A stretch of 64,000 bases of DNA from Calothrix anomala FACHB-343 (lineage in GTDB: Bacteria > Cyanobacteriota > Cyanobacteriia > Cyanobacteriales > Nostocaceae). A model generated the notes under the pieces. The model had not been told where the DNA came from. It did not search any database and worked only from the letters and a program-made list of their open reading frames with translations. Both the position numbers and the translations under genes were made by a program. Position 1 is the stretch's first letter. Each line of letters opens with the position of its first letter. The stretch spans positions 29,915 through 93,914 of the forward strand of contig NZ_JACJQG010000031.1 of the NCBI RefSeq assembly GCF_014696435.1, given 5' to 3'. Shown here piece by piece: positions 1-64,000 of the stretch.

Positions 1-1
1 G

Positions 2-1132
2 AATTTATGCTTAATTCTCGATCATAGTGGTTCGATGAATGGGCGACCGTTAGAAACTGTCAAGCAAGCAGCAGTTCGTTTGGTCGATCAACTCAGTCCG
101 GAGGATCGTCTCAGTGTTGTGGTTTTCGATCACCGGGCGAAAGTCTTAGTACCCAATCAAGTCATTGAAGATCGCGAACAGATCAAAAGGCAAATTAACC
201 GCCTCAGTGCTGATGGGGGAACGGCGATTGATGAAGGTTTGCGTCTGGGGATTGAGGAGTTAGCAAAGGCGAAAAAAGATACTGTTTCTCAAGTATTTTT
301 GTTAACTGATGGCGAAAATGAGCATGGAGATAACAATCGCTGTTTGAAATTTGCTCAATTAGCGGCTAGTTATAATTTGACTTTGAATACCTTGGGTTTT
401 GGTGATAACTGGAATCAGGATATTTTAGAAAAAATTGCTGATGCTGGTTTGGGTACGCTGTCTTACATTCAAAAATCCGATCAGGTAGTCCAAGAATTTA
501 GCCGTCTGTTTAACCGGATTCAAACAATTGGCTTGACTAATGCTTATTTGCTATTCTCGTTAATGCCCAATGTGCGGTTGGCGGAACTTAAACCCATCGC
601 CCAAGTTTCTCCCGATACTATTGAGTTACCTGTACAACCAGAAGCTGATGGACGCTTTGCTGTGCGCTTGGGTGATTTGATGAAAGATGTAGAGCGGGTA
701 ATTTTAGCTAATATTTATTTGGGACAGTTGCCTGAAGGTAAACAAGCGATCGCGAATGTGCAAGTCCGCTACGATGACCCGGCTAACAACCAAACCAATT
801 TATTTACCTCTAATATCCCCATTTATGCCAATGTAGTTAGATCTTACCAGCCAGATGCTAATCCCCAAGTGCAGCAGTCTATCTTAGCCTTAGCTAAATA
901 TCGCCAAACTCAATTAGCAGAAGCGAAATTACAACAAGGCGATCGCGCTGGAGCTGCGACAATGTTACAAACAGCAGCAAAAACTGCATTGCAAATGGGC
1001 GATAAAGGTGCAGCCACAGTATTGCAAACTTCCGCTACTCGCTTGCAAGCTGGTGAAGAGTTATCCGAAAGCGATCGCAAGAAAACGCGGATTGTCTCCA
1101 AAACAGTATTGCAGGATACGCCTCACCCATGA
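2..1132 (+). CDS. VWA-domain protein, 5' end outside window
   Basis: This is a von Willebrand factor A domain protein that enters from upstream: the frame is open from base 2, and the metal-binding (MIDAS) motif DHSGSM is encoded at about bases 20-37, ahead of the first in-window ATG at 35. The other MIDAS parts follow (the Thr of GGTAID and the Asp of LLTDGE). After the VWA fold comes a beta-rich segment and a helical tail resembling the C-terminal parts of bacterial VWA/inter-alpha-trypsin-like proteins. There is no membrane segment in the visible part. The last codons overlap the next gene by four bases (ATGA), so the two are very likely co-translated. The neighbour is a close paralogue over its whole length. 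The ligand and the physiological role are unknown; VWA proteins usually mediate metal-dependent protein contacts. Confidence 0.85.
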   Translation, partial: NLCLILDHSGSMNGRPLETVKQAAVRLVDQLSPEDRLSVVVFDHRAKVLVPNQVIEDREQIKRQINRLSADGGTAIDEGLRLGIEELAKAKKDTVSQVFLLTDGENEHGDNNRCLKFAQLAASYNLTLNTLGFGDNWNQDILEKIADAGLGTLSYIQKSDQVVQEFSRLFNRIQTIGLTNAYLLFSLMPNVRLAELKPIAQVSPDTIELPVQPEADGRFAVRLGDLMKDVERVILANIYLGQLPEGKQAIANVQVRYDDPANNQTNLFTSNIPIYANVVRSYQPDANPQVQQSILALAKYRQTQLAEAKLQQGDRAGAATMLQTAAKTALQMGDKGAATVLQTSATRLQAGEELSESDRKKTRIVSKTVLQDTPHP

Positions 1133-2409
1133 AAGTAAAATTACTGTCTGTACTCAATGATAGTAATGTTGACCTGGCTCAAGCTAACAGCCAGCGTCAA
1201 CTGGGAATTTCTGTTGCGGCAATTGCTGAGGAGTTTGGTAGCAATTTACCCCTCAACTTATGCTTGATTCTCGATCGCAGTGGTTCGATGCATGGGGAAC
1301 CAATCAAGAATGTGATTCAAGCAGTTGAGGGATTATTAGATCGACTAAATCCAGGCGATCGCATTTCTGTAGTCGCTTTTGCGGGTTCGGCAGAAGTAAT
1401 TATCCCTAACCAAGTAGTTGCAGATTTAGGTAACATTAAATCACAAATTAAAAACAAACTTAAAGCAAGTGGTGGTACAGTCATTGCCGAAGGTTTGCAA
1501 CTGGGAATTACAGAATTAATGAAAGGTACCAGAGGCGCTGTTTCCCAAGCCTTTTTACTCACAGATGGACATGGTGAAAGCAGCTTGCGCATCTGGAAAT
1601 GGCAATTAGGCCCGGATGACAACAAACGTTGTTTAGAACTTGCTCAAAAAGCCGCTAGATTGAACTTAACTGTAAATACATTGGGTTTTGGCAGTAACTG
1701 GAACTCTGATTTACTAGAAAAAATTGCCGATGCTGGTGGTGGCACATTAGCTTATATTGAGCATCCACAACAAGCTGTCCAAGAATTTAGCCGCTTATTT
1801 AGACGGATGCAATCGGTGGGTTTAACTAACGCCTACTTGCTATTATCCTTGATACCGCAAGTACGGTTAGCCGAACTTAAACCCATTGCCCAAGTAGCAC
1901 CAGATACAATAGAGTTACCAGTACAACAGGAAGCAGATGGAAGCTTTGCCGTGCGTTTAGGCGACTTGATGCAAGATGGGGAACGGGTAGTTTTAGTTAA
2001 TATTTATCTCAGTAATTTACCGGAAGGTAGACAGGAAATTGGACAGGTGCAAATTCGTTATGACGATCCAGCGCTAGATCGCCAAGGCTTACTTTCTGCG
2101 ATCGCACCTGTATATGCAGATGTAGTTTCTACTTACCAACCAAATCTTAATCCCCAGGTACAGCAGTCAATTTTAGCCTTAGCCAAATATCGCCAAACCC
2201 AGTTAGCAGAAACCAAATTGCAACAGGGCGATCTCATTGGTGCTGCAACCATGCTACAAACCGCCGCCAAAACCGCCTTGCAAATTGGAGATAAAGGTGC
2301 AGCCACAGTACTACAAACTTCTGCTACCCGCCTGCAAGCTGGTGAAGAACTCTCAGAAGCAGAGCGCAAGAAAACCAGAATTGTTTCCAAAACAATTTTA
2401 CAAGAATAA
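1129..2409 (+). CDS. VWA-domain protein, tandem paralogue
   Basis: This 426-residue VWA protein duplicates the preceding gene and shows its full length. A short N-terminal lead (residues 1-40) precedes the VWA domain, with MIDAS motif DRSGSM near residue 50, the GGT Thr near 117 and the TDG Asp near 146. The C-terminal half (about 230-426) is nearly colinear with the upstream copy, including the shared block SILALAKYRQTQLAE. It differs by a short insertion after the TDG motif (around RIWKWQLGPDD) where the first copy reads ENEHGDNN. The ATG overlaps the stop of the first gene (ATGA), showing translational coupling. There is no signal peptide, so it is probably cytoplasmic. The exact role is unknown. 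The diverged insert lies next to the metal site and may change which partner is bound; that is inference. Confidence 0.88.
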   Translation: MKVKLLSVLNDSNVDLAQANSQRQLGISVAAIAEEFGSNLPLNLCLILDRSGSMHGEPIKNVIQAVEGLLDRLNPGDRISVVAFAGSAEVIIPNQVVADLGNIKSQIKNKLKASGGTVIAEGLQLGITELMKGTRGAVSQAFLLTDGHGESSLRIWKWQLGPDDNKRCLELAQKAARLNLTVNTLGFGSNWNSDLLEKIADAGGGTLAYIEHPQQAVQEFSRLFRRMQSVGLTNAYLLLSLIPQVRLAELKPIAQVAPDTIELPVQQEADGSFAVRLGDLMQDGERVVLVNIYLSNLPEGRQEIGQVQIRYDDPALDRQGLLSAIAPVYADVVSTYQPNLNPQVQQSILALAKYRQTQLAETKLQQGDLIGAATMLQTAAKTALQIGDKGAATVLQTSATRLQAGEELSEAERKKTRIVSKTILQE

Positions 2410-2476
2410 TTCGTAATTCGTAATTCGTAATTCGTAATACCCTGCGGGAAGGCTTGCGCCTACGTAATTCGTAATT
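2408..2476. repeat. AATTCGT heptamer repeats interrupted by a small inserted repeat
   Basis: Tandem AATTCGT heptamers follow the VWA stop codon. They are broken at about 2438-2463 by a GC-rich segment reading CCTGCGGGAAGG and GCCTACG, after which the heptamers resume. The layout suggests a mobile small dispersed repeat inserted into a short tandem repeat. Confidence 0.7.
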
Positions 2477-2494
2477 TGGTAAGTCAGTGGTAAG

Positions 2495-2580
2495 AAACCA
2501 AACTATCTTAATAACTGTAAACAGGCTGGAAATTTTTACCAATGACTAATGACAAATGACAAATGACAAATGACTAATGA
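2495..2580. repeat. Dispersed intergenic repeat fused to TGACAAA heptamers (copy A)
   Basis: A block with the core ACCAAACTAT, then TAA-rich sequence, GGCTGGAAA and TTTTACCAATGAC, runs directly into (TGACAAA)n. Related blocks occur at 4887-4942, 11582-11637 (inverted) and 17341-17397 (inverted), so this is a dispersed family of about 60 bp. Confidence 0.65.
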
Positions 2581-2620
2581 CAGCCTCAGCCAGTTATCTT
2601 TAATTTCGCCAAACTATTTT

Positions 2621-3007
2621 ATGAAAATAAAAGATATCCATCACATAGCTATAATTTGTTCTGACTACGAACGTTCTAAAAAATTCTATGTAGAAGTTTT
2701 AGGATTTCCAATTATTGCCGAAACTTTTCGCGCTCAGAGAAATTCCTATAAGTTAGATTTAAAAGTTGGTGAAAATAACCAAATAGAATTATTTTCCTTT
2801 CCCAATCCCCCCCAAAGACCTAATAGCCCAGAAGCTTGCGGTTTAAGACATTTAGCATTTGCAGTTGATGACATAGAGCAAACTGTAACTGATTTACAAT
2901 CAAAAGGTATAGAAGTAGAAAATATTAGAATTGATGAAATTACAGGAAAAAAGTTTACTTTCTTTAAAGACCCAGATAACTTACCATTAGAAATTTATGA
3001 GTATTAA
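2621..3007 (+). CDS. VOC-family (glyoxalase-like) protein, YaeR/GloA2 type
   Basis: The protein of 128 residues has the size and motifs of the YaeR/SMU1112c group of the vicinal-oxygen-chelate superfamily. It consists of two beta-alpha-beta-beta-beta modules: IHHIAIICSDYERSKKFY with a metal-ligand His at the start, and GLRHLAFAVDDIEQT with the second-module His. A terminal Glu is found in PLEIYEY. These family positions bind a divalent metal. The substrate is not predictable; glyoxalase-like or dioxygenase-like chemistry is possible. I place the start at the ATG at 2621, because the upstream in-frame codons are repeat-derived sequence and the homology begins at MKIKDIHH. The gene appears to stand alone, with a spacer before the convergent metalloprotease. 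Confidence 0.85.
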   Translation: MKIKDIHHIAIICSDYERSKKFYVEVLGFPIIAETFRAQRNSYKLDLKVGENNQIELFSFPNPPQRPNSPEACGLRHLAFAVDDIEQTVTDLQSKGIEVENIRIDEITGKKFTFFKDPDNLPLEIYEY

Positions 3008-3131
3008 TATTGTCACCTAGTTCGTAGTCAGGACTTTATTCCTCAAAATTAGAGATAGCTCCGCTGATTACAGAGAAAAAACTTTTATTTTTTGTGAAAC
3101 TTGTGTAAGCCATAAAAATTATGGCAGGTAA

Positions 3132-3170
3132 ATAAAAAAATCAGGACACAACCAACATTATTGTGCCCTG
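3132..3170 (-). terminator. Intrinsic terminator of the PEP-CTERM metalloprotease gene
   Basis: Read on the minus strand, CAGGGCACAA and TTGTGTCCTG form a 10-bp stem with one mismatch. It is followed at once by a run of seven T residues (A-run at 3133-3140 on plus). It sits about 55 bases after the stop codon of the minus-strand metalloprotease gene. Confidence 0.75.
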
Positions 3171-3224
3171 AAGAATTATTAATACATAAATAGCTCAGAT
3201 TCCTAATCAAGCTTGAAGATTTAC

Positions 3225-4610
3225 TTAATTAATAGTCTCTGAATGTATTTTCTTTTTCCCTAACCGTAAACCAAATAAACCTAAGCTCAACAATCCCAGA
3301 ATCGCAGAAGGTTCAGGGACTTGTTGAGGTTCTTCATCATAACTATCCCACATAGTTCCATTGTTTACTTGGAATAGTCCTTCTTGAGCTAAAAATTCAG
3401 TTAAATCTTGACCTTGATTTAGGGTTGTTGTAGTCGTCGTACCACCCCAACGGCTTTGCTTAAACATTTTATTAATATTACTTACTGGCGTGCTATTACC
3501 TTTAGTATTAGCAATTGTTTGGGCTTGGTTTTGCAGCGTAGATAATTGTGCTGATGAAAGAATATTAAAATTACTAGAGGCTCGGTTATAACCAATAACA
3601 TCCAATGCTTGTAAGTCCAAATTAGTTAAACCTCTTCTGGTATTGCTTGGTAAAGATGGGTCCATAATTCCTAGAGCAGTACCGTTATTACTACGTTTCC
3701 AGTGGCTGCCTTGATAACCATCTGGTTGATAGTTGGTAAAGAAAAAACTCGATTTTAAATCCTCATTTTCGCCTGTAGATAAATTAGCTAAAGCTGTGTC
3801 TCCTCCGTTAATGGAAAAGAAAGGAGTTGAATTACCAGTTCCGCCATAAGTCATATTTATTTCATGATCGGTTGTGAGCGATGATTTACGAAATAGGTCA
3901 AATGAAGTAATATACTTATTCCGCTCTACTTCATTATTGTAATTATTATCATTAACAGCATCTATGCCACTCACAAAACCTAAAACATGTCCAATTTCAT
4001 GAATTAAGACGCTAGTAAAATCAAATTTATTAATGCCAACACCAGAACTAAGATAATCATTTTGCCAACCAAAGCCAGTATTAATCAAATCATTGAATAC
4101 AATTACCCCATCTAAATCAGTATTATTTGTGTCTAGCAAATTTAAAGCCTTGGCATTAGCTCTAGTTAGATTAATGTTGCTAAAGGACTTATCTTTGAAA
4201 CCTTCCATTTCCGCAGTTAAACTGCTAAAAAGAAGGGGTATGGGTAAATTTTCTACAGCCAGTTCATCATTTGTATAAGTAAAAATATTGTTGTCGGTGG
4301 TGCGATCGCTTTTTAAGGCGTTGTAAAAGCTGCTGTAATTTACATTGTTCATAAAAGCTGGAATCGCCCCAGCTAGAACTCCTGAAGGTAATTTGCTGGA
4401 ATTACCCTTCTTCAGGTGAATATTGATCGTTGCATTATCCGTAAGATATTGTTCCCAAATACTCCCGGCTAATTCTGCAGCAACTTTTTCTTCCATTGTG
4501 ACTTCTGTATCGTATGTGAAGTTCAATTTCAGTGCTTGCGCTGGCATACTCATGCCCGTCACAGCGCATAATGTTGTAATTAAAGATAGAATACCAATGC
4601 TTATACGCAT
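3225..4610 (-). CDS. Secreted PEP-CTERM metalloprotease (NF038122-like)
   Basis: A 461-residue secreted protein. An N-terminal signal peptide of about 26 residues ends at MPAQA. The zinc-binding motif HEIGHVLGFVSG is a metzincin-type HExxHxxGxxH variant in which the third ligand is not His at the usual place. The C-terminus carries VPEPSAILGLLSLGLFGLRLGKKK, that is, the PEP sorting motif, a hydrophobic segment and a basic tail typical of PEP-CTERM proteins that are processed by an exosortase and linked to the envelope or extracellular matrix. Length and architecture fit the cyanobacterial NF038122 metalloprotease family. The downstream hairpin plus T-run gives a terminator. No exosortase is visible nearby. 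The substrate is unknown; modification of the sheath or exopolysaccharide matrix is plausible, which would fit the glycan genes beyond 5.7 kb. Confidence 0.82.
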   Translation of the reverse strand: MRISIGILSLITTLCAVTGMSMPAQALKLNFTYDTEVTMEEKVAAELAGSIWEQYLTDNATINIHLKKGNSSKLPSGVLAGAIPAFMNNVNYSSFYNALKSDRTTDNNIFTYTNDELAVENLPIPLLFSSLTAEMEGFKDKSFSNINLTRANAKALNLLDTNNTDLDGVIVFNDLINTGFGWQNDYLSSGVGINKFDFTSVLIHEIGHVLGFVSGIDAVNDNNYNNEVERNKYITSFDLFRKSSLTTDHEINMTYGGTGNSTPFFSINGGDTALANLSTGENEDLKSSFFFTNYQPDGYQGSHWKRSNNGTALGIMDPSLPSNTRRGLTNLDLQALDVIGYNRASSNFNILSSAQLSTLQNQAQTIANTKGNSTPVSNINKMFKQSRWGGTTTTTTLNQGQDLTEFLAQEGLFQVNNGTMWDSYDEEPQQVPEPSAILGLLSLGLFGLRLGKKKIHSETIN

Positions 4611-5691
4611 ATAGTTTTTATAACTGTTAATTTTTTATAGTCGCTTTTAACTTAGCAATTTTCGAGCATGAAATTAATGAACTATTAATGAAATCTTGTG
4701 GGGTTTTATCAAATTTTTGATATGAATATTCAAAATAAATCCACCATAAATAGAGGATATTACTATATACATACTGTGAAAAAATTACTAGCTAAATATT
4801 TGCCCCAACTGATTGTTATCAGCCTCTTACTCTGTATAAATACTTTGATTGATTAATCAGTTTCAGTAAGTCGGTAATTGCATCTAACTATATTAAGAAA
4901 CGTAAAGAGGCTGGAAACCCTTACCACTGAAAAATGACAAAGCACAAAGTTATTATCGCCGCCTGCCGACGATAATAACTTTGTCAGAATAACAACCTTC
5001 TGTTGTCATTGTTAATTTTTGTTAAAATTATGATGTTATTGTGATGTTCAATATCAACCCAAAGGTGATTGAAAACAGTGAATATTTGTGGTGATAAATT
5101 TTCCTCGCTACTTGCTGAACTTAAATTTATCAGATTATGGGTAGATGTACGGAATTTTAGCTTGAGGTATTTTGGATAATTACAGTAGTTCAGCAAACCC
5201 TGGATGGCTTTGATGCAGACGATAAGTTAGCTTAATATTTCTATCTCCTGCTGTACTGGTAATAGTTCAATGGGTGAGTGAATCCGAACTTAATTTTAGA
5301 CAAACACAAGTTAGTACTCTGACAAGGGAACTATGCTAGGTGCATTAAATTTTCTAGTTCTCTTCTTTTCCTCTTTCTTTGAGTACTTCGTGCCTTCGTG
5401 GTTCGTTTTTTCACCCAGTAAAGTTGACTTTCCAGAGTATTAGTTAACAACAATCTAAGTTAAATCCAATCATTTTACAATGAATCAAATTATACTTTAA
5501 TTCCCGAATTTTCTTCCTAGTAAGAGATTTTTGGTTGAAATAAGCATTCGTATCTATTAGAATAAACTTCACATATATAAAGATACCTACTACTCTATTT
5601 CATGAAGTTTTGATGAAGGAGTATTCAGCAAGTAACTTGATAGAAATTGTCTAACTAAAGTCTCGAATACATAGTAATCGGCACATGAATA
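4611..5691. other. Long intergenic region, no convincing gene
   Basis: About 1.1 kb of AT-rich sequence. It holds a copy of the dispersed repeat (about 4887-4942) and a perfect hairpin (4945-4983). A 70-codon minus-strand frame at 4984-5196 has no recognisable domain or start signal. The part nearest 5691 presumably carries the promoter of the glycosyltransferase operon, but I see no clear -35/-10 pair. Confidence 0.6.
4945..4983. repeat. Perfect 14-bp inverted repeat
   Basis: CAAAGTTATTATCG (4945-4958) and CGATAATAACTTTG (4970-4983) pair perfectly around an 11-base loop. It lies directly against a TGACAAAG-type repeat, in the same arrangement as the hairpin at 11539-11576. It therefore looks like a mobile hairpin rather than a gene-specific terminator. 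Confidence 0.75.
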
Positions 5692-6969
5692 ATGAAAATA
5701 GCCTTTATAGTTGGGAAGTTTCCGATATTATCGGAGACATTTATTATTAATCAAATCACAGGTGCAATCGAACGGGGACATGAGGTTGATATTTATGCTT
5801 ATCAACCTAGTCATAGTTCTAAAGTACATCCCAATTTCCATAAATATCAGCTTTTATCGCGCACTTATTATCAACCAAGCATACCCACGAATCGATTTTG
5901 GCGATTGCTCAAAGCAATCAAATTAATCATTGAGAATTTCAAGAAAGCTCCTTTAGTCTTACTGCGATCGCTGAATATTTTTAAATATGGCAAACGAGCA
6001 GCTTCATTAAAATTACTGTACTCAGTCATTCCCCTATTAAAGTCTCCAGCTTACGATATTATTCATTGTCAGTTTGGCCCCCAGGGACTAGAAACTATGC
6101 TGTGGCGAGATTTGGGTGCAATTCGTGGTAAGTTGGTAACTTCATTTCGCGGCTACGATATCAGTTCATATATCCATAAATATGGAGAGGATGTTTATGA
6201 GGAACTCTTTATCAAAGGAGATTTTTTCTTAGCAAATTGCCAATTTTTTCAAAAAAAAGCTATTCGTTTAGGTTGCGATCCTCAAAAAATTGTTGTACAT
6301 GGTTCAGGTATAGATTGTAGTCGATTTCAATTTAAACCCAGATTCGCACCTCAAGCAAATGCAAAAATTTACCTGCTAACAACTGCTCGCTTAGTAGCCA
6401 AAAAAGGTTTAGAATACAGTATTCGTGCCGTGGATCAAGTGGCGAAACTTTACCCAAATATTGAGTACAATATCATCGGTGATGGTGTTTTAAGGCAGGA
6501 GTTAGAACAGTTAATTACAGCATTGAATATTACGGATAAAATTCAGATTTTAGGTTGGAAGCATCAACTAGAAATTATTGAATTTCTGGATAATTCTCAC
6601 ATTTTTTTGGCTCCGAGTATTACTAGCGAGGATGGAAATCAAGATGCACCCGTAAATACATTAAAAGAAGCAATGGCTATGGGTTTACCAGTTATTAGTA
6701 CAAGGCATGGAGGTATCCCTGAATTAGTAGAAGACGGAATTTCTGGGTTTCTTGTTCCCGAACGAGATGCGGATGCGATCGCCAAAAAATTAATTTATCT
6801 GCTGGAGCATCCAGAAATGTGGGAAAAAATGGGAAAAGCCGGTCGTGCTTTTGTCGAAACACAATACGATATCAATCAGCTTAACGATGAATTAGTACAA
6901 ATTTATCAGCAAATTAGTAATCAGAATTTACAGATCGCAGACAAATCTTTAGCGGTAACAAGGATGTGA
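5692..6969 (+). CDS. Glycosyltransferase family 4
   Basis: A 425-residue GT-B fold enzyme that would add a sugar from a nucleotide-sugar donor during surface polysaccharide assembly. The N-terminal acceptor domain begins MKIAFIVGKFPILSETFI. The donor-binding C-terminal half begins near residue 225 (LLTTARLVAKKGLEYSI), with the GT4 signature EAMAMGLPVISTRHGGIPEL around residues 325-344, including the conserved Glu and the Gly-rich turn. No membrane segment is seen. The stop overlaps the next gene (GTGA at 6966-6969), so this is the first gene of a coupled operon with a GT2 enzyme and an ABC exporter. The exact sugar and linkage cannot be read from the sequence. Confidence 0.9.
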   Translation: MKIAFIVGKFPILSETFIINQITGAIERGHEVDIYAYQPSHSSKVHPNFHKYQLLSRTYYQPSIPTNRFWRLLKAIKLIIENFKKAPLVLLRSLNIFKYGKRAASLKLLYSVIPLLKSPAYDIIHCQFGPQGLETMLWRDLGAIRGKLVTSFRGYDISSYIHKYGEDVYEELFIKGDFFLANCQFFQKKAIRLGCDPQKIVVHGSGIDCSRFQFKPRFAPQANAKIYLLTTARLVAKKGLEYSIRAVDQVAKLYPNIEYNIIGDGVLRQELEQLITALNITDKIQILGWKHQLEIIEFLDNSHIFLAPSITSEDGNQDAPVNTLKEAMAMGLPVISTRHGGIPELVEDGISGFLVPERDADAIAKKLIYLLEHPEMWEKMGKAGRAFVETQYDINQLNDELVQIYQQISNQNLQIADKSLAVTRM

Positions 6970-7949
6970 ACAACATGAACCAAAGCGCGATCGCACATTC
7001 TTTAGTCACGATTGTAGTAGTACCAAGAGAGCGTTTTAGCTACACCCGCCAATCCTTAGAAAGTATCTATGAGCATACAGATTATCCATTTAACTTAATT
7101 TATGTAGATGGTAATTCACCGTCGCCGATTCGCGATTATTTAGCAGCGCAAGCCAAAGAAAAGCAATTTCAACTGATTCGCCAAAATACTTACCTATCAC
7201 CAAACCGCGCGCGGAATATGGGGTTGAAGGAAGTGAAGACTAAGTATGTTGTCTTTATAGATAACGATGTGGTTGTCAGTCCCAATTGGCTGCAACCTTT
7301 GGTAGACTGTGCAGAAACCACCCATGCAACCATAGTTAGTCCGTTATTATGTCAAGGTACACCCATCCATCAAGAAGTACATTGTGCTGGTGGAGAAACA
7401 GGGGTACGCTTAGATCGCGATCGCCGCAGAATTATTGAAAAAATTTACGATCAAGGACGAAAAGTTGCAGATGTGCTTCCGCAATTAACACAGCAACCCA
7501 CTGGTTTAGCAGAGTTTCACTGTATGCTAGTCCGCACAGAGATATTTGCGCAAATTGGCTTTTTAGATGAAGCGTTACTTTCTACGAAAGAACATGTAGA
7601 TTTGTGTATGTCGGTGGCGGCAGTTGGTGGTACAGTTTACCTAGAGCCTGCATCTGTGGTGACTTATGTACCAGGGCCGCCATTAGACTGGACAGATTTA
7701 CATTACTATATGTTGCGGTGGAGCGATCGCTGGGAATTAGCCAGCTTAAAACACCTGCGTCAAAAATGGAACTTAAGCGAAGATGAATATTTTCAAAATA
7801 GATACAAACGCTTAGGATCGCGAAGACAAATGACAATTATTCGTCCAGTAGCGCGGAAATTATCTTTAGGAAAATTTGGCTTTCAGGTTGTCAATAAAAT
7901 CCTGCGGGGGGTAGATAAACTGCTGAATCGCTGGATTACTAGTTGGTGA
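6966..7949 (+). CDS. Glycosyltransferase family 2
   Basis: A 327-residue GT-A type enzyme. The N-terminal fold reads LVTIVVVPRERFSYTRQSLESI, the metal/nucleotide-sugar site is the DxD-like FIDNDVVVSPNW near residue 100, and a later acidic segment (LLSTKEHVDLCM) resembles the ED region of GT2 enzymes. The start could be GTG at 6966, which overlaps the upstream stop, or ATG at 6975; the GTG overlap favours coupling. It sits between the GT4 gene and the export ABC genes and probably builds the same polymer. It has no strong transmembrane helices, so it should act at the cytoplasmic face of the membrane. Confidence 0.88.
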   Translation: MNNMNQSAIAHSLVTIVVVPRERFSYTRQSLESIYEHTDYPFNLIYVDGNSPSPIRDYLAAQAKEKQFQLIRQNTYLSPNRARNMGLKEVKTKYVVFIDNDVVVSPNWLQPLVDCAETTHATIVSPLLCQGTPIHQEVHCAGGETGVRLDRDRRRIIEKIYDQGRKVADVLPQLTQQPTGLAEFHCMLVRTEIFAQIGFLDEALLSTKEHVDLCMSVAAVGGTVYLEPASVVTYVPGPPLDWTDLHYYMLRWSDRWELASLKHLRQKWNLSEDEYFQNRYKRLGSRRQMTIIRPVARKLSLGKFGFQVVNKILRGVDKLLNRWITSW

Positions 7950-7996
7950 TTCATCAGACTTTGGTATAGTTACGTCCAAACATCGGAAAATCAGTA

Positions 7997-8869
7997 ATGA
8001 AGCAGCCTCAGCAATTAAATTCTCAGCTAAAAGAAGTTATCTATACACCTGAAAGTAGATTGCGAAATCCCAAACAATTAGCGCAACAAATGTGGCGAGA
8101 CTTATTAGCATCTCGCGAACTTGCTTGGCGATTGTTAGTGCGGGATATTAGCGCTCAATATCGTCAATCTTTTTTAGGAATAGCATGGGCTTTTTTACCA
8201 CCAATTATTATGGCAGCAGGATTTACATTAGCCCATGATGCCAAAGTAATTAATATTCAAAATACAGATTTACCTTACCCAGCTTATGTATTGTTCAGTA
8301 CTGCATTATGGCAAACATTTGTTGAAGCTGTAAATGGCCCGGTACAAGCTGTAATCGCCGCCAAACCAGTATTAGCTAGAGTTAACTTTCCGAGAGAAGC
8401 GTTAATTTTAGCTAAACTAGGTGAGGTATTTTTTAACTTCGCTATCAAATTAATTTTAATTGTAGCATTTTTTCTTTGGTGGAAAATTCCTGTAAGTTGG
8501 ACAGTCATTCTCGCACCAGTAGCGCTGATTCATTTAATTTTACTGGGAACATTTTTCGGGATTTTATTAGCTCCCTTGGGAATTTTATATCAGGATATAT
8601 CGCGAGGATTAACTTTAATTACAAGCTTTTGGTTATTTCTCACTCCTGTAGTTTATCCCGTACCCAAACAGGGAATATTTAGTATATTAGTTCAGCTTAA
8701 TCCGGTCACGCCTTTATTAGTAACAACGCGAGAATTAGCAACTACTGGTAGTATCTCAAATCCTGATAGTTTTTGGGTTGTGAGTGCAATTACTCTACTC
8801 GGTTTAATTATCACCTGGGTAACATTTCGTTTAGCTATGCCTTTTGTAGTTGAGAGAGTTAGTTCTTAA
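7997..8869 (+). CDS. ABC-2 type polysaccharide export permease (Wzm/TagG-like)
   Basis: A 290-residue integral membrane protein with about six hydrophobic segments. The family motif at the start of the membrane part reads LLVRDISAQYRQSFLGIAW, typical of KpsM/Wzm/TagG permeases that carry lipid-linked glycans across the inner membrane. The gene follows two glycosyltransferases and lies two bases before the matching ATPase gene, so the pair forms one exporter. The length agrees with the family (about 260-290). The cargo is presumably the glycan built by the upstream transferases. Confidence 0.9.
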   Translation: MKQPQQLNSQLKEVIYTPESRLRNPKQLAQQMWRDLLASRELAWRLLVRDISAQYRQSFLGIAWAFLPPIIMAAGFTLAHDAKVINIQNTDLPYPAYVLFSTALWQTFVEAVNGPVQAVIAAKPVLARVNFPREALILAKLGEVFFNFAIKLILIVAFFLWWKIPVSWTVILAPVALIHLILLGTFFGILLAPLGILYQDISRGLTLITSFWLFLTPVVYPVPKQGIFSILVQLNPVTPLLVTTRELATTGSISNPDSFWVVSAITLLGLIITWVTFRLAMPFVVERVSS

Positions 8870-8871
8870 TC

Positions 8872-10158
8872 ATGATTAATTATCCAAATGATTCTGAATT
8901 ACTGATTAGCGTCGATAAAGTTTCTAAAAAATTTTGTCGCAATTTAAAACGCTCTTTACTATATGGTATCCAAGATATTTGTACAGAGTTAACCGGAGGA
9001 AATCGCCACGGTGATATTTTACGTCCTCAAGAATTTTGGGCGTTAAAAGATGTCAGCTTTCAACTGCGCCGGGGAGAAGCTTTAGGCTTAGTGGGAGCTA
9101 ATGGAGCCGGAAAAAGTACCTTGCTGCGAATTATTAGCGGATTGATTAATCCTGATACGGGAACGGTGAAAGTTAGGGGGAAATTGGCACCATTAATTGC
9201 TTTAGGTGCTGGTTTTAATCCGGTTTTGACAGGGAGAGAAAATATCTATGCAAATATGTCAATTTTGGGATTATCGACACCAGAAATAGAAAAAAGATTT
9301 GATGCTGTAGTCGATTTTGCTGGAATTGCAGATGCAATTGACGCACCAGTACAAACCTATAGTTCGGGGATGGCGGCGAGATTGGGTTTTGCTTGCGCAG
9401 TTCACATAGAACCTGATGTTTTATTAATTGATGAAGTGCTGGCGGTTGGGGATATAAATTTTCGCGTCAAATGCTATCAGCGATTAGCCAAACTGCGAGA
9501 ATCGGGGACAGCTTTTGTGTTAGTTTCTCATAATCCCCATGTAGTTTTAAATGTTTGTGAAAATTCGGTTTATTTAGCGAAAGGAAAATTAATTAAATCT
9601 GGCGAAACCGAAGCTGTAATTCGTCAATATGAAGAAGATGTAAGTTTAGCAGGGACAGATACAGCTTTAGGAATGATGTTTTTACCAGAAAAGCCAGAAA
9701 GTCAAAGCTTAGGTATAGATATTGTTTCTCTCTGTTTTCAAGATGAGCATGGTAATCTCTTGACATCTCCTTTATGTGGGCAATTAGCTTATTTATCTGT
9801 AGAATGCAAAGCCTATAAACAAGTTGATAATGCTAATTTAGGCGTATCGATTACAGCTTTATCGGGACAAAATGAGCGGATTTTATATATAACTTCTGCA
9901 AGCGATAATGAACCCTTAAAAATTCTGCCGGGAAGGGTGGAAATTCAAATGCAGATGCCTTATTTTTGCTTATTACCGGGTTTATATAGTGCGAAGATAT
10001 ATATCAAGGAAGGTGTACGTTCTTTTGATATCGTTGAATCTTTTCGTTTTATGGTCAAAGCAGGTAAAATTACTAGTCGTTCGTTATTTTATCAGCCCCG
10101 ACAGTGGCAAGTTATTAATCATAACAATTCAAAATTCAAAATTCAAACCTTGTACTGA
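8872..10158 (+). CDS. ABC exporter ATPase with C-terminal Wzt-like domain
   Basis: The 428-residue ATPase partner of the permease. It has Walker A GANGAGKSTLL near residue 78, the signature region YSSGMAARLGFA, Walker B VLLIDEVLAVGD, and a His switch in SHNPHVVL. After about residue 265 comes a beta-rich domain like the Wzt C-terminal domain, which in some O-antigen exporters recognises a terminal sugar modification on the finished chain. That suggests a capped polymer here. The last residues (NNSKFKIQTLY) are encoded by an ATTCAAA heptamer repeat, so the native C-terminus has been extended or replaced by repeat sequence; it is probably harmless. Confidence 0.88.
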   Translation: MINYPNDSELLISVDKVSKKFCRNLKRSLLYGIQDICTELTGGNRHGDILRPQEFWALKDVSFQLRRGEALGLVGANGAGKSTLLRIISGLINPDTGTVKVRGKLAPLIALGAGFNPVLTGRENIYANMSILGLSTPEIEKRFDAVVDFAGIADAIDAPVQTYSSGMAARLGFACAVHIEPDVLLIDEVLAVGDINFRVKCYQRLAKLRESGTAFVLVSHNPHVVLNVCENSVYLAKGKLIKSGETEAVIRQYEEDVSLAGTDTALGMMFLPEKPESQSLGIDIVSLCFQDEHGNLLTSPLCGQLAYLSVECKAYKQVDNANLGVSITALSGQNERILYITSASDNEPLKILPGRVEIQMQMPYFCLLPGLYSAKIYIKEGVRSFDIVESFRFMVKAGKITSRSLFYQPRQWQVINHNNSKFKIQTLY

Positions 10159-10953
10159 AGCTCACTCGTTCGACGAAGTCGTTCCCGAAGGGTAGTATTC
10201 AAAATTCAAGACATTTTCAGATGGGGATTATCTTTTTACTTTTTACTTTTTACACTTCGACAAACTCCCTTCGACAAGCTCAGTGCATCGCAGTGCGGCG
10301 CTGTCAATAGTCCTCACGATGGATTGTGCAACTTAAAAGCAGAATAGCTGACAATACTGCTCGGTTAAGCTCAAAAACCTTAACCCGCGTAGGTTGGGTT
10401 GAGGAACGAAACCCAACATTTGGGTAGCTCTGTTGGGTTTCGCAGAGCCTCAACCCAACCTACAATTTTCTATGGATTGTGCAACTTAAAAGCAGAATAG
10501 CTCATACTTGCTATTCGTTTTCCCTAATTTTGGCAGTGTTTCGGATCACTGCAAAACAAAGTTATTTTTTATACTGTCAATTAAGTAATCCAGCAAGAAC
10601 GATTAACTTTGCAGCTTGTAGAAACTTGGTAACCGCAAAACCACGTTGAGAAAGCATAGGAGGATTTAAGCCTCTATTGTGAAAACAGCTGCTCAGGTAA
10701 TGGGCGTCTAAATTGCATAACTACTCATATGGGCTGTTAACTGTCAACGGTCAACTGTCAACAGCCTTCACGATGGATTGTGCAACTTAAAAGCATAATA
10801 GCCTATCTTGCTACTTCACCAGTCGGGAAAGATTGACTAGAGGAAACTGAAATCGAGATGTGCAAGATGTTCGCATTTTTTCCATCTTAGTTTTCATCTC
10901 CTGAATTCAGACAACATATCTGCATTTGATTATTCATCACCAGGTAACGATCG
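10159..10953. other. Repeat-rich spacer with three copies of a 31-bp element
   Basis: There is no gene here. The element beginning ATGGATTGTGCAACTTAA occurs at 10319-10349, 10472-10502 (identical) and 10773-10803 (two differences). A REP-like hairpin lies between the first two copies, and small inserted repeats occur near 10170-10195 and 10262-10285. The spacer precedes a small secreted protein gene. Confidence 0.75.
10389..10463. repeat. REP-like hairpin built on GGTTGGGTT
   Basis: Outer arms GTAGGTTGGGTTGAGG (10389-10404) and CCTCAACCCAACCTAC (10448-10463) are perfect complements. Inside them AAACCCAACA pairs with TGTTGGGTTT. A related hairpin is found near 49883-49955. This is a common type of intergenic palindrome in cyanobacteria. 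Confidence 0.8.
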
Positions 10954-11430
10954 ATGAAATTGCAAACCTTACTTTTGACTACTGCAATCAGCTTAACTGT
11001 ATTCAATCCGGCGGCTATTGGTAGCACCGAAACTGCTCAAAAAATTAAATCTGTTGCTCAAGTTAAAACAGAACTTTATGATACACTGCAAATTTTGGAT
11101 GATACTAATGTCTGTATTGGTGCTTGTCAAGTCACCAGACAATTAGGTGTTTGTAGTTTAGTCGAAAACCTAGATACGCAAGTTAAAGGTAAAATTTTTG
11201 GCAGAAAAATTCGCAATCGCTCTTCTGCATTACCAATCGATAAAGCTGATGTGGAATTAATGCGCCTGATTTATAGTCAGTGTAAATCTCTGAAACCAGA
11301 GAATTTCCCGCCTTATCTCCAGCTTAATGCTAATCGCAAATATAAGATATTTAACCCAACTTGTAAATCGCTGGAAATAATTAATCAAGGATTGGGTTTA
11401 ATTGACGATACGGTAGTTAATTGCAATTGA
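10954..11430 (+). CDS. Small secreted cysteine-containing protein, unknown function
   Basis: I do not recognise a domain. The 158-residue protein starts with a clear signal peptide (MKLQTLLLTTAISLTVFNPAAIGS), so it is exported. The mature part holds Cys residues in VCIGACQVTRQLGVC, YSQCKS, NPTCKS and a final VNCN, an even number that could form disulfides in the periplasm. Helical, charged segments dominate, with no repeats and no lipobox. It is flanked on both sides by repeat-rich spacers and appears monocistronic. A periplasmic or extracellular accessory role is all that can be said. Confidence 0.7.
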   Translation: MKLQTLLLTTAISLTVFNPAAIGSTETAQKIKSVAQVKTELYDTLQILDDTNVCIGACQVTRQLGVCSLVENLDTQVKGKIFGRKIRNRSSALPIDKADVELMRLIYSQCKSLKPENFPPYLQLNANRKYKIFNPTCKSLEIINQGLGLIDDTVVNCN

Positions 11431-11538
11431 CAGTCAGTAAATCGGCGTAATTAAAGACAACTGGCGAGGTTTGTCATTTGTCATTGGTCATTTGTCATTT
11501 GTCATTGGTCATTTGTCATTTGTCATTTGTCATTCTTA

Positions 11539-11576
11539 CAAAGTTCTGAGCGGAGGAAACCTCCGCTCAGACTTTG
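11539..11576. repeat. GC-rich hairpin in TTTGTCA repeats
   Basis: CTGAGCGGAGG and CCTCCGCTCAG pair around a short AAA loop, extended outward by CAAAGT and ACTTTG with one bulged base. It occupies the same context as the hairpin at 4945-4983, although the stem sequence differs. Confidence 0.75.
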
Positions 11577-11897
11577 CGCTTTGTCATTGGTAAGGGTTTT
11601 AAGCATGTTTACATTGCGCAACATAGTTTGGTTTACTCCCGCCGACTTACTTAAATAGTTGGTTTTAGATATCAAAAATCACATCAGATAGATTAATTAA
11701 GATGTTTTTGTCGAGTCGGGGGTTAATAGATTACAGACTGTAGTGAATGTGCAATGCAACAGGCGAGCGTGCGATCGCATGACAATGTAACACGATTGCA
11801 TCGGTTACAATGCGATCGCATGACTAACAATGACGATACTGTTTTGTAGCTGAGAGTCAAAGCGCAATATAATTTTTGTTACACTTTGATAATCAGG

Positions 11898-11930
11898 CCG
11901 TAATATGGTAGTTAGCGGCTGATATTACGG
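11898..11930. promoter_or_regulatory. Stem-loop CCGTAATAT / ATATTACGG
   Basis: A perfect 9-bp stem with a 15-base loop, followed by CGCTATTTTTAC. It could be a weak terminator or a leader structure ahead of the kinase gene. Confidence 0.4.
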
Positions 11931-12125
11931 TCGCTATTTTTACTCTTATAAGTTTGTTAAACTACTGTAGCTTTTGTCAGCAACTTGCGTAATAAATTAG
12001 CCAATCGATATTTTAACCAAAACCAAGTGGCTCTCTAGTAACATTGCTACTATTTGCCAGGAAGTGTGTTTTGGTTGCATCTTTGGCTATTGATAAAATT
12101 GTTGGCTTCTCAATGAGGTTAGTTT

Positions 12126-14120
12126 GTGAAAAATCAAGTTGGAGAGGTGGCTAACAGGCTATCTGGAGGCTTTGTTACTTACAACCAAGAGTGGCGAGTC
12201 ACTTCGATTAACCCTCAGGCTGCCCAAATTTTTAATAAAAACTGTGAAGATTTACTAGAACAAAATTTTTGGTTTAATTGTCCCGAAACTGTTGGCTCTA
12301 GGTTCTATCATGAATGTCATCGGGCGATCGCACAACAATCTTTAGTTAGATTTGAGCAATTTTTTCCGATGTTGGATGCTTGGTTTGAGGTGAGTATTTA
12401 CCCTAGTCAAACAGGCTCCACAATATATTTCCAAGATATCACGGAGCGTCAGCAACTAGAAATCTATCTACAGGTAGATCGTTCAGTATCATCCGCAAAT
12501 GCTTCGCTACCGCCTACCCTGACTCCCCCTTGGCAAGCACAACATTGGCAGACGGTGTTAGATAATTCTCCTGATGTGATTTTTCAATTCGATGGGAATT
12601 TGCGGTTGTTGTATGTGAATCTGGCGATAGAAAAAGCCACTGGCAAACCCCCTAACACGTTTCTTGGAAAAACCCTGGCGGAAATGGAATTACCTGCAGA
12701 TATTTATGCTGGCTGGGAACGTTCGCTGCGGCTAGCGTTGACGACTGCGCAAGAACAGTTAATAGAATTAGCATTACCCACACCTACAGAAGAACGGATT
12801 TATCAATCGCGATTTGTGCCAGAGTTAAACTCTCAAGGTGTGGCAGAATATGTGTTAGTTTTTAGTCGTGATGTTACGGAAACTAAACGAGTTGAACAGG
12901 AACGAGCGAGATTAATTCGCGAACAAGCAGCCAGAGCAGAAGCAGAAAGAGCGAACCGAATTAAAGATGAATTTTTAGCAGTATTGTCTCATGAATTGCG
13001 ATCGCCTCTCAATCCGATTTTAGGATGGGCGAGACTGTTACAAACTCGGCAATATGACAGCACAACCTTAAATCGCGCCTTAGAGATAATTGAACGCAAC
13101 GCCAAAATCCAGGCGCAATTAATCGAAGATTTGCTAGATGTATCGCGAATTTTACGCGGTAAGCTGAATCTGAAAAAATGTCCGGTGAATTTAGCGACAA
13201 CTGTGGAAGCGGCGATGGAAACTGTACGTTTAGCCGCTCAAGCTAAGGATGTGGCTATTAATGTGACTTTTGCGCCAGATGTAGCTAAGGTATTAGGCGA
13301 TCCTGATAGATTGCAGCAGGTAATTTGGAATATTCTGTCTAATGCGGTGAAATTCACGCCATCGGGGGGACAGATTGAAGTTGAACTCAAGCAGGTAGAT
13401 ACGCAAATTCAAATTACCGTCAAAGATAACGGTGAGGGGATTACACCGGAATTTTTACCTTATGTATTTGATTATTTCCGTCAAGCCGATAGTTCGATTA
13501 CACGCACCTCTAATGGCTTAGGGTTAGGATTGGCGATTGTGCATCATTTAGTCGAACTGCATGGTGGTACAGTGACAGCCGAGAGTCAAGGTAAAAAACA
13601 GGGTGCGACTTTTACAGTTAAATTACCAATTATGACTGCTACGACGCAACACAAGCAAACAGAACGGGAATTAGCACGGACGATTAATTTGCAGGGGTTG
13701 CGAATTTTAGTTGTAGATGATGATGCAGATTCTCGCGAATTTGTCGCGTTTTTGTTAGAACAACAAGGTGCGATCGCAAATACAGCTGCTTCAGCGACAC
13801 AAGCTTTGCAAATATTTGCCCAAATTAAGCCAGATATAGTGATTAGCGATATTGGGATGCCACAGGTTGATGGGTATAGTTTATTACGCCAGATGCAAGC
13901 ATTAAATAAAAATCGGCAAATTTTAGCGATCGCTCTCACAGCTCATGCTAGCGAAAGCGATCGCCAAAAAGCCTACAAAGCTGGATTTCAACGACATATT
14001 CCCAAACCCATCGAAGCCGAAAAGCTGTTAGTCAACATTGCTAACTTGATTGAGCAAATTATACCAATTCAAAATTCAAAATTCAAAATTCAGAAAGCCA
14101 GATGTAACAAGGATTTCTGA
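12126..14120 (+). CDS. Hybrid sensor histidine kinase with two PAS domains
   Basis: A 664-residue soluble hybrid kinase. PAS-like domains lie at about residues 10-110 and 140-255, followed by a short coiled coil (255-280). The phosphoacceptor helix has His289 (LAVLSHELRSP), the ATPase domain has N-box NILSNAVKF and G-boxes DNGEGI and GLGLGLAIV, and a C-terminal receiver domain has DDD at 531-533, phosphorylatable Asp575 and Lys627. No transmembrane segment is visible, so a cytosolic signal is likely sensed by the PAS domains. The start is GTG at 12126. The C-terminal tail from about residue 647 (PIQNSKFKIQKARC) is encoded inside a small inverted-repeat element (14061-14156), which supplies the stop codon. 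No response regulator is adjacent. Confidence 0.88.
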   Translation: MKNQVGEVANRLSGGFVTYNQEWRVTSINPQAAQIFNKNCEDLLEQNFWFNCPETVGSRFYHECHRAIAQQSLVRFEQFFPMLDAWFEVSIYPSQTGSTIYFQDITERQQLEIYLQVDRSVSSANASLPPTLTPPWQAQHWQTVLDNSPDVIFQFDGNLRLLYVNLAIEKATGKPPNTFLGKTLAEMELPADIYAGWERSLRLALTTAQEQLIELALPTPTEERIYQSRFVPELNSQGVAEYVLVFSRDVTETKRVEQERARLIREQAARAEAERANRIKDEFLAVLSHELRSPLNPILGWARLLQTRQYDSTTLNRALEIIERNAKIQAQLIEDLLDVSRILRGKLNLKKCPVNLATTVEAAMETVRLAAQAKDVAINVTFAPDVAKVLGDPDRLQQVIWNILSNAVKFTPSGGQIEVELKQVDTQIQITVKDNGEGITPEFLPYVFDYFRQADSSITRTSNGLGLGLAIVHHLVELHGGTVTAESQGKKQGATFTVKLPIMTATTQHKQTERELARTINLQGLRILVVDDDADSREFVAFLLEQQGAIANTAASATQALQIFAQIKPDIVISDIGMPQVDGYSLLRQMQALNKNRQILAIALTAHASESDRQKAYKAGFQRHIPKPIEAEKLLVNIANLIEQIIPIQNSKFKIQKARCNKDF

Positions 14121-14156
14121 GTTTGCATCTGTTGCTAAATTTGGGAGAATTGGTAT
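14061..14156. repeat. Miniature inverted-repeat element, ATACCAATT ends (copy 1)
   Basis: ATACCAATT (14061-14069) and AATTGGTAT (14148-14156) are exact inverted ends of a 96-bp element holding ATTCAAA heptamers. Relatives lie at 35204-35305 and 58271-58329. This copy covers the last codons of the kinase gene. Confidence 0.7.
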
Positions 14157-14322
14157 TAAGTAGGTTGGTGTAATTAAATATCAATAGTCATTTGTCATTT
14201 GTCATTTGTCATCTCTGATTGACTTAGTAAATACTCCGCGAAACTTTGCGCTAACCTCCGCGTTCCTTTGCGTTTAAAAAGCCATAGCTGCTAAATAATG
14301 CACCCTATTTTCTCCTTTATTC

Positions 14323-15345
14323 CTAACTTCTATTACGCTTTTTTATAGACTTAGATTTTGTCAGCGATCGCATTATTCTACTAATAATATTAGATGAAGA
14401 TTTTCTATTATTATTAGTCCTTCTAGGTGGATGATTTTCCTCTGGTACATCTGGACTATTTAAAGGTACAGCATGTTTAGCCGGTCTAATTCCACTGCCA
14501 TATCTTCTTGCATAAACCTGGGTAAATTCCGCGCCAAAAAAGAGAATTTGTGCAGCGTAATAAATCCAAGCCAAAATAACTACTACCGAACCAGCAGCAC
14601 CATAGGTTGAACCAAAACTGCCATTACCTAAATATTGTCCTAATAAAAATCTGCCGATGGAAAACAAAATTGAGGTAATAGAAGCGCCGATTATAACATC
14701 ACCCCAAGTAATTTTTACATCTGGGAGAACTTTAAAAATCAGACCGAACAATATTGTCGTAATTACAAAACTCAGCAAGAAATTCACAAATTGCCAAATA
14801 AAATCAACACCCGGTACCAGGTTACTAAAGAAAGTCACCAGTGCGGATAATCCAGCACTAACCACAAGAGAAACCAGCAGTAAAAAACCAATCCCCAAAA
14901 CCATCGCAAAAGATAAAGCCCGTTGGCGCACCATAGTATTTACACCTGCGCCTGGTTTTGGTTTGACTTCCCAAATCGTATTTAAAGCATCTTGTAATTC
15001 GTTAAATAAACCAGTTGCACCTAATAATAAAACTAGGATACTAATAACTGAAGCAATAGTTCCCGTTTCTGGCTGGTTTGCGTTTTGAATTGCAGTTTCA
15101 ATAAATTCTGCGCCTGTTCTCCCCACTAAACCTTGAATTTGACGAACAATTTCACCCCTAGCAGCTTCTTCACCAAAAACTGCACCGACAATTGCAATTA
15201 CAATTATGAGCAATGGGGCGATAGAAAAAATTGTGTAATAAGCTAACGCTGCTGCTAACCTTGAAGCTTTATCCTCACTCCATTCTTTAAAAGTTTCTTG
15301 GAATAATTTCCAAATCGCTTGCCATCTCATAGCATTAGTCTCCAT
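14323..15345 (-). CDS. YihY/BrkB-family membrane protein
   Basis: A 340-residue inner-membrane protein of the YihY/virulence factor BrkB family. The N-terminal amphipathic part ends in the signature SRLAAALAYYTIFSIAPLL, and about six transmembrane helices follow up to residue 285. The tail is basic and Ser/Asn-rich (NNNRKSSSN, KSKSIKKRNRS) and should face the cytoplasm. The biochemical function of the family is still uncertain: it was once misannotated as RNase BN, and transport roles have been proposed. The start could be either ATG at 15345 or ATG at 15330. The gene lies alone between repeat-rich spacers. Confidence 0.88.
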   Translation of the reverse strand: METNAMRWQAIWKLFQETFKEWSEDKASRLAAALAYYTIFSIAPLLIIVIAIVGAVFGEEAARGEIVRQIQGLVGRTGAEFIETAIQNANQPETGTIASVISILVLLLGATGLFNELQDALNTIWEVKPKPGAGVNTMVRQRALSFAMVLGIGFLLLVSLVVSAGLSALVTFFSNLVPGVDFIWQFVNFLLSFVITTILFGLIFKVLPDVKITWGDVIIGASITSILFSIGRFLLGQYLGNGSFGSTYGAAGSVVVILAWIYYAAQILFFGAEFTQVYARRYGSGIRPAKHAVPLNSPDVPEENHPPRRTNNNRKSSSNIISRIMRSLTKSKSIKKRNRS

Positions 15346-15544
15346 ATCCCCAATGTTGCCTGCATGAGATTATTGGATAATGATTCCCCTCTTAGCGTCA
15401 TCTGTCCAAAGGTGTTTGAGTAACAACCGTAAGGAATAATATTAATTCAAAATTCAAAATTCAGACTGTATTTGGTTTTTCGGGTATAAAAAATTCGTAA
15501 TTATTGGAATTACGAATTACGAATTACGAACTACGAATTAAAAT

Positions 15545-16945
15545 TTACATTTCTTCTAATTCCATACCTTTGGTTTCTTTGATAAAGAACAAAACGAAAA
15601 ACAGCGAGATAGCCGCAGCAGTTGTATACAACCCATAAGCAGCACCTAAGCCGAAATATTGCAAAATTGGTGGAAATGTTGTAGAAACAGCAAAGTTAGC
15701 TACCCATTGTATCGCCGCCGCAACAGAAAGCGCAGCTGCACGAATTTGGTTATTAAACATTTCTCCTAATAATACCCAAACCACAGGCCCCCAGGAGAAA
15801 CCAAAACAGAATACATATAGGTTGGCGGCTACCAGAGCAATGATACCTGCATTTCCTGTTAACGTGGGGTTACCAGCAGCATCGGTTGCAGCGTTACCAA
15901 ACATGTAAGCCATTGTTCCCAAGGTTACAGTCATGCCGATTGAGCCTAAGATCAGTAAAGGCTTACGACCGAATTTATCAACAAATGCGATCGCAATTAG
16001 GGTAGTAATAATATTAACGGCTCCAGTAATCACTGTAATCGTTAGTGAATTTTGCTCAGAAAATCCGACTGCACGCCACAAAACACTACTGTAGTAAAAG
16101 ATGACGTTAATCCCCACCAATTGCTGAAATACAGATAAGCCGATTCCAATCCACACAATCCGCAACAATCCGCCATTTCTACTTAACAAATCAGAAAACT
16201 TCGGTTCCCGTTCTTGGAGTACTGTTTGACGAATTTCTTCAATTTTGGCAAAGACATTACCGCCTAAAATCTTAGTTAAAACATTAGCAGCTTCCGGTTC
16301 CCTTCCTTGTGCAACTAAGTAGCGTGGCGATTCGGGAATCATTAACGCAGCCATTCCATAAAGCACAGCTGGCGGAAATTCTGTCCAAAACATCCAACGC
16401 CAAGCTGCTATTCCAAACAAAAACGGCGAACTCGCTGAACCTGCTGATACTGCAATAAAGTAGTCGCATAACAAAGCAATAAAAATACCGACGACTATTG
16501 CTAGTTGTTGCAGAGATCCCAATCTCCCCCGCAAATTTGAAGGAGAACATTCTGCAATGTAAGCCGGCGCAATCACGCTAGCAGCACCTACAGCTAATCC
16601 TCCCAATATCCGCCAAACAATAAAATCCCAAATAGTGAAGGCGATTCCCGAACCAATAGCACTGATGCTAAATAATACCGAAGCAATAATCATTGCCTTA
16701 ACTCGACCATAGCGGTCGGCAATTTTACCTGCATAAAAAGCACCAATTGCAGAGCCTAATAATGCTAAGGAAACAGCCAAGCCAGTGAGTACGCTATTAG
16801 CATTATAAGCTTGAGCTAGAGCCGCAACCGCGCCATTAATCACCGCCGTATCAAAACCAAATAAAAAACCTCCCAGTGCAGCCGCACCAGCAATTAATAT
16901 GACATAGAAGGTGTTAGATTTACGACGAGTAGTAGTAGTGGTCAT
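15545..16945 (-). CDS. MFS sugar porter (GlcP-like sugar:proton symporter)
   Basis: A 466-residue protein with 12 predicted membrane helices and the sugar porter signatures: GFLFGFDTAVINGAV in helix 1, DRYGRVKA in the loop after helix 2, PESPRYLVAQGR in the central loop, the QQLVGINVIFYYSS motif of helix 7, DKFGRKPLL in the second half, and KETKGMELEEM at the end. The family imports hexoses (glucose, fructose) with protons; in cyanobacteria such proteins (GlcP/Gtr) support mixotrophic growth. The substrate is inferred from the family only. The upstream spacer carries a direct repeat CACTAGTT x2 spaced 11 bp apart (17003-17021) that could be an operator. Confidence 0.9.
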   Translation of the reverse strand: MTTTTTRRKSNTFYVILIAGAAALGGFLFGFDTAVINGAVAALAQAYNANSVLTGLAVSLALLGSAIGAFYAGKIADRYGRVKAMIIASVLFSISAIGSGIAFTIWDFIVWRILGGLAVGAASVIAPAYIAECSPSNLRGRLGSLQQLAIVVGIFIALLCDYFIAVSAGSASSPFLFGIAAWRWMFWTEFPPAVLYGMAALMIPESPRYLVAQGREPEAANVLTKILGGNVFAKIEEIRQTVLQEREPKFSDLLSRNGGLLRIVWIGIGLSVFQQLVGINVIFYYSSVLWRAVGFSEQNSLTITVITGAVNIITTLIAIAFVDKFGRKPLLILGSIGMTVTLGTMAYMFGNAATDAAGNPTLTGNAGIIALVAANLYVFCFGFSWGPVVWVLLGEMFNNQIRAAALSVAAAIQWVANFAVSTTFPPILQYFGLGAAYGLYTTAAAISLFFVLFFIKETKGMELEEM

Positions 16946-17002
16946 AGTGATATTTCAAACATACAAACATTGATTTTGCTATTACATAGACACGAAAAAT
17001 TT

Positions 17003-17021
17003 CACTAGTTTTGCACTAGTT
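17003..17021. promoter_or_regulatory. Direct repeat CACTAGTT x2, candidate operator
   Basis: CACTAGTT occurs at 17003-17010 and 17014-17021, offset by 11 bp (one helical turn), about 60 bases upstream of the sugar porter start. It may be a site for a regulator of sugar uptake. Confidence 0.35.
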
Positions 17022-17340
17022 AATGTTTGACAACTGCACTTTTTTTGTGTGGTTGATTATGAATGTGAAAAGTTTATGCCAAAGTTAGTCATTACTTTGG
17101 ACATTGCCCGCTAAAAACTTGAGATGTTAAGCTACTATAGATTTTCAATAATTAAATTGGATTCCTATAATAGAAAATAGGCAGCAACCCTATAGCTTGC
17201 TGAAATCTTTTTCAAGGGATATTTTGCGTTATCAATCTAGATTAGCGTTTTATTAATAGTAATAAAATATAAAAAGAGTCAGATTTTATATCTCTCTAAA
17301 GTTAGATGTTTATCTGGTCATTTGTCATTTGTCATTTGTC

Positions 17341-17397
17341 ATTTGTCATTGGTAAGGGGTTCAGATCTATTTACGTTTCTTAATATAGTTTGGTTTA
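17341..17397. repeat. Dispersed intergenic repeat, inverted (copy D)
   Basis: The reverse complement starts ACCAAACTATATTAAG and ends in CCCCTTACCAATGAC followed by TGACAAA heptamers, matching copies A, B and C. Confidence 0.65.
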
Positions 17398-17418
17398 GGG
17401 ACATCCAATTTTTTAAAT

Positions 17419-17524
17419 ACCCAATAAATTTGTAGTGCGAGCATCTTGCTCGCTTTTGAACACCAGCGAGCAAGATGTTTGTCCTTCGGACACGCTACGC
17501 GAACGCACTACGAAATATGGGTAA
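17419..17524. repeat. Inverted-repeat element with a small repeat inserted in one arm
   Basis: The left arm GTAGTGCGAGCATCTTGCTC and the right half AGCGAGCAAGATG ... CGCACTAC would pair almost fully. The right arm is split by about 26 bases (17478-17503) containing the palindrome GTCCTTCGGAC and CGCTACGCGAA. Confidence 0.7.
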
Positions 17525-17730
17525 TTTATTTTTTGTAAGTCCCTTATTTATGGGACTTACTTAGATTTGAATTAAAAAAGTAAATATATGATCTCAATTA
17601 TCCCCAAATACAGAGTATTTCAGGTAAATTAGGTATGCGCTTCGGGGCATGGCATTGCCCATACAGTCAACTTAAGTTTTCTGGCTTACCCAACGAATCG
17701 CCCACAGGCTGTAAGCCTGGGGCTAACGCT

Positions 17731-17784
17731 ACAAAGCCCACCTTTGTGGGCTAAGAAAATTTAGCCCACAAAGGTGGGCTTTGT
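17731..17784. repeat. Perfect 24-bp inverted repeat
   Basis: The arms at 17731-17754 and 17761-17784 are perfect complements around a six-base loop, and each arm contains its own palindrome (CCCACCTTTGTGGG). It is the most stable hairpin in this spacer and may end transcription from both sides. Confidence 0.85.
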
Positions 17785-17997
17785 TCAATTAGCCGCACCC
17801 TTCGAGGGTGACGGCGGTTCATTGGGTAAGCGAGGGGCTGGGGGTGAGGGCATAACCTTGTCACCAAGCGGATTTCACATTAAGTTGAAACCAATGGGCA
17901 TTGCCATACCCCTACAATCAACAATTATCTTTATGTACCAAATTGCAATTTGCTGTATTTTAAGAATTGTTAATTTCTTGTCAATTCAGGCTAAGAT

Positions 17998-19143
17998 TTA
18001 ACGCCGTAAACTGCGGGGATCGAGTGCATCTCTTAACCCATCTCCGAGTAAGTTGAACGCAAGTACTGTGAGAATAATTAACACGGCTGGCGGCCAGATT
18101 AACCAAGGTTGCAATACTAAAATTGAAGCATTACTAGCAACAGAAAGCATATTACCCCAAGATGGATCTGGTTGCTGAATTCCTAAACCAATGAGACTGA
18201 GTACAGCTTCAGCGCTGATAAAACTGGGAACGGCTAAGGTAGCGGAAATAATTACATAGGTAGCGGTTTGGGGCAAAACGTGACGGAGAATAATATATAT
18301 TGGTTTACCTCCCATTGCTCGTGCTGCTTGGACAAATTCTCGTTCTTTAATTGAGAGTACCTGTCCGCGAATGACCCTTGCTAAACCTGCCCAACTAATT
18401 ACCGAAGTAATGACTACAATTAATAAAAAGCGCTGAGTGCTGCTTAATCCCGGCGGTAAGACTGCGCCTAATGTCACCAATAAATATATGCTGGGGAAAG
18501 TCATTAGCACTTCTGCTAGGCGCATAATTAAGGTATCAATTATACCGCCGAAATAACCAGAAATACCGCCGATGATTAAACCTAAAGGATAGGTGATAAT
18601 TACACCAAAGATGCCAATAAATAAGCTGATGCGACCGCCATGTAATAATCGGCTAAATTGGTCACGTCCTTGGTCATCAGTACCTAAAATATTAAATCTA
18701 CCTTCGCCAGTTGTACCAAATAAATGCAAATTAAAGGGAATACCGGGGATAATAGTAACTTCATCCCAGGTGGGGGGTAGGGGTAAACTGAGTTGAAACA
18801 GGCGATATTCGGAACCAAAGACAAATAAACGCAGGGGTGAAGGTTTTTTAAAGTCTACTATGAGTTGGCGATCGCCTGTTTCTAAATTAGTGTTTCCTTG
18901 GGTTGTAGGATATACATGAGGGCCGATAAACTGTCCTGAAGGTGTAGTCCAGTAAATCTTTGTTGGTGGCAATAAGGAACTATTACTTAGCGCATCACAC
19001 CGCCCGCTAGATAAATCAGCAGTGTCACATGGTCGATAAGGGGCGACAAAATCAGCAGCAATTACGGCTATATAAAACACTAATAGCAAAATCGCCCCAA
19101 ATCGTGCCAAAGGATTCTTCTTTAGTCTTTGCCACCAATCCAT
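17998..19143 (-). CDS. DppC/OppC-type ABC permease
   Basis: A 381-residue membrane permease of peptide/nickel-type ABC importers. Helix 1 is near the N-terminus. A large periplasmic insertion (about residues 30-150) is longer than in the average DppC and fits the cyanobacterial subgroup. The core begins at LGTDDQGRDQFSRLLHGGRI and contains the EAA loop REFVQAARAMGGKPIYIIL that contacts the ATPase. The C-terminus ends NLLGDGLRDALDPRSLRR, as in the family. The ATG at 19143 is preferred over an in-frame TTG four codons earlier. No binding protein, second permease or ATPase is adjacent, so the rest of the transporter must be encoded elsewhere, which is common in cyanobacteria. Confidence 0.87.
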   Translation of the reverse strand: MDWWQRLKKNPLARFGAILLLVFYIAVIAADFVAPYRPCDTADLSSGRCDALSNSSLLPPTKIYWTTPSGQFIGPHVYPTTQGNTNLETGDRQLIVDFKKPSPLRLFVFGSEYRLFQLSLPLPPTWDEVTIIPGIPFNLHLFGTTGEGRFNILGTDDQGRDQFSRLLHGGRISLFIGIFGVIITYPLGLIIGGISGYFGGIIDTLIMRLAEVLMTFPSIYLLVTLGAVLPPGLSSTQRFLLIVVITSVISWAGLARVIRGQVLSIKEREFVQAARAMGGKPIYIILRHVLPQTATYVIISATLAVPSFISAEAVLSLIGLGIQQPDPSWGNMLSVASNASILVLQPWLIWPPAVLIILTVLAFNLLGDGLRDALDPRSLRR

Positions 19144-19155
19144 AATTTTAATCAA

Positions 19156-19348
19156 AAGTCAAGGGTCAATAGTTTATAGTCATGGGTTAAGAGTCAAAAG
19201 TCAACAGTCAATAGTCAACAGTCAATAGTCAACAGTCAATAGTCCAGAGTCAATAGTCCAGAATTAATAGTCCGGAATTCTTTGACCATTAACCATTAAC
19301 CATTAACCATTGACCATTAACCATTGACCATTGACCATTGACCATTGA
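19156..19348. repeat. GTCAACA/GTCAATA and CCATTAA/CCATTGA heptamer tracts
   Basis: Two families of tandem heptamers fill the spacer between the permease and the HD-domain gene and run into the 3' end of the latter, where part of its last codons (LLVNSH) is repeat-derived. Confidence 0.75.
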
Positions 19349-20218
19349 CTAATGACTATTGACTAACAATCTTAATTCTTCTTGCTGTCTTTCATGTTCT
19401 ACAACAAACACATTAGAATAAAGATTTGCTAATATTTGTTTACCTTGCTGTGTTAATGCTAAGTAACGTAATGCATCTTTCACATAGGGATAAACACCAT
19501 TCCAGTAAAACTTGGCGTAATTCTTCCGCAAATCGCCAGGATTTTGATAGTTTAAGACTTTATTCATTCCGGTTTCTTCAAATTCATAAAATAAAGAAGT
19601 AATTTTCTTTAAATAACGCGGATCGCTTAATTGTCCAATTAAATCGGCTGCTCTGACTAAGCCTGCATAGTTAATGGTATCTTGATGATCGTCGGCTTTG
19701 GGAACGGGGAACCTAGTTAATTCAATATTCGACTTAATTACCTCAGCATCAATTAATTTGTGTCCGCCAAACCGTTCATCAATAAATAGTTTACCCCGAT
19801 CGACATGATAAGGTATGAGACTAGCATCAGAAGCACCAGCCGGCAAAGAAATCATTTCGTGATTTTTACCTGTAGCATATAAACCTTCGGCTTCTTGATC
19901 TTGCCGACAAACTCCTTTGACATAGCCAATATCATGACATACTAAGGAGATAATAAAATGTAACCAATCGTCACTGGAAACCCCACCTTCGCGGATATGT
20001 CTACCGCGTAAAATTTCCTGTCCTACCAGGGTAACTAAAATAGTGTGTTCGACGTTATGATAAAGGGCATCACTATTGGCAATATTTTCTAAAGCCATAT
20101 TGCCAGCCCAGGCGATGATATCTTGATAATCATTTTTGTAAGCGCCATAGGTACGACGATAGCCTTCACGAATTTGATTAACAAAAGCATCAATTAAAAT
20201 TTCCGTAGCATTGAACAT
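19349..20218 (-). CDS. HD-domain metalloprotein (Npun_R2479-like)
   Basis: A 289-residue soluble protein with an HD phosphohydrolase fold. The metal-binding residues are visible as His54 and His58 (YHNVEH), His95-Asp96 (CHDIGY), and a later conserved acidic/His region (IPYHVDRGKLF). HD proteins commonly hydrolyse phosphate esters, including cyclic nucleotides or (p)ppGpp, but this subgroup has no known substrate that I can name. No membrane or partner domain is present. The gene appears monocistronic, with a repeat-rich spacer on each side. Confidence 0.82.
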   Translation of the reverse strand: MFNATEILIDAFVNQIREGYRRTYGAYKNDYQDIIAWAGNMALENIANSDALYHNVEHTILVTLVGQEILRGRHIREGGVSSDDWLHFIISLVCHDIGYVKGVCRQDQEAEGLYATGKNHEMISLPAGASDASLIPYHVDRGKLFIDERFGGHKLIDAEVIKSNIELTRFPVPKADDHQDTINYAGLVRAADLIGQLSDPRYLKKITSLFYEFEETGMNKVLNYQNPGDLRKNYAKFYWNGVYPYVKDALRYLALTQQGKQILANLYSNVFVVEHERQQEELRLLVNSH

Positions 20219-20723
20219 CTGTGGTTACTCTCTTTGTTAAGAATTATTTTGATTATTGGCAAAAATTCTAGTACCGCTACGCGGAAGTCAACAGTCAATA
20301 GTCAACCGTCAACCGTCAACCGTCAACCGTCAACCGTCAACAGGTTAATACATCAAGGCTTGTGAATGTTGGAAATGGTAGCTTTATTTACGCCTTGTTG
20401 TACTAGATTAGTTTCGCCTTTGGGGAATTGAGTATGAATACAGGTTTTCTCCTTTGTTATCCTATGAGATTTTTTTCTATTGGTTTATTTTTCCCATAGG
20501 ATAGCCTATCCTTTCAAATTCAGACAAAATCAACAATATTTGTCAGTCTGGATCTTAAAGGGGAAGGGGGAAGATAAGCGATCGCTATATCAAAAAATAC
20601 ATTAAGTTGATTTTATAGCTGTTGACGGTTGACGGTTGACTGTTGACAGACTTGAAAGCCTTTTATTGTCAGGGTTTTGTCTTAGCTTGATGTCCTAATC
20701 TATGTGGCTACAGCTATAGTAGG

Positions 20724-20975
20724 CAAAATGCCTTAACTAGTTCTCAAAATGCCTTAACTAGTTCTCGAAACGCCTTAACGAGTTCTCATTTTGGTGTTTT
20801 CCGCAAGCGAAATGTCTTAACAAGTTCTCAAAATGCCTTAAAGCTTACTCGTTTTAATGAATCATCAACTCATTTTAGTGTTTTCCGCAAACGAAATGTC
20901 TTAACAAGTTCTCAAAATGCCTTAACGCTTACTCATTTCGGTAAATCACGCACTCATTTTAGTGTTTTCCGCAAG
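20724..20975. repeat. 12-unit 21-bp repeat array with 84-bp higher-order period
   Basis: Twelve consecutive 21-bp units fill 252 bases without a gap. Unit 1 is CAAAATGCCTTAACTAGTTC plus T, and unit 2 is identical to it. Units 5-8 (20808-20891) and 9-12 (20892-20975) form an 84-bp unit repeated twice. Four unit types can be told apart: CGAAATGTC-type, CAAAATGCC-type, a variable CRTTTYRRT-type, and CATTTTAGTG-type ending in TTTTCCGCAA. One frame is free of stops across the array but lacks a start codon. Confidence 0.9.
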
Positions 20976-21022
20976 TAATCAGCAAACTACATTCTAAATG
21001 TACTGATTTACCCTTGAAATTT

Positions 21023-21124
21023 AGTCAACAGTCAACAGTCAACAGTCAACAGTCAACAGTCAACAGTCAACCGTCAACAGTCAACCATCAACCGTCAACC
21101 GTCAACCGTCAACCGTCAACAGTT
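21023..21124. repeat. GTCAACA/GTCAACC heptamer tract
   Basis: About 14 uninterrupted heptamers. Similar tracts occur at about 19200-19250, 20287-20342, 40109-40136, 41049-41077 and 59202-59236. Confidence 0.85.
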
Positions 21125-21372
21125 AATTGCATATTAAATACTAAAAATGTTCAATTAATTCAGTGCAAATACTCATTGACAATATTTTGCATATCTAAAT
21201 ATATTGCAAATATTCTTCAATGGTAATAAAAATACTACCGATGTCATGCTTATAGGCTGAGAGATATGACAGTTAAAGCCTCAACAAATTCAGCTTATTT
21301 AATATTTCTTCACAAATATTCAACTTTATTTAAAAAAACTATTAGAGTATTTATATTACAGGAGATAAAAGT

Positions 21373-22851
21373 ATGAATGTGAGTGACGAAAGTTCATCAG
21401 AATTGGGAATGGAAGACGCTTTAAAGGCTGATGATGCTGATGTTGGGCAAAAACTCAATTCTCAGTCAAATCGCCTGTGGTTAAAGCCTTTACTGCTAGG
21501 TACTGGTTTAGGGTTTGCGATCGCCATTGGTGGTGTGGGTGCATTCAAACATAACACCAATTCTCCACAAAAGGCTGTTGCCAATAACCCAGTATCATCT
21601 GCTAAACCTGCGATGACGGTAACCATTGCAGCTGTAGAACCGGCGAGTATAGCGCAGAAACTCAATACTACTGGTACTGTCGCCGCATCGGATTTAATTC
21701 CTGTGTTACCTCAAAGTAATGGACTGCAAATTCGCCAAATTCCCGAAAATATTAAGGAAGGGGCTTTTGTCAAAAAGGGTCAAGTCTTGGCAGTGTTAGA
21801 TGATTCTATCCTGCAAACTCAAATTATCCAAGCTAAGGCTGATGTCCAATCTAAGCAAGCAGATGTGGAATCTAAGCAAGCAGATGTGGCATCTAAATTA
21901 GCAACTGTCTCAGCAAATCAGGCGATTGTCAAACAAAGGCAAGCAGACTTAGCTCAAGCAAAAGCCCGGTTGGAAGAAGCCCAGAAGAATTTTCAGCGTT
22001 ATCAACAACTTGCGGCTTCCGGGGCAATTAGTCAACAAGAACTCGATACTCGTTCCTTCACTGTGAAAACTGCAACTGAAGCAGTGCGGGTTGCAGAGGA
22101 AAATGTGCGTAGCGCTCAAGCTAATGTGGGTAGTAGTCAAGCAAATATCAGTATTGCCGAAGCGAACGTGAATAAGGCGCAGGCTGATGTACGTAGTAGT
22201 GCGGCGAAAGTCGGACAATTACAGACGCAATTGGGACAAACTTTAGTATTAGCGCCTGTTTCGGGAATTATTGCCGAAAAACTCGCCAGAGTTGGCGATG
22301 TCACCGGTATCCCACCCCAAACCCAAGTAGGAAATGTAATTGGCGGTACACAAAAGCTATTTTCAATTATTCGCGATCGCAAATTAGAACTGCAAGCCAA
22401 AGTCCCGGAAATTCAACTTTCCTTAGTGAAAGTAGGCGCAACGGTAGAAGTCTCTTCTGATATGAATCGGCTTGTGAAGTTGGAAGGAAGAGTCAGAGAG
22501 ATAGAACCGATGGTAAACGACCAAAGAAGGGAAGCTATCGTTAAAATCGACTTACCAGCAACAAATTTGCTAAAACCAGGGATGTTTGCTAGGGCGGCGA
22601 TTACCACCAATAACGCTATGGGCATGACAGTACCACAAAAAGCCGTCCAACCTCAACCTGACGGTAGCGTCGTGGTATTCATGCTATCGGGTGAAGACAT
22701 TGTGCGCGCTCAGAAAGTAGAACTAGGAGAACCCATAAACGGTAACAGAGTGGAAATTAAAAGCGGGTTAAAAATAGGCGATCGCGTGGTTGTTAGAGGA
22801 GCAGGTTATCTCAAAGATGGTGACAAAGTCTTGATATCCCCCGAAGGATAA
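21373..22851 (+). CDS. RND efflux periplasmic adaptor (HlyD/AcrA family)
   Basis: The 492-residue membrane fusion protein bridges an RND pump to an outer-membrane channel. Residues 1-33 are cytoplasmic, and one membrane anchor lies at about 34-57 (PLLLGTGLGFAIAIGGVGAF). The barrel-sandwich half motif LPQSNGLQIRQIPENIKEG is followed by a long alpha-helical hairpin at about 150-290 with visible tandem repeats (QADVESKQADVASK and SAQANVGSSQANIS). After it come the second lipoyl half (GQTLVLAPVSGIIAEKLARV) and the beta-barrel. No lipobox is present. It is the first gene of a two-gene operon, 59 bases ahead of the pump gene; that gap contains ATTTTGA heptamers. Confidence 0.92.
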   Translation: MNVSDESSSELGMEDALKADDADVGQKLNSQSNRLWLKPLLLGTGLGFAIAIGGVGAFKHNTNSPQKAVANNPVSSAKPAMTVTIAAVEPASIAQKLNTTGTVAASDLIPVLPQSNGLQIRQIPENIKEGAFVKKGQVLAVLDDSILQTQIIQAKADVQSKQADVESKQADVASKLATVSANQAIVKQRQADLAQAKARLEEAQKNFQRYQQLAASGAISQQELDTRSFTVKTATEAVRVAEENVRSAQANVGSSQANISIAEANVNKAQADVRSSAAKVGQLQTQLGQTLVLAPVSGIIAEKLARVGDVTGIPPQTQVGNVIGGTQKLFSIIRDRKLELQAKVPEIQLSLVKVGATVEVSSDMNRLVKLEGRVREIEPMVNDQRREAIVKIDLPATNLLKPGMFARAAITTNNAMGMTVPQKAVQPQPDGSVVVFMLSGEDIVRAQKVELGEPINGNRVEIKSGLKIGDRVVVRGAGYLKDGDKVLISPEG

Positions 22852-22910
22852 AGTCTAAAATTCCCTAATTTTGAATTTTGAATTTTGAATTTTGAATTTT
22901 GAATTAATTT

Positions 22911-25900
22911 ATGTCCTTCAATATCTCTGCTTGGTCGATTAAAAAGCCTGTTCCGACGATAGTTTTATTTTTAATTCTGACGATAGTTGGGTGGTTTTCT
23001 TTCACTTCTTTAGGTATAGATACTAACCCCAACGTAGATATTCCCGCAGTTACAGTTACCGTCACCCAACCAGGTGCAGGCCCCGCAGAACTTGAATCTC
23101 AGGTGACAAAGAAGATTGAAGATGCTGTGGCGGGCTTGGGCAACATCGATAACATGATATCGAGGGTTACTGATGGTAATTCCACAACCACGATCAGTTT
23201 TTTGTTGGGGACAAATAGCGATCGCGCTACCAATGATGTGAGAAATGCGATCGCCCAAATTCGCCAAACTTTACCCCAAGACATCAACGATCCAGTAGTC
23301 CAACGTCTAGACTTTGCCGGTGGGGCGATTATGACCTATGTAGTCAAATCCGATCGCCGTTCTGTGGAAGAATTAAGTAACCTCACAGACCAAACAATCA
23401 GCCGCGCCTTGCTAGCAGTTAAAGGTGTCGCCCAAATTAAACGTGTCGGTGGAGTTGATAGAGAAATCAGAATTAACCTCGACCCCAATCGCTTACAATC
23501 TTTAGGTATCACCGCTACCCAGGTAAACGACCAAATCCGCGCCTTGAACATTAACCTACCCGGTGGACGCGCAGAATTAGGTGGTAGCGAACAAAGTATT
23601 CGCACATTAGGTAGCGCCGCTAGCGTGGATGTGTTGAAAAGCTACGAAATCATCCTTCCCGGAGGCGGTTCCGTACCTCTTTCCAGCTTAGGAACTGTCG
23701 AGGATCAATTTGGCGACATCCGCCAAACTGCACGGTTGAATAACAAACCGATTGTAGCATTTCAGGTTCTCCGCAGTACTGGTAGCGTCATGGTAACAGT
23801 AGAATCAGGAGTCAAAGCTGCAGTTAAAGAATTAGAAAAAACTCTACCCCCAGATGTCAAGCTAGATTTAGTCTTTACCAGGGCTGATGTAGTTCGCCAA
23901 TCCTATGAAAGCACCATCGATGAATTAATTCAGGCTTCCATCCTGGCGGTCATCGTCATCATGGTATTTTTACGGGACTGGCGAGCCACATTAATTACTG
24001 CCGTCGCCCTCCCCCTCTCCATGATTCCCACCTTTGCCGTACAGCAAGCATTAGGTTACACCCTCAACAACATGACCTTGCTAGCCTTAGCCCTAGCCGT
24101 CGGTAACCTAGTCGATGATGCGGTTGTGGAAATTGAAAACATGGAACGGCACATGGCAATGGGGAAATCTGCATTGCAAGCCGCTTATGATTCTTCCGCC
24201 GAAGTGGGATTAGCCGTAGTCGCTTCTTCCGCCACGATTATTGCTGTATTTATGCCTGTAGCCTTTATGGGTGGGATACCAGGGCAATTTTTCCAACCTT
24301 TTGGCGTCACCGTTGCCGTTTCCACAATTTTCTCAACTTTAGTCGCCCGGATGGTTACACCCATGATGGGGGCGTATTTACTCAAGGATAAAGACCATAC
24401 ACAGAAAAAGGCCAGATTTATCCGATTATTCAACTTTAAATTAAAACTACCCAAGAACAACCAGAAGAATACAAAACTTAGCACGATCAAGCCCCGGACT
24501 TTTCAGCCTTACAAGTCCATGTTGCAATGGGCACTCAGACATAGATTAACCACAATTGCGATCGCGATCGCTTTCTTCATAGCAAGTTTAACGCTAGTGC
24601 CGATGATTCCCAAGGGTTTTGTCGATGATGGCGACTACGGACTTTCTAGTATTGCTATAGAAATTCCCCCTGGTTCCACCTTAGCAGACATGAATCAGGT
24701 AGTAACCCAGACAACTAATATTCTCCTAAAAAATCCGTATGTTGCTCAGGTAGTAGCCACTGAAGATTTAAGTACAGCTACCCTCGCGGTCAACCTCAAA
24801 CCCAAAGAAGAACGCAAGATATCCCAAAAACAATTTGAAGAAGAAATCCGCCCCTTGTTCCAACAAATACCAGGAGCGAGAATCAGTTTCCAAAGCCAAG
24901 TACCAGGTGATAGCCGTAAAGGTTTATCAATAGTTCTCAGAAGCGAAAATCCCGAAGCCTTAAGTCAAGCAGCAGAAGCCTTAGAAAAGGGGATGCGCAC
25001 CATACCCGGATTAGTAGAAGTCTCTTCTAGCGCCAGTTTGGTGAAACCAGAAATTTTGGTCATACCCGATCCGCAACGCGCTGCTGATTTAGGCGTCACC
25101 GTGCAAGCGATCGCTCGTACCGCCTCCCTAGCTACCATTGGTGATAACGATGCCAACTTAGCCAAATATAATTTAAGCGATCGGCAAATCCCCATTCGCG
25201 TGCAAATCGATCCCAAAGCACGTGCAGACATCAACAATATCAAAAATCTCCAAGTTCCCACTCAAAATGGTAGCTTAGTTCCCCTCCTTGCCGTTGCAGA
25301 TATCCGCTTTGGTAGCGGCCCTGCAACAATCAACCGCTACGATCGCGCCCGTCAAGTTGCAGTCGAAGCCAACTTACAAGGTATCGCCCTGGGAGAAGCA
25401 GTCCAAGCAGTAAATAAACTGCCGATTATGCAAAACTTACCCCCAGGAGTCATGCAGCAACCCTCAGGCGGTGCAAAAATTATGCAAGACATCTTTAGAG
25501 GTTTTGGTAGCGCCTTAGGATTAGCAATTCTCTGCATATATGCAATTCTCGTCTTGCTATATAACAACTTCCTGCATCCACTATCGATTATGGCAGCCTT
25601 ACCCTTTTGTTTAGGCGGCGCACTAATAGCCTTAATGGTTATGCAAAAACCCTTAGGACTCTATGCCTTAATTGGCATTGTACTACTATTGGGGATTGTC
25701 ACCAAAAACTCAATTCTGTTGGTGGATTATACAATCATCAACATGCAAGAAGGCAAAAGCCAACGTCAAGCACTCATCGAAGCTGGCGTCTCCCGCTTAC
25801 GCCCAATTATGATGACTTCACTAGCAACAATCGCCGGTACTCTACCCCTAGCATTAGGAATCGGTGTCGGTTCCGAAGTCCGTCAACCGATGGGAATCGC

Positions 25901-26096
25901 CATCATGGGTGGCTTCACAACTTCCACATTGCTGACATTGGTTGTTGTACCAGTAATATTTAGCTATATTGACAACTTCCAAAGCTGGATAACCAACACA
26001 TTGCGCTACGGCTTCGGCAAAAAACCACCCCGCCCAGCATCTAGCGAACATGAAGTCATCAGCCTGCCATCAGAGCGGGAAAAATCCGCTTCTTAA
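22911..26096 (+). CDS. RND multidrug efflux transporter (AcrB/HAE1 type)
   Basis: The 1061-residue inner-membrane pump has the duplicated 12-helix RND layout. Helix 1 is at the N-terminus (PVPTIVLFLILTIVGWFSF), the first periplasmic loop spans about 35-330, and helix 4 carries the proton-relay pair in GNLVDDAVVEIENMERHM. The second half begins near residue 540 (LRHRLTTIAIAIAFFIASL). The length agrees with HAE1 pumps. It forms a tripartite system with the upstream adaptor; an outer-membrane TolC-like channel is not encoded nearby. The substrate cannot be deduced (drugs, metabolites or lipids). The end of the gene is 64 bases before a tRNA gene. Confidence 0.93.
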   Translation: MSFNISAWSIKKPVPTIVLFLILTIVGWFSFTSLGIDTNPNVDIPAVTVTVTQPGAGPAELESQVTKKIEDAVAGLGNIDNMISRVTDGNSTTTISFLLGTNSDRATNDVRNAIAQIRQTLPQDINDPVVQRLDFAGGAIMTYVVKSDRRSVEELSNLTDQTISRALLAVKGVAQIKRVGGVDREIRINLDPNRLQSLGITATQVNDQIRALNINLPGGRAELGGSEQSIRTLGSAASVDVLKSYEIILPGGGSVPLSSLGTVEDQFGDIRQTARLNNKPIVAFQVLRSTGSVMVTVESGVKAAVKELEKTLPPDVKLDLVFTRADVVRQSYESTIDELIQASILAVIVIMVFLRDWRATLITAVALPLSMIPTFAVQQALGYTLNNMTLLALALAVGNLVDDAVVEIENMERHMAMGKSALQAAYDSSAEVGLAVVASSATIIAVFMPVAFMGGIPGQFFQPFGVTVAVSTIFSTLVARMVTPMMGAYLLKDKDHTQKKARFIRLFNFKLKLPKNNQKNTKLSTIKPRTFQPYKSMLQWALRHRLTTIAIAIAFFIASLTLVPMIPKGFVDDGDYGLSSIAIEIPPGSTLADMNQVVTQTTNILLKNPYVAQVVATEDLSTATLAVNLKPKEERKISQKQFEEEIRPLFQQIPGARISFQSQVPGDSRKGLSIVLRSENPEALSQAAEALEKGMRTIPGLVEVSSSASLVKPEILVIPDPQRAADLGVTVQAIARTASLATIGDNDANLAKYNLSDRQIPIRVQIDPKARADINNIKNLQVPTQNGSLVPLLAVADIRFGSGPATINRYDRARQVAVEANLQGIALGEAVQAVNKLPIMQNLPPGVMQQPSGGAKIMQDIFRGFGSALGLAILCIYAILVLLYNNFLHPLSIMAALPFCLGGALIALMVMQKPLGLYALIGIVLLLGIVTKNSILLVDYTIINMQEGKSQRQALIEAGVSRLRPIMMTSLATIAGTLPLALGIGVGSEVRQPMGIAIMGGFTTSTLLTLVVVPVIFSYIDNFQSWITNTLRYGFGKKPPRPASSEHEVISLPSEREKSAS

Positions 26097-26118
26097 ATTC
26101 AACCTTGGCAGATTGTGG

Positions 26119-26124
26119 TATAAT
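26119..26124 (+). promoter_or_regulatory. Consensus -10 box TATAAT before the tRNA
   Basis: A perfect TATAAT lies 36 bases before the mature tRNA-Gly. No convincing -35 box is found at the expected distance. Transcription would begin inside the following hairpin. Confidence 0.45.
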
Positions 26125-26156
26125 AGCAGCTAGTCATAGCTTAATGACTAGCTGCT
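26125..26156. terminator. Perfect 13-bp hairpin between efflux operon and tRNA
   Basis: AGCAGCTAGTCAT (26125-26137) and ATGACTAGCTGCT (26144-26156) pair perfectly around a six-base loop, followed by GTTT. It could end the efflux operon, or fold in the tRNA leader, since the tRNA starts four bases later. Confidence 0.55.
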
Positions 26157-26160
26157 GTTT

Positions 26161-26232
26161 GCGGGTGTAATTCAGTGGTAGAATGTCACCTTCCCAAGGT
26201 GAACGTCGTGGGTTCGAGTCCCATCGCCCGCT
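26161..26232 (+). tRNA. tRNA-Gly (anticodon CCC)
   Basis: A complete cloverleaf. Acceptor arms GCGGGTG and CGCCCGC pair at seven positions, the D-arm region contains TTCAGTGGTAGAA, the anticodon stem is TCACC/GGTGA around loop TTCCCAA, giving anticodon CCC (codon GGG), and the T arm is GTGGG TTCGAGT CCCAT. The discriminator base is T and CCA is not encoded. An IS element and a broken tyrosine integrase follow directly, so the 3' end of this tRNA is a probable integration site. Confidence 0.95.
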
Positions 26233-26326
26233 TTTGATTTAAATCCTTATATCGTAAGCTTTTCAAGGCTTTTCATTCTTGCTCATTTTCCTTGATAATC
26301 CCCATTATACCCTTTATCGGGTGCTT

Positions 26327-27676
26327 TTATTGGGTCAATGAACTACCCCACCCTACAACGTTATCGGGTGGGGTTTCTACATCCCCACCAGTAGAGTAAG
26401 ATTTCTGACGCTTCTTTTGGCCTAGTTGCTTCATGCTTCCCGCTTGCTTACGGGTACGTGAAGTAGAGCTAGAACGATCTGCGTCTGCGAGACTTGTTCC
26501 AAATCCCGGTAGTTGATTTGAGTACCAAAGCAGCATCACTTCTCCAGAAGCGATATCACGCTGTTGAGTATAGTTACAGTTAGAGCAAATATGCACTCGT
26601 TGGTCTAAAGATTTCTTTTCTTGATGCCCACATTTAGGGCAGGTTTGAGACGGTTTTATCTTCTTGGTCGGTGCTTCAGAAAACAAACCACCAACATCAT
26701 CCAACTTAGCCTTAAGGGACTGCCTAATCATCCCCATACCGACATCAAGAATTGATTTATTTAGACCAGTTTTTTGCTTGTTGCGCTTACCCCTTTTCGC
26801 TTTGGCGCTCATGTTTTTAACTTCTAGTTGTTCAGTTACCACCGTGCTATTACCGCTAACTATTCGTGTGGTAGCTTGATGAACCCAGTTCTGCCTCTGA
26901 TTAGCCACTTTTCGATATACCTTGCTAATCTGACGCTGAAATTTCTTCCATCTTCTAGAAGCTTTCTGTTTTTTCTGGAAATTAGGTGAACGTTTACGAC
27001 GCTTACCTTTGCTTAATTGCTTGATTTGTTGTTCTGCCTTCCTAAAAAATCTAGGAGCAGGAATCAAACCATTCTCTTCACCATTAGTCCAAGCGATAGC
27101 ATCATTACATCCCAAGTCAATGGCTATTAAGCCGTTATCAGTTTTACGACTATTTCTTAGCAAATCATCGTCTATGTCCAAAACTATAGACGCATACCAC
27201 TTACCATTGCGGTGAACTATGTCTAGGCTTTTGGGATGCCCCCATAATCTAGCTTTACCCCGCATCTGGATAGATCCAATCTTTGCTAATTCTAAATAAC
27301 CATTATCCCCTGTACTATGACATTTCCATCCTGTGAAAGATGGATAACTCCATCCTGAGTAACGACGAATTGATTTGAACTTGGGATAACCACCTAACCC
27401 TTTGAAGAATCTTTGAAATGCAAAATCAACTCGTTTTAGAGTAGCTTGCAACGCCTGGGAGTTTATTTGCTGGTACTCTGTCCAAACTTCCTTGAAATCT
27501 GGTAGACAATTCTGTTGTTCAAAGTACGAAACTGATTTACCAAATTTTCTGTAAGACGTAATTCTATTGGAAATTGCGCTGTTGTAGAGGTCTTTGTGCA
27601 ATTTCCTGTGATAGTGGAGTATATTATTCACTTTTGCTGTAGGATAAAGCCTAAAAGTTGCTCTACGCAACGCCAT
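26327..27676 (-). CDS. tnpB: TnpB, RNA-guided nuclease of IS200/IS605
   Basis: A 449-residue protein with the complete set of TnpB features: an N-terminal helix-turn-helix/wedge region (RRATFRLYPT), RuvC-I with Asp187 (LIAIDLGCNDA), RuvC-II with Glu282 (VVTEQLEVKNMS), a zinc ribbon with Cys346, Cys349, Cys364 and Cys367, and RuvC-III with Asp374 (QQRDIASGEVM). All three catalytic acids are present, so the nuclease should be active. In characterised systems TnpB uses an RNA from the transposon's right end to cut the donor joint and promote retention. The hairpin inside its 3' end (26345-26374) is the likely scaffold of that RNA. The C-terminal tail after residue 385 is longer than usual and rich in Ser, Arg and Lys. 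Confidence 0.9.
   Translation of the reverse strand: MALRRATFRLYPTAKVNNILHYHRKLHKDLYNSAISNRITSYRKFGKSVSYFEQQNCLPDFKEVWTEYQQINSQALQATLKRVDFAFQRFFKGLGGYPKFKSIRRYSGWSYPSFTGWKCHSTGDNGYLELAKIGSIQMRGKARLWGHPKSLDIVHRNGKWYASIVLDIDDDLLRNSRKTDNGLIAIDLGCNDAIAWTNGEENGLIPAPRFFRKAEQQIKQLSKGKRRKRSPNFQKKQKASRRWKKFQRQISKVYRKVANQRQNWVHQATTRIVSGNSTVVTEQLEVKNMSAKAKRGKRNKQKTGLNKSILDVGMGMIRQSLKAKLDDVGGLFSEAPTKKIKPSQTCPKCGHQEKKSLDQRVHICSNCNYTQQRDIASGEVMLLWYSNQLPGFGTSLADADRSSSTSRTRKQAGSMKQLGQKKRQKSYSTGGDVETPPDNVVGWGSSLTQ
26345..26374 (-). ncRNA. Candidate omega-RNA/right-end hairpin at the tnpB 3' end
   Basis: ACCCCACCC and GGGTGGGGT form a nine-pair stem with a 12-base loop, overlapping the last codons of tnpB. 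In other IS200/IS605 elements the guide-RNA scaffold overlaps this position and the guide continues into flanking DNA, here toward the tRNA side. Transcription has not been shown. Confidence 0.45.
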
Positions 27677-27742
27677 GCGTCATCACCTCCTGTTCAGTTT
27701 CAACTTGTGGTATCCTATCACTGTATAATTTCAGTTGTCAAC

Positions 27743-28165
27743 ATGAAAACTCAACTCAGAAAAGCGGCTCACGCCGTTTTCAGGATTCAGTTTCATATAA
27801 TATTTGTCACAAAATACCGCAAGAACGCTATCAATCAGGCAATTCTTTCTAAATTAGAAGAAGTATTCAGTCGTGTTTGTGAAAAAAGAAAGTGTCAGCT
27901 ATTGGAATTCAACGGAGAAAATGACCATGTTCATCTATTAGTAGATGTTCACCCAGACAATAATATTTCTCAGTTGATAGGTTCGTTGAAATCTGCGTCA
28001 AGTCGCGTTGTCAGGAAAGAATTTCAGGATTACCTAAAACAGTTCTACTGGAAAAAAGAAGATCCTAGTTTTTGGACGGACGCATACTGCGTAATTTCGG
28101 CAGGTGGCGCACCATTGGAGATAATCAAGGAATACATACAATCTCAAACAGAACCAAAAAGCTAA
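27743..28165 (+). CDS. tnpA: TnpA, Y1 (HUH) transposase of IS200/IS605
   Basis: A 140-residue transposase that cuts and joins single-stranded DNA at the hairpin ends of the element. The HUH motif is HVHLLVDVH (residues about 60-68), and the nucleophile tyrosine is expected in the C-terminal helix, most likely in EIIKEYIQSQ. The start is the ATG at 27743; the preceding in-frame codons lie between the two divergent genes and do not match the family. The length is typical for this family. It is intact and divergent from tnpB across a promoter region of about 65 bases. Confidence 0.9.
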   Translation: MKTQLRKAAHAVFRIQFHIIFVTKYRKNAINQAILSKLEEVFSRVCEKRKCQLLEFNGENDHVHLLVDVHPDNNISQLIGSLKSASSRVVRKEFQDYLKQFYWKKEDPSFWTDAYCVISAGGAPLEIIKEYIQSQTEPKS

Positions 28166-28252
28166 TGTTGTCAAAAACTCAACTGCCCCATTGCTTGTTT
28201 TACCTGCGGTAAAATTCAGCAACAGGGCGTTTCGTTTTTGACCCGCTTACAT

Positions 28253-28280
28253 CCCCTCCCTGCTAACGCTGAGGAAGGGG
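28253..28280. repeat. Left-end hairpin of the IS200/IS605 element
   Basis: The CCCCTCCCT...AGGAAGGGG imperfect stem downstream of tnpA is the usual recognition hairpin for TnpA. Confidence 0.6.
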
Positions 28281-28320
28281 AATTACGCGGAATTAGTTAA
28301 AGGTCTTTTTGGGTGCGTTT

Positions 28321-28381
28321 TGGGCGTAAATTGGGCGTAAAAATTTGGGGTCAATCCAGACGGGCGTAAGATTGGGCGTAA
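28321..28381. repeat. Four GGGCGTAA motifs before the integrase fragment
   Basis: GGGCGTAA occurs at 28322-28329, 28333-28340, 28362-28369 and 28374-28381, three of them preceded by TTGG or TTTGG. The cluster sits directly upstream of an integrase arm-binding domain and may be a set of arm-type recombination sites. Confidence 0.55.
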
Positions 28382-28400
28382 TTTTTTGTAGAAGAACAGC

Positions 28401-28646
28401 ATGAAAGGGATAAAAGGACAAGTTAGCGTAGTGGCTTCCCACGGTCGGTTGCAATTACGATTTAGGTATGCTGGGAAGAGATACACCCTAAGCATTGGAT
28501 TACCAGATACCATTGTTAATCGCAAAGCTGCTGAAGCTAAAGCAAGACAGATTGAGCTAGATATACTTTCAGGTAATTTTGACCCTACTCTGGCTAAATA
28601 TAAACCACCTGCTAATACCAAAACCGAAGAGGAACGCAGGCGATAA
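28401..28646 (+). pseudogene. Truncated tyrosine recombinase, arm-binding domain only
   Basis: The 81 residues (MKGIKGQVSVVASHGRLQLRF...) match the N-terminal arm-DNA-binding domain of phage and island integrases: a three-stranded beta-sheet followed by a helix (NRKAAEAKARQIELDI). The core-binding and catalytic domains, with the Arg-His-Arg-Tyr residues, are missing. After TEEERRR the frame ends in a small GC-rich inserted repeat (CTGCGGCATGGCTTCGC) and then an IS4 fragment. With the tRNA-Gly upstream, this is the likely relic of a tRNA-directed integrative element. Confidence 0.75.
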
Positions 28647-28674
28647 GCCTGCGGCATGGCTTCGCTTACCGCTA

Positions 28675-28857
28675 CCAGCACAATTAGTGGTTAGTTTGGT
28701 AATAGCAATGAGTCTGTGGTCTAAAGACTCGATGCGTGATGTACTGAAAAACTTGATTGATAGGCTTAGTGAGGCATGGGTTCAGGTTGGTCAATATTGG
28801 CGAGTACCTTGTAAGTCAGCGATTACACAAGCGCGACAGCGATTAGGTGCAAGAGTA
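28675..28857 (+). pseudogene. IS4-family transposase, N-terminal fragment
   Basis: The translated segment LPAQLVVSLVIAMSLWSKDS through YWRVPCKSAITQARQRLGAR matches the N-terminal domain of IS4-type transposases. The rest of the protein, including the DDE core, is absent: from about 28858 the frame continues into unrelated sequence and stops at 28932. Confidence 0.75.
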
Positions 28858-29056
28858 CAATACCTTTGCCAAAATAAGAGGTTACAAAAATTTTGGCAAA
28901 AATGGCAAAATGACCCATATATAAGTGTTTAGCTTCCAAGCTCCCTTGTAAGCGCAAACCCTTTATACTGCCACAATACACCAAAAAAAGCCTTGTGGGA
29001 AACCTGGAAGAAATTTTAGGACTGATTGTTTTTGCCAAACATCAGAGAAAAGGGCG

Positions 29057-29233
29057 TTAATACATGAACTCAGCCTCGGAAATTGGCAAAGGTATTGATA
29101 CTAAGAGAATATTTCCAATTGTTGAATGGCTATAGTTTTGCATCACCATTTTTACCGCCAGTGCCCGTTTCAGTTCTCTGGGGTCTGACGTTGTTTGAAT
29201 GAACTCCATCAATTCTTCCATCTGTACTGCCAT
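29057..29233 (-). pseudogene. IS630-like helix-turn-helix fragment
   Basis: A 58-residue minus-strand frame starts MAVQMEELMEFIQTTSDPRE and continues with ALAVKMVMQNYSHSTIGNIL, which resembles the N-terminal HTH of IS630-type transposase proteins. The match breaks after the HTH and the frame stops after EAEFMY. It is a remnant of another insertion sequence in the same graveyard. Confidence 0.6.
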
Positions 29234-29309
29234 TCATTCTCTCAGTGACTACCAATTTTTACCATATCAACAACTTTGATTTTTCACAAATGATTTAGGA
29301 TTGCTATAT

Positions 29310-29441
29310 GTGAAGAAAATTGAAGAACAAATAGTCGAATTTTGGGCGTGGCGTGAGATAGCCAAGGGAGAGGAAATTACTATCAACTACAACGGAAACC
29401 CAGAAGACAATACACCTATATGGTTCGAGCCTGTAGAATAA
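29310..29441 (+). pseudogene. SET-domain protein, C-terminal remnant
   Basis: Forty-three codons end in a SET-domain motif (AWREIAKGEEITINYNGNP), where GEEIT-NY is the conserved post-catalytic block that closes the SAM/substrate pocket of protein methyltransferases. The rest of the domain is missing. The sequence just upstream is a dispersed repeat (ATGATTTAGGATTGCTAT) also seen near 40070-40100, which marks the deletion or insertion junction. Confidence 0.6.
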
Positions 29442-29598
29442 ATTGTTGGGATAGAAGTTAAGTTGGCACAAATAAACTGAACTCTCTAAAAGAATGTAAA
29501 ATGCACGAAATCTCTGCGATTGCTAACCTGCCTTAACCCTCTGAAGCGTCTACGTTTCACTTTGTTCCACTCGCGGCGGTTAGTGGGACGAAAAAATT

Positions 29599-32500
29599 AT
29601 GGACACAAATGAACAGCAGGCGTTAACACACGCTATTGCAGTTAGAGACGGAACTGCAATTCAAATGCTGTATCTAGACGAAGTTATACTGTGTTATCTA
29701 TTTGGAGAATATCATCAAGCTGTACAAACCGATGTTGTGGCAAGGCAACATTTTGAAGAGGTGACAGCAATAACAGTTTTACCTGTATTCTGTTTGTATC
29801 ACTCTCTGGCGCTTTTGAGCCTACCGCTCGATGCTTCAAACTCCCAAAAAGTAGCTTGGCTCAATTGTGTTAACATCAACCAAGAAAAGATGCAGAAATG
29901 GGCAGAACACGCTCCCATGAATTATCTACATAAATTTCATCTAGTTGAGGCAGAAAAAGCGCGAGTCTTAGGGCAATTTTTTGAGGCTGAAGAGTTTTAC
30001 GAGCGAGCGATCGCTCTTGCTGCTGAAAATGAGTTTATCCAGGAAGAAGCACTCGCCTATGAATTAGCGGCTAAACATTATCTGGCGCGAGGGCGGTCAA
30101 AAATTGCTCAAACTTACATGAAAGAGGCGCACTATTGCTATGATCGCTGGGGCGCAACCGCTAAAGTTAAAGATTTAGAAGAACGCTATCCACAACTCCT
30201 CAACACCAACCTAGTTCGGCAATCACATTCAATCGTGACCGATGAAACGATCCGTCATCCGACTGCGACGATCGATTTGGGTGCGGCGATGAAAGCGGCT
30301 CAAGCCATCTCAGAAATAATCCATCTCGATCAATTAACTGCAACGTTGATGCAGGTGGTGATAGAAAATGCAGGAGCCGAAACTGGCGCTCTGGTTCTCC
30401 TGGAAGATGATCGGCTCACTGTTGTGGCTCAGTGCAGTGGGAGTAAACAGTGTAACCTGGAAAAGATCGCTGTTGCTGGCTGTGCAACAATTCCTGTCTC
30501 CGTCATCCAATCAGTAGAACGCACATCTGAAACTCTGGTGTTTGATGATGCAATCAGCGAACCGTCTTTTTTGACTGATCGGTATATTCAAAACCAACAA
30601 ACGCGATCGCTCTTGTGTATGCCCATTCTCAAGCAAAATCAGCTGATTGGCATACTTTATCTGGAGAACAATCTCAGTACCGGAGTGTTTACTAGCGATC
30701 GCTTACAAGTCCTTAAACTGTTGATTGCTCAGGCAGCAATTTCACTGGAGAATGCTCGGTTATATGAACGGTTATCGGATTATTCCGAAACACTGGAAAG
30801 GAAGGTAGAAGAGCAAACTCAAGCTTTGCAGCAGGAGATCGCGGAACGTCAACAAACCGAAGCCGCATTGAGACAAAGTGAAGCAAATTATCGCAACCTG
30901 CTACAAACCGCAAATTCCGTGATCATTCGCTATGATCCGCAAGGACGGATTCACTACATCAACGATTATGGGGTAAAACTTCTTGGCTATGAAGAACATC
31001 AGATTTTAGGGCGAACCTTATTTGAAACAATCATTCCAGACATCGAAATCTCTGGACGCGATGTCAAACCCTTTGTCCATGATTTACTTCGTAATCCTCA
31101 ATCGTACCCGCAAGGTGAGGGTGAAAACCTGTGTCGAGATGGTCGGCGAGTTTGGGTTGTTTGGTCAAATCAAGCCATCTTCAATGAACAGGGAGATGTC
31201 GTTGAAATCTTATCGGTTGGCAATGACACCACCCAGCGTAGACAAGCAGAAGAGGCATTACAACGCAGTGAAGCCAAGTTCCGAACTATTTTTGAAAACT
31301 CACAGGTTGGTATCTACCGAACCCGCACCTATGATGGCTTAATTCTCAATGCCAATCAACGCTTTGCCGATCTGTTTGGTTTTGATTCACCCCAAGAGAT
31401 TATTGGAATTGAACACACTATAGGCTATTGGGTCAATCCCAGCGATCGCCAACAAGGCATTGAGGTGATGAAGCGGGATGGGGAAGTGCGAAGCTATGAA
31501 GCACAGATGCGAAAACGAGATGGGACAGTGTTTTGGGGACTTTTCTCTTCTTATCTGAATGCAGGCGATGACTACATCGAAGGGGTGATTGCAGATATTA
31601 GCGATCGCAAACAGGCAGAAGTAGCGTTGCAAGCCTCTGAAGCAGAACTGCGGGCGCTCTTTTCAGCCATTCCCGATCCGCTGTGTGTTTTCAATGCTAA
31701 AGGGCAAGTGATCGGCGCAATCAAAGGAAATCCGTCATATGGAGAGTTGCATAGGGAGGAGTATATTGGTAAAACACTGTATCAACTCTATGATACGGAA
31801 CAAGCTGATGAATTCCTGAGTTACATTCAGCAGGTGCTGAGAACCCAACAAGTACTCACAGTTGAATACAGCCAGTGGATAGCTGAACGAGAAATCTGGT
31901 TTTCAGCGCGCATTGCACCGATTCGGCACGAACAGGTGATTTGGATAGCGCGAGATATTACGCTGCAAAAGCGAGCAGAAGCAGCCTCGATTTTGGAAGA
32001 ACGCAACCGCATGGCGCGTGAAATTCACGACACACTCGCTCAGGCGTTTACGGGCATTCTGGCTCAGGTAGGAGCGGCAAAACAGGTGTTAACGGATGAT
32101 TCAGAAGCAACTGAGGCACACCTAGACCTGATCAAAGAATTGGCGCGAACTGGACTGGTTGAAGCGCGGCGATCGGTAGTAGCGCTCCGTCCTCAGCTTT
32201 TGGAGGAAGGCAGTCTACAGAGCGCTCTACATCGTCTCGTCGCTCAACTCAGAACTGCCGCAATGGATACCACTTTATATTATGAGATTGAGGGTGCAGT
32301 ATATTCTCTGCCGACTGAAGTCGAGAGTAATCTACTGCGGATTGGGCAGGAAGCCTTAACCAATGCGATTCGACACGCCAATGCTAATGAAATTCGAGTG
32401 GAGCTAATCTACGATCGCGATCAATTTTGCTTGCGCGTGAAAGACAATGGACAGGGCTTTGGAGTTGGGAGTATTCCAGCCTCTCTTGGTTTTGGCTTAC

Positions 32501-32610
32501 TAGGCATGAGCGAACGGGCAGAGCGCATCGGCGCACAACTCACGATTCGGAGTCAACCTGGAGAAGGAACAGAGATGATTGTTACTGTCGATCGGGAGGC
32601 ATCACAATGA
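29599..32610 (+). CDS. NarL-type sensor histidine kinase with helical-repeat, GAF and PAS domains
   Basis: A 1003-residue kinase. Residues 1-205 form helical repeats (MNYLHKFHLVEAEKARVLG, EEFYERAIALA) that match the segment just before the GAF domain in very large cyanobacterial Ser/Thr-kinase-AAA ATPase-histidine kinase proteins. A GAF domain follows at about 240-385, a coiled coil at 390-425, and three PAS domains at about 425-545, 550-675 and 680-795. The HisKA_3 helix has His810 (AREIHDTLAQAF), and the HATPase ends near 1000. The parent family is normally about twice as long, so this gene appears to be a decapitated version that begins near a junction in mobile-element debris. It overlaps its response regulator by four bases. 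Confidence 0.85.
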   Translation: MDTNEQQALTHAIAVRDGTAIQMLYLDEVILCYLFGEYHQAVQTDVVARQHFEEVTAITVLPVFCLYHSLALLSLPLDASNSQKVAWLNCVNINQEKMQKWAEHAPMNYLHKFHLVEAEKARVLGQFFEAEEFYERAIALAAENEFIQEEALAYELAAKHYLARGRSKIAQTYMKEAHYCYDRWGATAKVKDLEERYPQLLNTNLVRQSHSIVTDETIRHPTATIDLGAAMKAAQAISEIIHLDQLTATLMQVVIENAGAETGALVLLEDDRLTVVAQCSGSKQCNLEKIAVAGCATIPVSVIQSVERTSETLVFDDAISEPSFLTDRYIQNQQTRSLLCMPILKQNQLIGILYLENNLSTGVFTSDRLQVLKLLIAQAAISLENARLYERLSDYSETLERKVEEQTQALQQEIAERQQTEAALRQSEANYRNLLQTANSVIIRYDPQGRIHYINDYGVKLLGYEEHQILGRTLFETIIPDIEISGRDVKPFVHDLLRNPQSYPQGEGENLCRDGRRVWVVWSNQAIFNEQGDVVEILSVGNDTTQRRQAEEALQRSEAKFRTIFENSQVGIYRTRTYDGLILNANQRFADLFGFDSPQEIIGIEHTIGYWVNPSDRQQGIEVMKRDGEVRSYEAQMRKRDGTVFWGLFSSYLNAGDDYIEGVIADISDRKQAEVALQASEAELRALFSAIPDPLCVFNAKGQVIGAIKGNPSYGELHREEYIGKTLYQLYDTEQADEFLSYIQQVLRTQQVLTVEYSQWIAEREIWFSARIAPIRHEQVIWIARDITLQKRAEAASILEERNRMAREIHDTLAQAFTGILAQVGAAKQVLTDDSEATEAHLDLIKELARTGLVEARRSVVALRPQLLEEGSLQSALHRLVAQLRTAAMDTTLYYEIEGAVYSLPTEVESNLLRIGQEALTNAIRHANANEIRVELIYDRDQFCLRVKDNGQGFGVGSIPASLGFGLLGMSERAERIGAQLTIRSQPGEGTEMIVTVDREASQ

Positions 32611-33230
32611 GCCAAGCCATTCGGGTTCTCATTGCAGACGATCATGCTATTTTTCGGCAAGGATTAGCCACCATTATTAACCGTGACCCAGATATGCAGG
32701 TGATTGCCCAAGCCGAAAATGGGGAACAAGCGATCGCTCTATTTGGGGAACACCAACCGGATGTCACGCTCATGGATCTGCGAATGCCGGGCGTGGAAGG
32801 AGTTGCCGCCATCGGTGCAATTTGTGCTACTGCTAAATCTGCTCGGATTATTGTACTGACCACGTATGATAGTGACGAAGATATTTATCGAGGATTGCAG
32901 GCAGGCGCAAAAGGATATCTGTTGAAAGAAACTGAACCTGACGAGCTTCTGAATGCTATTCGTACCGTTCATCGGGGTCAGAAGTATATTCCGCCTGATG
33001 TAGGAGCAAAGTTGGTACAGCGCCTCAGCAATCCAGAACTGAGTGAAAGAGAACTAGAAGTACTCCGCTCACTGGCGCAGGGAATGAGCAATGCCGATAT
33101 TGCAGCTACTTTAAGTATCGGTGAAGGCACTGTTAAATCTCATGTGAATCGAATTTTGAATAAGTTAGATGTGAGCGATCGCACCCAAGCTGTAATTGTT
33201 GCTGTTAAACGCGGCATTGTTAATTTATGA
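32607..33230 (+). CDS. NarL/LuxR-family response regulator
   Basis: A 207-residue regulator, the partner of the upstream kinase. The receiver domain has DD at 11-12, phosphoacceptor Asp57 (TLMDLRMPG), and the conserved Lys in KGYLLKE. The C-terminal LuxR-type HTH reads LSERELEVLRSLAQGMSNAD and TVKSHVNRILNKLDVSDRTQ. The true start is the ATG at 32607, which overlaps the kinase stop (ATGA); longer in-frame extensions would run inside the kinase gene. The last 22 codons and about 160 bases after the stop are copied at 34318-34565. Confidence 0.92.
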   Translation: MSQAIRVLIADDHAIFRQGLATIINRDPDMQVIAQAENGEQAIALFGEHQPDVTLMDLRMPGVEGVAAIGAICATAKSARIIVLTTYDSDEDIYRGLQAGAKGYLLKETEPDELLNAIRTVHRGQKYIPPDVGAKLVQRLSNPELSERELEVLRSLAQGMSNADIAATLSIGEGTVKSHVNRILNKLDVSDRTQAVIVAVKRGIVNL

Positions 33231-33387
33231 GGCGTACTTTCGATAGAATTGGGATTCTAACTTGAGTTAGAACCAGCCTTCTACTCCACGATGGCATGGT
33301 TGCTCTATCAATTTATACTGTAAAAATTTTAACTTGCTATAGACGACAGCTTGAAGGCGATCTCCTATATTGAGTTTATGCAAATAG
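33164..33387 (+). repeat. Segmental duplication, copy 1 (224 bp)
   Basis: It covers the last codons of the response regulator and the region behind it. It matches 34318-34565 almost base for base, but lacks the 24-base insert found there at the HIP1 site. Confidence 0.9.
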
Positions 33388-33631
33388 TGCATCCAATCAG
33401 GCAAATCATGCTCCTTGAGAGCGGTAAGAGGCTGTCTCTAAAGAAATGTAAAGGGGACGGAAGCGGGCGATCGCAAACGCTCAAATCCCTAGTTTAAGCG
33501 AATTACTGGAATGACACCAAAGCGGGTTCGTTAATTCCACAAGAATCTGACAAATCATTGCAAGAATTTGAAAGAAGTCGAGCCTTGGAACTCAATACAC
33601 TTTAAATAAATAGAACTAGGAGAATCCAATC

Positions 33632-34225
33632 ATGGTCAAACAGCAATCTGTAGATGAACAAGCAAATGGAAAGACAACTAGTAACCTGACACCAGCCCAG
33701 GAGTTTTTGCAAGAACTCTGGGATGAGCATCTGCGGCTTGAGTTTGACGCTCACAACACTGAAGATACTCTCGCCACGATGGTTGAGGATGCTTACGTTA
33801 ACGGCATTCCGGTAATGATTGGGGGAGTAGGGAAACCGGCACTGCGCGAGTTTTATTCCAAGTACTTCATTCCACAGATGCCGCCGGACATGGAGCTGAC
33901 TCCGGTCTCGCGCACAATCGGAACCAATCAACTCGTCGATGAAATGCTAGTTAAGTTCACTCATACCATCCAGATGGACTGGATGCTACCTGGCATTGCT
34001 CCGACTCTTAAACGGGTTGAAGTGGCATTGGTAGTAATTGTTCAGTTTCGTGACGACAAGCTAGCCCACGAACACCTCTACTGGGATCAGGCGAGTGTAT
34101 TGGTTCAACTCGGTATGCTTGATCCGGGTACTTTGCCCGTTGTAGGGGTTGACAGTGCGCGCAAGGTACTTGATCCGAGCTTGCCCTCAAACGCACTGAT
34201 CGATCGTGCCAGCGATCGCAACTAA
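33632..34225 (+). CDS. NTF2/SnoaL-like protein
   Basis: A 197-residue soluble protein. The core from about residue 20 to 170 fits the cone-shaped NTF2-like fold: an N-terminal helix (AQEFLQELWDEHLRLEF), a beta-hairpin containing NGIPVMIGGVGKPALREFY, and a final sheet with KLAHEHLYWDQASVLVQLG. SnoaL-like polyketide cyclases and related unknown proteins share these features, including the HEHLYWDQ motif. No catalytic role can be assigned. It lies between the two copies of the segmental duplication and is followed by a hairpin (34269-34295). It is likely part of an acquired or reshuffled block. Confidence 0.75.
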   Translation: MVKQQSVDEQANGKTTSNLTPAQEFLQELWDEHLRLEFDAHNTEDTLATMVEDAYVNGIPVMIGGVGKPALREFYSKYFIPQMPPDMELTPVSRTIGTNQLVDEMLVKFTHTIQMDWMLPGIAPTLKRVEVALVVIVQFRDDKLAHEHLYWDQASVLVQLGMLDPGTLPVVGVDSARKVLDPSLPSNALIDRASDRN

Positions 34226-34268
34226 GTGCAGGAGCCAGCAAATATCAATGCCTAAACCCGCCATTTTG

Positions 34269-34295
34269 CAACCAGGATCGTACTCATCCTGGTTG
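34269..34295 (+). terminator. Hairpin after the NTF2-like gene
   Basis: CAACCAGGAT and ATCCTGGTTG form a perfect 10-bp stem with a seven-base loop, 44 bases after the stop codon. There is no long T-run, so termination strength is uncertain. Confidence 0.5.
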
Positions 34296-34317
34296 TAGGA
34301 GGCGCTTCTTATTGCTA

Positions 34318-34565
34318 GTTAGATGTGAGCGATGCCTACGGCAACGTCAAGGACGAACGCACCCAAGCTGTAATTGTTGCCGTTAAACGCGGCATTGTTA
34401 ATTTATGAGGCGTACTTTCGATAGAATTGGGATTCTAACTTGAGTTATAACTAGCCTTCTACTCCACGATGGCATGGTTGCTCTATCAATTTATACTGTA
34501 AAAATTTTAACTCGCTATAGACGACAGCTTGAAGGCAATTTCCTATATTGAATGTATGCAAATAG
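34318..34565 (+). repeat. Segmental duplication, copy 2, with 24-bp insert
   Basis: The second copy of 33164-33387. It is 24 bases longer because of a GC-rich insert at 34334-34357 (beginning GCCTACGGCAACG) that splits the GCGATCGC site present in copy 1. It places a response-regulator tail in front of the DsbA-like gene. Confidence 0.9.
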
Positions 34566-34629
34566 AGATGCAGTCAATGGATTGAGCAAGTCAATTGCAA
34601 AATTCTATACTTGCTGCAAACATAAAAAA

Positions 34630-35187
34630 ATGAACGACGATCGCAGCTACAGTTCCTTACTTGTACCCCCTTCAACTCAAGATTGGATGCAAGGTGTGCT
34701 GAGTGCCAAGGTCGTGCTGGTGATGTATGGAGACTATCAATGCTCTAGAAGTGCGGACGTTTACAGGATAATTCAAAGAATCAAACAAGAACTGAGTGCT
34801 TCTTTTGGAGAAGATTATTTATGCTTTATCTTCCGTCATTTTCCGCAAACACAGATTCATCCTCATGCTCAACGAGCCGCCGAAGTCGCTGAAGCCGCCG
34901 CCGCTCAGGGACAGTTTTGGTCAATGCACGACACTTTGTTTGCCCATCAACAGAAGTTAGAAAATGGTTATCTTGTAGAGTACGCCAATGATTTAGGGCT
35001 TGATATCCCTCAATTTCTTAAAGAGTTGTCTAAACAAGTGCATGTCGATCGTGTCAATGAAGATATCGAAAGTGGATGTAAGAGTGGAATAACGGCTACT
35101 CCAGCCCTATTTATCAATAACATTCGATATACTGGGCGCTGGAAAATGGCAGAGTTGATGACAGCCATTGTTGCTGCAAGTCACTAA
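34630..35187 (+). CDS. DsbA-family thioredoxin-fold protein with a single active-site Cys
   Basis: A 185-residue protein with the DsbA/thioredoxin-4 fold: beta strand VVLVMYGDYQC, a helical insertion (HAQRAAEVAEAAAAQGQFW, then HDTLFAHQ) and the cis-proline region GITATPALFINN. The usual CxxC is CSRS (Cys38, Ser41), so only one redox Cys remains at the active site; another Cys is in ESGCKSG. There is no signal peptide from the ATG at 34630, which suggests a cytoplasmic monothiol enzyme rather than a periplasmic oxidase. The ATG at 34630 fits the family better than 34552, whose extension comes from the duplicated segment. Confidence 0.8.
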   Translation: MNDDRSYSSLLVPPSTQDWMQGVLSAKVVLVMYGDYQCSRSADVYRIIQRIKQELSASFGEDYLCFIFRHFPQTQIHPHAQRAAEVAEAAAAQGQFWSMHDTLFAHQQKLENGYLVEYANDLGLDIPQFLKELSKQVHVDRVNEDIESGCKSGITATPALFINNIRYTGRWKMAELMTAIVAASH

Positions 35188-35203
35188 GCTCTATTCATAT
35201 CTG

Positions 35204-35305
35204 ATACCAATTTGAAAAAAGAATGCGACAGATACACAGACCCAAAGCTTTATCCTGTCTAGATTCTTAATTTTGAATTTTGAATTTTGAATTTTGAATT
35301 GGTAT
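35204..35305. repeat. Miniature inverted-repeat element, ATACCAATT ends (copy 2)
   Basis: A 102-bp element with exact inverted ends (35204-35212 and 35297-35305) and ATTTTGA heptamers next to the right end. It is the same family as 14061-14156 and 58271-58329. Confidence 0.7.
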
Positions 35306-35451
35306 GACTTGTTTATTAGTGCTAGTAAGCTATCGAATGCGTGATGGCTAGCTTTTGTCTGTTTTGTTGAACTTAATCGCCTCACTGGAATGGCCCCAAA
35401 ACAGGTTCGCTAACACGATACGAATTATTCATAGCGACAAACAGGAGAAAG

Positions 35452-35910
35452 ATGATGAAATTAACTACAACACGACGCTCAATTTCTAGAATCACTGGGA
35501 TGCTTGCTAAAACCACTCTATCAATCATCGTTATAACGGGAGTAGGTGGGGTTTTGCGAATGCATCCGGCGATCGCTACCCCTCCACCTCAACAATCTCC
35601 TATTCTTGTTGCAACCGCCTACACGGATCTCACATTGCCAACCTTGAGACGGGGCGATCGCGGTAGAAGAGTGCAAATGTTGCAGCAAATTCTCTTAGAT
35701 AATGGGTTCTTAAATGCTGCTGGAGTCAGGTTGGGAAATCCGAGGGGTGCGGTTGTTGATAGTGCATTTGGCGCGATTACAGAATCTGCGGTGAGAGATT
35801 TACAACGACGCTACAACATCCCCGTTACAGGACAGGTTAACCCTGTGACTTGGGAAGTGCTGGATATGCAGGAGAATCCCTATCGATCGCCGCTCCCCTG
35901 GAAAGTGTAA
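35452..35910 (+). CDS. Secreted peptidoglycan-binding-domain protein
   Basis: A 152-residue protein with an N-terminal signal peptide or anchor (hydrophobic TTLSIIVITGVGGVL, cleavage region near AIA). One peptidoglycan-binding domain (PG_binding_1) covers about residues 62-145: LRRGDRGRRVQMLQQILLDNG through SAVRDLQRRYNIPVTGQVNP, with the typical three-helix pattern and TGQV turn. No enzymatic domain is attached. It would bind the cell wall in the periplasm. ATG codons at 35452 and 35455 are both possible. The leader region (about 35391-35413) resembles the one before the NTF2-like gene. Confidence 0.85.
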   Translation: MMKLTTTRRSISRITGMLAKTTLSIIVITGVGGVLRMHPAIATPPPQQSPILVATAYTDLTLPTLRRGDRGRRVQMLQQILLDNGFLNAAGVRLGNPRGAVVDSAFGAITESAVRDLQRRYNIPVTGQVNPVTWEVLDMQENPYRSPLPWKV

Positions 35911-35977
35911 GCGTCCTCCCAGGTAACTGGCGGTCAGATCCAAGCACTACATCCACGCACAAATCAAGGAGACACAG

Positions 35978-36925
35978 ATGAGGATTAAAGCAACCCAAGG
36001 ACATCAGGGAAGGGGAACGGAAGTGAAAGACGCGACTTACGTGGATGCTGCCGGGTGGGGTAAGTATCGGTGGTGGCGGTATGTTCTGGGGCTGATGATC
36101 ATCCTCTTTGCCTGGATGGTCGTCGCCAACTTTGTTAGTGCGCTCGTCGCGCTCGCGCTCGGCGGCAAAGAGGGTGTTGCGGCGCTCAGTCGGCTGGATT
36201 ACGCCGCGTTCGGTTCTGTAGGAGGCTTCGTCGTGGTCATGGCAGGTTTTCCGGTGTTCCTCGCAGGAATTCTCATCGCTGTCTCCCTGATTCACCAGCG
36301 TCATCCCCGAACGCTCGTGACGGCGCGGGAGAGGATCAGTTGGACTCGCATCGGTCACGGCTTCGTGGCTGGGTTCGTGCCGTGGGTTCTGCTCGGCGGG
36401 CTGGGGCAGTACCTCCTCTACCCCAATAGCTTCTCCTTCAACTCAGACCTTAAGACGTTCGCGCTCTTCGTGCCTTTGGCACTAGTCATCACCGCAATCC
36501 AGACAACCACCGAGGAGCTTTTCTTTCGCGGGTACATCGTGCAGGGTGCGAGCCTGATCTGGTCGAACCGCGTGTTTCTGGCGATCGTCTCAGCCGTGAT
36601 CTTCACCCTGCCGCACGCCACCAACCCAGAGTCACAGGAGGGTGGCTGGATCGGGATGTTCCTCGGCTACTTCGTCGGCACAGGTCTATTGTATGCGGTC
36701 GTTTCATTGATCGACGGCACTACCGAGCTTGCGATCGGCGCGCACTTCGCCAACAATCTCGCGTACTTTCTCTTGTTCAACTGGTCTGGAAGCTTCTTCA
36801 CCACGCCAGCCCTGTTTAGCATCAGCGAGTACCATGCGAGATTCTATGACATCACCTCTCTCGTGCTGATTCCTGTTTTCCTGGTAATCGTTTTCCGGGT
36901 GTTCAAACGCAATAAGGCATCTTAA
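35978..36925 (+). CDS. CPBP intramembrane glutamic protease, GC-rich copy 1
   Basis: A 315-residue protein with about eight membrane helices, of the CAAX-protease/bacteriocin-processing (CPBP, Abi) family. The three catalytic motifs are present: Glu179-Glu180 with Arg184 (TTEELFFRGYI), Phe209-x3-His213 (FTLPH) and His256-x3-Asn260 (HFANN). Residues 1-25 are a soluble lead identical in style to the next gene (MRIKAT, TEVKDATYV). The gene is clearly richer in G and C than its neighbours and nearly lacks HIP1 sites, suggesting transfer from a high-GC bacterium. The substrate is unknown; family members process peptides or give immunity to bacteriocins. Confidence 0.88.
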   Translation: MRIKATQGHQGRGTEVKDATYVDAAGWGKYRWWRYVLGLMIILFAWMVVANFVSALVALALGGKEGVAALSRLDYAAFGSVGGFVVVMAGFPVFLAGILIAVSLIHQRHPRTLVTARERISWTRIGHGFVAGFVPWVLLGGLGQYLLYPNSFSFNSDLKTFALFVPLALVITAIQTTTEELFFRGYIVQGASLIWSNRVFLAIVSAVIFTLPHATNPESQEGGWIGMFLGYFVGTGLLYAVVSLIDGTTELAIGAHFANNLAYFLLFNWSGSFFTTPALFSISEYHARFYDITSLVLIPVFLVIVFRVFKRNKAS

Positions 36926-37046
36926 CTCGTTTCCCAGAGCTACCGGAACGCTCTTCGGTAATCCCGTCAAATCCTGAAAACAATCACAAAGGCAACTAGC
37001 GACCAGATCCAAGTAACACATCCACGCACCGGTAAAGGAGATAAAG

Positions 37047-38009
37047 ATGAGGATCAAAGCAACTAAAGGAAAGCAGGGAATCGGGACGGAAGTGAAAGAC
37101 GCGACTTACGTGGAGGCTGCCCGTTGGGGCAAGTATCGGGGGTGGCGGTATGTTCTGGGATTGGTGGTCATACTCTTTTCGTGGCTGGTTATCGGGAGTC
37201 TCGCCAGCGTACTCGTCGCGTTCGCGTTCAGCGGCCAGGCGGATTACTCAGTGCTTGATCCCTTTGGGAAGTTCCTGTTTGTTATGGCAGGTTTCCCGTT
37301 TTTCCTCGCGGGGGTTCTCATCGCCGTTACCCTTATCCACCGCCGCCACCCCCGAACGCTGATTACGGCGCGGGAAAAGATTAGCTGGCGGCGTGTCGGT
37401 CACGGGTTTGTGGCGTGGTTCGTGCCATTCTCCCTGATCGGTGGGCTGGGACAGTACTTCTTCTACCCTGACACCTTCTCCTTCAACTCCGACCTCACGA
37501 CATTCGTGCGCTTCGTGCCGATCGCACTGGTTCTCACCGCGATCCAGACCACCACTGAAGAGCTTTTCTTTCGCGGATACATCGTGCAGGGCGCGAGCAT
37601 TGTTTGGACTAACCGCATCTTTCTGGCGATCTTGCCAGCCGTGATCTTCACCCTGCCGCACCTCGGAAACCCCGAGGCGATCGCGGGCGGTTGGCTCACG
37701 GTCTTTTTCAGCTACTTCCTCGTTCCGGGTCTGCTGTGGACTATAATCTCGTTGATTGACGGAACCACTGAGCTTGCCATTGGCGTACACTTCGCGAACA
37801 ACATTGGCGGCATACTCGTGATTAACGCAGCCGGAACCGTCGTGACCACGCCAGCCCTGTTCACATTCAGCGAGTACCACGCGACCTACGGAGCGCTATC
37901 GGTGTTGGTTGCAATACCTGTGTTCCTGGCGATCGCCTACAAGGTGTTTAAACACGACGGGGTATCCGAACCCATTTCCCAGAGCCACCGAAAGGGGTGT
38001 CGTCGCTAA
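37047..38009 (+). CDS. CPBP intramembrane glutamic protease, GC-rich copy 2
   Basis: A 320-residue tandem paralogue of the preceding gene, with the same 5' leader (AAGGAGA..AGATGAGGAT), the same N-terminal lead and all three CPBP motifs (TTEELFFRGYI, FTLPH, HFANN). The copies differ mainly in membrane helices 2-3 and in the loop after motif 3. High GC is shared. The duplicated 5' leader shows that the copy included its own ribosome-binding region. The last residues (RKGCRR) run into a fragment of another CPBP gene, so the natural C-terminus may have been altered there. Confidence 0.87.
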   Translation: MRIKATKGKQGIGTEVKDATYVEAARWGKYRGWRYVLGLVVILFSWLVIGSLASVLVAFAFSGQADYSVLDPFGKFLFVMAGFPFFLAGVLIAVTLIHRRHPRTLITAREKISWRRVGHGFVAWFVPFSLIGGLGQYFFYPDTFSFNSDLTTFVRFVPIALVLTAIQTTTEELFFRGYIVQGASIVWTNRIFLAILPAVIFTLPHLGNPEAIAGGWLTVFFSYFLVPGLLWTIISLIDGTTELAIGVHFANNIGGILVINAAGTVVTTPALFTFSEYHATYGALSVLVAIPVFLAIAYKVFKHDGVSEPISQSHRKGCRR

Positions 38010-38229
38010 CGCGCTGCTGCGCTACGGTTCGTTCATCGGGGTCGTGGCTAGCACCGTGATCTTTGCCCTTGGTCACGGCATCAACATCGTCTTTCCCGCA
38101 GCCGTAGTCGCTGGTCTCGCCACTGCCGATGTCTTCCGCCGCAGCGGCTCGGTCTGGACTGCTGTTATTGTTCACGTCGTTTTCAACTTGCCCACAATTC
38201 CGGTGATGGTAGCTGCTGGCATGGGCTGA
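37990..38229 (+). pseudogene. CPBP protease, C-terminal fragment
   Basis: In a different frame from the preceding gene, the translated sequence VVASTVIFALGHGINIVFP and TAVIVHVVFNLPTI contains CPBP motifs 2 (FALGH) and 3 (HVVFN), but motif 1 is absent. It is the end of a third CPBP gene, joined to the tail of the second by a deletion. The sequence type differs from the other two, so it is not simply a third tandem copy. Confidence 0.65.
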
Positions 38230-38257
38230 TAGGACGGATTATCTGGAGGTTAAACCA

Positions 38258-38570
38258 ATGGCAATTCTGAAACAATTCGGGATTTTATTTGTATTGGGCT
38301 GTATTGGGCAGTGTGGGAATTGTCATGTTCACGATCGCGTCTATTCCCTTAGTCGAGCAACAGTTAGCGAAACTGTCTCCAGAAATACTGGAAAAAGTGC
38401 CGCCATTGTGGATTTTAATGCTTCTGCAAGGACTACAGTATTCAATTCTACTGGCAATCAGCATTCTGGTCGGAATTGGTTGTGCCTATCGTGTTGGATT
38501 AAGCTCCCATTTAATTGATCATGGGGTGTTTCACACTGCTAAGTTTCCATCTTTTGCCGAAAGGTTTTAA
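38258..38570 (+). pseudogene. CPBP-like N-terminal fragment with frameshift by 10-bp duplication
   Basis: The frame from ATG 38258 (MAILKQFGILFVLG) and the later frame (GSVGIVMFTIASIPLVEQQL onward) are parts of one protein. TGTATTGGGC is duplicated in tandem at 38290-38299 and 38300-38309; removing one copy restores a continuous frame to at least codon 85. The restored protein has two hydrophobic segments and resembles the N-terminus of cyanobacterial CPBP proteases, but the catalytic motifs are missing. It has low-GC codon use, unlike the two intact copies. Confidence 0.6.
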
Positions 38571-38636
38571 AAATGGTGGGCGATGCCCACTACTTGAATT
38601 GATGCTCAACTCTACAGTTTTAAGGTGGTAAATCAA

Positions 38637-38924
38637 ATGATTCAGTGCAAAGATTTTGCGCCTCGGATTACTGAACGGGGATTCTTCGGCGGAGCTTCCG
38701 ATTATGAATCCTTTTCTGAGGTTGTGAGTGAGGTCAATCAGTGGATTGAAAATACAACGATGCAGGTGATCAATGTTGAAACCGTTGTTTTACCAGATCG
38801 GATTGAAGGCACAAGTGATGGTGTCTACGGCGTGACAGTCAGTAATGGGGTCTACCCAGTGATGATCAGCCAGGGCGTTACAGTCAATTGCTTTCAATGT
38901 GTGCGTGTGTGGTACAGAGAATAA
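38637..38924 (+). CDS. Small conserved-looking protein, unknown function
   Basis: I do not recognise a named family. The protein has 95 residues from the ATG at 38637. An N-terminal part (QCKDFAPRITERGFFGGAS) is followed by a helix (SFSEVVSEVNQWIENT) and a beta-rich segment centred on VINVETVVLPDRIEG, ending in a Cys-containing strand (VNCFQCVRVWYRE). The architecture recalls small proteins of about 90 residues with a conserved VINVETVVLP block found in many bacteria. No signal peptide is present. It lies 20 bases before a membrane-protein gene and is probably co-transcribed with it. Confidence 0.55.
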   Translation: MIQCKDFAPRITERGFFGGASDYESFSEVVSEVNQWIENTTMQVINVETVVLPDRIEGTSDGVYGVTVSNGVYPVMISQGVTVNCFQCVRVWYRE

Positions 38925-38944
38925 GCTTCACCAGAGAAGAAATA

Positions 38945-39322
38945 ATGAAACGATTTACCTTGTTTACTTTTCTGTACCTCGCGCTCGGAGTTTGCCTGAG
39001 TGCGATCGCACTTGGATACCCAAACCTGCCTTCGGGTCTTCAAAGAAGCTTGTTCATCAGTGCAGGAACCTCCTACATTTTTTGTCTCCTCAGCACCTTC
39101 CCATTTTGGCGCGAGAGGACGATCCGCTTCTATCGCAGACGGAATTCAGCGGTAATTCTACCCTGGTTGGTGATTGGAGTGAACATTGTTTGGATGATCT
39201 GGGAGGTTCAGAGTCAGAACTGGACGATGGAAGCCATTTTAGGAGCGTTTTCGCGGCTAATAGTTGTCTTACCGCTTGTAGAACTCATTGTGATTACATG
39301 GCAAGTGAATTCTGAGCATTAG
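38945..39322 (+). CDS. Small four-helix membrane protein, unknown function
   Basis: A 125-residue integral membrane protein with four hydrophobic segments at about 5-25 (LFTFLYLALGVCLSAIAL), 35-52, 68-88 (VILPWLVIGVNIVWMIW) and 100-120 (LIVVLPLVELIVIT). A basic loop (RERTIRFYRRRN) lies between helices 2 and 3, which should face the cytoplasm. No family is recognised. The ATG at 38945 follows AGAAGAAATA. It is the last intact gene before insertion-sequence debris. Confidence 0.6.
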   Translation: MKRFTLFTFLYLALGVCLSAIALGYPNLPSGLQRSLFISAGTSYIFCLLSTFPFWRERTIRFYRRRNSAVILPWLVIGVNIVWMIWEVQSQNWTMEAILGAFSRLIVVLPLVELIVITWQVNSEH

Positions 39323-39331
39323 TGTCTAAAT

Positions 39332-39571
39332 CGAATGGCACTAAGAAAAGTTGAAAGCTCGTCTGGGCAGGGTGTAGGGGGAAATTAAGAAAACCAAATA
39401 TCGAGTACGAATGGCACTAAGTTAAGCTGAAGGGTATACAGTATAAGGATTGCAGAGGGGCAGGGGTGTTCTTGTGCAGGGGGGATTTCTATTTCTTGCG
39501 AACGCACAGCCTAATCGCTCTTTTTTCTCCCCTGCTGCCTCAACGATTTCCCCTTTTCTTAGTGCCATTCG
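39332..39571. mobile_element. MITE with perfect 19-bp terminal inverted repeats
   Basis: CGAATGGCACTAAGAAAAG at 39332-39350 is exactly matched in inverse at 39553-39571. A third, internal partial copy (CGAATGGCACTAAG) is at 39408-39421. The 240-bp element has no gene of its own and was probably moved by a transposase encoded elsewhere. Confidence 0.85.
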
Positions 39572-39583
39572 GATAAAACCCGT

Positions 39584-39811
39584 TTGGTGGGCACAGATCG
39601 AATTGTCTTCCATTACACACCCAAACATTCTTCGTGGCTGAATCAAATTGAGATTTGGTTTAGTATTTTGGTTCGGAAATTACTCAAAAGGGCAAGTTTC
39701 GTTAGTCAAGATGATTTGAAAAATCGAATTCTCAAGTTTATCGACTACTTTAATCAAACAATGGCTAAACCTTTTAAGTGGACATATAAGGGTAAAGTTT
39801 TGGCTATTTAA
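39584..39811 (+). pseudogene. IS630-family transposase, C-terminal fragment
   Basis: The translation contains FHYTPKHSSWLNQIEIWFSI, the hallmark region around the last catalytic acid of IS630/Tc1-mariner DDE transposases, then a C-terminal end LDYF-like FIDYFNQTMAKPFKWTYKG. The first two thirds of the transposase are missing and a MITE sits directly upstream. The right end of the element joins the EamA gene at about 39838. Confidence 0.75.
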
Positions 39812-40019
39812 TGGTCTGCTTATTTCCGCCGTGCTGTACTAGTTGTCCTTTAGCGACAACCCAACCCCAAACCATGATTAAAATTACTACTGTGCGGATA
39901 GCGGTTGCGACATTGGGGTTAATTGTTTCGACTCCAATTTTGGCAAATATTGTCGTCAAAGCCGCAAAAAATGCTGATAACAGGGCATAAAATATACTAC
40001 TTACTTCGTTATCTAACAT
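39804..40019 (-). pseudogene. EamA-family transporter, N-terminal fragment
   Basis: From the minus-strand ATG at 40019, SSIFYALLSAFFAALTTIFA and NPNVATAIRTVVILIMVWGW match the first two helices of EamA-type permeases. After KGQLV the frame enters the IS630 end (HGGNKQTIK) and stops. The gene was cut by the insertion and only about 60 native codons remain. Confidence 0.7.
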
Positions 40020-40060
40020 TTCATGCCCCCAATTACATAAGTAATTAATGAAAAATGCGA
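40011..40060. repeat. 5' region of the EamA fragment, also present at 62396-62449
   Basis: The stretch containing AACATTTCATGCCCCCAATT and AAAAATGCGATCGC occurs again near 62.4 kb with few changes, including the first codons of the EamA frame. The two sites are therefore copies of one segment. Confidence 0.75.
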
Positions 40061-40231
40061 TCGCTATAGCAATCCTAAATGATTTGTGAACTTTGATATG
40101 AAGGGTTTGACAGTCAACAGTCAACAGTCAACAGCCAAAACCGATATTTTTCACAACTGAAATAGGATTGCTATCTTGACAATACTGTTGCCAATTCACG
40201 ATAATTCAACACCTGTAGAAACTGGAAATTA

Positions 40232-41038
40232 TTAATTAGGAATTGTGTTACTTTTGCCCTTGCGTCCTATGGGTACGCACATCGGTGTTCCCAATACTGG
40301 ATCGGAAATAACACGACACTCTAAAGCAAAAACTTCTTTTACCATCTCCTCTGTCATTACTTGCTTGGGTTCTCCCGCCGTAAAAATTCTTCCTTGTTTC
40401 ACAGCAACTACATAATCTGCATAACGACAAGCCTGATTCAAATCATGCAGCACCATGACAATAGTTCTTCCCTGATTCTGGTTCAAATCATATAACAAAT
40501 CTAAAACTTCTATTTGATGTGCTAAATCTAAAAAAGTAGTTGGTTCATCTAATAGTAAAATATCTGTATCTTGGGCGAGTGCCATTGCAATCCAAGCACG
40601 TTGTCGTTGTCCACCAGATAAGGTATCTAATGCTCTTTCTGCTAACTCTAATAAATCTGTAATTAAGAGCGCCTGTTGCACAATTTTTTCATCTTTAGCT
40701 GACCACTGCTGCAACCAATTTTGATAAGGGTAACGTCCTTGTGCTACCAAATCTCTAACTGTTAATCCTTCTGGTGCTACTGGACTTTGGGGTAAAATTC
40801 CCAATTGTTGCGCTACTTCTTTCGTGGACAGATTAAAAATTGAGGTGCTATCAAGATATACGCTACCACCAATAGGTTTGAGCAATCTGACTAAACCTCG
40901 TAATAAAGTTGATTTACCGCAACCATTCGCACCCACTAAAGCAGTAATTTTTCCTGTGGGAATTGCCAAATTTAAGTCTCGGATAATGGGCACGCCATCA
41001 TAAGCTAAAGACAAACTTTTGGTTGATAATCCTTTCAT
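40232..41038 (-). CDS. fecE: Ferric siderophore ABC importer ATPase (FecE type)
   Basis: A 268-residue ATPase of the FepC/FecE class that powers uptake of ferric siderophores across the inner membrane. It has Walker [15 protein letters not shown] (residues about 36-49), Q-loop LGILPQSP, signature [17 protein letters not shown], Walker [13 protein letters not shown], and His switch [14 protein letters not shown]. The last 40 residues carry the family-specific end ([20 protein letters not shown]). It is the third gene of a minus-strand operon behind two FecCD permeases, separated from them by a small GTCAACC repeat tract. The partner binding proteins are encoded at 48850-49812 and, broken, at 53997. 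Confidence 0.93.
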
Positions 41039-41076
41039 AGTTGTTGTTATGTTGACGGTTGACGGTTGACGGTTGA

Positions 41077-42117
41077 CTACTTTTTGCGATTTTGAATTAA
41101 TAAATATAGAAAATAAGGTGCGCCAATCGCAGCAGTTACCACTCCACAGGGAATTTCAATAGGTGCAAAGATAGTTCTGCCGAAAAAGTCTGATGCAACA
41201 ACCAGCATTCCTCCTAATAATGCAGAAGTGGGAATTAAACCTTGATGATTTGTACCTACTAACTGTCTGCCTAAATGGGGTGCAATCAATCCTACAAAGC
41301 CAATCATTCCCGCTGTGGCGACGGCTGCACCTGCTAAACCTACACCGACTAGCACGAGTAAACCGCGTTGCCATTCAACACGAGTACCTAACCCTTTGGC
41401 GACATCATCCCCCAAATTTAAGGCATTTAAATGTCTGGCTAGTATCAGCGCCATTGGTACAAAAATGATTAACCAAGGTAAAAAGGAAAACACTTGTTCC
41501 CAGGTGCGTCCGTAAACACTACCAGCTAACCACACCAAAGCATCGCTGACACTGTAAATATCGCCAAAGGTAATTAATAAACTGGTGAAAGCACTAGCGA
41601 TCGCAGATAATCCCACACCCATTAAAATGAACAACACTGGCGAACTTCCATTGTTCCAAGCCAAGGAGTAAATTAAACCAGCCATTAATAAAGCACCTGC
41701 AAAGGCTGATAGAGGCAAAGTATAAATAGGTGCTGATGGTAATAGTACAATTACCGTCACTGCCGCTAGACTTGCCCCGGCATTAATGCCAATAATGCCG
41801 GGATCGGCTAATGGGTTGCGTGTAATTCCTTGCAAGATAGTGCCAGAAATTGCCAGTGCTATACCCACCATAAAAGCCACAAGAGTACGGGGTAGACGGA
41901 GGTTGTGAATCACAAAAGCATGATCGGGATTACCTGTATCAATACCCAATACGGTTTTGATAATGTCTAGGGGGGAAATCGGGTATTCTCCCCGGCCTAA
42001 ATTCATCACCATCGCTACCACAACCGTCACTGCCAAACATAGCAGCATTGGTGGTACACGGCGATCGATCCGCAAAGATATCGTCTCGGAACGGATGACG
42101 AGCCAATCCAATTTCAT
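41077..42117 (-). CDS. fecD: FecCD-type ferric siderophore permease
   Basis: A 346-residue permease with about ten membrane helices. The family motifs are visible: [20 protein letters not shown] near residue 75, [20 protein letters not shown], and the cytoplasmic ATPase-contact region [12 protein letters not shown] followed by [17 protein letters not shown]. It pairs with the adjacent permease as a heterodimer and its start overlaps that gene by four bases (42114-42117). The N-terminal 30 residues are soluble. It imports ferric siderophore delivered by the lipoprotein binding protein. Confidence 0.93.
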
Positions 42118-43145
42118 TTCCTCACCTTTGATTTAGCCAAGTAGACAAAAAAGGGTGCGCCAACTAATGCTGTCATTACTCCTACAGGTAATTCCTGGGG
42201 TTTGAGTAATATCCGCGCCGCCACATCTGCAACTAAAAGTAAAGTTGCACCGACAACTGCGGAGTAAGGCAAAATCCAACGGTAATCAGCTTTAATAAAA
42301 AATCTCACCATATGGGGAACGACTAAGCCAATAAAGCCGATAGGCCCAGCTAGAGATACGGAACTTCCCGCCAGTAACACCACACTAATAGCAGTCGTAA
42401 TTTTCACCCAAGCTGTCTGTTGACCTAAACCTTTAGCTACATCTTCACCCAAACTCATGGTTGTAATTTGTCTACCAAGGGCAAAGGCTACCACTAAGCC
42501 AATCACGACAAAAGGTAATGCTGACAATAAGATGTTGATATCGCGGCCAGCTAGGGAACCAGCCAACCAAAAGCGAATTTCTTCTAAAGTGCGTTGACTG
42601 ACGATGAGAATAGCCGTGGTGAGGGAAGAAATCAAAGCCGTAAGTGCTGCACCTGCTACGGTGAGATTTAATGGGGTGGCTCCTCCCTTTCCTAGAGAAC
42701 CCAGCAAGTAGACTAACATCGCTGTCGCGCCTGCACCCACAAAGGCCACAATGGTTAAAACGCCCAAGGAGGAGCCGCCAAAGAGAAAAATTGTGGTAAC
42801 TACAGCTAATGCTGCACCTGACTCAATACCCAAAATCCCTGGATCTGCTAAGGGGTTGCGCGTCAAACCCTGCATTAATGCGCCGGAGACTGCTAAGGCT
42901 GCTCCTACCAACAGCGCAATGAGCGATCGCGGTAATCTCACTGTCTGAATTACTAAATGTTCGTAAGAACCGTCAAATAGGATAAAGGATTCTATAATCT
43001 TTTTTATAGGTATTTCTGCTGCGCCTAAAGTAACGCTATACACCAAGCAAGTTAGCAGAATTAGTATGCCCAGAATTAGACCCGCTAATGGCGATATTTT
43101 CGGTGTGTTCCAGTTCCTTGGCGATGCTGTGGTTGCTCTTGTCAT
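42114..43145 (-). CDS. fecC: FecCD-type ferric siderophore permease
   Basis: A 343-residue permease and first gene of the importer operon. It shows the same motifs as its partner: [39 protein letters not shown] and GPIGFIGLVVPHMVRFFI, with about ten membrane helices. Stop and start overlap with the second permease indicates coupled translation. A palindrome ATCAATTGAT lies ten bases upstream of the start (43155-43164), in a position where an iron repressor could bind; this is inference. Confidence 0.93.
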   Translation of the reverse strand: MTRATTASPRNWNTPKISPLAGLILGILILLTCLVYSVTLGAAEIPIKKIIESFILFDGSYEHLVIQTVRLPRSLIALLVGAALAVSGALMQGLTRNPLADPGILGIESGAALAVVTTIFLFGGSSLGVLTIVAFVGAGATAMLVYLLGSLGKGGATPLNLTVAGAALTALISSLTTAILIVSQRTLEEIRFWLAGSLAGRDINILLSALPFVVIGLVVAFALGRQITTMSLGEDVAKGLGQQTAWVKITTAISVVLLAGSSVSLAGPIGFIGLVVPHMVRFFIKADYRWILPYSAVVGATLLLVADVAARILLKPQELPVGVMTALVGAPFFVYLAKSKVRK

Positions 43146-43978
43146 TATCTTTTCATCAATTGATAATTATATTCATTTAAGTAAGCTAGCTGTGTCTTCT
43201 TTGACATTTGCAATTCCAACATCTTAATTAAGAATTTTTATATAAATATCAAGTATTAAGACAAGGTACATTCCTATAATATTTAGCTTTGCAGGCTAAT
43301 GTGAGCGATAAGTTTCAAGATTATACTTTATCTTTATTAGGATTTTTTTTCAACTACTTCTGTGCTTGTTTCATGAAAATAAGAAAATTATTATCAAATA
43401 GCTATAATAGTTAGTTAATTGCTGTTTAATCGCTAGCTGACAGCGAATACGAGAAAATATCTCAGATGACACCAATTAACAAAGGATTGTCACAGAGAGT
43501 AATTCCTCATCCGTCTGGGAAAGTTTGACGGCAGTTGCTACAAGGCTGGCGACCAAACACAGACGGCAATGAGGCATCGGGCATTGGGGAGCCACTGCGT
43601 AGGACAAGTTTCCCAGCTTGTAGACGCAGAGTGGGTTCCCGCAGAATAACAAGTGGCATCATGAGAAAGACAGATTTCCATGTGATGATTTAGCAAAATA
43701 CTTAGTGAAAGCAGATTGAAATACAACAGTTTTGATTTGCAGGCGGCTGAAATTTGCAGGTTTTAAACCATCAGGCAAGTTTTGTGATTGTAATTATCTG
43801 CGATCGCGGCGCGGACTAGTCTACTATTAAATGGCTATATTTTATACCATACTCATCTTCCGACTTAATGATATAAATTCCTTATTGCAAATATACTCAT
43901 GATTGGTGTAAATTAAGCATTAATATCTGCCTAGTTAAGAATAAGTTGCAATTTGTCTACAATAATTGCTGTTAAAAC
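43146..43978. other. Spacer upstream of the importer operon, no convincing gene
   Basis: It contains the divergent promoter side of the fec operon, and around 43555-43660 a GC-richer repeat with GAGCCACTGCGTAGGAC and AAGTTTCCCAGCTTGTAGAC of the kind often scattered in cyanobacterial genomes. A 62-codon minus frame there is repeat-derived. Confidence 0.6.
43155..43164. promoter_or_regulatory. Palindrome ATCAATTGAT, possible iron-repressor site
   Basis: A perfect 10-bp palindrome within an AT-rich stretch (CATCAATTGATAATTAT) just ahead of the importer operon. Fur boxes are AT-rich palindromes with GATAAT-like parts, but the match is weak. Confidence 0.3.
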
Positions 43979-44113
43979 ATGACAAACCTCCTGACACAAG
44001 AGCAAATCAATCAAATTGAACAGGAAACTCTAGAAAATTTAGAGATCTCGTATAACAGCCAAGGTTTTGATATAGTTCAGAAATCCCGCAACAGCTTATC
44101 TTCAAGGGACTAA
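43979..44113 (+). CDS. Short hypothetical frame before the MFS remnant
   Basis: An ATG-started frame of 44 codons (MTNLLTQEQINQIEQETLEN...) with plausible amino-acid use and helical character. I recognise no family. It may be the N-terminal scrap of a deleted gene, since the next frame also begins in the middle of a protein. Confidence 0.3.
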   Translation: MTNLLTQEQINQIEQETLENLEISYNSQGFDIVQKSRNSLSSRD

Positions 44114-44848
44114 AAAAAGGAGAATGTAGCCAATATCTGGCAGGATTTGGCATTTGGTTGGCGTTATATAACAACTCACAAAAGCTTATTAGCATTGTTA
44201 GTAGTTAACTTATTATTTTGGCTACCCCATGATATTGGAAATTCGCTATATACACCCATGATTTTGTCGCGCACGAATAACAATACTTTAGTGTTAGGTA
44301 GCTTGGCGGCTGCGGCTGGTTTTGGTGGTGTCACAGGTGCGATAGTCGTTACCACTTGGGGCGGCTTTAGACAGAAAATCAAAGGTGTTTTATTGGGGAT
44401 GATAGGTGCAGGTATTAGTAAAATCATTTTTAGTTTGGGGAGAACACCTTGGGTTTGGATTCCAGCACAATTTTGTTCTTCTTTGAATTTCCCCTTGAAT
44501 GGCAGTTCGGATAATGCTATTTGGTTAGCGAAAGTACCTCCCGATATCCAAGGAAGAGTTTTTGCAACGCGATCGCTACTTTTACAAATCGCTTCTGCTG
44601 TAGGCTATTTAATAGCAGGCCCATTGGCAGATCGAGTTTTTACACCAGCTTTGCAATCAGGCGGGGTTCTGGTTGAGATTGTGGCAGGATTATTTGGCAC
44701 TGGTGCTGGTGCAGGGATCGCATTACTATTTGCGATCTGTGCCGTGGCTATGTTGTTAGTAGGTTGGCTAGGCTTTTTTGTACCTGTGCTACGGAATGTG
44801 GAAGATATGATTCCTGACCATGATATGGAGTCTAGCAAATTGAAGTAA
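44114..44848 (+). pseudogene. MFS exporter (EntS-like), C-terminal half
   Basis: The open frame starts after the stop at 44111 without an N-terminus and reads NIWQDLAFGWRYITTHKSLL, which in MFS_3 (EntS-like) exporters is the central loop between the two six-helix halves. The C-terminal six helices follow, with PPDIQGRVFATRSLLLQIAS as the conserved cytoplasmic loop and PVLRNVEDMIPDHD as the tail. The first half is missing, so the protein is unlikely to work. Members of this group export siderophores, which fits the locus. A TTG at 44147 is the only available start. Confidence 0.75.
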
Positions 44849-45078
44849 TTAATTCTGCTTATGTTGCCTTTAATTAATTGCGATCGCTGTTTTGATTGGT
44901 ATCTTTTGTACTCCTGCGCTGGGATTGCGATCGCACTTAAGTGAATATTCGGTACTTCATCCATCCAAGTCTCTAGACACCATCCCTGAACACTGGTAGA
45001 CTTTTCCTAGGAACTTTTGAGAATATTTCTCTATAAAACCTTGCACCCAATCACCATTCAGGTAAGTTTAGGAAAAGC

Positions 45079-46062
45079 ATGGGGAATAGTATTTCATTGG
45101 CAGATTATCAAGAATTGTGGATGCAATACAATCAAAATGCTAAACCAGCAGACCTATTAGACCCAAATGATGTTATCAACTTGTGTCCCAAACAACTAGG
45201 CCGTGGCTATGAACGTTGGATTGAATTAAGGGATATAAGTTTATTAATTATCGATACAGAATTTTATGATGATTTAATTCTTAACGGCACATCAGAAGAA
45301 GATTTTATTGAATGTTTAGAATTTGGTTTTCATTTATTAGGATACTGGAATGAAACTGATAGTGGACAAAATTTTCTTTTAGGTAGTGGTATATATAAAG
45401 ATAGACAATTACAAGTTTTAGGTCAGCAACGGCTTTTAAAAGTTGATATACATTTAGAATCCCCGGAATTATTAAATAGTTTTATTAGCAGTGATATAAA
45501 AAATTCGCCACAAACCCTGCAAAGAGTAATTGAGCCAAGCGAAGAACCCTATCGCCAAATCAGCCATACTACTCCAGAAATGAGGGTTGCACTGGAACAA
45601 ATTATTAATTGTCCCTTCACAGGGTTAACTAAGAAAATTTATCTAGAAAGTAAATGTTTAGAACTTATTGCTTTAAAAGTAGAACAACTAATCAACATTG
45701 AAAAAAGTTATACAAAAGCAATTGTTCTGCAACGAGATGATATTGCCAGAATTCATTATGCCAAGGAAATTTTAACGCAAAATCTCGATAATCCACCTTC
45801 CTTGCTAGAACTAGCGCGGAAAGTAGGATTAAATGACTACAAACTAAAATTAGGTTTTCGTCAAGTGCTGGGTACAACTGCATTTAGCTATTTACAACAA
45901 CAAAGAATGGAAAAGGCACGGCAATTACTCCTAGAAAGTAAGATGAGTGTTAAACAAATAGCGCGTGCTGTTGGTTATGCAAATCAAAGTCGTTTTGCTG
46001 CTGCTTTTCGCAAGCAATTTGGCACAAATCCTAAATCTTATGATTTGTTAATCAAAGCTTGA
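45079..46062 (+). CDS. AraC-family regulator, PchR-like
   Basis: A 327-residue transcription regulator. Residues 1-215 form the ligand domain typical of PchR-type proteins that sense ferric siderophores. The C-terminal AraC domain (about 225-327) has two helix-turn-helix units: PSLLELARKVGLNDYKLKLG and MSVKQIARAVGYANQSRFAA, the second ending in AFRKQFGTNPKSYD. It stands directly upstream of the TonB-dependent receptor gene in the same direction, and the spacer between them holds a 12-bp direct repeat (46104-46136) that is a good operator candidate. It probably activates siderophore uptake genes when the siderophore is present. Confidence 0.88.
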   Translation: MGNSISLADYQELWMQYNQNAKPADLLDPNDVINLCPKQLGRGYERWIELRDISLLIIDTEFYDDLILNGTSEEDFIECLEFGFHLLGYWNETDSGQNFLLGSGIYKDRQLQVLGQQRLLKVDIHLESPELLNSFISSDIKNSPQTLQRVIEPSEEPYRQISHTTPEMRVALEQIINCPFTGLTKKIYLESKCLELIALKVEQLINIEKSYTKAIVLQRDDIARIHYAKEILTQNLDNPPSLLELARKVGLNDYKLKLGFRQVLGTTAFSYLQQQRMEKARQLLLESKMSVKQIARAVGYANQSRFAAAFRKQFGTNPKSYDLLIKA

Positions 46063-46103
46063 TATCTGCAATTAAATACAGCTACTTGCTGTCAGACTAA
46101 CCT

Positions 46104-46136
46104 AAAAATCCGTTTCTAGCTCAAAAAAATCCGTTT
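46104..46136 (+). promoter_or_regulatory. Two direct repeats AAAAATCCGTTT, candidate PchR operator
   Basis: AAAAATCCGTTT occurs at 46104-46115 and again at 46125-46136, 21 bp apart start to start (two helical turns on one DNA face), about 106 bases before the receptor start. This is the expected geometry for an AraC-family activator with two HTH units per monomer. Confidence 0.6.
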
Positions 46137-46241
46137 GAGATTCACATAAGCCTTCAAAATCAAATCAATTCCATGTATCGTTGTTGAAAAAGATTCTTAA
46201 TTTAGGTGGCTAACAGCCGCTTGTGGTGTGGGATAAAGCTT

Positions 46242-48821
46242 ATGTGGAAACAACCGCAACTATTGATCAGTTTATGGTTAACAGGGGTAGTCTTTGGTGT
46301 TCAACCAGCTTGGGGAAATGAAACAAGCCAAAATCATCTTCCCTTATCTCAGAGAAGTCATACCGCTAGAACTCCCACAAATTTACTCTCTCAAACTCCC
46401 CAGTCTCCAATTCTGATTGATAAAGTACGGATTGATACTACAGATAAAGGCATAGAAGTAATTTTAGAGACAAAGCAAGGCGAGCAGTTACAAATAGCAA
46501 ATAATAGTGACGGGAATAGCTTAATTGCTGATATTGCTAATGCTCAATTGCGTTTGCCTTCCGGGAACACATTCCGCCAAGAAAAACCATTTGCGGGAAT
46601 TACTGAAGTTATAGTCATTAATAAAGACAGTAATACTATTAGAATCACTATTACAGGTGAAACGGGAAGGCCTAGCTATGAACTATTTGATAGTGATGCA
46701 GGTTTAATATTTGGAGTCACACCTGCAACAACTTCTGCAACGCCACCAGAACAACCGCAAGCAAATCAACCCACTACGGAAACAGCACCAGAACAAGCCA
46801 CAGATGAGAACCAAGAGCCAATTGAATTGGTGGTAACAGGAGAACAAGACGGATATCGCGTACAAGCAGCATCAACTGCTACGAAAACCGATACACCTTT
46901 ACTAGAAATTCCCCAAGCCATTCAGGTGATTCCCCGACAGGTAATTGAGGATCAAAAAGTGCAACGGGTTGCAGATGTATTGCGTAACGTTAGTGGTGTC
47001 ACAGTCAAAACAGATTACGCTTCTAGCACTGATGGCTATACCATTCGGGGATTTGATACCAATGCTAACCTGAGAAATGGTTTTAGACATGATAGTTTCA
47101 CCTCTTTTACTGACACCGCCACTCTAGAAAGAATAGAAGTGCTGAAAGGCCCGGCTTCGGTATTATATGGACAACTAGAGCCTGGAGGTATTGTCAACTA
47201 TGTCACGAAACAGCCACTTAGCACACCTTATTATTCGGCAACATTTTCTGCTGGTAGCTATAGTTACTATCGACCAGAAATAGATATTTCCGGCCCCCTC
47301 ACCCCAGATAATAATATTTTGTATCGTTTTGTGGCTGCCTATGAAAATTCTGGTGGATTTAGAGATTTCGCTTATAAAGAGCTTTATACCTTTGCTCCTA
47401 GTTTAAGTGTAAAGTTAAGCGATCGCACAAATTTAGACTTGCAATATGAATACGTTAACCTCAACCAGTCCTATGACAGAGGCTTACCACCGATAACTAG
47501 AACCTTTGATTTACCAATTAGCTTTAACTTGGGTGAACCAAGCGATAGTTATGAACTCTATGGAAATCGAGTAAATGTCAGCTTAGATCATCGATTTAGT
47601 CAAAATTGGCGATTTCGCAGTGCGGTTTCAGTGCAAACAGTTGACACAGCACGTTCTAACTTTCAGCCAGTTGATTTTAGCAATCCCTTTGCTGATGATG
47701 GTCGCACAGTTGCCAGAAGATACAACAAAGTAGGTGATTACTCTAGAGATTATTCCTGGCAGAATGACTTAATCGGCAAATTCAAAACAGGCTCAATTGA
47801 ACATGAAGTGTTATTAGGTTTTGAGTTAGGTAGAAGTGAGTTTGGCTTTCCCTTTTTCATTTCTTATAATGTCCCATCTTTGGATATTTTAAATCCAGTA
47901 TATGGCGCAGCTATTCCCACTACCTTTGAGGAAGGTTTTGAGGGGAATACTAATACATATAGAGTAGGTCTTTATTTCCAAGATCAAGTAGCATTACTAC
48001 CTAATTTCAAGCTATTAATGGGTGGAAGATTAGATTTTGTCAATTTCCGAGACGAATATAAGCCTGATATTATCAATAGCAATCAAACTGATATTACAGA
48101 GCGTTATTATGAGAAATTTTCTCCACGAATTGGTTTAGTATATCAACCAACTGAAAATCTATCAATTTACGCCAGTTACACTCGTGCATTTAAACCAAAT
48201 GAATACGCCATAGCTTTTGGTGGTCGGCCATTAGAACCAGAAACGGGTACGCAATACGAACTAGGAATTAAAGGTGAATTTTTAGATGATAAACTGACAG
48301 CAACATTGGCAGTTTATGAGATTACTAAAAACAATGTTTCGACAACAGATTTAAACAATCCAGATTTTAATATTGCTGCTGGAGAAGTCAAAAGTCGAGG
48401 TATTGAACTAGATATAGCTGGGGAGATTTTACCGGGTTGGAATGTGATTGCTTCTTATGCTCATAATGATGCTTATGTGAGTAAAGATAATAGTCTCCCA
48501 GTCGGTGATAGATTAACAAATGCACCCAGGAATAGTGCTAGTTTATGGACAACCTACCAAATTCAAGCTGGTAGCTTGAAGGGTTTAGGTTTTGGTGGAG
48601 GATTATTTTTTGTCGGCGATAGAGAAGCAACTTTACCAAATACCATTACCATTCCTTCCTTTGTGAGAACAGATGCTACTATTTTCTATCGGCGGGACAA
48701 TTATCAAATTGGTTTGAACTTTAAAAACCTACTTGACACCCGTTACTATGATTCTGCTGGCTTTTTACTCTCTCCTGGCGCACCATTTACAGTTTTGGGA
48801 ACATTCTCTATTAATTTCTAA
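46242..48821 (+). CDS. TonB-dependent siderophore receptor with AMIN domain
   Basis: An outer-membrane receptor of about 859 residues. The signal peptide is MWKQPQLLISLWLTGVVFGV, cut near AWG. An AMIN domain follows (about residues 55-150: LIDKVRIDTTDKGIEVILET), then a linker rich in Pro, Gln and Glu, a TonB-box-like IELVVTG, a plug domain beginning KTDTPLLEIPQAIQVIPRQ, and a 22-strand barrel ending in the outer-membrane Phe signal (GTFSINF). The AMIN-plug-barrel order is typical of cyanobacterial siderophore receptors. It would import ferric hydroxamate or similar chelates. I prefer ATG 46242 over GTG 46206 because the signal peptide then starts properly. The binding-protein gene follows at once. 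Confidence 0.92.
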   Translation: MWKQPQLLISLWLTGVVFGVQPAWGNETSQNHLPLSQRSHTARTPTNLLSQTPQSPILIDKVRIDTTDKGIEVILETKQGEQLQIANNSDGNSLIADIANAQLRLPSGNTFRQEKPFAGITEVIVINKDSNTIRITITGETGRPSYELFDSDAGLIFGVTPATTSATPPEQPQANQPTTETAPEQATDENQEPIELVVTGEQDGYRVQAASTATKTDTPLLEIPQAIQVIPRQVIEDQKVQRVADVLRNVSGVTVKTDYASSTDGYTIRGFDTNANLRNGFRHDSFTSFTDTATLERIEVLKGPASVLYGQLEPGGIVNYVTKQPLSTPYYSATFSAGSYSYYRPEIDISGPLTPDNNILYRFVAAYENSGGFRDFAYKELYTFAPSLSVKLSDRTNLDLQYEYVNLNQSYDRGLPPITRTFDLPISFNLGEPSDSYELYGNRVNVSLDHRFSQNWRFRSAVSVQTVDTARSNFQPVDFSNPFADDGRTVARRYNKVGDYSRDYSWQNDLIGKFKTGSIEHEVLLGFELGRSEFGFPFFISYNVPSLDILNPVYGAAIPTTFEEGFEGNTNTYRVGLYFQDQVALLPNFKLLMGGRLDFVNFRDEYKPDIINSNQTDITERYYEKFSPRIGLVYQPTENLSIYASYTRAFKPNEYAIAFGGRPLEPETGTQYELGIKGEFLDDKLTATLAVYEITKNNVSTTDLNNPDFNIAAGEVKSRGIELDIAGEILPGWNVIASYAHNDAYVSKDNSLPVGDRLTNAPRNSASLWTTYQIQAGSLKGLGFGGGLFFVGDREATLPNTITIPSFVRTDATIFYRRDNYQIGLNFKNLLDTRYYDSAGFLLSPGAPFTVLGTFSINF

Positions 48822-48849
48822 CTTCTCAAGTCATTTGAGGGAAAATAAT

Positions 48850-49812
48850 GTGAACTGGCGGAAATTGCATTACTTATTACTCATCCTAACTTTGTTGATA
48901 GTTACTGCTTGTTATCGTCATTCACACCCGAACTTAGCAGATAAACAATCACCAGCATTAGAATGTCGATTAATTAAGCATGAATTAGGCGAAACTTGTG
49001 TTCCCCTGAACCCGCAACGCATTATTGTTGTTGACCAAATAGCATTAGAAGCTTTAGTAGCATTAGATTTAAAACCTATAGGAACAGCAAATCATGTCTT
49101 CTTTGACAGCAAAGTTAATCTTCTCAAAGACAAAATAGCAGGAATAAACTATATAGGAAAAACCGGAGAAATTAATCTAGAGAAAGTATTGCAATTAAAT
49201 CCAGATTTAATTGTTAGTGTTTATGGTATACAGCCAGCAAACTATCCATTATTGTCAAAAATAGCCCCCACAGTGCAAGTAAAACATTTTCAATCTGACT
49301 GGCAAACACCATTAAGAGAAATCGGTAAAGTTGTCAATAAAAGCGAAAAGGTTGAAGCATTACTCACTCAATACGAACAGCGACTTCAAACTATTAGAGA
49401 GCAATTAGAAAATAAATTTGGGAAAATAGAAGTGACTGTTAGCCGTATTCACGGCGGGATGAAAGTTCCTGAATTTAGTTCCCAATTTTCATTTGCTGGT
49501 GGTATTGTCCATGCCGTTGGAATATCTATGCCGCTTCATCAACGTCAGTTGATTAAAAGTCCTGATGATTATTTGATAATTCTAAGTCTAGAACGTCTAA
49601 ACTTACTTGATGCAGATGCTTTATTTATAGCTGTAGATCCAGGAGCAACAGAGGCTTTTCAAGAATATCAAAAGACTTCCCTGTGGCAAACGCTAAATGT
49701 AGTGAAAAATCAAAAAGTTTATCAAGTTGATTCTGGTTATTGGGTACATGGTAGCATCCTTTCAGCTAATGCTATTCTCGATGATTTAGTTAAATATCTG
49801 TTTAAAATATAG
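48850..49812 (+). CDS. Ferric siderophore-binding lipoprotein (FecB/FhuD type)
   Basis: A 320-residue periplasmic binding protein. The start is GTG at 48850, giving a lipoprotein signal peptide with lipobox LLIVTAC. The fold is the class III two-lobe type with a rigid helix: ETCVPLNPQRIIVVDQIALE begins lobe 1, INLEKVLQLNPDLIVSVYG is the conserved mid-part, and WQTLNVVKNQKVYQVDSGYW lies in lobe 2. It follows the receptor gene by 28 bases, so they are co-transcribed, and it delivers substrate to the FecCDE importer encoded at 40.2-43.1 kb. A second, broken copy of this type lies at 53997. Confidence 0.9.
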   Translation: MNWRKLHYLLLILTLLIVTACYRHSHPNLADKQSPALECRLIKHELGETCVPLNPQRIIVVDQIALEALVALDLKPIGTANHVFFDSKVNLLKDKIAGINYIGKTGEINLEKVLQLNPDLIVSVYGIQPANYPLLSKIAPTVQVKHFQSDWQTPLREIGKVVNKSEKVEALLTQYEQRLQTIREQLENKFGKIEVTVSRIHGGMKVPEFSSQFSFAGGIVHAVGISMPLHQRQLIKSPDDYLIILSLERLNLLDADALFIAVDPGATEAFQEYQKTSLWQTLNVVKNQKVYQVDSGYWVHGSILSANAILDDLVKYLFKI

Positions 49813-49850
49813 GATTCATATTTGATTTTTGAACAGATACATAGATAGTA

Positions 49851-50084
49851 GTGGACTGACACAGCTAAATTAGTGCATTAGGTGTATGTTGGGTTGAGCA
49901 ACGCGAAACCCAACAGGGATAAGGGTGTTGGGTCTCATACTTCGACCCAACCTACTGGACTGACACGCCTAAAATGTTGCAATATAATTTTCTTGTGGGG
50001 TGGACATCTTGTCCGCCCAGGACGGGCGAGACGCCCATCCCACAAGAGTTTTCCTAATGCACTATTTTAGCTGTGTCAGTCCAG
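49851..50084. mobile_element. MITE with ~32-bp inverted ends flanked by TA
   Basis: The ends read GTGGACTGACACAGCTAAAT and, inverted, CTGGACTGACACAGCTAAAA, differing at few positions over about 32 bp, each flanked by TA (49849-49850 and 50085-50086), the target duplication expected for IS630/mariner elements. A third copy of the end lies inside (about 49951-49963). The interior carries a GTTGGGTT hairpin and a hairpin of type TTGTGGGGTGG...CCATCCCACAA. Confidence 0.8.
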
Positions 50085-50214
50085 TAGAGTGTGTTATCAA
50101 AACGTGTAACGCACCGAAAGCTTTGTGAGAGGTGCGTTACGGCTTACGTCTAACAAATTCTGCTGAGATTTTTTTCAGAAATCAAACTGGATTCCTATAA
50201 AGTAATTAATAGTT

Positions 50215-52068
50215 CTAAAAAATCCAATCTGCTTGCTCATCAGCTAAAATGTCTTCAAACTTCCCTTGAGCAACTACCCTACCAGCTTTCATCACAATAA
50301 TCTGGTCAGCGCGGCGTAAAACAGAACGACGATGAGACACTACTAAACAGGTTGGTGTCCAAGAATTTTCCTCAGTTGTATTAGCAAATATCCGCGACCA
50401 TAATGTCAATTCTGTTTCCACATCTAACGCGCTAGAAAGGTCATCAAATACTAACAATTCTGGCTGACGGACAAACATCCGCGCTGCTGCTACCCGTTGC
50501 ATTTGTCCACCAGAAAGGCGTACTCCTTTTGTTCCGACTAAAGTTTCGAGTTTCTCATTCATGGCTGCTAAGTCTTGCTCAAATACAGCCATTTTTAATG
50601 CTGTTTGAATATCAGCATCATCTTTAGATAATCCCAACAAGATATTTTCCCGTAGGGAATAACTGAAAAGTTGGGGAATTTGGGGAGTATATGCACTGCG
50701 AGGGGGTACGAAAAAATTAGCAGGGTCTACAACTAGATGATTATTCCAATAAATTTCTCCTGCTTGTTTGGGTAATAATCCTAATAATACTCTGAGCAAT
50801 GTAGTTTTTCCTGCGCCGATGCGTCCAGTAATGACAGTCAAACTACCGCGTTGTATTTGTAAGTTAATATCTACAATTCCTTGATTAGTACCAGGATAAA
50901 TATAAGTTAGGTTTGATAGGTTTAATGATTGTAAATTATGACTTGCATTTTCTATAGATTGTTCTAATTGAGGTAAGTTTTTTCTACTTTTACCCAATTC
51001 TGGTAAATAAAGTTGATTTGGAGCTACCAAAGTCTCTGCTGATGCACCAGAAATTAAATCAGCCATACGTTCAAAGGCAACTTCTGTTTGCTTATACAAT
51101 GCCATAAAGCCACCTACAGAGGCAAAAAAACCTGTGACAAAGGATAGGTTATAAACAAATAAAGCAAAGTCACCTACTGTTAATTGATTATCGCCGTTTT
51201 GCATCAAAAAAGAAGCCATCACTAAAATCAAACCTGTGCCAAAATTCACCATGTTTTGAAATAGTGAATTGAGAATGGCTTTTAGTAGACTGTCTTTAAC
51301 CATACTCTCGCGCCGCTTGTCATTTAAAGTGCGAAAATAAGTGAGGACATCTTGTTCTGCACCAGCAACTTTAATCGCTTGTACAGAACTAAATATTTCT
51401 CCTAAAATTCCGGTGACTTGTTGAGTTGCTTGACGGCTAGATTGGCGATATTTTTTAATACGTATTTCTGCTTTTTGGATAATTACTATCATTCCGACTA
51501 AGGGAAGGAAAACAAATACTGTCATGGGTACATTGACACTTAATAAAATTGCTAAAGAAAGAACAGCAAATAGTCCTTCGCCAAAGATTTCTGATACCCA
51601 TGCCACATTATCTTCAATGTGTTCTGCATCATCTCGAAAGTAGCTAATTACTTCACCTTGGGACACAGCATTTTCAATATCATCCTGAGTAACCTTAATT
51701 TGAGCATGAGGATTATTTAAGAGACGTTCTAATAAATTTCTTCTCAGTAATGACCTCATGGTGAAACGATGCTGAGTTTTGGTGATGCGTCCTATAAATA
51801 TCACCAAAATATGCCCTAAATTTAAAGCAATAAAACCTGCAATAAATGCCCAAGGTGATAAACCAAATTGAGCTTTACCTGTGAGACTATTAAAAAATTC
51901 GCGGATAATTAATCCAGGTAGGGCAGGTAAGCCCATAATAAAAATCCAGAAGCAAGTATCAATTAAGTAGAGTTTTGGTTTATAGCAAATTAGTTGCCAT
52001 AATAATTGCCAACCAGCAAGTTTTTTTGTTGATGAAATCATAATATTGGGGAATGGGGCATAGGGCAT
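50215..52068 (-). CDS. ABC exporter half-transporter with degenerate Walker B
   Basis: A 617-residue fusion of a six-helix membrane domain (residues about 20-330) and an ATPase domain (about 385-610). The ATPase has Walker A GRIGAGKTTLLRVL, Q-loop AYTPQIPQLFS and signature LSGGQMQRVAAARM, but Walker B reads LLVFDDLSSALD, with Asp where the catalytic Glu is normally found. The His switch is SHRRSVL. It is encoded 59 bases after another ABC half-transporter, and the two probably form a heterodimer in which one ATP site is weak. The position inside the siderophore locus suggests export of a siderophore or precursor, which is inference. Confidence 0.87.
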   Translation of the reverse strand: MPYAPFPNIMISSTKKLAGWQLLWQLICYKPKLYLIDTCFWIFIMGLPALPGLIIREFFNSLTGKAQFGLSPWAFIAGFIALNLGHILVIFIGRITKTQHRFTMRSLLRRNLLERLLNNPHAQIKVTQDDIENAVSQGEVISYFRDDAEHIEDNVAWVSEIFGEGLFAVLSLAILLSVNVPMTVFVFLPLVGMIVIIQKAEIRIKKYRQSSRQATQQVTGILGEIFSSVQAIKVAGAEQDVLTYFRTLNDKRRESMVKDSLLKAILNSLFQNMVNFGTGLILVMASFLMQNGDNQLTVGDFALFVYNLSFVTGFFASVGGFMALYKQTEVAFERMADLISGASAETLVAPNQLYLPELGKSRKNLPQLEQSIENASHNLQSLNLSNLTYIYPGTNQGIVDINLQIQRGSLTVITGRIGAGKTTLLRVLLGLLPKQAGEIYWNNHLVVDPANFFVPPRSAYTPQIPQLFSYSLRENILLGLSKDDADIQTALKMAVFEQDLAAMNEKLETLVGTKGVRLSGGQMQRVAAARMFVRQPELLVFDDLSSALDVETELTLWSRIFANTTEENSWTPTCLVVSHRRSVLRRADQIIVMKAGRVVAQGKFEDILADEQADWIF

Positions 52069-52127
52069 AGGGCATGGGGCAAAGGTAAAATATAATTTGG
52101 AATTTTGAATTATTTCCAGTCCCTTAC

Positions 52128-53894
52128 TTAAACTAATAAATCTGTTAAACCTGCTTGTAATAATTGAGCAAACCGTGAGTGGGAATTTTTGGCTAATGCT
52201 TCGCGTTCACCGTATTCACTGACTTTACCTTTGTCTAAAATTAAGATTTGATTAGCTCTTTCTACGGTGGCTAGACGATGGGCAATAATAATGGCGGTGC
52301 GTCCCATCAATAATTTATCTATAGCTTTTTCAATGAGTCTTTCTGTCATTGGGTCAAGACGTGAAGAGGCTTCATCGAGAATTACTAAGCCGGGGTTTTT
52401 GAGAAATACACGGGTAAAGGCTAATAGCTGCGCTTGTCCGGCTGACAAACCGCTACTATCTGGGCCTAAGTTGGTTTCTAAGCCGTTGGGTAAAGAGTGT
52501 AACCATTCTGACAAACCCAACATTTCTATTGTTTCATAGATGCGATCGCTAGTAATGTCATGGTTGAAAAAAGTCAGGTTATTGCGAACTGTGGTTTGAA
52601 ACAGCTGCACATCTTGAGTTACTAATCCGACTTTCCCCGGTAGTTCTTTGAGTGGGGTTTGGTCGATAGGTACACCCCCCAACCGAATTGAACCCAATTG
52701 TGGGTCATACAATCTCAAAAGTAATCGCGCTAAAGTAGACTTACCGCTTCCTGTACGTCCCAATAACCCCAACACCTGACCCGCAGGTAAATTAAAAGAT
52801 ACATCTTGCAATACTAAATCTTCAGTATCATTTCCCCGGTCATTGTAACCAAAACAGACATTCTCAACAGCTATTGAAAGCGCACCTGGAGGAATTAATT
52901 TTTCACCACCTGTATATAATTGAGATTGAACTTGCAACAAGTCTGTAATGCGGTAAATACTCGCATCTGCTTGCTGGAGGTCTTCAAATTGGTTACGAAT
53001 CTGTTCAATCGGTTCGCTGAGAATATTGGTGTAGTAATAAAGTAGGTAAACTGTACCGATGGTAATTGTCTGTTGACTCCACAGGTAAGCACCAACGATG
53101 AGAGCAATTACACTACCTAAAGTAAATATACCGTTGGTTGTTACCCAAAGAATTGTATCGGCAAAGCGGGCTTTATGAAAGATGGGTAGCCAGTTGCGAA
53201 TAATTGTATAGAAGCGGTGCATGACATAGTTTTTTGCACCATTAGCGCGGATGTCTTCCATCCCTGTTAGCTGTTCACCTAAGAAGCCAAAAAACTCAGC
53301 ACTGAATTGGCGATAACCTCCCCAATGGAAAACTGAGATGGTACGCAATTTAATCAGAGTAGATAAGGCGATGAGAGCAAACAATAAAATAGCTACACCG
53401 GCTCGCCAATCTTCTATAAACAGCACTACTATTACACCCAATACCATGAGCAAATTACCCAAGATGTGAATAGTAAATTTCGAGAAAAATTCTGATAAAT
53501 TCTGCACATCGCCGTCTATACGTTCGACTAATTCGCCTGGTGTACGGTATTTATGAAAGGATAAATCTAGTGTCAAACAATGCTCTACTAAATCTGCACG
53601 TAAGGCGTTAGTAGCTGTCCAAGCGACGTTTTCACCGTAGAAGGTTGCGGTAATTGTCATGAGTTGGGTAATTAAGGCGACAGCAATAAATAAAAAAGCT
53701 GCTAGGAATAATTTTTGGCGATCGCCTCCAGCTACAGCTGTGTCAATGAAATAGCGTAAAATCTGGGGGTTGAGGATTTGTAAGCCGATGCTGAAAAGAA
53801 GTGCGATCGCAAACTTCACTACTCTACCCTTTTGCGGCTTGAGGTAGTCTACAAGTAAGTTCCAGTATTGTTGTAGTCCGATTTTCATAAGCAC
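52128..53894 (-). CDS. ABC exporter half-transporter with atypical signature motif
   Basis: A 588-residue half-transporter and partner of the preceding gene. The membrane domain has six helices (about 20-310). The ATPase domain has Walker A GRTGSGKSTLARLL, Walker B LVILDEASSRLD with the catalytic Glu, and His switch IAHRLATV, but the signature is LSAGQAQLLAFTR instead of LSGGQ. Because each ATP site is built from the Walker motifs of one subunit and the signature of the other, this pair would combine the Asp-type Walker B with the altered signature in one degenerate site and keep one full site. It is the first gene of the two-gene operon, divergent from the chimeric gene at 53997. Confidence 0.87.
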   Translation of the reverse strand: MLMKIGLQQYWNLLVDYLKPQKGRVVKFAIALLFSIGLQILNPQILRYFIDTAVAGGDRQKLFLAAFLFIAVALITQLMTITATFYGENVAWTATNALRADLVEHCLTLDLSFHKYRTPGELVERIDGDVQNLSEFFSKFTIHILGNLLMVLGVIVVLFIEDWRAGVAILLFALIALSTLIKLRTISVFHWGGYRQFSAEFFGFLGEQLTGMEDIRANGAKNYVMHRFYTIIRNWLPIFHKARFADTILWVTTNGIFTLGSVIALIVGAYLWSQQTITIGTVYLLYYYTNILSEPIEQIRNQFEDLQQADASIYRITDLLQVQSQLYTGGEKLIPPGALSIAVENVCFGYNDRGNDTEDLVLQDVSFNLPAGQVLGLLGRTGSGKSTLARLLLRLYDPQLGSIRLGGVPIDQTPLKELPGKVGLVTQDVQLFQTTVRNNLTFFNHDITSDRIYETIEMLGLSEWLHSLPNGLETNLGPDSSGLSAGQAQLLAFTRVFLKNPGLVILDEASSRLDPMTERLIEKAIDKLLMGRTAIIIAHRLATVERANQILILDKGKVSEYGEREALAKNSHSRFAQLLQAGLTDLLV

Positions 53895-53996
53895 TCTTGT
53901 AAAAGCTGATGTCAGAATCAGTAAGCTGGCTAAAGCAAATATTTTTCAGCTAGCGATCGCATTTTAACCAAAATTGAAAGAGGAGAAAGTATTAAA

Positions 53997-54728
53997 GTGT
54001 ATCGTTACCTCAAATTATTATTGCTAGGGATTGTTACTATCGTCTTGCTATTAGTTTGTCATAGTAATATTTCGCAAAATGTAATTCAAGGTAATAATAA
54101 TTTATCTACATCTCCTCTTCCGGTCGCCACAAAAGTAATCAAACACGCTTTGGGTGAAACAAGAGTTCCCGTAAAACCACAACGAATAATTGTATTGAAC
54201 GATACTTGTCTTTTAGTCCCGGTATTGTCTTTGGGTATTAAACCAATCGGTACAGTAAGTTATTTTCCACAGTACGACTTTTTATTCCGTGGTGTAACTA
54301 ATGATGAAGCGGATGGTATCGAAATAGTTGGTACCGGAAATGAACCTAATTTATTTGTTTGTAAATCGTGCAGTGCTTTTCTCGATCGCGAAGAAGCAGA
54401 CGAGCGCGCTGAAGGAAATCAACTATTCCTGAAGTTGCTGGAAGCGCAAAAAAATCATTCCCCTGACAACATTCTCAATATTCAGCCTGTAGGGTGCTTG
54501 TGGAGTTGCGTGGAAAAACGCTCTTGTGTAGTAAGCTTTGTTTGTCGGCAAAAATATACATACCATGTTGTCGATCTGACAGAGGACAGTACAACTGATT
54601 TGTTGCAATTCAGCTTGCTTTATCAACAAAGTGAAGATGGATATGTGTTACCCGCTAAAATACCGGGGAAATTGCGATCGCACTTGTTAGCACGCATCCT
54701 TCCTACACCTGAGTCCATCCCAACCTAG
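53997..54728 (+). CDS. Chimera: siderophore-binding lipoprotein N-terminus fused to DUF1636 domain
   Basis: The 243-residue product has two origins. Residues 1-117 match the front of a FecB/FhuD-type lipoprotein: a signal peptide with lipobox-like VLLLVC (Cys21), then VIKHALGETRVPVKPQRIIV and a lobe-1 start ending at VGTGNEPNL. From about residue 119 the sequence becomes a DUF1636 domain: LFVCKSC, IQPVGCLWSC, SCVVSFVC and HVVDLTED, with Cys122, 125, 167, 171, 177 and 183. The rest of the binding protein is missing. The start is GTG at 53997 after a good AGAGGAG. If translated as written, a cysteine domain normally cytoplasmic would be sent to the membrane surface. It may be a deletion scar or a new protein. 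Confidence 0.8.
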   Translation: MYRYLKLLLLGIVTIVLLLVCHSNISQNVIQGNNNLSTSPLPVATKVIKHALGETRVPVKPQRIIVLNDTCLLVPVLSLGIKPIGTVSYFPQYDFLFRGVTNDEADGIEIVGTGNEPNLFVCKSCSAFLDREEADERAEGNQLFLKLLEAQKNHSPDNILNIQPVGCLWSCVEKRSCVVSFVCRQKYTYHVVDLTEDSTTDLLQFSLLYQQSEDGYVLPAKIPGKLRSHLLARILPTPESIPT

Positions 54729-55054
54729 TGTTTGTCAATATTTGATACTTGCATTGTTACATCCAGGGAGAGCGATCGCACCCTCCTAAAATCTGCATAG
54801 TTTTTAACTCGTAGAATAATTACTAAAAAATACTCTCAATTATTAAAGCATAACTCCTGCCAAAGCTTCGATATACTCCTGTGTTGTCAAATAAGACAAG
54901 CAAGCTAGAATGAAGGTTAACTGCAATATATCCCAGTTATCAGGGTAATTTGCCTAATTATCTGCGTAAGATATAAGTTTTTGCTTTTATTTACCTTGAT
55001 TTATCATTCTGTTTTAGTCTAAATGCGTTATCCTGCCTAGCTTACAGTGAATTT

Positions 55055-55067
55055 GAGAAAAATTCTC
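55055..55067. promoter_or_regulatory. Palindrome GAGAAAAATTCTC upstream of isiA
   Basis: GAGAA-AAA-TTCTC is a perfect inverted repeat 123 bases ahead of the isiA start, in a region expected to bind Fur. Confidence 0.35.
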
Positions 55068-55117
55068 TAGTTTTACTGACAAGAAATCTCAATTAATCTG
55101 ATAAGATAAGCTCGGAG

Positions 55118-55142
55118 CTTATTGAATATCTATCTCAATAAG
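55118..55142. promoter_or_regulatory. Inverted repeat CTTATTGA-9-TCAATAAG
   Basis: Perfect 8-bp arms with a nine-base spacer end 47 bases before the isiA start. It is either a repressor operator or a 5'-UTR hairpin controlling the antenna message. Confidence 0.5.
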
Positions 55143-55189
55143 TATTTTCACACCACAACCATTTCAAATCATTCTGAGGCGATGACACG

Positions 55190-56218
55190 ATGACGAGCAT
55201 GGCTGTGCAAACTCCAGACACAATCCCTTGGTGGTCAGGAAACGCTCGATTAACTAATCTTTCAGGGCGATTGTTAGGCGCTCATGTGGCTCATGCAGGC
55301 TTGATTGTACTGTGGGCAGGTGCAACAACTTTGTTTGAAGTTGCCCGGTTTCAAGCTTCTCAACCAATGTACGAGCAAGGCTTAATCCAGATACCCCACT
55401 TAGCAACCTTGGGTTGGGGAGTAGGTAGCGGCAGTCAAATTGTCGATACTTATCCATACTTTGTAATTGGAGTATTACACCTAATTAGCTCTGCTTTCCT
55501 CGGTTTGGGCGGAATTTTTCATGCACTCCGCGGCCCCGCCATTCTCGAAGAGAGATATTCCTTTTTTGGCTACAGTTGGCAAGATGCCAATAAAATGACC
55601 ACAATCCTGGGCATTCACCTGATTTTACTCGGTCTAGGAGCAGGCTTACTTGTTGCCAAAGCCGTCTTTTTTGGTGGTTTATACGACTCCAATTTAGGAG
55701 CAGTGCGAGTTATTTCTCATCCTACTTTGAACTTCTTCACAATATTTAGCTACCTAGTTGGTGGTCATAAATATTGGCTTGCGGGAGTCAACAACCTAGA
55801 AGACTTAGTTGGCGGTCATATTTGGGTAAGTATTCTCTGCGTTGCTGGGGGTATCTGGCACATTACCACCGAACCTTCAGATTTTGTCAAAGGCCTCTTT
55901 GTCTGGTCAGGAGAAGCATATCTTGCTTACAGCTTAGGTGCATTAAGCTTAATGAGTTTGATAGCGGCTTATTTTGTCTCCATCAACACCCTAGCTTATC
56001 CTGTAGAATTTTTTGGGACAGCATTGAGTATTGAATGCGATCGCTTCCCCTACTTCCAAAGTGCAGATTTACTATCCTCTCGCGTTTGGTTAGCAAATGC
56101 TCACTTTTGGCTGGGCTTTTTCTTCCTCCAAGGACATCTTTGGCACGCCCTCCGCGCTGCGGGTTTTAATTTCCGCACCGGTAAAGTTGAGCAATCCACT
56201 CGTGGAGAAGTAATTTAA
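55190..56218 (+). CDS. isiA: Iron-stress chlorophyll antenna protein IsiA (CP43')
   Basis: A 342-residue chlorophyll a-binding membrane protein with six helices, the standard length for IsiA. Features are the N-terminal [20 protein letters not shown], chlorophyll-ligating His residues such as those in [38 protein letters not shown] and GGHIWVSI, and the final [14 protein letters not shown]. It lacks the large lumenal loop of true CP43. IsiA forms rings around photosystem I under iron starvation and helps light capture and energy dissipation. It is the first gene of a cluster, two bases before a PsaL-fused paralogue, and the upstream palindromes suggest iron regulation. Confidence 0.95.
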
Positions 56219-56220
56219 CT

Positions 56221-57651
56221 ATGACTACAGCAACAATCACCCCCCAACAATATGGATGGTGGGCAGGTAACGCTAAGTTTATCAATCTCTCAGGACGGTT
56301 ATTAGGGGCGCACATTGCCCATGCTGGTTTAATTGTCCTTTGGGCTGGGGCAATGACCTTATTTGAAATCAGCAAATACAACCCCTCTCTACCAATATAC
56401 GAACAAGGGTTAATCTTATTGCCCCATTTAGCAACCCTGGGATTTGGTGTTGGTAATAGCGGACAAATCGTTGATACTTATCCCTATTTCGTCATAGGTG
56501 TAGTGCATTTAATCAGTTCGGCTGTACTTGGTGCTGGCGGTATTTATCACGCTTTGTTAGGGCCAGAAGTATTACCAGAAAATAATCAATTTCCCGGTTT
56601 TTTTGGTTATGACTGGGAAGATGAAGAGAAAATGACCACTATCATCGGCATTCACCTACTTTTATTAGGTTTAGGTGCTTGGTTATTGGTAGCAAAAGCC
56701 CTTTTTTGGGGTGGTCTTTACGATGTCAAAGTGGCATCTGTCAGAGTTATTTCTGACCCAACTCTTAACCCAGCACGAATTTTTGCTTACCTCTTTGGTA
56801 CATTTGGTAATCAAGGAATGGCGGCTGTCAATAACTTAGAAGATGTTGTTGGCGGTCATATTTGGGTAGGTATTCTTTGTTTTGGCGGTGGATTTTGGCA
56901 TATCTTCACTCAACCTTTTGCTTGGGCGAAAAAAGTACTTTTTTGGTCTGGTGAAGCTTATTTATCCTATAGTCTGGCTGCTTTAGCATACATGGGTTTC
57001 TTGGCAGCATACTTTGTCACTGTCAACGATACTGTTTATCCCACTGAGTTTTATGGGCCTTTAGGATTAAGCAGTGTATCAGGAGTAATTTCAGTTCGCA
57101 CTTGGTTAGCAAGTAGCCATTTTGCTTTAGCAATTGTGTTTCTCGCTGGTCATATCTGGCACGCTTTGAAAGTGCGTGTTCTCGCGGCTGGATTGGATTT
57201 TGCACAGGGAGTAGTTAACTATCTAGATACACCAGAATTAGGAAACCTGCAAACCCCAGTTAATACCTCTGATTTAATCTTAAAATTTTTGGGTAATCTT
57301 CCTATTTACCGTGCAGGCTTGTCGCCATTTTCTCGTGGTTTAGAAATTGGCATGGCGCATGGTTATTTTTTACTTGGCCCTTTCGTCAAATTAGGCCCCC
57401 TGCGGAACACAGAATTAGCTAATCAAGCCGGACTACTCGCAACAATTGCTTTGTTGTTGATTTTATCAATTTGTCTGTGGCTTTATGGCAGAGCATGGTT
57501 TAAACAAGGCACATCTCATCAAGGAGAGTTACCAGAAAATCTGCAAACAGCTAAGTCTTGGAGTGAATTTAATGCTGGCTGGATTATTGGTAGTTGTGGT
57601 GGCGCTTTATTTGCTTATTTACTAATCAGCAATAGCAGTTTGTTCTTCTAA
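56221..57651 (+). CDS. CP43'/IsiA-family antenna fused to a PsaL-like domain
   Basis: A 476-residue fusion. Residues 1-335 are a complete six-helix IsiA-type chlorophyll protein ([20 protein letters not shown], ending with [17 protein letters not shown]). Residues about 345-476 are PsaL-like: [40 protein letters not shown] and two to three more helices. PsaL is the photosystem I subunit that holds trimers together, so the tail could anchor antenna directly in the PsaL position of monomeric PSI. Such fusions are known from a few cyanobacteria with several isiA genes. The gene is two bases behind isiA and 28 bases before flavodoxin, clearly one operon. Confidence 0.92.
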
Positions 57652-57679
57652 CTTTTTCTTCTCAATATCAGGTGTAAAA

Positions 57680-58192
57680 ATGTCGAAAAAAATCGGTTTA
57701 TTCTACGGCACTCAAACTGGTAAAACAGAATCAGTAGCAGAAATAATTCGGGATGAATTTGGTGATAGTGTAGTGACATTACACGACATCTCCCAAGCGG
57801 ATACTGCTGATTTTGATGACTATCAATATTTAATTATTGGTTGTCCCACTTGGAACATTGGCGAATTACAAAGCGATTGGGAAGGCTTTTTTACCGAACT
57901 AGATGATATAGATTTTAATGGTAAGACAGTCGCTTATTTTGGTACTGGTGACCAGATAGGCTATGCCGATAATTTTCAAGATGCCATCGGAATTTTAGAA
58001 GAAAAGATTTCCCAACTTGGTGGCAAGACTGTAGGCTATTGCTCAACTGAAGGTTACGATTTTAACGAGTCTAAGGCTTTAAGAAATGGTAAGTTTGTCG
58101 GATTAGCAATTGATGAGGATAATCAATCTGATTTAACAGATGGGCGGATTAAGAATTGGGTATCTCAGTTAAAGAGAGAGTTTGGTTTGTAG
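57680..58192 (+). CDS. isiB: Flavodoxin IsiB
   Basis: A 170-residue long-chain flavodoxin that carries FMN and replaces ferredoxin as electron acceptor of photosystem I when iron is scarce. The FMN phosphate loop is GTQTGKTESVAEI (residues about 10-22), the isoalloxazine loops include PTWNIGELQSDWEGF and GTGDQIGYADNFQDAIG, and the long-chain insertion lies around STEGYDFNESKALRNGKFVG. The gene follows the two antenna genes in the order known for isiAB operons. Confidence 0.96.
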   Translation: MSKKIGLFYGTQTGKTESVAEIIRDEFGDSVVTLHDISQADTADFDDYQYLIIGCPTWNIGELQSDWEGFFTELDDIDFNGKTVAYFGTGDQIGYADNFQDAIGILEEKISQLGGKTVGYCSTEGYDFNESKALRNGKFVGLAIDEDNQSDLTDGRIKNWVSQLKREFGL

Positions 58193-58270
58193 TTTGAGTA
58201 GTTAAAGTTTTTTGTACCTGATGCTGAACCACAGATACACACAGAGAATTTTGTTTTTCAGAGCAAAATA

Positions 58271-58329
58271 ATACCAATTTGAAAACAAGCTCATAGTGAT
58301 ATCTAAAATTTTGAATTTTGAATTGGTAT
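58271..58329. repeat. Miniature inverted-repeat element, ATACCAATT ends (copy 3)
   Basis: A 59-bp element with exact inverted ends (58271-58279 and 58321-58329) between isiB and the hydrolase gene, of the same family as 14061-14156 and 35204-35305. Confidence 0.65.
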
Positions 58330-58387
58330 AAATTTGTATGTATTTGTGGTTTTGAAGTTGCTTAGTTTTTGAGGTTTGAGAGTTTTT

Positions 58388-59140
58388 ATGTCTGATGATA
58401 TTGATGTTGTGTGGGTCAGTTCTAGTACTGTATTGCAGCGTTTCGATCAACCGTTACTACAACATATATCGCAATATATGAATGTGGCTCAGTGGGAATA
58501 TCGTCACGGTAAAGATGAAGGTAGTTCGATAGATGAGGCTGTAAGTTTATTGCATGAGTATTTGTCAGAATGTCCCCATCCCATACATTTAGCAGGTCAT
58601 GGTGCGGGTGGTGCGATCGCTCTAATCTATGCAAGGCGCTATCCCCAAAAAGTGCGATCGCTCATTCTCCTAGCTGTCCCTTCTCGACCAGCAAATACTT
58701 GGCACGCCCACTACTATCTACAACGACAACTATTTACCATCAGTCGCGAACAAGTCCTAGCAATGAGTGTTCGTAATCTCTTTGGCGAACAACCACATTA
58801 CACTACTAAAAAGTTAATGGCAGTGTTAAATAAAGATTTAGAGCAATCTCCCTTATCTCATTCCCTATTCAAGTTAGTTGATTTACCTGAAGATGGGGTT
58901 TCTATGCCCATGATGATCTGTGGTAGCAAAAACGATTTAATTGTCAATTCTCCTGCCTTACTAGGCTGGTTAAAATGGTTTAAACCTGAAGATTATCTCT
59001 GGGAATGTCCAAAAGGACATCATTTTTTTCATTACTTCTATCCGCAAAAGGTCGGCGAACAAATGTTGAGTTTTTGGCAACCTTATCATCTACAACCAAC
59101 AATGCAATCTCAAATACTATCTCCAAATTTAATAAATTAG
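58388..59140 (+). CDS. isiC: IsiC-like alpha/beta-hydrolase with altered nucleophile elbow
   Basis: A 250-residue alpha/beta-hydrolase fold protein in the usual isiC position after flavodoxin. The fold is recognised by the strand-turn-helix IHLAGHGAGGAIALIYARRY, the acid region MMICGSKNDLIVNSPALLGW and a late His in CPKGHHFFHYFYP. The nucleophile elbow should read GxSxG, but residues 70-74 are GHGAG, with Gly72 where Ser is expected. The protein may therefore not be a classical hydrolase, or may act through another residue or as a binding protein. The ATG at 58388 gives the natural N-terminus. Confidence 0.82.
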   Translation: MSDDIDVVWVSSSTVLQRFDQPLLQHISQYMNVAQWEYRHGKDEGSSIDEAVSLLHEYLSECPHPIHLAGHGAGGAIALIYARRYPQKVRSLILLAVPSRPANTWHAHYYLQRQLFTISREQVLAMSVRNLFGEQPHYTTKKLMAVLNKDLEQSPLSHSLFKLVDLPEDGVSMPMMICGSKNDLIVNSPALLGWLKWFKPEDYLWECPKGHHFFHYFYPQKVGEQMLSFWQPYHLQPTMQSQILSPNLIN

Positions 59141-59532
59141 AAATTGTTTATTTAGGGGCGTAAATACACCCCTTATTAATTTATTAACTAGCTTGAAAAT
59201 AGTGTTGACTGTTGACTGTTGACTGTTGACTGTTGAATATTTTCATGCTTAATTGTGCCAAAACTTAGTGTGAATAACTAACTTAATAACAGCGACCAAA
59301 TTAGAATGTCGCCTTTTTTGTCGTGCTTAATTTTGTTTAATTTTTATTGTTAAGTTTTGTAAATAAAATAGATACATGAGAAATATATTCAATAAACTAA
59401 GTTTGTGTTCACCAAGCTCGGCAATTAACTTCAGCGATTTAAGTCTTATTAGATAATATTTCAGCTTTTATTGCTTGAAGTTAAGTAGTAAATATTTGAA
59501 TATTTCTCGCAATAACTTATAGAAGAGAACCA
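59141..59532. other. Spacer with heptamer repeats and probable promoter of the next antenna gene
   Basis: No gene. Five GTTGACT heptamers lie at 59202-59236, a candidate terminator follows, and an AT-rich region from 59330 to 59530 should contain the promoter of the third antenna gene. Confidence 0.55.
59292..59320 (+). terminator. Intrinsic terminator after isiC
   Basis: GCGAC (59292-59296) and GTCGC (59308-59312) form a short GC stem followed by CTTTTTTG. It lies 152 bases after the isiC stop, beyond a GTTGACT heptamer tract (59202-59236), and separates the first isi unit from the next antenna gene. Confidence 0.5.
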
Positions 59533-60567
59533 ATGCAGACATACGATAATCCCAACGTCAAATATGATTGGTGGGTTGGTAATGCCCGCTTCGCCGACCT
59601 CTCTGGCTTATTTATCGGCGCACATGTAGCACAAGCTGCACTCACAACCCTCTGGGCGGGGGCGTTTACATGGTTTGAAATCTCTCGTTACAAACCTGAC
59701 ATCCCAATGGGAGACCAAGGACTCATCTTGTTACCCCATTTAGCCACTTTAGGGTTTGGTGTTGGTGCAGGTGGTCAAGTAATTAATACTTACCCTTACT
59801 TTGTTATTGGTGCTTTGCATCTGATCTCGTCTGCTGTCCTGGGAGCCGGCGCACTCTTTCATACTTTTAAAGGGCCGCGCAACTTAAAAAACACTACTGG
59901 TTTTGCTCGTAAATTTCACTTTGAATGGAACGATCCTCAACAACTCAGTTTGATTTTAGGACATCACCTCCTGTTTTTGGGTATAGCAGCTTTATTGCTG
60001 GTAGGAAAAGCAATGTTTTGGGGAGGACTATACGACGCGACAATTCACGCTGTCAGAGTGATAAGTCATCCCACCCTCAACCCCTTGGTTATTTACGGCT
60101 ATCAAACTCACTTTGCTAGTGTGAACAACCTAGAAGATTTGGTTGGTGGTCATATCTATGTAGGTTTAATCCTCATTGGTGGCGGTATTTGGCATATTAT
60201 CAAAGAGCCATTACCTTGGGCGAAAAAGCTGTTAATCTTTTCTGGGGAAGCGATTCTTTCTTATTCTTTAGGTGGTATTGCCTTAGCTGGTTTTGTTGCT
60301 GCTTACTTTTGTGCAGTCAACACCTTAGCTTATCCTGTAGAGTTCTATGGTGCGCCCCTAGAATTAAAATTTGGTGTAACTCCTTATTTTGCTGATACAG
60401 TCAAATTAGCTAATGGTGGCTACAGTGCTAGAGCATGGTTAGCTAATGCTCACTTCTTCTTAGCTTTCTTCTTTTTACAAGGTCATCTTTGGCACGCGCT
60501 ACGAGCCATTGGTGTTGACTTTAGACAAGTTGAAAAGTCATTGAACGCCATTAGTAGTGCTGAGTGA
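59533..60567 (+). CDS. CP43'/IsiA-family chlorophyll antenna protein
   Basis: A 344-residue IsiA paralogue with six helices and the same conserved His positions ([46 protein letters not shown]) and ending [18 protein letters not shown]. The helix-1 motif is AHVAQA where isiA has AHVAHA, so one His (a possible chlorophyll ligand) is replaced by Gln. Otherwise it is full length. It is preceded by its own spacer of about 390 bases and may be separately regulated. It probably makes a distinct antenna layer or partners with the other paralogues. Confidence 0.92.
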
Positions 60568-61020
60568 ATCAATTTTGGATTTTGGATTTTGGATTTTAGA
60601 TAAAAATTTCCTCAATCAAAAATTTCCAATCTAAAGTTCGGTGATTTTGGATTGTAGATTTATTTCATGAATAAATTCGCTTGCTTCATATTCCCAGAGC
60701 GATATTAACCTATGAATATTCAATCCAAAATTTAAAATCTAAAATCTAAAATTTGACGTTCAATCCTCAGTTAACAGTTTTGCTCTCACTCTCTAAGTGA
60801 TAAGGATAAGGATCGGGTAAGCGTGCTGAGTCTATAAAATAGGACTTACGCACCGAACAAAAAAACCCTCACAAGGGTAGTCAAAAGTCAAAAGTCAATG
60901 GTCAAAATTCAAGTTTTTGGACTATGGACTATTGACCATTGACAAAAAGCATGAAAAATATCTGACACTGCGTAAGTCCTATAAAAAACTCAGCACTTTT
61001 CTAAAAATGATGAGGTAAAA
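60568..61020. other. Spacer with heptamers and a MITE
   Basis: No gene. It holds ATTTTGG heptamers (about 60570-60595), their inverted relatives near 60720-60755, and a 142-bp MITE (60840-60981). The promoter of the fourth antenna gene must lie in this altered region, perhaps within the MITE. Confidence 0.6.
60840..60981. mobile_element. MITE with 13-bp ends TAGGACTTACGCA
   Basis: TAGGACTTACGCA (60840-60852) is exactly inverted at 60969-60981. Both sides carry ATAAAA, consistent with a target duplication. The interior contains GTCAAAA heptamers and no gene. Confidence 0.8.
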
Positions 61021-61983
61021 GTGGCAATTTCTACTGATAGAACTTTTGCGGCAAATACACAATTACCTTGGTTAATTGGTAATACTCGTTTAACTGATTT
61101 ATCTGGTCAATTATTAGGCGCACATATTGCCCATGCAGGCTTAATTATGTTTTGGGCAGGAACAACTACCATCTCAGAAGTTGTGCGCTTTGTTCCTGAT
61201 ATCCCAATGTATGAACAAGGCTTGATTTTATTACCACACTTAGCAACTTTAGGTTGGGGAATAGGTGCTGGTGGTCGAGTAGTTGATACCTATCCCTATT
61301 TCGTTATTGGGATACTGCATTTAATTGCCTCGGCGGTTTTAGGTGCGGGAGGACTATTTCATGTGTTTCGCGCTCCAGTAATTTTATATAATAATGGTGG
61401 TAGAGCCGCGAAATTTCACTATGAATGGAATGACCCTAAACAATTGAGTTTAATTTTAGGTCATCACCTAATAATTTTGGGTTTAGGAGCATTTTTATTA
61501 GTACTTAAAGCCATGTTTTTTGGCGGCATTTATGACAGTCATTTAGGGGATGTACGCCTAATTAATAACCCCACTCTTAACCCAGTAAACATTTTTAGCT
61601 ACTTGGTAGGCTTTAAAGATGGTATTTGGAATATTTTAGGACTAGCCAGTGTAGATAATTTAGAAGATGTCATTGGCGGTCATATTTGGGTCGGATGCAT
61701 TTTAATTTTAGGGGGTATTTGGCACATTATTGTACAGCCATTTACTTGGGTTAGAAAAATATTACCTATAGAAAATGGTGAAGAAATTCTTGCTTATAGT
61801 TTGCTAGGATTAGCTTTAATGGCTTGGATTTCTGCTAGTTTTGTAGGATATAACACTACAGTTTTTCCACCGAAATTTTACGGTTCGCAACGTTTAGTAG
61901 CAGCAAACATACAATTTCTTCTAGGAATATTAGCTTTTTTAGGTTATGCTTGGCACGCTTGGAGGGCGCGTAGTATTACCTAA
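61021..61983 (+). CDS. CP43'/IsiA-family antenna protein, short and divergent
   Basis: A 320-residue paralogue, about 22 residues shorter than typical IsiA. The core is conserved ([65 protein letters not shown]), but the region after helix 5 is shortened and the end is [19 protein letters not shown], so one His near the lumenal loop is changed (FLGYAWHAW against LQGHLWHAL). The start is GTG at 61021 behind a GAGGTAAAA ribosome-binding region. It is the last antenna gene of the cluster and 118 bases ahead of a cysteine-rich membrane protein. Confidence 0.88.
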
Positions 61984-62101
61984 CTAATCATCTCCCATAA
62001 ACTCAACACCAGCTATTCTCAAGTTCCTTCCCCTGCCTGCGGTTAAAAACATTTGACTGTGGGCAATTTCCTAAAACTTTTTGTGGAGTAACAATATAGT
62101 G

Positions 62102-62401
62102 ATGGCTAGAATTTTCTATGCTTTATCTGCTTGGGTAATTATGATTTTATTGTTTTGTAGTATTTGGACAACTCTTAAAAAAGGGATAATTTTTCTGTGG
62201 CGATTGCATCAAATTCCTTGCCATAATTGTGAGTATTTCACTAATGATTATCGTCTAAAATGTACGGTATGTCCTAAGAAAGCTTGTTCGGAACAGGCGA
62301 TTGGCTGTATTGACTTTGAACCGAAAACTGCTGCTTGCAATGCTTGTCAAAAGGGGCGAATTTGGAAATTATATCAGGTTCGCCTGAATACTTACATCTA
62401 A
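62102..62401 (+). CDS. Membrane-anchored cysteine-rich protein of the isi cluster
   Basis: I do not recognise a named family. The 99-residue protein has one N-terminal membrane helix (about 4-36, with Cys19) and a cytoplasmic part with eight cysteines: Cys40-x2-Cys43, Cys54-x2-Cys57, Cys62, Cys69 and Cys79-x2-Cys82. The spacing would suit two Fe-S clusters or two zinc sites. A basic segment (KGRIWKLYQVRL) ends the chain, and the stop codon comes from a repeated segment shared with 40011-40060. It lies directly behind the antenna genes in the same direction and before a Fur gene, so an iron-sensing, iron-handling or electron-transfer role is a reasonable guess. Confidence 0.7.
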   Translation: MARIFYALSAWVIMILLFCSIWTTLKKGIIFLWRLHQIPCHNCEYFTNDYRLKCTVCPKKACSEQAIGCIDFEPKTAACNACQKGRIWKLYQVRLNTYI

Positions 62402-62449
62402 CATTTCATGCCCCCAATTGCGTAAGTAATGCTTGAAAAATGCGATCGC
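62396..62449. repeat. Copy of the EamA 5' segment
   Basis: AACATTTCATGCCCCCAATT, then a TAAGTAAT part and GAAAAATGCGATCGC, match 40011-40060. On the minus strand it still holds the ATG and first codons of the EamA frame, now abutting the cysteine-rich gene. The remaining bases up to 62585 show no gene. Confidence 0.75.
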
Positions 62450-62585
62450 CTTGAATGCATAACTTCATTTTCTGCCTCTAAACTATCAGTAACGATATCA
62501 AACCCTAATTATTTTGTTTAAAGAGAATCTGCAAGGATTGGTCTCAAAGACTTGTAAATATTGGCTTGTAAGTTTTAGGATGGGT

Positions 62586-63107
62586 CTAATGTAGTTGCTG
62601 ATGGTTTGAGCTTTTGGGTTTGTCTGTTTTCAAGAATCTAGGACATACCCAATTACTAGATATTGTCGGACATCCCCTCTGTAGAGCTTCTGGACAAATA
62701 GTTTGCAATGTGAATTTACAATCAATTAGTTGCAATCCCATTGTTTCTACTTGTTTTAATCCTTGTTGAATAATTGATTTATTTTCAAACTCTATAATCT
62801 GATGACATTGAATACACACAATATGGTGATGATGGATAGAGATGGTTTTGGGTTCGTAATGTTTTTGAGCCTGTGCCAATTCTACTTCTCGGATAATCCC
62901 TATGTTAGCCATGATTTTGAGGTTGCGATAAACCGTAGACAAACTCATCACTTCTCCACGTTCAAACAGCAACAAATGTACTGATTCAGCATTTAAATGA
63001 TTACCAGTTGGCAGAGTTTGAAAAATCTCAAAAATTAATTGACGTTGAGGAGTCAATCGATAACCTTGAGTATTTAATTTGGCTTTTAAGGTTTTAAAAT
63101 TATCCAT
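62586..63107 (-). CDS. fur: Fur-family transcriptional repressor
   Basis: A 173-residue metal-dependent repressor. The winged-helix DNA-binding domain covers residues 1-80 (LNTQGYRLTPQRQLIFEIF and MSLSTVYRNLKIMANIGI), followed by the dimerisation domain with metal ligands His83 (KHYEP), the His cluster 92-95 and Cys98-x2-Cys101. The second structural Cys motif is Cys138-x7-Cys146 (CPEALQRGC) instead of the usual CxxC, so the zinc site is either rearranged or incomplete. A C-terminal tail of about 30 residues is extra. The ATG at 63107 fits better than the codon at 63122. Its place at the end of the isi cluster suggests local control of iron or peroxide response; Fur, Zur and PerR cannot be told apart for certain. 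Confidence 0.88.
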   Translation of the reverse strand: MDNFKTLKAKLNTQGYRLTPQRQLIFEIFQTLPTGNHLNAESVHLLLFERGEVMSLSTVYRNLKIMANIGIIREVELAQAQKHYEPKTISIHHHHIVCIQCHQIIEFENKSIIQQGLKQVETMGLQLIDCKFTLQTICPEALQRGCPTISSNWVCPRFLKTDKPKSSNHQQLH

Positions 63108-63202
63108 AAATACAGCTTCCAAAAAATCTGTCAGTGCTGGTAAAACTGCTAATAAAAGTTGTGTAAGACAAGCCTGTAATTATCAAAAATAGTTAGAAAG
63201 TA

Positions 63203-63763
63203 TTAATAAATCCCAGACTGTACGCGCCACAAACTGGCATAGATACCATCTAATGCTAGTAAATCCTCGTGCTTACCCTGCTCAACAATTTGACCATCAT
63301 CCATCACATATATGCAATGACTGTGGCGAATTGTGGAAAGACGGTGAGCGATCGCAATGGTTGTACGATTTTGTGTAATCATCGCCAGTGAGTTCTGGAT
63401 AGCTGCTTCCGTCTCATTATCCACCGCCGAAGTCGCTTCATCTAAAATCAGAATGGGTGGATCTTTGAGAATCGCACGCGCTATGGCAATTCTTTGTCTT
63501 TGCCCACCTGAAAGCTTTTGACCCCGTTCGCCCACAATTGTGTCATAGCCCTGGGGCAGTTGCTCGATAAACTCATGGGCATAAGCTAACTTGGCAGCAT
63601 GAAGAATCTGTTCACGAGTGGCATCGAAACTGCCATAACAAATGTTATCAGCAACCGTACCGTGAAATAAAAACACATCCTGACTCACCCAACCAATACA
63701 GCGCCGCAAATCCCATAAATTGAGGTCGCGGATATCAATGTCGTCAATTACAGCAATTTTCAA
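63203..63763 (-). pseudogene. ABC exporter, ATPase C-terminal part, cut by an IS630 element
   Basis: About 185 residues of an ABC ATPase domain begin at [16 protein letters not shown], with Q-loop [10 protein letters not shown], signature [15 protein letters not shown], Walker [13 protein letters not shown] and His switch AIAHRLSTI. Walker A and the entire membrane domain are absent because the gene meets the end of an IS630 element at about 63763. The remaining part may lie beyond the window. The type is the ABCB-like exporter family. Confidence 0.85.
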
Positions 63764-63815
63764 GTAATTAAACCACAGACTCAGGTAGACTGAAAAGACA
63801 GCATAGTTTAAATAG

Positions 63816-64000
63816 ATGCCAGTATCGTACTCAAAGGATTTGCGTGAGCGTGTGATTATGGCGTATGTTGCAAAAGAAGGATCTCAACGTCAATTGGCGC
63901 AAAGATTTAAGGTCAGCTTGTCATTTGTGCGAAACCTACTGCGTCAGTATCGAGCAAATGGCGAAATCGAGGCGAAACGACGTGGAGGATACCAAAAGCC
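63816..64000 (+). mobile_element. IS630-family transposase, 5' part (continues past window)
   Basis: The frame from ATG 63816 reads [20 protein letters not shown] and then [20 protein letters not shown], the N-terminal HTH of IS630 transposases, and stays open to the window end. The element's left terminus is between 63764 and 63815, next to the truncated ABC exporter. Confidence 0.85.

Follow-up and report, generated by a model that had tools for sequence, protein, structure and literature searches.

An extended isi cluster of heterocyst-forming cyanobacteria lies in the stretch of Calothrix anomala FACHB-343 DNA analysed here (64,000 nucleotides, hereafter the window). A gene for a Cys-rich membrane protein genuinely belongs to this cluster, and the Fur gene at its end appears, on sequence comparison, to belong to a neighbouring siderophore-type iron-uptake locus. 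The probability of this explanation as a whole is put at roughly two in three (0.68). The part concerning antenna remodelling is already known; what is new is the conserved unnamed gene within the cluster, together with the concrete lead that it offers to chlorophyll synthase.

Organization of the cluster

The genes run in the order IsiA3, IsiA2 (an IsiA-PsaL fusion), isiB, isiC, IsiA1, IsiA5 and the Cys-rich gene, followed by fur on the opposite strand. The main features, by window position, are the following.

50215..53894, minus strand: ABC exporter pair of the left flank, siderophore-type module (domain matches)
53997..54728, plus strand: left-flank ORF fusing a short FecB-like N-terminus to DUF1636 (PF07845 at residues 119-234)
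55102..55107, plus strand: putative -10 element of the cluster promoter, context TCTGATAAGAT
55118..55142, no strand assigned: operator candidate just 3' of the -10 element, perfect 8-bp inverted repeat CTTATTGA-N9-TCAATAAG
55190..56218, plus strand: isiA3-type antenna protein, CP43' family, 342 aa (best PDB match 9zjt_2)
56221..57651, plus strand: isiA2, IsiA-PsaL fusion, 476 aa (PF00421 and PF02605)
57680..58192, plus strand: isiB, flavodoxin (NF006736, flavodoxin FldA, above cut-off)
58376..59140, plus strand: isiC, alpha/beta hydrolase (PF00561 above cut-off)
59533..60567, plus strand: isiA1, classical IsiA, 344 aa (7y3f_4 match)
60839..60982, no strand assigned: MITE-like small insertion between isiA1 and isiA5 (14-bp perfect terminal inverted repeats)
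61021..61983, plus strand: isiA5-type antenna protein, 320 aa (9zjt_3 match)
62102..62401 from ATG, plus strand: Cys-rich membrane protein with a single helix, an isi-linked representative of a cyanobacterial family
62586..63107 from ATG, minus strand: Fur-family regulator, 3'-shortened (PF01475)
63203..63763, minus strand: C-terminal part of an ABC exporter, adjoining fur (domain match)

The gene content and order that the first-pass annotation had given for 55190..63107 were borne out by ORF, Pfam and NCBIfam checks, and the gene at the end does belong to the FUR family; it has to be corrected in being on the minus strand and C-terminally short. Among the fetched loci, isiC sits between isiB and isiA1 in many relatives. 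The MITE-like insertion is missing from the sister locus L049, where the alignment jumps window positions 60840-60978. Siderophore-type transport genes flank the cluster on both sides, which the earlier description had not mentioned; on the fur side the contig stops where the window does.

Antenna proteins

All four antenna proteins pass the cut-off of TIGR03041 (IsiA/Pcb, CP43' family), the isiA5-type protein barely so (336.8 vs 335), and all four stay below that of the full CP43 (psbC) model TIGR01153 (325-410 vs 603); the split between IsiA and CP43 has been ascribed to a missing lumenal loop (PMC12090762). The PsaL domain occupies residues 331-473 of the second protein (PF02605, E 2.8e-60), and this fusion matches PDB 7y3f_1/9zjt across 476/476 residues. 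End-to-end PDB matches were likewise found for the isiA3-type protein (9zjt_2), for isiA1 (7y3f_4/9zjt_4, with 344/344 residues in the former) and for the isiA5-type protein (9zjt_3, 319 residues). Residues reported for the Anabaena proteins (PMC9938196) are present as well, namely Thr46 of IsiA3, Phe45 and Trp47 of IsiA1, and Thr49 of IsiA5. In the phylogeny that had been proposed as a check, the paralogues form four separate groups, with support of 81/81 for isiA3 (91/93 for the 8-row subclade holding the window copy), 100/98 for the isiA2 fusion, and 100/100 for both isiA1 and isiA5. The full-length fusion was counted by eye in 37 of 145 host-family genomes, the present one included. Matches to the IsrR antisense RNA (RF01419) were not taken as evidence for such RNAs: all four isiA genes score 113-145 bits, yet the control psbC gives 170 bits, so that the score mirrors conserved coding sequence.

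The same four paralogues, PsaL fusion included, occur one-to-one in Anabaena sp. PCC 7120 (IsiA1, IsiA2, IsiA3, IsiA5; 7Y3F, 9ZJT), for which expression, complex composition and the replacement of PsaL have been published: all four counterparts are present in the PSI-IsiA complex, IsiA2 replaces PsaL, and IsiA3 and IsiA5, although detected in the complex, were left unplaced in the first structure (PMC9938196). The Anabaena isiA genes bear the gapless tags all4000 to all4003 (PMC4518582), and these locus tags alone suggest that the isiA genes there are not separated by isiB and isiC, unlike in the window. In Nodularia spumigena CCY9414, where a four-gene isiA cluster with a fusion has been described, the same antenna genes, isiB, hydrolase and fusion are found (nsp37450-nsp37510, PMC3610870). 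Several isiA-type genes with a PsaL fusion, likewise iron-regulated, make up the isiA2-isiA3-isiA4-cpcG2(-isiA5) clusters of Leptolyngbya JSC-1 and Trichodesmium, which unlike the window contain cpcG2, and the Trichodesmium isiA1 and isiB carry distant locus tags, again unlike the window (PMC12090762). Induction of isi genes by iron starvation has been reported for Anabaena (PMC9938196), Trichodesmium (PMC12090762) and Synechocystis. The earlier proposal of an iron-starvation set building a special PSI antenna is supported, and was already in print for the orthologues (PMC9938196; PMC3610870). The four Anabaena isiA genes respond to peroxide and nitrogen step-down too, which means that iron is not the only signal controlling them (PMC4518582).

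The Cys-rich membrane protein

A membrane protein with eight clustered Cys had been noticed beside the antenna genes, and this description holds: one hydrophobic helix, judged by eye, is followed by C40, C43, C54, C57, C62, C69, C79 and C82 (numbering from the ATG), a ninth Cys lying inside the helix. Its place in the set holds too, since an IsiA-family gene or fragment lies at most 1.5 kb upstream on the same strand in 71 of 80 named loci. The protein has no sequence match in Pfam, NCBIfam or PDB (E 0.01, 0.01 and 1, respectively). In the papers on Anabaena PCC 7120 the gene is unmentioned in the parts consulted; in the Nodularia CCY9414 locus (L059) it stands at the same cluster end as in the window. 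By position, it resembles the iron-induced small-protein gene ssl0461, which adjoins isiABC (isiA-isiB-sll0249) in Synechocystis.

It might be thought a passenger, kept by chance or by promoter sharing, as the gene is short and, in locus L112, where isiA5 is reduced to a fragment, carries an internal stop. We regard this as improbable: the gene holds the same cluster end in Nostocaceae and Microcoleaceae, 18 columns are invariant across 55 sequences, C40, C43, C54, C62 and C69 among them, and the gene is still recognisable beside isiA fragments in L115 and L176.

The closest paralogue of this protein is often encoded directly 3' of chlG, whose product, chlorophyll synthase, completes the chlorophyll pathway. 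Among the matches listed, where genomes not listed are uninformative rather than negative, this arrangement was found in 82 of 120 host-family paralogue rows, the other 38 sitting elsewhere, and in 0/69 of the higher-scoring (isi-type) rows; by genome, it concerns 82 of the 100 host-family genomes with a listed paralogue. A general linkage to chlG beyond the host family was rejected, as only 1/61 other genomes has it. Nor is a single clade of all isi-type Cys-rich proteins supported: the tree, built on few columns and with long branches, shows 3 changes, and the AU value for one clade is 0.0144. The genomic position of the paralogue suggests that the Cys-rich protein may be an isoform, made under iron stress, of a helper in chlorophyll delivery or assembly.

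The pattern of cysteines also fits a different function. C40, C43, C54 and C69 stay unchanged even in the distant paralogue that was aligned, and the chlG-linked copies keep them; isi-type proteins have C62 in addition, and in most cases C79 and C82 too, while 12 of the 13 relatives aligned carry His or Asn at C57. The protein could accordingly be imagined as a membrane-anchored metal or redox protein, binding Zn or Fe/S through the four family-wide Cys and acting in iron or redox sensing or in PSI assembly, but taking no direct part in delivering chlorophyll. This is a serious alternative, though we hold it to be somewhat unlikely, as it leaves the position beside chlG in the host family unexplained and, with the databases giving no relative, no metal site can be assigned.

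The Fur gene and its siderophore-type neighbours

The first-pass annotation saw the Fur gene as part of a self-contained module; a reading along these lines would have the local Fur recruited to control the isi cluster through its operator. The Fur gene does come next after the cluster, its FUR domain scores above the Pfam cut-off, and in two other lineages other Fur paralogues adjoin isi clusters, directly 3' of the Cys-rich gene in 12/80 loci and upstream of isiA1 in 2/80. For the window this idea is not supported, and we consider it very doubtful. The gene is on the opposite strand and is shortened on the isi side, where some 75 C-terminal residues, present in the four relatives examined, are missing. 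A Fur match beside isi genes was found in 0/39 loci from other host-family genomes (L049-L087, each of 19 kb at most and in part cut short by contig ends). In genome G025 this Fur is present, and at E 1e-60 the IsiA fusion query matches nothing besides psbC.

In the Fur tree, which omits rows shorter than 130 residues (L098 and L203 among them) and the distant L206, L213 and L215, the window Fur groups with the Furs from siderophore-type loci (support 100/97); a separate tree was made with the three distant sequences included. It is not FurA, the genome's own FurA-type gene (G000:C97, L188) lying across a 100/100 split. Neither the window Fur nor its clade forms one clade with either isi-linked Fur set (AU 0.0002 to 0.002), and on these tests and the tree a shared lineage with the Microcoleus and Tychonema Furs that adjoin isi clusters was rejected. 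Since the isi-linked Furs stand in separate clades, the link between isi and Fur arose repeatedly, and the idea of a local Fur, not supported for this genome, fits those lineages that have a different Fur at the same cluster end.

The neighbours of fur point in the same direction. Similarity to the sister locus L049 spans only window 54772-62371, and neither the Fur nor the exporter pair nor the FecB-DUF1636 ORF of the window is matched in the 19 kb of the Nodularia locus. The matches of fur with its exporter (62588-63750), and those of the exporter pair (50246-53889), are to siderophore-type loci: by blastn, window 62588-63748/63750 matches L089 and L091 at 83%, with fur and ABC exporter contiguous there and nearly so in L092. 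Exporters adjoin fur in L088-L092 and L098, and in L088, L090 and L098 a similar exporter pair directly adjoins the fur relative. In L088, fur and then two exporters follow one another on one strand, and the window has the same order with the isi cluster in between; the Fur gene probably stands beside the isi cluster because this cluster lies between genes of a siderophore-type locus. In L090, whose exporter pair is the nearest by sequence (72-78%), fur lies on the opposite side of the pair; the flanks are therefore more than a single locus split in two. FecB and/or DUF1636 matches occur in L088, L091, L092 and L098, the two parts being separate neighbouring genes in L088 and L092; the N-terminal 110 residues of the window ORF, searched alone, gave no Pfam match. 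From their gene families, these loci would handle siderophores.

A general link between isi and iron-uptake genes was not supported: such genes were counted in 6/57 loci vs 1/20 control windows, using only loci of at least 14 kb (57 of the 80) and dropping generic ABC, FecE and AraC matches below 40, 40 and 35% identity, as well as matches covering less than 25% of the query.

Promoter and operator candidate

Upstream of isiA3, CTGnTAnnAT is present in 15/15 aligned regions, the window's own included. The published Nodularia TSS, 83 nt upstream of the first isi gene, lands 0-9 nt after the -10 element, depending on the start codon meant (PMC3610870). The arms of the operator candidate are perfect in 5 of the 15 regions, and TTATTGA is found in 13. 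A matrix built without the window's own site scores 35.6 at the candidate vs at most 19.6 in 20 shuffles, as expected of an orthologous site. A search with the published FurA consensus gave nothing significant in 8 regions; in that upstream of the cluster the best hit was 14/19 at 55079 (shuffle p 0.067).

Proposed function of the cluster

Flavodoxin is an established substitute for ferredoxin. Iron shortage would de-repress the promoter upstream of isiA3, most likely when the housekeeping FurA leaves the conserved repeat just 3' of the -10 element. By analogy with Anabaena, IsiA2 would substitute for PsaL on PSI by means of its PsaL domain, so that PSI stays monomeric, with IsiA1, IsiA3 and IsiA5 forming the remaining antenna, and flavodoxin would replace ferredoxin. 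The Cys-rich protein, as a putative iron-stress isoform of the small chlG-linked membrane protein, may help to load chlorophyll into the new antenna proteins or to assemble them. The adjoining Fur would regulate the siderophore-type locus, the junction having presumably removed the end of its gene.

A wider picture can be drawn more tentatively, and we think it rather unlikely as a whole: a chlorophyll-delivery or antenna-assembly system of filamentous cyanobacteria, in which a housekeeping copy is made together with chlorophyll synthase, an iron-stress copy with extra Cys is made together with IsiA and steers scarce chlorophyll into the PSI-IsiA belt, and Fur paralogues were recruited independently in several lineages.

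The Cys-rich gene gives a lead on how chlorophyll may reach IsiA under iron starvation, when much new antenna is made, and the repeated placing of different Fur paralogues by isi clusters is a testable sign of a passage from global to local control in some lineages.

The antenna cluster

The first-pass annotation had placed eight genes here and read them as an iron-starvation antenna around photosystem I (PSI); all eight are present at those positions. The features discussed in this part of the window are the following:

55118-55142, perfect inverted repeat CTTATTGA-N9-TCAATAAG upstream of antenna gene 1 (15-region alignment)
60839-60982, MITE-like insertion between isiA1 and isiA5, with 14-bp perfect terminal inverted repeats, missing from the sister isi locus L049
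62102-62401 (+), gene for a Cys-rich membrane protein
62586-63107 (-), fur gene

Family searches identified four CP43'-type antenna proteins (genes 1 to 4 in cluster order), the second of which carries a PsaL domain (residues 331-473). They also found a flavodoxin, an alpha/beta hydrolase and, encoded on the minus strand, a Fur-family regulator; beyond the four antenna genes, one further gene, psbC (CP43), lies elsewhere in the genome. Each antenna protein matches, end to end, a different chain of the PSI-IsiA structures 7Y3F and 9ZJT. By the marker residues reported in PMC9938196 (F45/W47 for IsiA1, M45 for IsiA2, T46 for IsiA3 and T49 for IsiA5), located by eye on the ORFs of the window, genes 1 to 4 are IsiA3, IsiA2, IsiA1 and IsiA5. 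Moreover, the phylogeny of the four proteins that the first-pass annotation had suggested was run on 43 rows and gave four separate groups (IsiA2 100/98, IsiA3 81/81, IsiA1 100/100 and IsiA5 100/100).

According to PMC9938196, the complex from iron-starved cells contains all four IsiA paralogues, PsaL is replaced by IsiA2, which holds PSI monomeric, energy transfer to PSI takes 55 ps, and the map places IsiA1 and IsiA2 and leaves three subunits unassigned. The same antenna genes, the fusion among them, were published in 2013 together with isiB and the hydrolase as a cluster of Nodularia (PMC3610870). In view of these two reports, the central idea of the first-pass annotation is correct but already in print for orthologues: the antenna cluster is a known one, rightly spotted. 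In Anabaena, the four isiA genes (all4000-all4003) are also described as up with peroxide and down after nitrogen step-down (PMC4518582). The Rfam IsrR model (RF01419) matched the strain's own psbC (L002) antisense at 170 bits, above every isiA here, so that its matches need further evidence before IsrR is called.

The promoter of the first antenna gene

The region upstream of gene 1 was aligned with those of 14 family loci whose gene 1 is at least 75% identical. The element CTGnTAnnAT occurs in 15/15 regions and is followed downstream in 13 by TTATTGA, which in five, the window included, forms part of the perfect inverted repeat. In Nodularia (G103), the transcription start, reported 83 nt upstream of the gene (PMC3610870), falls directly after CTGnTAnnAT. 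The repeat is in a good position for a candidate operator, and FurA could be its binder; no stretch of this region agrees with the published FurA consensus (PMC4005646) at more than 14/19 positions (shuffle p 0.067). A looser AT-rich repeat precedes isiA1.

The fur gene and the flanks

The local Fur had been taken as part of the module, a reading against which several observations argue. In a tree of 40 rows it falls within a clade (100/97) of relatives from siderophore-type loci, apart from FurA, so that its identification as FurA is ruled out. Genes of these relatives adjoin ABC exporters and, in several loci, FecB and DUF1636; one locus (L092) further has a TonB receptor together with an AraC regulator. 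Close relatives (75-87% identity) give long matches in 3 of the 144 other family genomes and a partial one in a fourth, none on the same contig as isi genes in these draft assemblies. Furthermore, the window Fur lacks about 75 C-terminal residues found in four relatives (L088, L090, L091 and L092), and the copy on contig C45 of genome G010 has an internal stop. The window Fur is most likely a bystander of the isi cluster.

Two further features concern the left flank:

40232-49812, uptake locus of the ferric-siderophore type, with an ATPase, two FecCD permeases, FecB, an AraC regulator and a TonB receptor that carries an AMIN domain
53997-54728, one ORF that links a FecB-like N-terminus in frame to DUF1636; L088 and L092 carry the two as distinct genes

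By blastn of window 50000-64000, the match to the sister locus L049 is limited to 54772-62371, the fur and exporter piece (62588-63750) matches L089 and L091, and L090 and L098 align with the exporter pair (50246-53889). In L088, fur (87% identical) is followed on one strand by two exporters (45%); the window keeps this order, its fur and exporters separated by the isi cluster plus the FecB-DUF1636 ORF, and in L090 fur stands at the opposite end of the exporter pair. From these joins, the neighbours of the fur relatives and the iron-uptake genes at 40-50 kb, it follows that the isi cluster sits between genes of a siderophore-type region. Flanking iron-uptake genes as a rule for isi clusters were not supported (6/57 loci vs 1/20 control windows). 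At 63764-64000 the exporter gene next to fur ends early near an ORF that, by eye, begins like a helix-turn-helix transposase; the 47 residues of this ORF within the window had no Pfam match, and the contig terminates exactly at the window end. In two other loci (L107 and L108), FeoB 3' of the isi cluster is apparently split into N and C parts in adjacent ORFs; Pfam detects the C part in each of the two loci and, in L108, the N part too.

Other Fur genes do lie beside isi clusters. Among 80 named loci of the Cys-rich gene (the best 80 of 190, with flanks up to 8 kb), 12 (Microcoleus, Tychonema, Kamptonema, Lyngbya and others) have a same-strand Fur 3' of it, the gap between match ends being 33-174 bp, and two, Calothrix PCC 7716 and Dulcicalothrix, have one upstream of isiA1 on the opposite strand. 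A second set of 30 loci, possibly overlapping in genomes with the 80, has the 3' arrangement in six. By family search, four of five genomes with a 3' Fur (G145, G146, G148 and G150) carry a second full-length FurA-like gene, shortened in the fifth (G147). Joining the window Fur or its clade with the 3' group was rejected (p 0.0002 and 0.0014), as was joining its clade with the 5' group (p 0.0019); since the three groups are separate, Fur beside isi has arisen at least three times on this 40-row tree. In the open-access literature, as far as covered, no mention was found of such a Fur or of the place of the Cys-rich gene.

The Cys-rich protein and its chlG-linked paralogues

Read from the ATG at 62102, the Cys-rich protein has a single hydrophobic helix followed by eight Cys; searches of Pfam, NCBIfam and PDB sequences gave it no family match. 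In a first alignment of 14 sequences, one distant paralogue among them, every member shares H36, P39, C40, C43, F46, N48, C54, P58 and C69; C62 is also invariant among 55 isi-type sequences, and C57 is not conserved. An IsiA-family match lies within 75 of the best 80 of 190 loci, and in 71 it is same-strand and no more than 1.5 kb upstream (74 had room; isiA fragments counted), which upholds the gene's place in the cluster; the nearest such gene is IsiA5 in 53 of these loci. In L238, from another family, a relative sits 3' of isiB and isiC, a position beside isi genes like that of the reportedly iron-induced Synechocystis ssl0461. In several decayed isi clusters (L110, L112-L115 and L176) the gene persists next to isiA fragments, itself with an internal stop in L112. 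The Cys-rich gene is a real, conserved and uncharacterised member of the cluster, with a lead towards chlorophyll.

This lead comes from paralogues in the strain's own genome and its family. The gene before the paralogue was chlG in 5/7 loci first examined (TIGR02056 over cut-off). Among the family matches listed, chlG is the same-strand gene immediately 5' of the paralogue in 82 of 120 paralogue rows, which come from 82 of 100 genomes and include the strain's own copy (contig C92); the other 38 rows lie elsewhere or on contigs that gave no chlG. This placement occurs in none of the 69 higher-scoring, isi-type rows among these matches, and outside the family the link is nearly absent (1/61 genomes, 82 rows). 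The six chlG-linked copies compared have the four core Cys and lack C62, C79 and C82. Synechocystis ChlG is described as the partner of YidC, Ycf39 and Hli proteins in a complex that ties chlorophyll delivery to membrane insertion (PMC6175206). On account of this complex and the observed linkage and conservation, the isi copy is proposed as a stress isoform of a helper in chlorophyll delivery or assembly, whose function, interaction and metal we infer.
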